Positions 1 through 24,756 of a stretch of DNA of 24,756 nucleotides are shown piece after piece. Made by a program: the position numbers and the translations under genes. Each line of letters starts with the position of its first letter. Within the stretch, counting starts at the first letter, position 1. The notes beneath the pieces are model-generated. The model saw only the letters and a list, made by a program, of their open reading frames with translations, ran no database searches and had not been told where the DNA came from. This DNA comes from Opeltia flavorubescens (Eukaryota > Ascomycota > Lecanoromycetes > Teloschistales > Teloschistaceae), in NCBI GenBank assembly GCA_000442125.1, contig KE546968.1, forward strand, positions 1 to 24,756, given 5' to 3'.

Positions 1-94
1 ACCCTAACCCTAACCCTAACCCTAACCCTAACCCTAACCCTAACCCTAACCCTAACCCTAACCCTAACCCTAACCCTAACCCTAACCCTAACCC
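1..94. repeat. Telomere, (CCCTAA)n
   Basis: About fifteen perfect, uninterrupted CCCTAA units run from the first base to position 94, where the last unit breaks off after ACCC. The C-rich strand reads 5' to 3' into the window, so this is the left end of a chromosome and the G-rich strand (TTAGGG) points outwards. TTAGGG is the usual telomere repeat of filamentous ascomycetes, but many other eukaryotes share it. The unit contains no CA or TG dinucleotide, so RIP cannot alter it, which fits the absence of any variant unit beside heavily mutated DNA. Confidence 0.98.
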
Positions 95-317
95 ATATTT
101 AAATATTTTTATTATTATAATAATAAAATAATTATTTATAAATATAAATATTTTTATATTTGAATAACTCGAGTTATTATATTTTTTGTTATTTTAAATA
201 ATTAAATTAAAGTTAAAATAATTTTATTTTATAATTTTAAATAATATAATTTTTAAATTAATAATCTACTAATTTAATTAATAGAAATATATTAATAAAT
301 TTTAATAATAATATAGC
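95..317. other. Telomere-proximal A/T spacer
   Basis: Positions 95-161 contain no G or C at all, and the rest up to 317 has only scattered ones (for example CTCGAG near 169). There is no gene. The segment 251-317 is the first copy of a 67-bp direct repeat whose second copy starts at 318. Whether this is RIP of a former telomere-associated repeat or an A/T-rich spacer by nature cannot be told from one copy. Confidence 0.7.
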
Positions 318-384
318 TTTTAAATTAAATATTTATTAATTTAATTAAAAGAAAAATATTAATAAATTCTAAAAATTAATATTT
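251..384. repeat. 67-bp direct repeat, two copies
   Basis: TTTTAAATTA starts both units, at 251 and at 318, and the following stretch (CTACTAATTTAATTAATAG against TTATTAATTTAATTAAAAG, then an AATATTAATAAATT-like end) aligns along the whole unit. A third, single copy starts at 2377 at the head of the second subtelomeric repeat. The differences are scattered, mostly transitions. Confidence 0.6.
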
Positions 385-1266
385 GAAAAAATTTTTTTTA
401 TTTATACCGCCGATTATATTTATTTTAAATTATTATCGGTTTATTTTTATTATTTCGGAACTTTTAATTTAATTTATTTTTTTTTATATTCGAATTTAAT
501 TATAGATATATATATATTTTTATAAAATTGTTTTTTACCGAGTAGATTTAATCTATTATATTTTATAGATTCGAAACTATTTTTTAAATAAAAGTTAATA
601 TTTTAAATATTTTCCGTTTAAAATAAGATTTATAATAATTTTTAAAGGGTAATATATAAAGGAAAATATATTAGATTAATATTTTAATTTTATTAATATT
701 TTTAACGAATTTATTAGAACTATAAAATTTTAAATCGAATTATATAATTATTTCGTTTAATATTTTTATATTATTTGGATATTTATTTTATTATAATTTT
801 ATACGATTAACTGTTTTTTGGCGGCTTTAATCTAGAAATATATTAGTATTTTCGATTTAATAGCCTGCTTTTTACCGCTTTTATATATATAAAATATAAC
901 CGTATACTTTTAATAGTAATAGATAAAAATTTTATTATTTTTTTTTTATAAATTAATTCCGAATATTATAAAAAAATCGGGATTATATTTATATTTAGGC
1001 TAGTACTTTTTTTAAAGCCCGATTTTATTGAAATAAAAACTATCCGACTTTTATTCGATCGTTATTATTTTATTTTCGCGTACTTTTAGTATAATAAACT
1101 AGATAAATAGAATTAGCTTTTTTTAAACGGCGATTCGATAGTTTAATATACGCTAGAATATTTATTTTACCTCGATAACTATATATTTAAAAGGAAGTAT
1201 AATTAAAAATTTTTTTATTTAATTATAAAAGATTAATAAAATAGGTTTAATAATTAAATAATTAAT

Positions 1267-1297
<31 letters not shown>

Positions 1298-1600
1298 TTA
1301 AAAAATAACTTTTATTTTTATATTTTTCTAGAATTTTTCGCGTTTTAACGTTCGGTTTAAAAAAAAGGGCGAAATTTAAATAAATAGATATACCGGCCGA
1401 ATTAAACGATTTATTTTAAAATAAAAAAAATAATTTATTTTAAAATAAATAGAATAAATAAAAAATAACCGTTTTAAATAAATAATTCGAAAAAGGTTAA
1501 TAAAGTCGGAATTTTATATAAATTTTATATAGAATTATAAAGTTTAAACGGTAGTTTTTTATTATAGAATCCAAATATATATTATTATATAAATAGCTAA
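318..1600 (+). repeat. Subtelomeric repeat, copy A
   Basis: This stretch aligns in order with 2377-3632. Anchors shared by both copies include TTTTAAATTAAATAT at the head (318 and 2377), ATCTATTATATTTTA followed by AGATTCG or AGATTCGG (about 550 and 2610), TAGCCTG (861 and 2911), ATTAATTCCGA (953 and 3008), the long A tract (1273 and 3340), CGCGTTT then CGATT/CGGTTTAAAAAA (about 1339 and 3415) and GAATCC (1567 and 3599). The offset drifts from about 2059 to 2067 and then to 2032, so small indels have built up. Differences are mainly C/T and G/A, as expected after RIP of a duplicated sequence. No reading frame stays open. What the unit once was (a telomere-associated element or a retrotransposon end) is not clear. 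Confidence 0.8.
1273..1297. repeat. A tract, 25 bases
   Basis: An uninterrupted run of A inside subtelomeric copy A. A longer run lies at the matching place of copy B (3340-3369), so the tract predates the duplication. It could be the poly(A) tail of an inserted retroelement or a plain microsatellite. Confidence 0.95.
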
Positions 1601-2376
1601 AACTTTTAATAATAAGCTCGGCGGCCGCCGGAAAATATATAGCCTGGCTTAAATTTAAAAAATAAAATCGAAAATTATAAATATAAGCTTTATAAGCGTT
1701 TATAAAATAATAAAATATATAAAAACAAATATCCGTAGTAATTGGGGGTTAATATTGAAAATTTTTAATTTATAGCTAAAATTATAATTCGATTAATAGA
1801 TTAAAATAGTTTTGAATAATTTTATAAATAAAATATTATTATATTAACCGGTTTAGTATTAATATAATTTTAATTAGTATTTAATAATTAAAAAAATTTT
1901 AAACCGTCGAAAAAGGGCTATAATAAAATTTTAGAATTTAAATATTTTAACGTTTTTATTAATAATTAAAAATTCGAATTTTAAACTAGTTAGGTACTTT
2001 TTAATAATTTATCGATTATATAATTTTTTTAATTGCGTATTCGAATTGAGTATAAGTTTTTAATATAAAATAAATAATATTTATATTTAAACGCTAAATT
2101 TTTTAATTAAGCTACTTTTTAATACTTTTACTCTAGAGATTATTTACGCTATAATTGCTGGAAATAAAATCGAATTCGCTTATAGATAAATTCGATCTAA
2201 TAATATTTTAAATAAATTATATAAAGTTTTATTAATTTAATAGTAGCGGTAGAATAAAAAAGGTTTAAAAAAGAAAAATTTATCGGATTTTATTAGTTAT
2301 TCGGATAATAAAAAATACTTTAAATAATTTAAATTTTTTTTATTTATATACTAGAAATTATATCTAGTAATACAAT
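1601..2376. other. RIP-degraded DNA between the two subtelomeric copies
   Basis: No gene is seen. It carries a 12-bp perfect G/C palindrome, CGGCGGCCGCCG, at 1619-1630, which stands out in the A/T desert and contains no CA or TG for RIP to act on. A few CA and TG dinucleotides survive near 1725-1760. One copy of the dispersed palindrome lies at 2174-2191. The stretch after copy B (from 3633) does not align with this one, so the two copies are not simple head-to-tail units of about 2.06 kb. Confidence 0.6.
2174..2191. repeat. Dispersed TATA-centred palindrome, copy 1
   Basis: Core ATTCGCTTATAGATAAAT. The two 9-base arms differ only by transitions. Pairing extends outward: the core sits between CGA and TCG, giving a 24-bp imperfect palindrome at 2171-2194. 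Confidence 0.8.
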
Positions 2377-3335
2377 TTTTAAATTAAATATCTACTATTT
2401 TAGCTAAAAAAAATATATTAGTAAAAACTAAAAAAAATACTCGAAAATTTTTAATTTTTAATTATACGGTTGTTTTTAAATAAATTAGGCTATTATTAAA
2501 TTTTAACTACTATTATAAACCTTTATATTAAATTAGATATTATTTTTCTTCGATTTATTATATAACTTTATATATATTTTTTTAAAATAGTTTTTTAATA
2601 GGTAAATCTAATCTATTATATTTTAGAGATTCGGCTCCGTTATTATTTAAAAAGGTTAATTAAACAAATATATATTATTTTAAAAAAAATTAACGATTAA
2701 TTTTAAAAAATAGAATATAAAAAATATATTTAACTACGGCCCTAATTTTTTTAATATTTCCGCTAAATTTATTAATATTAAAAGATTCTAAATCGAACCG
2801 TATAAATATTCTATTTAATATTTCCGTATTATTTAAATATCGGTTTTTTTAATTTCGAATATATATAGCTGCTGGTAAATAAATATAATTTAAGTATATA
2901 TTAATATTATTAGCCTGATATTAATTTTTAAAGCGTTATATATATAAAAAACAACTTTATACTTTTAATAATATATTATAGAAATTTTATTATTTTTTTT
3001 TTATAGATTAATTCCGAGTACCGCGAAAAAATTTAAATTATATATTTATCTCGGTTAGTTATTTTTTTTAAGCGCGATTTTTTTAAAGTAGAAACCGTTT
3101 AATATTTTTTCGAATATTATTTTTTCGCTTTTAAATATCTCCGATATAAAATATTAAAAAATTAGAATTAGTTTTTATTAATCGCCGGCTCGAAAATCGT
3201 ATATTTTATAATAAAATTATAGTTTATTAAAGTATTAATTTTATTTTAATAAATATATAGCCTATAAATAAATCGAATAAAAAATTTAAATATAATAAAT
3301 TATAAAAGTAGATTTAACGGTTAAAATATTAATAG

Positions 3336-3371
<36 letters not shown>

Positions 3372-3632
3372 AATTTAAAGATAATTTTCGATTTTATATT
3401 TTATTAAAACTTTCCGCGTTTCGATATTCGATTTAAAAAAAAAAATAAAACTCGAGCGAATAAATACGCCGGTTGAATCTAGCCCGGTATTTTAAAAGTA
3501 AAAGATATTAATAAAAGGCGAATAGATTAAATAAATAAATAAAAAGGTTTTAATATAACTAGGGTTTTATATATAATATTTATTTATCGCGAATTAAAGA
3601 ATCCGAATCGTAATAAAATATTATATAGCCGA
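2377..3632 (+). repeat. Subtelomeric repeat, copy B
   Basis: Second copy of the unit at 318-1600, in the same orientation; shared anchors are listed there. It keeps somewhat more G and C than copy A, for example CGGCTCCG near 2632 and ACGCCGG near 3467, so the two copies were mutated to different degrees or at different sites. No open reading frame survives. Confidence 0.8.
3340..3369. repeat. A tract, 30 bases
   Basis: Uninterrupted A run at the same relative place as 1273-1297 in copy A of the subtelomeric repeat. The lengths differ (30 and 25), as expected of a slipping homopolymer. Confidence 0.95.
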
Positions 3633-3707
3633 GGCTACTAAAAAATCTTTTCTAACCTCGAAATATAAAATTTAATAAAGGTTTATATATACAATTAGTA
3701 GGATAAT

Positions 3708-3957
3708 AAATATATTAATATATATTTATATATCGAAGTTTAATAGTTTTTTTTTTAATTTTATTATAACTTATTTTTTATAAAAAATGGATTTTCTAAT
3801 AATTATTATACGCCTATTAATATCGTTTATAAAGGAAATTTATAATATTAAATGTATAGTTAATTAATCGATTTATATATTTATATTAAAATTATATAAA
3901 AATAATATACCTTATTATAAACGCTATATAGTATATTAGTATATTAGTACCTATAAA
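3708..3957 (+). repeat. Second dispersed repeat, short copy
   Basis: This aligns with 17272-17823. TAATAG at 3741 and 17305 and ATGGATT at 3787 and 17351 are both 46 bases apart, and TAATAATTATTATACGCC here matches TAATAATAATAATACGCC there. After about 3835 the other copy has some 300 bp more. The alignment resumes at TTAATTAATCGATTTATATA (about 3860 and 17728) and goes on through ATACCTT, ATACTATATAGTA-like and AGTATA blocks to about 3957. This copy is therefore deleted inside, or the other carries an insertion. No coding frame is evident. Confidence 0.7.
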
Positions 3958-5810
3958 TATATTAGATAAAAAAAAATTCCGATTATTTCTAGTCTATATT
4001 ACTTTTTTTATTATAAAAAAAAAAATTAAATAGACTATAGATAAAAATAAATTAATAATTTAATAAATATAATTCGAATAAACGCCCGAGACTTTAAAAA
4101 GAAAAATATAATAATTTTATTTTTTAATATAATTAGAAAAGTTCCGTTTAATAAATTTTATAAGATTATAATTTTTATTTATCTAATCCCTAATAATTTA
4201 AATAATAAAAAACCTTAAAAGTAATATATAAAATAAAAAATTATATAAGTTTATAATAGCGTATCTAGTATAAATATTAGCGCGGTAACGGTTTTAATAT
4301 TTAAAGTCCTTTATTTAAAACCGTCGGCTTATATTTAAAATATAAATATTTCGATAATATAAAATTTAACCTAATTTTAAAATTTAATTAATATTTTTTA
4401 ATAAAGTACTAATTATCCGATTAATCTAACTACCGATTTTTTCCAGCCGTTTAATTTTAATAATAGCTGGTTAATAACTATTAATAAAAATTTATAAATT
4501 TTTTTTAATTTTATAATATAAGAATCTTTTATTTAAACAATTAAATTTAAATTTAATTTTTAGTTTCTTTTTAATTATAAGTTTATTATTATACAAGTTC
4601 GATTTAAATCTTCGAAATCTAATTTTTTTTTCTAGTATTTAACTATTTTTAAATTTAGTAGATTATATAATATTAATTAAAAAGGTTTACTACTAATAAT
4701 AATAGATTTAGATTTTTACTCCTCGCTTTTATATTAGATATAGATTTTTAATACGCGGTAATTTATTTTTAAATTTAACCGTTAATTTTTTTAATTAAAC
4801 CGTTTTTAAAGCTATTACTATAAAGTTATTTATATTATATTTATATATTTTAAAAACTTTTTAAAATTATATTAGTATTTTAAAAAATAATAATATAAAT
4901 TTCTAATTTTTATTTTATTATAAATGTTTATCCTTTTTATTTTCGGAAGAATAATATTTAAAGCGCTAGAAATTAATAAAAAAAAATAATAATTCGGATT
5001 CGAATTTACCGCCGTTAGAAAAATTAATTGTATAATAGTTAAAATATCGGTTATAAAATACTTTATTATTATTATTTAAATTAAAAATAATTAAATTTTT
5101 TTCGAATTATACTTTCTTTTTAAATTATAAAGCCGATTTAAAAACTAGCGGATTTTTATAAATATTAGCGGATAATATAATCCGAAAATAGCTTTATTAA
5201 AAAACCCGAATAATTTTAAAATATAAAACTAATATAAATATTATTAATTTAATTTATTAGCTATCGACTTTTTTATTATTATTATTATCGGCTATAATTA
5301 TATTTTTTCCGTTATAGCTAAAACTATTATTTTTAACGTTTACTCGACTATTACCGGAGTTAGAAATTGTAAAATATATATTATATCGGTATAACTTAGT
5401 TTCTAGAAGTAGTAAAAATAATATTAGACGGCTATTAAATAAAACTATTAAAAGGCGAATTAAATTTCGAACTACTTTAAATTAATTATTTAAAAATACT
5501 ATAAAAGAGAATAAAAAGAATAATAGTAGCCAGGCGCTTTAATACTATTATATAGAATTTAAAATAATATATAACGGGTTAAAAGGTTTTATTAATAAAA
5601 TAATTTTGTAATTTATTTAATCTTTTATAAATAAACGATAAAACTACTAGTAGTATAGTATAATACTATATTATATTTCGAATTATTATATTAATACCGA
5701 TATTATAGCCAAATAACTTTATATTTCTATAAATTTATATAGAAAATTTAATTCTAAAGCGAATTTTAAATCTAATATTTTTATATAAAAAATCGGTTTT
5801 ATAAAAAAAA

Positions 5811-5832
5811 ACGCTATAATATTATATAGCGT
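5811..5832. repeat. Inverted repeat, ACGCTATA arms
   Basis: ACGCTATA and TATAGCGT form perfect 8-base arms around a 6-base A/T centre. A similar ATAGCGT/ACGCTAT pair lies at 14175-14197. It may be chance in A/T-rich DNA, but the arms hold CG steps. Confidence 0.5.
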
Positions 5833-6633
5833 ATATTAATATACCGTACTTTTATTAATTTTAATAGATATTTAAATCTTTTACGCCCTTTAATAGAAAA
5901 AATTCTTTAAAAAAATAACCGCCGGTATATTTTTACTAGTTTTCGTTTTAATATATTTTTCGACGGAAGATTTATTAATAATTGTAATCGGGTTAAATTT
6001 CTAATACTTTTTTAAAGGCTATTTTATTATTTTAGAAACTATTCGAACTTTAATATTTTTTAGAATAGCTATATTTATTTAATTATAATATCTATAATAT
6101 CGATTTTAAATAAATAGATCGATTTAAAAAAATTTTTTTTTTTTAACTGTATATACCTTAATTTTAAAAAAGTATTTATAATATATTATCGCCTATTTAA
6201 ATTATAACCCGTTAACTTTTTAATATAAATTCGGATATAATATTTTATAGAACCTATAACGTTAGTTTAACTCTAGATATTTTATTATAAGAATTAAATT
6301 TAAAGGATTCTATATTTTAAATAACAAATTAATTTAAAATCGGAAAATAAATAATCGAAAAATTATTATTTTAGCGCCTAATTATTTTAATAGATATATT
6401 TAAAAAAAAAAGATAATTTTAAATAAAATTAGTAGTAATCGAATTATCGGTAAATTAGAAAAAAAAAAGGGTCTGGAAAATTAAAATACTAAAATATAAT
6501 AAATCTAATAAAATAGGAAATAAAATAATATAAATTTTATAATCTATAATAATATTATAACTATACCCTAGTAGAATAAAAAATAATTAATTTATATACT
6601 TTCCCTATTAAATCGGGTATTATAGGCGTATTC

Positions 6634-6665
6634 GCGCCGAACTCGCCTATAAATAAATTCCGCGC
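6634..6665. repeat. Dispersed palindrome, copy 2, with extended arms
   Basis: The core at 6641-6658 is ACTCGCCTATAAATAAAT. The left arm keeps the presumed original C and G bases while the right arm has the fully RIP-changed form, and all arm differences are transitions. Pairing continues outward: GCGCCGA on the left faces TTCCGCGC on the right with a single non-pairing position, giving a palindrome of about 32 bp. It is the longest member of the family in the window. Confidence 0.8.
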
Positions 6666-8929
6666 TATTATAATTTTAAAGTATAGCGTTTATAGAATTT
6701 TTAATAAAAATAAAAATCGGAAATTTTAATTATATTAATATATAAAACCGTAATTTTAATTATTATTAAATAAAAAAGTAAAACTCTTTTATATAGGATT
6801 TAAAGTAATAGTCCCCGTGTATTTTTTATTAAATCTCGCGCGGTAAATTTAACGAGAATTATTAAAATAATTATTTTTTATTTTCTTTCTATAAATTTTT
6901 AAATATTTTTTATTTTTTTTTAAAATTATTTTTTATAATCTAATTTTATTCTATTTAGTAAAAAGATTTAATATAATATTATTATAATTTTTTTAAATTA
7001 TATTTAAGCTTTAAATAAAGTATTAAAGTTTATTTAATCGAAATTTATTAATTTATTATCTAATATAATATTTTTAAAAAGCTGGTTATCTTTATTTATA
7101 TAATATTAGACCTAGTTAATATTTAACCGTTTTTTTCGTTTTATTATTTTATTTACCTAGATATTATTAATAAGTAATTAAAATAGGTATAATAGATAGA
7201 TATTAATTAATTTGAAAAAAACTCGATTTTATTAGATAATAATATAATAGCGAGGTAGTTTTTTAATAATAACAAATATTTATAAAACGGGTATTAAAAA
7301 ATTAAGAAATTAAAAAAAAATCGAAATTGGTAAAAGTAACGAATATATAATAATCGCGACTAGAAGCGAAATATTAATAGAATAATTAGGGTATAATTTC
7401 GACTATTATATATTTATAATATTTATAAATCGGGATAAATATCTAATATTTTTTCCGGATTTTCTTACTTAATTTTAATTAATTTAGCTAATTGTTATTG
7501 GCTACTCGGAAGTTATACCTACTTTATATATTATATACTACTGGTTATCGAGTTAAATATTTTAATTTTAAAGATTAAACTTATAATAAATTTTAGTAAA
7601 ATTTAATTAGAAATTATATTATAAAATAGTTTAAAGTTACTATTTTTTCGAATATTTAATTTAATATATATAATATTAAAAAAAAAAAACTTTTTAAATT
7701 TATCCGGTTCGCGGTATAATAAATTAAAATATAGAAAAAAAATTCGTATATCTTAATAATAATATAGTTATTATCGATTTTTATAATTTCCGGAATCTTT
7801 ATTTTTTTAATATTTTTATAAAAAGATAAAATTATTTTTTGAAATTCGATTTTTTAACGGCCGATAGCTACGGGTAGAAATATAAAAAATAGAAAAATCG
7901 ATTTTATAACTATTTTATCGTTATAAAATATAACGAAAAAATAAAAATTAATATAATAGATAAAAAAAAAGGCGATAAATTTATATCGTATATATAAATT
8001 CGGTATAATTTAATATTGTATTTTTTTATAAATATAGCTTTAATAGTATAAAAGATAGCTATAGATAAAAAATTATAATATAAGGGGTTAACTTTTCTTA
8101 TAATACCGGAAGGTTGTATTTATTTTTCTGCGAAAATTATAATATAATATTAAATCGTCTAGAAGTTTAAACGTTCGATTATTATCGAGGTATTTATAAT
8201 TTAAAAAACGATATATATATATTTAAAGAGCAATTTACTATTTATTTAAACTTTTTTAAATTTATATTTTTATATTAGATAAAGTCTTTATTATATCTAC
8301 TAATTCGATAAACCCCGAATATCTATTTATATCTAATTTTCTTTTGATTAAACGGAATTAAATCCTATTTTTTTTCTATTATAGAAGTAATACTACCGTA
8401 TAGTTAGTAACTTTTATTTTAATTAAAAACGGTAGGTATACTAATTAATTTAAGGATAAACGATCGGATAAAAACTTTTAAAATATTTTTATATTCGAGT
8501 AGAAGACTTTTTTACTCTAATAGAAAGCTATAATTATATAATATAGAATCGAAAGATAATAAGTATATTTATCGAATAATATAATATATTTATACTAGAA
8601 TTTAAAGGAAGAAGTAGTTTTTTAATAAATAGAAACTTTAAATCGGGTATTTAAAGGAGAAAAGATATTTAAATCGGATATAAAAAAATCGGGTTATAGA
8701 AATATAAATTTATAAACTAGATTCTAAAAAAGTAAATTAAATATTTATAGGAAATAAAAATTAAAAAAAATAAAATAAAAAAAAAAATATTAGTATTAGA
8801 TTGATATACTAATTATTATTTAAAATTTCGAATTTATATATTATTAAAAAGGATATTATAAAATCGAATCGATAAGTTTTTTTACTATATTAGTTATTAT
8901 AAATAAATTACTATTAGGTAGTCGACCGA

Positions 8930-8947
8930 ATTTAACTATAAGCGAGT
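8930..8947. repeat. Dispersed palindrome, copy 3 (subfamily 2)
   Basis: Core ATTTAACTATAAGCGAGT. Arms match by transitions except at arm position 6, where A faces a C-type base. That change, and the GACCGA before the core, are shared with later members, which marks a subfamily. Confidence 0.65.
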
Positions 8948-9206
8948 TTTATAAATAAAAAAAGAGTATTAATAAATAAATAAGATATAATAATAAAAAA
9001 TAGTTATTAAAAATAAAAAACTTTAAATTAGATAAAATAAAAAATTAAATATAGATTTAATAAATACTAATCTAGTAAAATTTTTAAATAAAAAATTCGG
9101 TTCGATTTAAATATATACGAAAATCGGTAATATAATTTTATAACTTTTTATTTACTTTACTTTATTATTTAAAATATAAATAAAAATTATAAATATTGTT
9201 TTTATT

Positions 9207-9500
9207 AAATTTTTTTATTGGGGTTTATAAAATTAGCTGTTAAACGGTTTGCCTAATTATAATTATATAGATTTAGTGCTATAGATTAAAAAAATTTAAA
9301 AAACCAATTCTCAGATTTTAATTATAAAGCTAGGTAGCCGAGCTAGTTAAAATAAATTAGTATTATAGATAATAATATATTTTTTTTAGCTTTAAAATTA
9401 TTTTAAAGTTTTTAGTAAATATTTAATTAATTATAGTTACTATTTTTAGCCAGCGATTAACCGACTCCCTATTAGGGTTTACTGTATATTTAGCCTTCGG
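9207..9500. other. Pocket less altered by RIP
   Basis: TG and CA survive here more than around it (for example in TTGGGG, GCTGTT, TTTGCC, AGTGCT, CCAATTCTCAG and ACTGTA). TAGCCGAGCTAG at 9335-9346 matches the tRNA A-box consensus TRGCNNAGYNGG except for one G-to-A change, but I find no convincing B box downstream, so no tRNA or SINE is called. No intact gene is seen. The pocket may be single-copy or a recent insertion. Confidence 0.4.
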
Positions 9501-9661
9501 CGGGTTATTATAGAATCTTTAGAGGAAAAAGACTTTTAGAGTATTATCGAAACCGAGGTCTAATTTTATAAATTATAGATAAATTCTACTATTTTAATAT
9601 AGGGACTTAAATAGTTTTAAAATAAAATAATATTTAGCTAATATTATTTAAATTATACTAA

Positions 9662-9706
9662 ACTTATTTATAATTAAGTATAAATTTTACTCGCTTATAG
9701 GTTAAT
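9662..9706. repeat. Two dispersed palindromes 27 bp apart (copies 4 and 5)
   Basis: Cores are ACTTATTTATAATTAAGT at 9662-9679 and ACTCGCTTATAGGTTAAT at 9689-9706. The first has one non-transition arm mismatch at arm position 6, as in subfamily 2 but on the other arm. The second has one at arm position 4. Confidence 0.6.
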
Positions 9707-9970
9707 TTAAATATTCGTCGAGTTAAGTATATATATTCTACCGGGCTATTCCGAGTTAAATTAATATAGTCGTCTAGTTTAAATTAAAAAATAAAGATTG
9801 TATTTGTTTTAAATATATAGTATAATTTATTTATATTTAGTTACCGTTTAAAAGCGTTTTATAATCGGCTTTAATAGCGTTTTATTAAAAGTTTCGATAA
9901 TCGATTTTTATCGCTATAAATATTAATTATAAAACCCGCTGACTCTATATAAAAAATAAAAATAGGTCGA

Positions 9971-9988
9971 ATTTAACTATAAACGAGT
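9971..9988. repeat. Dispersed palindrome, copy 6 (subfamily 2)
   Basis: Core ATTTAACTATAAACGAGT, preceded by GGTCGA. Same arm-position-6 mismatch as the copies at 8930, 11523, 12931 and 16996. Confidence 0.65.
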
Positions 9989-10320
9989 ACTATTAAAAAA
10001 ATTCGGTATTTTAATATACTCGAGAACTGAATAGCTATATTAGAAAATAAGGCGGGTGAATAGTATAAAAATATAAAAGTAGCTATAATTTATTTAAACG
10101 ATAAATTTAAATAAATATCTTTTATTTAAATCGGTTAAAGATAATTATTAAATCTAGAAATATAGTATACCCGTTTAACTTCGATTTTAATAATACCTAA
10201 AATCGCTATACGGGTTTTTAAATTTTTCTGGATTAATTTAATAGCTTTATTAGCTGTAATATTAATATTTGAATTTATTTAAATCTATTATAGGAGCGTA
10301 TATTAAGGTTTACTTTAAAT

Positions 10321-12880
10321 ACCCGAAGATTTTAATAGAAAAAATAATATAGTAAAATCTTTAAATATCGATTTATTAAATTTTAAATATTTTAAAATAA
10401 TTAATTTTAAAAACGGGCGTATTATTATAATCCGAAGACAACTATTAAATTTAAAAAATAGTTTAATAGAGCGTTAAAAGAAAAGAATTTAGATATTTAA
10501 ATAAAGGTAAAAAATTTATAACTCTATTAGAATAATAATAGATTATAAAAACAAAAAACCTTATCGAATAAAAATATATATAATAACGTTTTTCTAGAAG
10601 CGAAATAGAATTAAAACTATTAAACTAGCTTTTAAATACCTTTAATATATATAAATTAACGAGATTTTATTAAAAAATTAGTATTTTTTTATAATAAAAT
10701 AAATAAACTTTTAATCGAAGGTACCGCGTATAATAATAATCTACCTAATCCCGTTTAAATAAAAGTATTTTTATAGCGGTTAAACTTTTAATTTTAAAAT
10801 ATCGAGCTTTAAAATATTTTAATTTATAGGATTTATATATATTGTAAATCGCCTATTATTTATTAACTAAAAAATAGTATTTTAACCGAATAATCGCAAG
10901 CTTTATATATTAATTCTATAAAAAAACTTAGATCTTTTTAAAAAAGAAAAAATCGATTATTAATCCTTTAAAGTTTTACTTTACTTTAATAAAATATTAT
11001 TAGGCGTATAAAAACGCTAATATCGATAACTTTATAAAGGTTTTATATAGCTTAAACTATAAGCGTATTATAAACCGTAGGGTTTATATTAACCGAATCT
11101 TTTCCCGGTAACCCTAATATAAATTACTATCGAGAAAATTACTTTTAAATCCGGTGTAATTCCTTTAAAATAATATATAAAAATAGCGTATTAAGCTATA
11201 AAAAGTAAATCTAGCGATANTTTTTCCGCTAAAATTTAATATTAACTAAATATCTACTAATTAGTATAAAACGGACCGGTCGAAATATTTTATATTTTTA
11301 TATTATCGAATATAGTATTATTAATCTTATAATTGTTTAAAGGCGAAAAATATACTTTTTAAAAAAGAAAAATTACTAATAAATAACTAGTTTAAACTAT
11401 TTTAATTTACGATAATAATAAACTAAAAATATAGATTTTAATATTAGACTTAACCTGTATATAAATAAATAAAAGTTCTATTTTTTCGTAATACTACGTT
11501 CGTAAAAGTTAAAATAGACCGAATTTAATTATAGATAAATTAGAATTTAAATTAATTTAATTTTATTTAATTTAACGAATATAAAAAGAATTACAAAAAT
11601 TAAATACTTTAATAAAAAAAGTAGGTAAAGAAAAATAAAAGGATAAATACTAGATTTATTAAGGAGAAAGAATCGATTATATCCGAATTTATATATATTT
11701 ATAGTAAGCCTTATAAAAGCGAGGTAAAAATATAAAATAATATAATTATTGAGATTTATATAAAGTAGAGAATTTAAATAATTTAAAAAAAGGAATATTA
11801 TTATAAATATAGGAGTAAATAGTTAAGTCTATTTTTAATAAAATTCTAATACGGTTATATTAAATTCTAGATTATAGTTATAAATAGTATATTTAATTTT
11901 TTTATCGAATAAAAATATCTTTTTTTTAAATTTAAATAATTATATTTTAATTTTTTATAGAATTATTTAATAGGTTTTTAAATACTTCGATTTTTTAAAT
12001 TAGATTTCTTTAAAAGGAATAATAATAGTTTAATAGTATTATTATTAATTAAAAAAGCTATTCGATAATTTTAATATAATTTAACTATTTATATTAGTAG
12101 TAACGAATAAAAAAGTAAAAATAATATTTTTTCTATTAAATATTTCAATCGGTAGCCCTTTTTTTTTAATTAGAAGTAAACCGCTTTAAATTTTTATAAC
12201 ATTTATAATCTAAAATTAGTATTTATTATCGGTCGAAACGGAAAAGTTATTTAAAAGCTTAATAATAAATATAATAAATCGGAATTAAAAAATTATAAAG
12301 GTTATAATATAAAACTAAATCGTTTAAAAGTTTAGCCGTTTAATAAAACTAATTATTTAATAAAAAAAAAGGTAAAGATTTAATATAATTATAAAATATT
12401 ATAATAACTTTTATTTAATACTTCTCTACCGGGTACTTTCAATATTATTTATTATTAACCTTTAATCGGATATTTTTTAGCTCGCTTTTATTAGATTATA
12501 TACTATTATTAATAGCTTTAATTATATATTATATTTTTTATTCTTTCTATATTTAGTATTAAAGGAGGGTTATTTTATTCGAAATTTCTAGAAAATTTTA
12601 AATTTACTAGTTTTACCGCTTTTATAAATTAAACTTAGTTAAATACTCCGTGGTATTTTATATTATATTCCGGCGCTAAAATAAAATCTTTTATTAAAAA
12701 GAGTAACTAGATACAAATAGTTTAAAAGTTCGGTAACTTTAGTTGTAGTTCTTTTATAAATTTTAGATAATATAAATTTAATATTATTATAACCGGTATT
12801 TCTAATATTTAAATAGTCCTATTAAAGAGTTAGTATTTATATTATTTTTATTCGATATAAAATCTAATAATACTTATCGT
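10321..12880 (+). pseudogene. Possible dead open reading frame, product unknown
   Basis: Read in the frame that starts at 10321, this stretch shows fewer stops than the other forward frames in the lines I compared. The stops are nearly all TAA or TAG, the codons RIP makes from CAA, CAG or TGG. Stop-free runs include 36 codons at 12481-12588 and about 24 codons ending at the stop at 11338. A TGA at 10270 lies before it. The implied peptide is rich in I, L, K, N, F and Y, which any A/T-rich frame would give, so appearance is no proof. No domain or motif was recognised. The likeliest source is a transposon or repeat-family gene killed by RIP. A palindrome copy lies inside (11523) and others lie on each side (9971, 12931). 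Base 11220 is an N. Confidence 0.3.
11523..11540. repeat. Dispersed palindrome, copy 7 (subfamily 2)
   Basis: Core ATTTAATTATAGATAAAT, preceded by GACCGA as at 8930. Arms differ by transitions plus the subfamily's arm-position-6 mismatch. Confidence 0.6.
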
Positions 12881-12930
12881 AATTTTATAATCGCGATTAA
12901 CGTAAAAAATAAAGGCTGAAAAATAATTAA

Positions 12931-12948
12931 ATTTAATTATAAACGAGT
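12931..12948. repeat. Dispersed palindrome, copy 8 (subfamily 2)
   Basis: Core ATTTAATTATAAACGAGT, with the same arm-position-6 mismatch. It lies about 50 bp beyond the end of the possible dead frame at 10321-12880. Confidence 0.6.
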
Positions 12949-13418
12949 ATAAATAGTTATATATTATATATTAATATAGGTTTTAATATAATTTAAAGTT
13001 AAATTTAAAATCCTAGATTATATATAAAAACTATTATTAAAAGTAGCGAGTCGAAAAAACTATAGTTATAATTATAAATTATTTAATCTCGGACTTTTTA
13101 ATTATAATTATAGAATTGTATTTTAATATATATATAAAATTAGGATATCCTTTATAATTAGAGTAGATTACTCCGATTAGTAATAGAATTACTTTTCGAA
13201 AAGTCGAGTATTATATAATAGGACTTCGATTAGGTTTTATAATATTTTTATAACCTTTAAATTTAGGTTAGTAATTATAAAACCGAATTTTATAAAAGCT
13301 AATATTAATAAGATTTTATAATATATTTATAGCTTTTAACTAAAGGAAATAACTTTAAAAGTTAATCGAAATCTAAAAAGGTAATATTTTCGAAAATTAG
13401 ATATAAATACTAAATCGA

Positions 13419-13436
13419 ACTTACTTATAAATAAAT
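13419..13436. repeat. Dispersed palindrome, copy 9
   Basis: Core ACTTACTTATAAATAAAT, preceded by TCGA. Arms differ only by transitions. Confidence 0.75.
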
Positions 13437-13596
13437 TTAAAAGCGGTTATAACTTATTAGCTCTAGAAAAAATAATTATAAATTTAGATTAATATATAAA
13501 GTTAGTATTTAAAATACCCCGATATAATATTTTTATTATACCCGTTTATAGGTTTTTATATATAGAAATATATAACTTTATTTACGGATAATATCC

Positions 13597-13751
13597 GTAT
13601 AATATATTAGTAGATATAAAGAATCTATAAAAAATAGCTGCTTAATATACTAATAGATATAATAAAACTATAAAAAATATTTGTATAGTAAACGGGCGGA
13701 TATAAAAATACCGCGGAAAATATCCGTATAATAAGCTGGTGGGTATATAGG
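13597..13751. repeat. Tandem array, about 43-bp unit, 3.6 copies
   Basis: Units begin near 13597 (44 bp), 13641 (43 bp), 13684 (42 bp) and 13726 (partial). The head of each unit has the form TATARTAARC-GGTRGRTATA, seen best as AACGGGCGGATATAAAAATA in unit 3 and AGCTGGTGGGTATATAGG in unit 4. The tail of units 1-3 is a CTATAAAAAATA- or CCGCGGAAAATATCC-like block. Units differ mainly by transitions. Units 1 and 2 are almost fully converted to A/T, while 3 and 4 keep GGG and CTGGTGGG, so RIP hit neighbouring units unevenly. Confidence 0.7.
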
Positions 13752-14174
13752 GATTATTTTAATAATACCGCTAGTATTAATAACCAAATTTAAAGATTAG
13801 TCGAAAAGAAAAATAGTTTCCTATAACTTTTACCGCGTATTATTTAAGGTAGTAGTTAAAAAAAAAAGTAACTCTATCCGAGAAAGTATATAAATTCTAG
13901 AAATCCTATCGGATCGCCTTTAACGTTAATTTATACTATTTTTTAAAAGGTTTCGATAGTAAAAAAACTTTTATAGTTTAGGTTTTCTTTAATTTTTTAT
14001 TATTTAAACTTTTTACCCGTAATTTTTAAGTAGTTTATTAGTTAATAAAAAGTTTTCTATTAGTACTAAATAGTAATTATATTAAATTATCGATATAATT
14101 AAATAAATAACCTTTTACTAGTAATCTTTAATTTTTCGGGGCTAATTATTTTTAATAGGTAAGAATCGAGTATA

Positions 14175-14252
14175 ATAGCGTTTATACTATACGCTATATA
14201 GTTATATATAATAACGCTTGCTACGTACAACTATATAATAACGTTAGCTATA
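14175..14252. repeat. Short inverted and direct repeats
   Basis: ATAGCGT (14175-14181) and ACGCTAT (14191-14197) form perfect 7-base arms. Next, GTTATATATAATAACGCTTG (from 14201) and AACTATATAATAACGTTAG (from 14229) are a diverged direct repeat about 27 bp apart. Low-copy and short; function unknown. Confidence 0.45.
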
Positions 14253-15070
14253 AATAGTAGTAGTTTATAATTTACTATTAGTATTAATAGTTAAATTACT
14301 ATAAATAGCGTAATCGAAATTTTATAACGGACAAATTATATTAATATAAATAAAGTATATAAATAAAAATAATATAAATTATAAATAATTATAAAACGGG
14401 TAGAAAGTTTTTAAATTATATAGTAGTAAATTTTATTTAGAATCGAATAAAATAAAAGGAGGAAAAGTATTAAATAAAATAATTATAGAAAAAATTTAAA
14501 AAAAGTTTATTTATATATAGTTAGAACCTATTTATAATATTATTAAATACGGTATAATTATATAGTTTAGCGTTTTATATAAAGTACTGGTTGGCTTTAT
14601 CCTTATTCGGTAATATTTATTAAGCGGGATAAATTTTAAAGAGCTTATTTAATATAATAATATCTTTTAAAAGTTTTAAATAACTAATAATAAAGTTAAT
14701 AAATAATATTTATTAAATTATTTAAATATCGAGCTTATTTAAAACAAGTATCTACTCGAGTAATATTATTAGAGGAGTATCGATATATAAGCGCGACTTA
14801 ATAGATATATAATAGTAATTTTTTTATATAAAGATTATATTAAGGGCGGGTATAAAAAGAATAATATTAGTACCGGCTATACTATTAAAGGAAAAAATCT
14901 AATTTAAATATATAAAGGCGTCTATCGATAATATAATAATTAAATAGCCTCCGAATAGGATAATTAGTATAAATATAAAAAGAATAAAATAATATCGCCG
15001 AATAAATTAAATAAAAATAATTTATACTATATAAATTTTTATCGATATTATTTTTTAAAACCTCTACTAT

Positions 15071-15088
15071 ATTTATTTATAAATAAAT
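15071..15088. repeat. Dispersed palindrome, copy 10, fully converted
   Basis: Core ATTTATTTATAAATAAAT, an exact 18-bp palindrome made only of A and T. It is what the family consensus becomes when every C and G is lost by transition. On its own it could also be chance in A/T-rich DNA. Confidence 0.5.
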
Positions 15089-15369
15089 ATAAATATAAAA
15101 AAATTTAAACTCTAGTATTTTTTATTATAATATAGGCGCTTTAAAGGCGGTAGATTTATATTAATATTTAGAAACGAATATTAAAAGGGATAAAAGGAAT
15201 TAAACTTTTTATTAAAAGTAGATAATAATACGGCCGGAATTAATCGGCGCTCTTTAATATTTATACCGGTTAGTTCGTATTCTTTTATATTTAAATAAAT
15301 AGTAAAATTATATATATTCGAAACCGTTTAAAAAGGTCATTTAAATAGTTTAAAAGATTTATTAAAATT

Positions 15370-15470
15370 ATTAAATTTTTTAAACTTTTTAGATTTTTCG
15401 GATACTTTAGATTTTTCGAATATTTTAAATTTTTCGGATTCTTTAGAATTGTCGGGTTCTTTAAATTTTA
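15370..15470 (-). repeat. 18-bp tandem repeat inside the dead frame
   Basis: Plus-strand units TTTAGATTTTTCGGATAC (15388), TTTAGATTTTTCGAATAT (15406), TTTAAATTTTTCGGATTC (15424) and TTTAGAATTGTCGGGTTC (15442) follow one another exactly, with weaker partial units on both sides. The period is a multiple of three and the repeat is in frame with the minus-strand frame, where each unit codes for six residues (KxxEKS/KESEKF-like). This argues for a coding origin rather than a random satellite. Confidence 0.85.
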
Positions 15471-16189
15471 AAAATAAAAATAACTTTAAAGACTTCTTAT
15501 TAAAACTATTAATATAAACCTATAATAAAATCTATAACGAAATATTTATTTTTTTTAAATTAATTTTATTAATCTTCTTTTAAACTATAAAAAGCTGGTT
15601 AATTATATACTTTAATCTAAAAATTTTATTATTCTAATATATCTTTTTAAGCCTTTTTAATAGCTGTAGCTACTATATAATTTTTCTTTATTTATATTTT
15701 TTTAATAACTTTAACTACTTTTAAATTTTTTTTATTCTTTATTTTTTTTTATTTAGCCCTCGCGCGTTTTACCCTCGTTACAAACGCTATTATTTATTAA
15801 ATATTAACTGCGGCCTCTACTAGAAATACTAAATTTTATTACCGGTATTTATTAGAATATTTATTTAATTTAACTTCCTTTTCTTTTATACGTTTCTTTT
15901 TTTTTTTTAAAATCGGCTGGTTAATTTAAAGAATCTATATAATATAAAATTAATAAACCTATTTTCCCTTTAATAATTTTTCGATAGTTAGAAATTATTA
16001 GTAGCGTCGATTATATACTCTTTTTTTTAATAAATAACTGGATTATTTTTTATATTAAATATTTAATAGGTTTTATCTAGTATTAACTTTAATATTTTAA
16101 TATTAGAGAGTATATAGATAGAAATAATAAACTTCTAGTAATAATCTAATCTATATTTCGATATATTTAGATATTATAGAAATTTTCTT

Positions 16190-16209
16190 CCCGAATTAAT
16201 TAATTCGGG
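16190..16209. repeat. Perfect 20-bp palindrome
   Basis: CCCGAATTAATTAATTCGGG is an exact palindrome, followed by GGCTTTTT. It looks like a bacterial hairpin terminator, but the setting is eukaryotic and it lies inside the dead minus-strand frame. It contains no CA or TG, so RIP could not have broken its symmetry. Confidence 0.7.
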
Positions 16210-16995
16210 GGCTTTTTAATTTTTTTATTTTTTATAAATTCCTTTTCCTCTAGTAGTAAATCTTTTATTATTATATTTTAGATTAACCTTTAATATAGCC
16301 GAGAATAGCGCTATTTAAATAAGTCGCGATAGAAATTCTCCGACTATATTAATATATATTCGCTGGTAAAATTTTATAAAATATTTTTAAAATCTTCTTT
16401 TAATATACGGGCGCGGATTTTATTTATTATAATTTAAAAGACTCTAATATCGGTCTACCCGATAATAATTAAATATATTTTCTAGGTTGTAAAAGTATTT
16501 AACGCCTAATTATACGAGTATAATATTATTATAATATAAAAGGTATATTAGTTCTTTTATCCGAGCTTTAATATATAATCTAATACTTAAATAATAAACT
16601 ACGCGTTAATATATATATCCGGGAATATAATATCCAATTCTTTGAATTAAAAGTTTTTAAAGATCGCGGAAGTATATATACTAGTAATTAATCTTATAAT
16701 ATTATTATTAAAGTCGTTAAATTTATTTACAACAATATCTTTATTATATTATTTATATACCGACCGGATTAATATAATAAAAAATTTTAAATTTACTAGA
16801 AAGCTTTTAATTAATTATTATATAACCGGCTATTTATAGTAGATTAGAAATTTCCTCTAATAGATATAATAAAAGTTATAGGCGAGAACGGCGATAGCCT
16901 TTAGCTTAATTAATAAGTACGTTATATAATTATAAATATCGATTTTAGCCTATAATAAAGTTAACTTTAGATTTCGAGAATTTTAATTCTATTAA

Positions 16996-17013
16996 ATTCG
17001 ATTATAAACGAAT
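16996..17013. repeat. Dispersed palindrome, copy 11 (subfamily 2)
   Basis: Core ATTCGATTATAAACGAAT. Arms match except by transitions and the arm-position-6 A/T mismatch that marks this subfamily. The flanks AA and TC extend the pairing slightly. Confidence 0.6.
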
Positions 17014-17271
17014 TCTATAAAGAACGGACTATATATTTATTTAAGGAATAGAGTATCGAATATCGATTCTAGTTATAAAAAAGAAGTTAATCGCGCTATA
17101 ATTATTTATTATATACTATATATTTATATTTATAACGCTATTTTTTAAATTTATAGTAAATTTCTTTATTAAAAAAGCGAATACTATATAATTTAAGCGG
17201 CGATATTTAAATATATTATATCTAGCTTTTTTTATTTTTTTATTAACGCCTCCGCCGAGGTTTTAAATATA

Positions 17272-17823
17272 AAAAATATAGATAAATATATATTTAAATA
17301 TTTTTAATAGTTTTTTTTCGAGTTTTAAGGCCACTTATTTATTATAAAGGATGGATTTACTAATAATAATAATACGCCCGTTAATATTATTAATAATAGA
17401 TATAAATATTTATTATAGGTATATTATATAAAAAAACGGTAGGAATAAATCTATTATAGTATCGGATTTTAGCTACTGGCTTTACTAAGGTTTCGCGATA
17501 TTATAAAAGGCTTATAGATAAAAAAAATACTAATATTTAATTAATTACGTAGCGAATAATTTTTTATTATATAATATTTTTTTAATTTATTTATATTCTT
17601 TTAAATTTAGGTATTTATTCTTTTTCTCGACGTTATTTAAATAGATAAAATATAGTAGGCCTTAAAAGTCGGCCCTTTTATTAAATATAAAAATAGCGGT
17701 TACTAAATTATAGTATCGGGTATTTAGTTAATTAATCGATTTATATATTTAGATTAAAATATCTTAAAAGCGATATACCTTGTTATAAATACTATATAGT
17801 AGATTAGTATACTAGCTATATAG
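17272..17823 (+). repeat. Second dispersed repeat, long copy
   Basis: Pairs with 3708-3957 in the same orientation. The head (17272 to about 17388) and the tail (about 17700-17823) align with it without large gaps. Some 300 bp between them (about 17389-17700) have no partner there. The tail shares TTAATTAATCGATTTATATA and a following ATATACCTT-GTTATAAA-like block. No transposase frame or terminal repeat was recognised, so the kind of element is open. Confidence 0.7.
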
Positions 17824-18668
17824 AATACCGATAGAAAAAATTTTAGTTATTTATACGCGCCCGAAAATATTTAAATAAAATAATCGATATTTTATATCTA
17901 GTTCTACTAGCTCGTCTATTTTTTTTATATTGTTTTTATCGCTTAATTTAAGACGCCGCTACTTATAAAAATTCGGATTCGAATCTATATCTAGGGATCG
18001 GTTTATTTAGATATTATAAGTAGTAAAATATATTTATTTTAAAATACACGGGATATTAAATAATTACCGGATATTTTTAAAAAGGTCTATAATATCGGTT
18101 TTTAATATAATTTTATAGTAATCTAGATTTAATTACAAATTAGAGCTACTATAAAATAAACGAAAGTATTATACTAAAGTAGGGATCTCTAGAAGCTTTT
18201 TATACTATATTTAACTACTCGAACTTTTATAGATAATAAGGGTTGGGCGGTATTACCTATTTCCGATTTTATTAACTAGTAACGCCGCTTTATAGTATTT
18301 ACGCGCCTAAAAATCGGTAATAAATTAGATTATTTTCTTTTTAACGGTTTTAAAACGCGAGTTAAAAAATTTAAAACGAGATTAAATTATATTAAAAAAA
18401 ATTTAACTAGAAAAATATAAAAGTTAATCTAATATTTTAATAATAGATATTTCTTTTTTAAATATTTTATTAGCTATATTAATATTATTATTAAGGATAG
18501 TATTAAAGGCGTCGACTATAAAAATATTTCGACTAATTTTATTTATAGATATTTATCTCTCGCTTATATTACCGGAATATTACTTCTTTTATATATTAAA
18601 CGATTTTAAAAAATATAATTTCGTTTTTAGAAAAAATAATAATCGGATTAATAGTATTTATAGAAAAA

Positions 18669-18820
18669 TCGATTACTATTTTACTAAACTCGCTTATAAA
18701 TAAATAGGATTATTATTTTACCGAACTCGCCTATAAGTAAATAGGACTGGCACTTTATCGAACTCGCTTATAGGTAAATAGGACTATTATTAGAGCTACT
18801 CGCCTATAAATAAATTCGGT
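18669..18820. repeat. 37-bp tandem array of the dispersed palindrome (copies 12-15)
   Basis: Four palindrome cores start at 18688, 18725, 18762 and 18798, that is, 37, 37 and 36 bp apart: ACTCGCTTATAAATAAAT, ACTCGCCTATAAGTAAAT, ACTCGCTTATAGGTAAAT and ACTCGCCTATAAATAAAT. The spacers are also alike (AGGATTATTATTTTACCGA, AGGACTGGCACTTTATCGA, AGGACTATTATTAGAGCT), and part of a spacer precedes the first core, so the whole 37-bp unit was amplified. Every core has the presumed original bases on the left arm and converted ones on the right, which shows strand-biased mutation or a shared ancestor that was already asymmetric. Confidence 0.88.
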
Positions 18821-20406
18821 AAAATAGCTATCTACTATTAGGCTAGCTAGATAGCGAAATAGAATAAAAAGATAGTTATAGCTAAGAGATTTATTTACTA
18901 TTATTCTTTTTTTCCTATTTTAATTATATACTCTCTACCGCGTATACTATATAAAATAATAACGATAGCGTTTTTTTTAAATCTATATTATTCGCTAAAA
19001 TAATACTTTTAAAGGCCCGTTTAATATTTATTTTTTAGATTATATACTAAACTTACTATATATAAAAGAGTTTTTAAACGTTATATTTAAAAATTAATAT
19101 AATAGAGTTTAAGTCTAAAAATTTATAGGCTTTCGGATATAAAAAGAGTATTATATTATAAACGTTTATACTAATATATATCGCGTTATATAAGTTATTA
19201 GGTAGAAGCTAGGAAATAAATAGGTCTTCGGGTAGTAAATTAGAGAAGTTTTTTCTTTTAAAATAGTTATCGAGGTTTTTTTAAATAATATTCTCGATAA
19301 TAACCTCCGTAAGTTTATTAATAACGCGTCGCTATTTTTTTTTTTTTTATTATATTTCTATTATAAATAAAATAATCTAAAAAAAATTTTTAAAGTAAAC
19401 AATTTTCGTATATTTAAAATTATATTAGGCTTCTATTAGAATAGCCTACTACTAGACTAATATTAGGGCTTATAGATTATTTTTACGGTTATATCCTATA
19501 AAATTATAGAATCGAATTTTATCTAAATTAAAAATAGTTAAATAACTCGCGAGGTTATTTATATATTTTATTTTTTTTTTTTAATTTATTTTTAATCTCG
19601 GTCGCGGGTTTAATTATTTTTTATTTTTTAGTTATTATATTATTTTAGTAAATTTTATCGATATATTTTTTTTAGTTATAGTATTTAGCGTATTTTATAA
19701 TATTTTCGAGTTGAGTTTTTAATTATCGGGAGTTATAAACGTTATAAAGGCGGCTAAAATTTAATAAATATTAGAGGAGATAGAATTTAGAATTATAATA
19801 TCTTTTTTTTTTTTTTAAACGAATTATAGTAGGGTATAACCGCGGGCCTAATTCTCTATAATAAACCCCTAGTACTTAATAGCCGGCTCGTTATTAATAT
19901 AATCTTATATTAAATCGGGTTAAATACTAAAAANTTTTAAAATTATATAATAGATAATTATTTATTTTCGATAATTATAGGTATTAATAGTATTATTATT
20001 TGGAAGCGTTAAAATAGATAACTAGAAAATATATTCTTTAAAATCGAATACAGGGAATATATTTATAAAGGTCTAGTTACTTATTTTATTAAAGGTTTTA
20101 ATATATTTTTTAAAATATTTAATAAAAATAAATTAGATAGTAAAATTATATAAGAGTTTATAAACGTTAAAGGTATTTAGAATTTTAAAATAAAAAGTAA
20201 ACTATACAATATTATCGAGCTAACCGGGATTAATAATTAATACTTTAAAAGAGTTTTTCCGGATAATTTAGACCTTTTTATCTATAGCGCGATAAAAATC
20301 GATTTTTATAGTAACTTTCTCTAATTTTATAGTCGGTTCTAGCGTCCCGTCCGATTTACGTTTTTTAATATATTTTCTAATCGTTATAAAAGCTCTAATC
20401 GACGGT

Positions 20407-20424
20407 ATTTACCTATAAATAAGT
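20407..20424. repeat. Dispersed palindrome, copy 16
   Basis: Core ATTTACCTATAAATAAGT. Arms differ only by transitions. Confidence 0.75.
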
Positions 20425-20519
20425 TAAATACTAAAAATTCGGATATTTTATCGAATTCGTTAGTAGGCTAATTAGAAAGAAAAAAAAAAAGAACGAAATA
20501 AAAAATAAAAAGCCGTTAA

Positions 20520-20537
20520 ATTCGTTTATAGGCGAGT
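20520..20537. repeat. Dispersed palindrome, copy 17
   Basis: Core ATTCGTTTATAGGCGAGT. Arms differ only by transitions; here the right arm is the better kept one. It lies 113 bp after copy 16. Confidence 0.75.
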
Positions 20538-21115
20538 TAATTCTTTTATAATTAAATTTAATTAAAATTTACCTTTTAAATTATAATATACTGTAAAATA
20601 AAGGTTAATTAACGAATAAAGAGGTATAATAGGGGTTAAAAATATTAAAGTTATTATAAAAGCTACGGAGTTAGTATAATAAATAATTAGAATCGGTATA
20701 AATTATTTTATTATATTATAAATATTAGTTAGTAATATACTAGGTTTTAAAGCGAAATTTTAAATAGAATAATATACTATTATAAATTATAAATAATTAT
20801 AATATAATATAGCGAAGCTTTTAAAAGCGTTGAATCGCGTTATAAAGTCTAATTAAAGGTAAAAATATAAAATAACGAACGAAACCGAGTATCTATAAAA
20901 GAAAAAGAGTATAAAATATAATATAGAGGAAATTAAAAATTTAGAGTTTATAAAAGTAGTTTTATACCTATATTAGCTTATATATCTAGTAATTATCGAT
21001 AAAAGTCGCGTAATATAATTTCTTTTACTAGTAAATACTTACTAATAAAAAAATAAAGTAAAATAAAATAAAATAATATAAAGTAAAAGTAATAAAAAAA
21101 AAATATATAAAATTA

Positions 21116-21133
21116 ATTTATTTATAGGTAAGT
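21116..21133. repeat. Dispersed palindrome, copy 18
   Basis: Core ATTTATTTATAGGTAAGT. The right arm keeps GG and GT while the left arm is fully converted. Differences are transitions only. Confidence 0.75.
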
Positions 21134-21810
21134 TTAATAAAATAAATAGTTAGAATATAATATTTAAACGCCTATTAGTAAGTCTAGTAATATTTATAAT
21201 CTAGATAAATTAATACGATATCGAAGCTAGTTTATATAAAGATATTTAGACGCTTTAAATCTAATAAAAAATAGGTTTTTTAATAATAGTCTAAAAGGAA
21301 TTAATATCTAGGCTTTAATAGATTCTATTATTCTAAAGTTAAGCTAGACGAGAAGGCCGTAGAACCTTGCTAGGCCTAGATATTATAGAGAAATACGGTA
21401 ATAAAGGGTATTTAAAAGGGTAAACGAGGAATATTTTAATCGCGGGAGTCTTTAATTAAATAATCTAACTAATATTTAATTTAAAAGATTGCTTTTATTA
21501 AAATTTATTAATATAATATTAAAATTATAGAAGAATCGGTAGGGTTTTTATACTAGAAATTATAGTTTAAGGAGATAGGGCTTTTTTATTTTTTAGTATA
21601 GTAGTAATATAATAGTATTATATAAAAGATTAAATTTCTATTTTTTAATAAACCTTTCGATATAACTATTAAAAGGTTATTAAAGTTAAAATTATTATTA
21701 TAATTTTATTAATTTAGATAGATTAATATTAAGACGAATATTATTAAATATTTTATCGCGCGGTAATAAAAATTAACGTTCTAGCTATTAAATAGATTTA
21801 GCGAAACGCC

Positions 21811-21960
21811 GAACTTACTTATAGGTAAATTTAGTATAATTATCTAACGATTACCGAAGGTCTAAAGTCGCTTATAAATAAATAGGGTATAGTTATTATA
21901 TACTTATCGAGTATTTAAAGTTGTTTATAGGTAAGTACAGCCGTTTATATAAACTTTTTA
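21811..21960. repeat. 53-bp tandem array of the dispersed palindrome (copies 19-21)
   Basis: Cores start at 21813, 21866 and 21919, exactly 53 bp apart: ACTTACTTATAGGTAAAT, AGTCGCTTATAAATAAAT and AGTTGTTTATAGGTAAGT. The first two 35-base spacers line up with each other (shared GTATA, TTAT, ATCGA/ACCGA and TAA blocks), so the 53-bp unit as a whole was duplicated. Copies 2 and 3 share a G at core position 2 that the wider family lacks. Confidence 0.8.
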
Positions 21961-22019
21961 TATATTACCCGACTTTTTTAACTTTATAATATCTAATTTT
22001 CGAGTTTAAAAAACGACTC

Positions 22020-24726
22020 TAACGTTTTTTTATTACTAATATCGTTTTTTTTATTATCTTTATTTTTATAGGTATTATATAAAATTATAAACTTTTATAT
22101 TTTATTTAACTTTATAGGTTATCCGATTAAATATATATATTTAACTATTTTCTTTATTTATTTATATATAAGGATTATAGTTATAACGACTTCGAGGGTA
22201 TATTCTTCCTTAATTTCTTTAGCGAGTATATTATAAGTATCGGATATTTTTATCGCGGCGATTTATAACGCCTTTTTAATATTTTTACTAGATTTTTTAC
22301 GCTATTTTTTAAAAGAATAATAACCGTTTAAATAGAGAATGGATTTAAAAAAGTATAAACGGGATTTATAACTCTCCAACTTATATTTGAAAAATTAAAG
22401 CGATTCCGCCGGGACTATAGGAACGATCCAGCTAATATAATATAGCTAGAGCTAATTACCCCTGGTCTTAGCCTTTACTACTAGTCTAGTAGAAATTAAA
22501 GCTTTATACTCGCTATAAATTCGGTTATTATTATAATAGAAAAGAATTAAAAAGTAATAACTAGCTAATCGGATTAAATACCTGAACTACTTCTACGCGT
22601 ATTTTAAGGTTAATTCGTCTCGGATAATAGCGAATACAAGTTATATATATAGATAATACTGCTTTTATTCTTATACAGGTCTATATAGGTTACCTATAAC
22701 GCGATTTTCGAAGCTAAATAATCTTTATATACGATCTATTTATAATAAAAAGGCCGACTAAACTTTAAAAGTTCTAAAATTTTTACTATTTAAACCTTTT
22801 AGTTTATAAAAATAGATAATTTAAAGTTCGAACCCGATAATTTTAAATATAAAATAAAATAATAAGCTTTTAAAGCCGTTATTTTAGTTTTAAAATAGTA
22901 TATTATAGAATATTTCTTTAATATTCTTCGCTTTATTTAAAAGGAGATTTTTTTTAATATAATACTCGAGAATATCCTATATTTATTTTATATATATCTA
23001 GATAACTAATTCGGCGGCGAAGTTTTATAAATTTTAATAAATTTCTAAACGTACTATAAATTTATTTTACGCTATTTATATTCGTAGAACTATTTTTTAT
23101 AATCTAGCGAGCCTATTATCCTACTATAAAATAATACCAGCGATATTCCGTTATATTTAAAAGTATTATTAGAACGCGTTAATTATATTTAAATCCGGGA
23201 TTACTTCGGCTTTAAAAATAGAAAAATATTTTTAGTAAAAAACTTAAAGTAATAATATTAAATTAAAATCGCGTAGAATCTACTAGTAGTTAAAGCTATA
23301 CTATTTAATTTTTTGGATATCGAAACGGACGGAATTTCGTTATATAAACGGTCCTACGCGTTTTATTTTAATTATTTATCGCTAGCTCTTTTTTTATAAA
23401 GCTTCGAATTTCTATAAAATTTAACTTTTATATATTATACGTAAAGTACGAGTAAAAACTTAAATAGTAGCGTTAAAATATTTTTATATAGCGGGAGATA
23501 TAACCTCCTACTTATAAGCTGGTTTAAACTCGGCGGCGAGAACTTTTAAAAGGAGGAGCTATCGATTAATTTAAGTGTAGATAAACTCGAGGATATTCTA
23601 GATATTTAGACGCTAAAAAGGTTAGTAGCTAGTAGCGGCGGCTGTAATAAAGGGATTAGTACTGGTTTTTTTAGAAATTATTAAAAATTACTAATATTTA
23701 ATATTTTAAAGCGAAAAGTTTAAAATTTTAAATATAGCGAGAATAATTCGGAATTTTTAACGGACTTTAAAGGATTTCGCTATTTTATTAAATATAGGTT
23801 TATCTAGATATTTAAAAGGCTCGATTTATTTTATTATATTATAAAGGGCTTTATTAAATCTAGTTTTTACTATAAAGAACTATTTAATAATATGAGCTTT
23901 AGTTTATATAGTTTATATAGGGGTATCGAAATTATATAGGTCTCGATAAGTATTACTTCTTTATTTATTAATAGTATTTTATTAATCGATCTCGGTTTAA
24001 ATAAAGCTAAAAGCTTCGAATAAAAAATTAATAAAAGGGAGGATATTTTTAGTAGGGAAATAGAATAGATTAAAAATAATATTATACGTTTTAAAATACG
24101 CGATTCTTTATAAATAATAGAATTAATTATTTTCTATTAGTTTTACCGATATTAAAGCTATATTATAGGTTAGTATTTATAGGTAGAGATCGATTTTATA
24201 GCGCTATATTATATTCTAGAGATTATTAAAAACTTTAATCTATTTTTATAAATAAAATTCTTTAAATAATAGTATAATCCTATTATAAATAGAAAAGTTA
24301 TTAAAATCGAAGTCGAGATAGGTTTTCTCGAAAAGTATAATTTTAAAAAAGGTATCGAAGAGTAAATCTAAATATATAAAGTAGTTTATTTATATTCGAT
24401 TAGGGTCTATTAAATTAATAGTAACGGACGATTTAAAACTATAAATATATAGTATTAAAATAGATTATCGAAATTTTAACTGCCGATTAGCTAGTATATA
24501 TACTTTACGCTAAAATACCCCGAAGCGGGAAACTAGGATAGGATAAACTAGATTAATAGGTTGCTTTTTTATTTATCGGTATTCGTCGTAAATATATACT
24601 TTAGTAAGTATATTATCCTATATTATAGTATACCAGCTAAGAATTTTAGTATTATAAATAGCCTTTAAAGCCGGAATAATAATTTCGTTAATTTAAATTA
24701 TTTATTTATTATATAGAATAAAAAAA
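22020..24726 (+). pseudogene. Long dead open reading frame, product unknown, cut by the window end
   Basis: Read in the frame whose codons start at positions divisible by three (for example 22140), this stretch is clearly the most open: about 9 in-frame stops in the 240 codons of 23280-24000, against about 20 in the next forward frame. Stop-free runs include the 43 codons between TAA at 22131 and TAA at 22266, and 27 codons from 23940. In-frame stops are TAA or TAG, as RIP makes from Gln and Trp codons. Around 22561-22761 a neighbouring frame is more open (a single stop, at 22654), so an indel in the TATATATA run near 22645 is likely. G and C are higher than elsewhere at 22370-22700. About 900 codons suggest a large protein; no motif or family was recognised. 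No start can be fixed because RIP turns ATG into ATA. Confidence 0.4.
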
Positions 24727-24729
24727 TTA

Positions 24730-24756
24730 TTTTTTTTTTTTTTTTTTTTTTTTTTT
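24730..24756. repeat. T tract at the window end
   Basis: At least 27 T in a row up to the last base. As the only sequence after it is missing, this is probably where an assembly or read stopped. The long A tracts at 1273 and 3340 are the same motif on the other strand. Confidence 0.9.

Follow-up and report, generated by a model that had tools for sequence, protein, structure and literature searches.

Short palindromes as fixed internal repeats of a RIP-degraded subtelomeric unit in Opeltia flavorubescens

Introduction

Yeast X/Y' elements and Plasmodium SPE2 exemplify subtelomeric repeats in which short protein-binding sites are reiterated. Short palindromes repeated many-fold, some of them in genes, are also familiar as the Rickettsia palindromic elements, whose spread is genome-wide. 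In Stagonospora (Parastagonospora) nodorum, the repeat X26 (4.6 kb as listed) is described as sub-telomeric and as having a telomere-associated RecQ helicase, and X3X3R8 as carrying Rad5/SNF2-like helicases and a Rad6-like ubiquitin-conjugating enzyme, the sizes listed for X3 and R8 prior to their merger being 9.4 and 9.1 kb (PMC3017866). Truncated FoTeR elements retain telomeric repeats at the opposite end (PMC12857005).

The window considered here is the whole stretch of 24,756 nucleotides that was analysed, one end of contig C4 in the 34.4 Mb genome of Opeltia flavorubescens, in which an initial annotation had pointed out 21 short TATA-centred palindromes. It holds one copy of a ~28 kb unit which, like X26 and X3X3R8, is a multi-copy, RIP-degraded and seemingly helicase-bearing repeat (PMC3017866).

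The subtelomeric unit and its copies

Within this ~28 kb telomere-adjacent unit, which is found at many chromosome ends, the palindromes recur as internal repeats at fixed positions. The window opens with the telomere repeat (CCCTAA)n (1..94, + strand), which marks it as a chromosome end, and the C4 copy of the unit takes up the remainder (95..24756). That copy is RIP-worn, with a GC content of 14-25% per kb, and is ~750 bases shorter, on the telomere side, than those of C1 and C2; an N gap in the contig comes after it. Whole or in part, the unit was matched on 11 contigs, and CCCTAA repeats adjoin it at the ends of C1, C2, C3, C4, C13 and C18 (C12 has ~13 bases). Seven copies were compared site by site, those of C14, C19 and C22 being left out. 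Their 21 pairs differ mainly by transitions (13-32%, as against 0.01-0.37% transversions), with loss of CpA. The unit is a RIP-degraded subtelomeric repeat of the filamentous-ascomycete kind, which its telomere adjacency and transition-dominated divergence fit.

The palindromic sites align across the seven copies, tandem units excepted. The 37-bp tandem array has one unit fewer in C13 and one more in C18, one unit of the 53-bp spaced group is missing in C21, and a 2.06 kb tandem duplication also carries palindromes. The initial annotation had held that the palindromes are not explained by larger repeats; on the contrary, they hold fixed places in one ~28 kb subtelomeric unit. The larger repeat is invisible from the window alone because the window contains only one copy: a single repeat copy can pass for a dispersed family. 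The annotation would have given way if all sites had lain at one fixed place inside a single transposon, and the outcome resembles that in spirit only, with ~25 fixed places in one larger repeat. As to its suggestion that other elements insert at the palindromes, no insertion was found there among the gaps of at least 10 bases in the seven copies; the protein-binding site and the tiny mobile element that it also suggested are both still candidates. No empty sites were seen in these copies, which are too young for that to be a strong test.

The palindromic sites

All 21 core starts were confirmed. Twelve match AYTYRYYTATARRYRART perfectly and nine with one mismatch, and the window contains no further match at 0-1 mismatch. 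Sites lie at 2174..2191 (where C2 has the centre TGCA), 6641..6658, 13419..13436, 15071..15088 (a perfect ACTCACCTGCAGGTGAGT in C2), 20407..20424 and 21116..21133, and as a close pair at 9662..9679 and 9689..9706. Left-arm variants occur at 8930..8947 and 9971..9988 (AAC in both, the equivalent of the latter lying 19 bases from the telomere junction of C18), at 11523..11540 (AAT in the window, AAC in C2), at 12931..12948 (AAT in the window, GAC in C2) and at 16996..17013 (GAT in the window, GAC in C2). Four palindromes (18688, 18725, 18762 and 18798) sit in the 37-bp tandem array at 18677..18815, and three (21813, 21866 and 21919) recur at 53-bp spacing within 21813..21936. The site at 20520 belongs to a double palindrome (20520..20557), whose poorer adjoining member at ~20540 (C2rc 21234) is absent from the initial list and becomes visible when other copies are compared.

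The shuffle that preserves dinucleotide content, proposed with the initial annotation, was run 200 times and gave a mean of 0.05 perfect matches (maximum 1) and 0.415 one-mismatch matches (maximum 3), far below the count observed; the corresponding figures with Markov models (order 2 to 4) were 0.02-0.045 and 0.38-0.43. When the letters of the half-site were put into 210 different orders, the one originally read had 12 perfect matches and the runner-up 5. The palindromes are a genuine family, worn by RIP and well beyond chance.

A strict genome-wide search placed 32 of 32 sites within copies of the unit (a backwards control gave 1 match) and none elsewhere in the 34.4 Mb; in each of two further palindrome searches, 0 of 12 matches fell outside it. 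The palindromes do not form a family dispersed on its own. With a looser TATA pattern, one of the 50 places listed (of 98 in total) lies outside the unit, in an AT-rich part of C7. CGAACTYRCCTRYAGGYRAGTTCG has no match in the collections viral_contigs and genome_contigs, a null that says little because these consist of viruses and prokaryotes only. In the titles and abstract openings covered by a literature search, the palindrome is undescribed.

Symmetry extends past the 18-base core: at 10-14 bases from the centre, 10-14 of 25 sites are strictly paired, as against 6.4 expected. (Pairing within the core is not usable as evidence because the symmetric search pattern chose it.) Lone 14-base half-sites with one mismatch number 5 and 4 on the two strands, against ~4 expected per strand; an 11-base half-site with one mismatch matches 37 and 39 times per strand, lone or paired. 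Transversion columns are 1 of 644 inside the sites and 133 of 27551 outside, the copies being too young for a test of constraint.

RIP and the ancestral form

Nineteen of the 25 sites in the unit have a central G or C in at least one copy, and at 8 sites a TGCA centre can be assigned outright. Because of these central G and C residues, the TATA centre is for the most part a product of RIP, made from a form near CCGAACTCGCCTGCAGGCGAGTTCGG. The perfect ancestor that had been proposed kept TATA, and this part of the proposal does not survive, the centre having been non-TATA before RIP at those 19 sites. Its companion statement, that mismatches between the arms are C/T or G/A, holds for all 12 perfect matches, where the pattern guarantees it, and not for the other nine. 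Judging from the aligned copies, their common ancestor had about 25 sites with a consensus near CCGAACTCGCCTGCAGGCGAGTTCGG. Open frames reach at most 168 aa even with the copies merged column by column; thus the common ancestor was already partly RIP-worn. RIP can in this way make a false motif, here TATA from other centres, often CCTGCAGG, at most sites.

Probable coding remains

The unit seems, on weak scores, to carry the remains of an SNF2-type helicase gene, with the 37-bp palindrome array inside. In coordinates transferred by hand from C2 (offset 694), the probable remains lie at 17623..19043 on the - strand and contain many stops; helicase motif I falls near 18930-19043 and the later motifs fall near 17623-17754, the array sitting between these two stretches. 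In Pfam scans of the C2 copy in all six frames, two stretches matched SNF2 (E 0.049 and 0.066), and C18 has another (E 4e-4), all under the curated cut-offs; the best solved-structure match is Rad5 (E 0.31). The SNF2 reading is favoured because of the order of the stretches, the C18 stretch and motifs identified by eye. Weak SNF2 matches are the only helicase matches in the six C2 frames, where the scans list no RecQ family, and no reverse transcriptase domain was found there. Other matches under the cut-offs in C2 frames are to DUF1600 (E 0.33, two frames), CFAP143 (E 0.35) and Trypan_PARP, a repetitive-protein family (E 0.039); the scans of the C2 frame(s) L008 returned nothing. Of 34 matches to the ubiquitin-conjugating enzyme family, PF00179, none is in the unit, though a strongly mutated copy could escape such a scan.

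In many cores CAG/GTRAGT can be read on both strands. Taking them for splice sites was rejected because many sites have GGCGAGT and the 37-bp spacing is short for introns.

What the palindromes might be

The explanation that we prefer, with a probability of roughly 0.4, combines palindromes fixed inside the unit and a TATA centre made by RIP with a role as reiterated binding sites for a dimeric protein. The sites would be two-fold-symmetric targets of a putative protein that bound DNA as a dimer and whose action was on the unit or the chromosome ends. Local tandem duplication (of 37 bp, 53 bp and 2.06 kb) may in part have multiplied them, and they would have travelled only as passengers of the unit. 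Several observations are in keeping with such sites: their alignment between copies, a divergence that consists almost only of transitions, confinement to the unit, the G/C centres, the excess of outer pairing, the absence of lone exact half-sites, and the gain or loss of 37- and 53-bp units as wholes. Others sit less easily with it. Uncompensated arm transversions in 10 of the 25 sites do not suggest strict selection for symmetry, no relative turned up in the virus and prokaryote collections, neither a binding protein nor a function was found, and the copies' common ancestor had already suffered RIP. Should a protein bind the sites, the unit would open a way to study the recognition and spread of subtelomeric units in a fungus that has RIP.

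Of the other readings, the one that fares best, though unlikely, is that of a minimal mobile element: a MITE cut down to its two inverted ends, fused into a palindrome, which would have multiplied within the unit before the unit spread. The ~25 similar, discrete units with no lone exact half-sites suit it, as does a five-site subfamily with the same left-arm change (C2rc 9621, 10665, 12217, 13625 and 17690), three of whose members also have ~12 left-flank bases in common. Flanking repeats exceed chance in places: four bases at boundary 11 (2 of 25 sites against 0.1) and, with C/T and A/G merged, four bases at boundary 9 (6 against 1.7), three at boundary 17 (8 against 3.3) and five at boundary 19 (4 against 1.0). 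These excesses are, however, spread among 132 combinations of length and boundary and define neither a length nor an edge of target duplication; whatever the boundary, 0 to 2 of the 25 sites have exact repeats of at least three bases. The seven copies show no presence/absence difference apart from tandem units, strict matches outside the unit are lacking, and the CCGA/TCGG outer ends are often one-sided. Two traits of MITEs proper are lacking: the 32 strict matches are in the unit and not at many unrelated places, and target-site duplications show no consistent length or edge.

A functionless by-product is also doubtful, and ranks next: a palindromic minisatellite seed spread by slippage and ectopic exchange in a fast-changing subtelomere. 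Palindromes are indeed carried in the 37-bp, 53-bp and 2.06 kb tandems, whose copy number varies, and the left flank common to three sites would be expected of it. Against it, 14 of the 25 sites lie outside close groups, no column more than 14 bases from the centre exceeds 0.5 bits, and neighbours resemble each other no more than do sites far apart (Mantel r 0.03, p 0.32).

It is rather improbable that a protein, whether of the unit or of the host, uses the sites as a dispersed recognition array to mark and handle these ends, perhaps also to set the place at which a broken end is capped. Such a layout would be comparable to that of parS or CENP-B sites.

Breakage of chromosomes at the palindromes followed by capping there is very improbable. 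In two of the five copies that are truncated internally, C4 (near C2rc 852) and C18 (at 10646), telomere repeats join on within ~30 bases of a palindrome, a coincidence that a rough, post hoc hand estimate puts at ~2% by chance, but C3, C12 and C13 are capped ~0.24, 0.74 and 2.1 kb away, C12 by ~13 bases only. Chance matches can be dismissed: AT-rich RIP sequence does help, ATTTATTTATAAATAAAT and like versions matching easily and the looser pattern giving 98 matches (9 for its backwards control), one of the 50 listed being that in C7, but the 12 perfect matches against 0.02-0.05 in shuffles and Markov models, and the sites common to different copies, already refute this reading.

Comparison with known systems

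The resemblance to X26 and X3X3R8 is one of description; the ~28 kb unit differs from both in listed size, and from X3X3R8 in having no detected ubiquitin-conjugating enzyme (PMC3017866). The main text of that paper does not contain 'palindrom' (PMC3017866). Subtelomeric AT-rich element classes of Aspergillus flavus are chromosome-end repeats with constant polarity toward the terminus, as here (PMC9910759); this likeness too is by description, and the main text has neither 'palindrom' nor 'helicase' (PMC9910759). Telomere-linked helicases and FoTeR/MoTeR provide helicase-bearing ends that are truncated on one side, as the present unit seems to do (PMC12857005). In contrast to FoTeR, the unit shows no telomeric repeats in the 110 bases beyond its inner edge (PMC12857005). 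In contrast to the FoTeR/MoTeR telomeric retrotransposons, six-frame scans of the C2 copy revealed no reverse transcriptase domain, and its probable helicase remnant looks SNF2-like. The palindromes differ from the Rickettsia elements in being confined to one repeat unit. With short sites reiterated in a subtelomeric unit, they resemble in layout, protein binding being putative here, the sites of yeast X/Y' and Plasmodium SPE2.

Palindromes in the window

All 21 of the palindromic cores that the initial annotation located in the window are present at their positions (12 perfect, nine with one mismatch), and the window holds no further match at zero or one mismatch. Their excess over chance is borne out by dinucleotide-preserving shuffles, which average 0.05 perfect and 0.4 one-mismatch cores against the 12 and nine observed; Markov models of order 2 to 4 give similar chance counts. 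When the letters of the half-site are reordered (210 orderings), none equals the annotated motif, the runner-up having 5 perfect matches. The window opens with 94 bases of CCCTAA repeat. CpA (49) and TpG (110) are nearly absent from its 24.8 kb, as expected of RIP, the fungal repeat-mutating defence.

In the genome (34.4 Mb in 23 contigs), a core with degenerate centre and at most one mismatch is found at 32 sites, every one of them inside copies of a subtelomeric unit of ~28 kb; the same pattern searched backwards yields one. Two 24-base versions, with up to 3 mismatches, give 12 sites each, all within unit copies, and none in the controls. A looser TATA pattern finds 98 sites, against 9 for its control; 50 of those 98 places were listed, 49 of them belonging to unit copies and the remaining one to an AT-rich stretch of C7.

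The subtelomeric unit and its copies

From base 95 onward, the window (C4:1-24756) aligns over nearly its whole length to the ends of C1 and C2. Long parts of it can also be aligned to C12, C13 and C18, and C21 aligns with C2 and C18. Two 2.5 kb probes match at least 11 contigs (C1, C2, C3, C4, C12, C13, C14, C18, C19, C21 and C22), counts from such searches being lower bounds. In C18 the right end of the unit occurs a second time, in part and in tandem, and C21 has an inverted partial copy. Near the telomere there is a tandem duplication with a period of 2.06 kb (window 220-1430 and 2346-3503), each half of which holds a palindrome in the C2 copy (810 and 2869 in C2rc, that is, C2 reverse-complemented and counted from the telomere). 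GC content is very low in places: 8-16% beside the C2 copy (piece L006, 1-7000), mostly 4-12% in the C21 copy itself (L023-L024) and 9-11% in a C7 stretch (L020, 4000-10000), RIP wear exceeding that of the window.

The copies of the unit descend from one recent ancestor. In the 21 pairs formed by seven copies, transitions amount to 12.7-31.5% and transversions to 0.01-0.37%; since the former so far outnumber the latter, the apparent identity of 68-87% reflects almost entirely RIP-type change. The palindromes align between the copies that read across them (six, plus C21), and the single site covered by the C3 fragment is present there too; C14, C19 and C22 were left out of this site-by-site comparison. 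Copy-to-copy differences are mostly of whole tandem units: a 37-bp palindrome array is longer by one unit in C18 and shorter by one in C13, and C21 is without one 53-bp unit. Apart from these, the site at C2rc 22560 is degenerate in C1.

Ancestral form of the palindrome

The consensus is gCCGAACTCgCCTgcAGGtgAGTtcggc (lower case, 50-70% agreement). The 25 centres in the C2 copy (GC 38%) are TATA (9), TGCA (6), TACA (6) and CGCA or CGTA (4). Taking the likely pre-RIP letter per column of seven copies places G or C somewhere in the four central bases at 19 of the 25 sites (TGCA 8, TACA 5, CGCA 3, and TGTA, TGCG and CGTA 1 each) and leaves TATA at six. The TACA and TGTA centres are probably half-worn TGCA. 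TGCA is not the original at every centre, since the seemingly little-worn C3 fragment carries TATA at its one site. That 1.1 kb piece (C3:101-1211; GC 48%) is seemingly little touched by RIP, with 118 CA+TG where the corresponding stretch of C2 has 64, even though there are worn copies elsewhere.

Pairing within the 18-base core is not evidence of symmetry, which is imposed by the pattern used to find the sites. Outside the core, at the five positions 10 to 14 bases out from the centre, 14, 10, 10, 10 and 13 of 25 sites pair strictly, against 6.4 expected; thus some of the sites are symmetric over more than the core. Ten of the 25 have a one-sided arm transversion, and five of those ten (C2rc 9621, 10665, 12217, 13625 and 17690) share an identical left-arm change.

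Possible function and origin

The palindrome is a candidate binding site for a dimer: its two-arm form and its partial symmetry beyond the core would fit such a role, as would the fact that no exact half-site was found standing alone. Neutral origin by local duplication accounts for the tandem groups better than for the 14 sites outside them. The initial annotation's suggestion of a tiny mobile element is not supported for single palindromes: flanking-repeat counts do exceed chance in a few of 132 length-and-boundary combinations, but no target duplication is consistent at the sites, none of the seven copies has an empty site, and no strict copy was found genome-wide outside the unit.

Edges of the unit and telomere junctions

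The inner edge of the unit, at ~28195 in C2rc, is common to six copies within a few bases (C2rc 28193, C1 28252, C3 1211, C12rc 16803, C13rc 15542 and C18 17742), with different DNA beyond, and resembles the end of an insertion more than the outcome of ordinary exchange. An ATC/ATT-rich tail terminates the unit there.

The telomere side is variable. C1 and C2 begin near the unit start, and the C19 match begins at unit base 181 (the last 123 bases of C19 lie outside the comparison). Telomere repeats abut different internal points of the unit in C3, C4, C13, C18 and C12: CCCTAA junctions lie near C2rc 852 in C4 (window 94), near 5234 in C13 (L025), at 10646 in C18 (L021, 1-90) and at 27083 in C3 (L010, 101), and C12 starts at 11425 with only ~13 bases of telomere repeat (L017 end). 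It is as if these chromosome ends had been broken and then capped. In two of the five capped truncations a palindrome lies no more than ~30 bases away, a closeness that is suggestive only.

Probable coding remains and known relatives

Six-frame Pfam comparison of the C2 copy, with stops read as X, picks out two weak SNF2 stretches (E 0.049 and 0.066), in the right order and in two frames, with the 37-bp array between them; the remaining matches are weak and unrelated, one repetitive-protein family having a lower E (0.039). A genome-wide SNF2 search gives E 4e-4 and 0.02 for C18 stretches and 0.02 for a C2 stretch, all below the family cut-off. Rad5 ranks first among solved structures, with E only 0.31, and the downstream half retrieves nothing relevant. 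None of 34 genome matches to ubiquitin-conjugating enzyme is inside the unit. Even with copies combined, no open frame exceeds 168 aa, so the ancestor of these copies was probably already damaged before this spread.

The palindrome was not found in the titles and abstract openings of part of the literature matches, a weak negative because it covers only those. RIP-degraded repeats bearing helicases are on record in S. nodorum: excerpts from PMC3017866 describe X26 as sub-telomeric, with RecQ, and X3X3R8 as having Rad5/SNF2-like helicases. For A. flavus, subtelomeric AT-rich classes of fixed polarity are noted in excerpts from PMC9910759. Since such repeats are on record, the unit is best taken as belonging with an already recorded kind.
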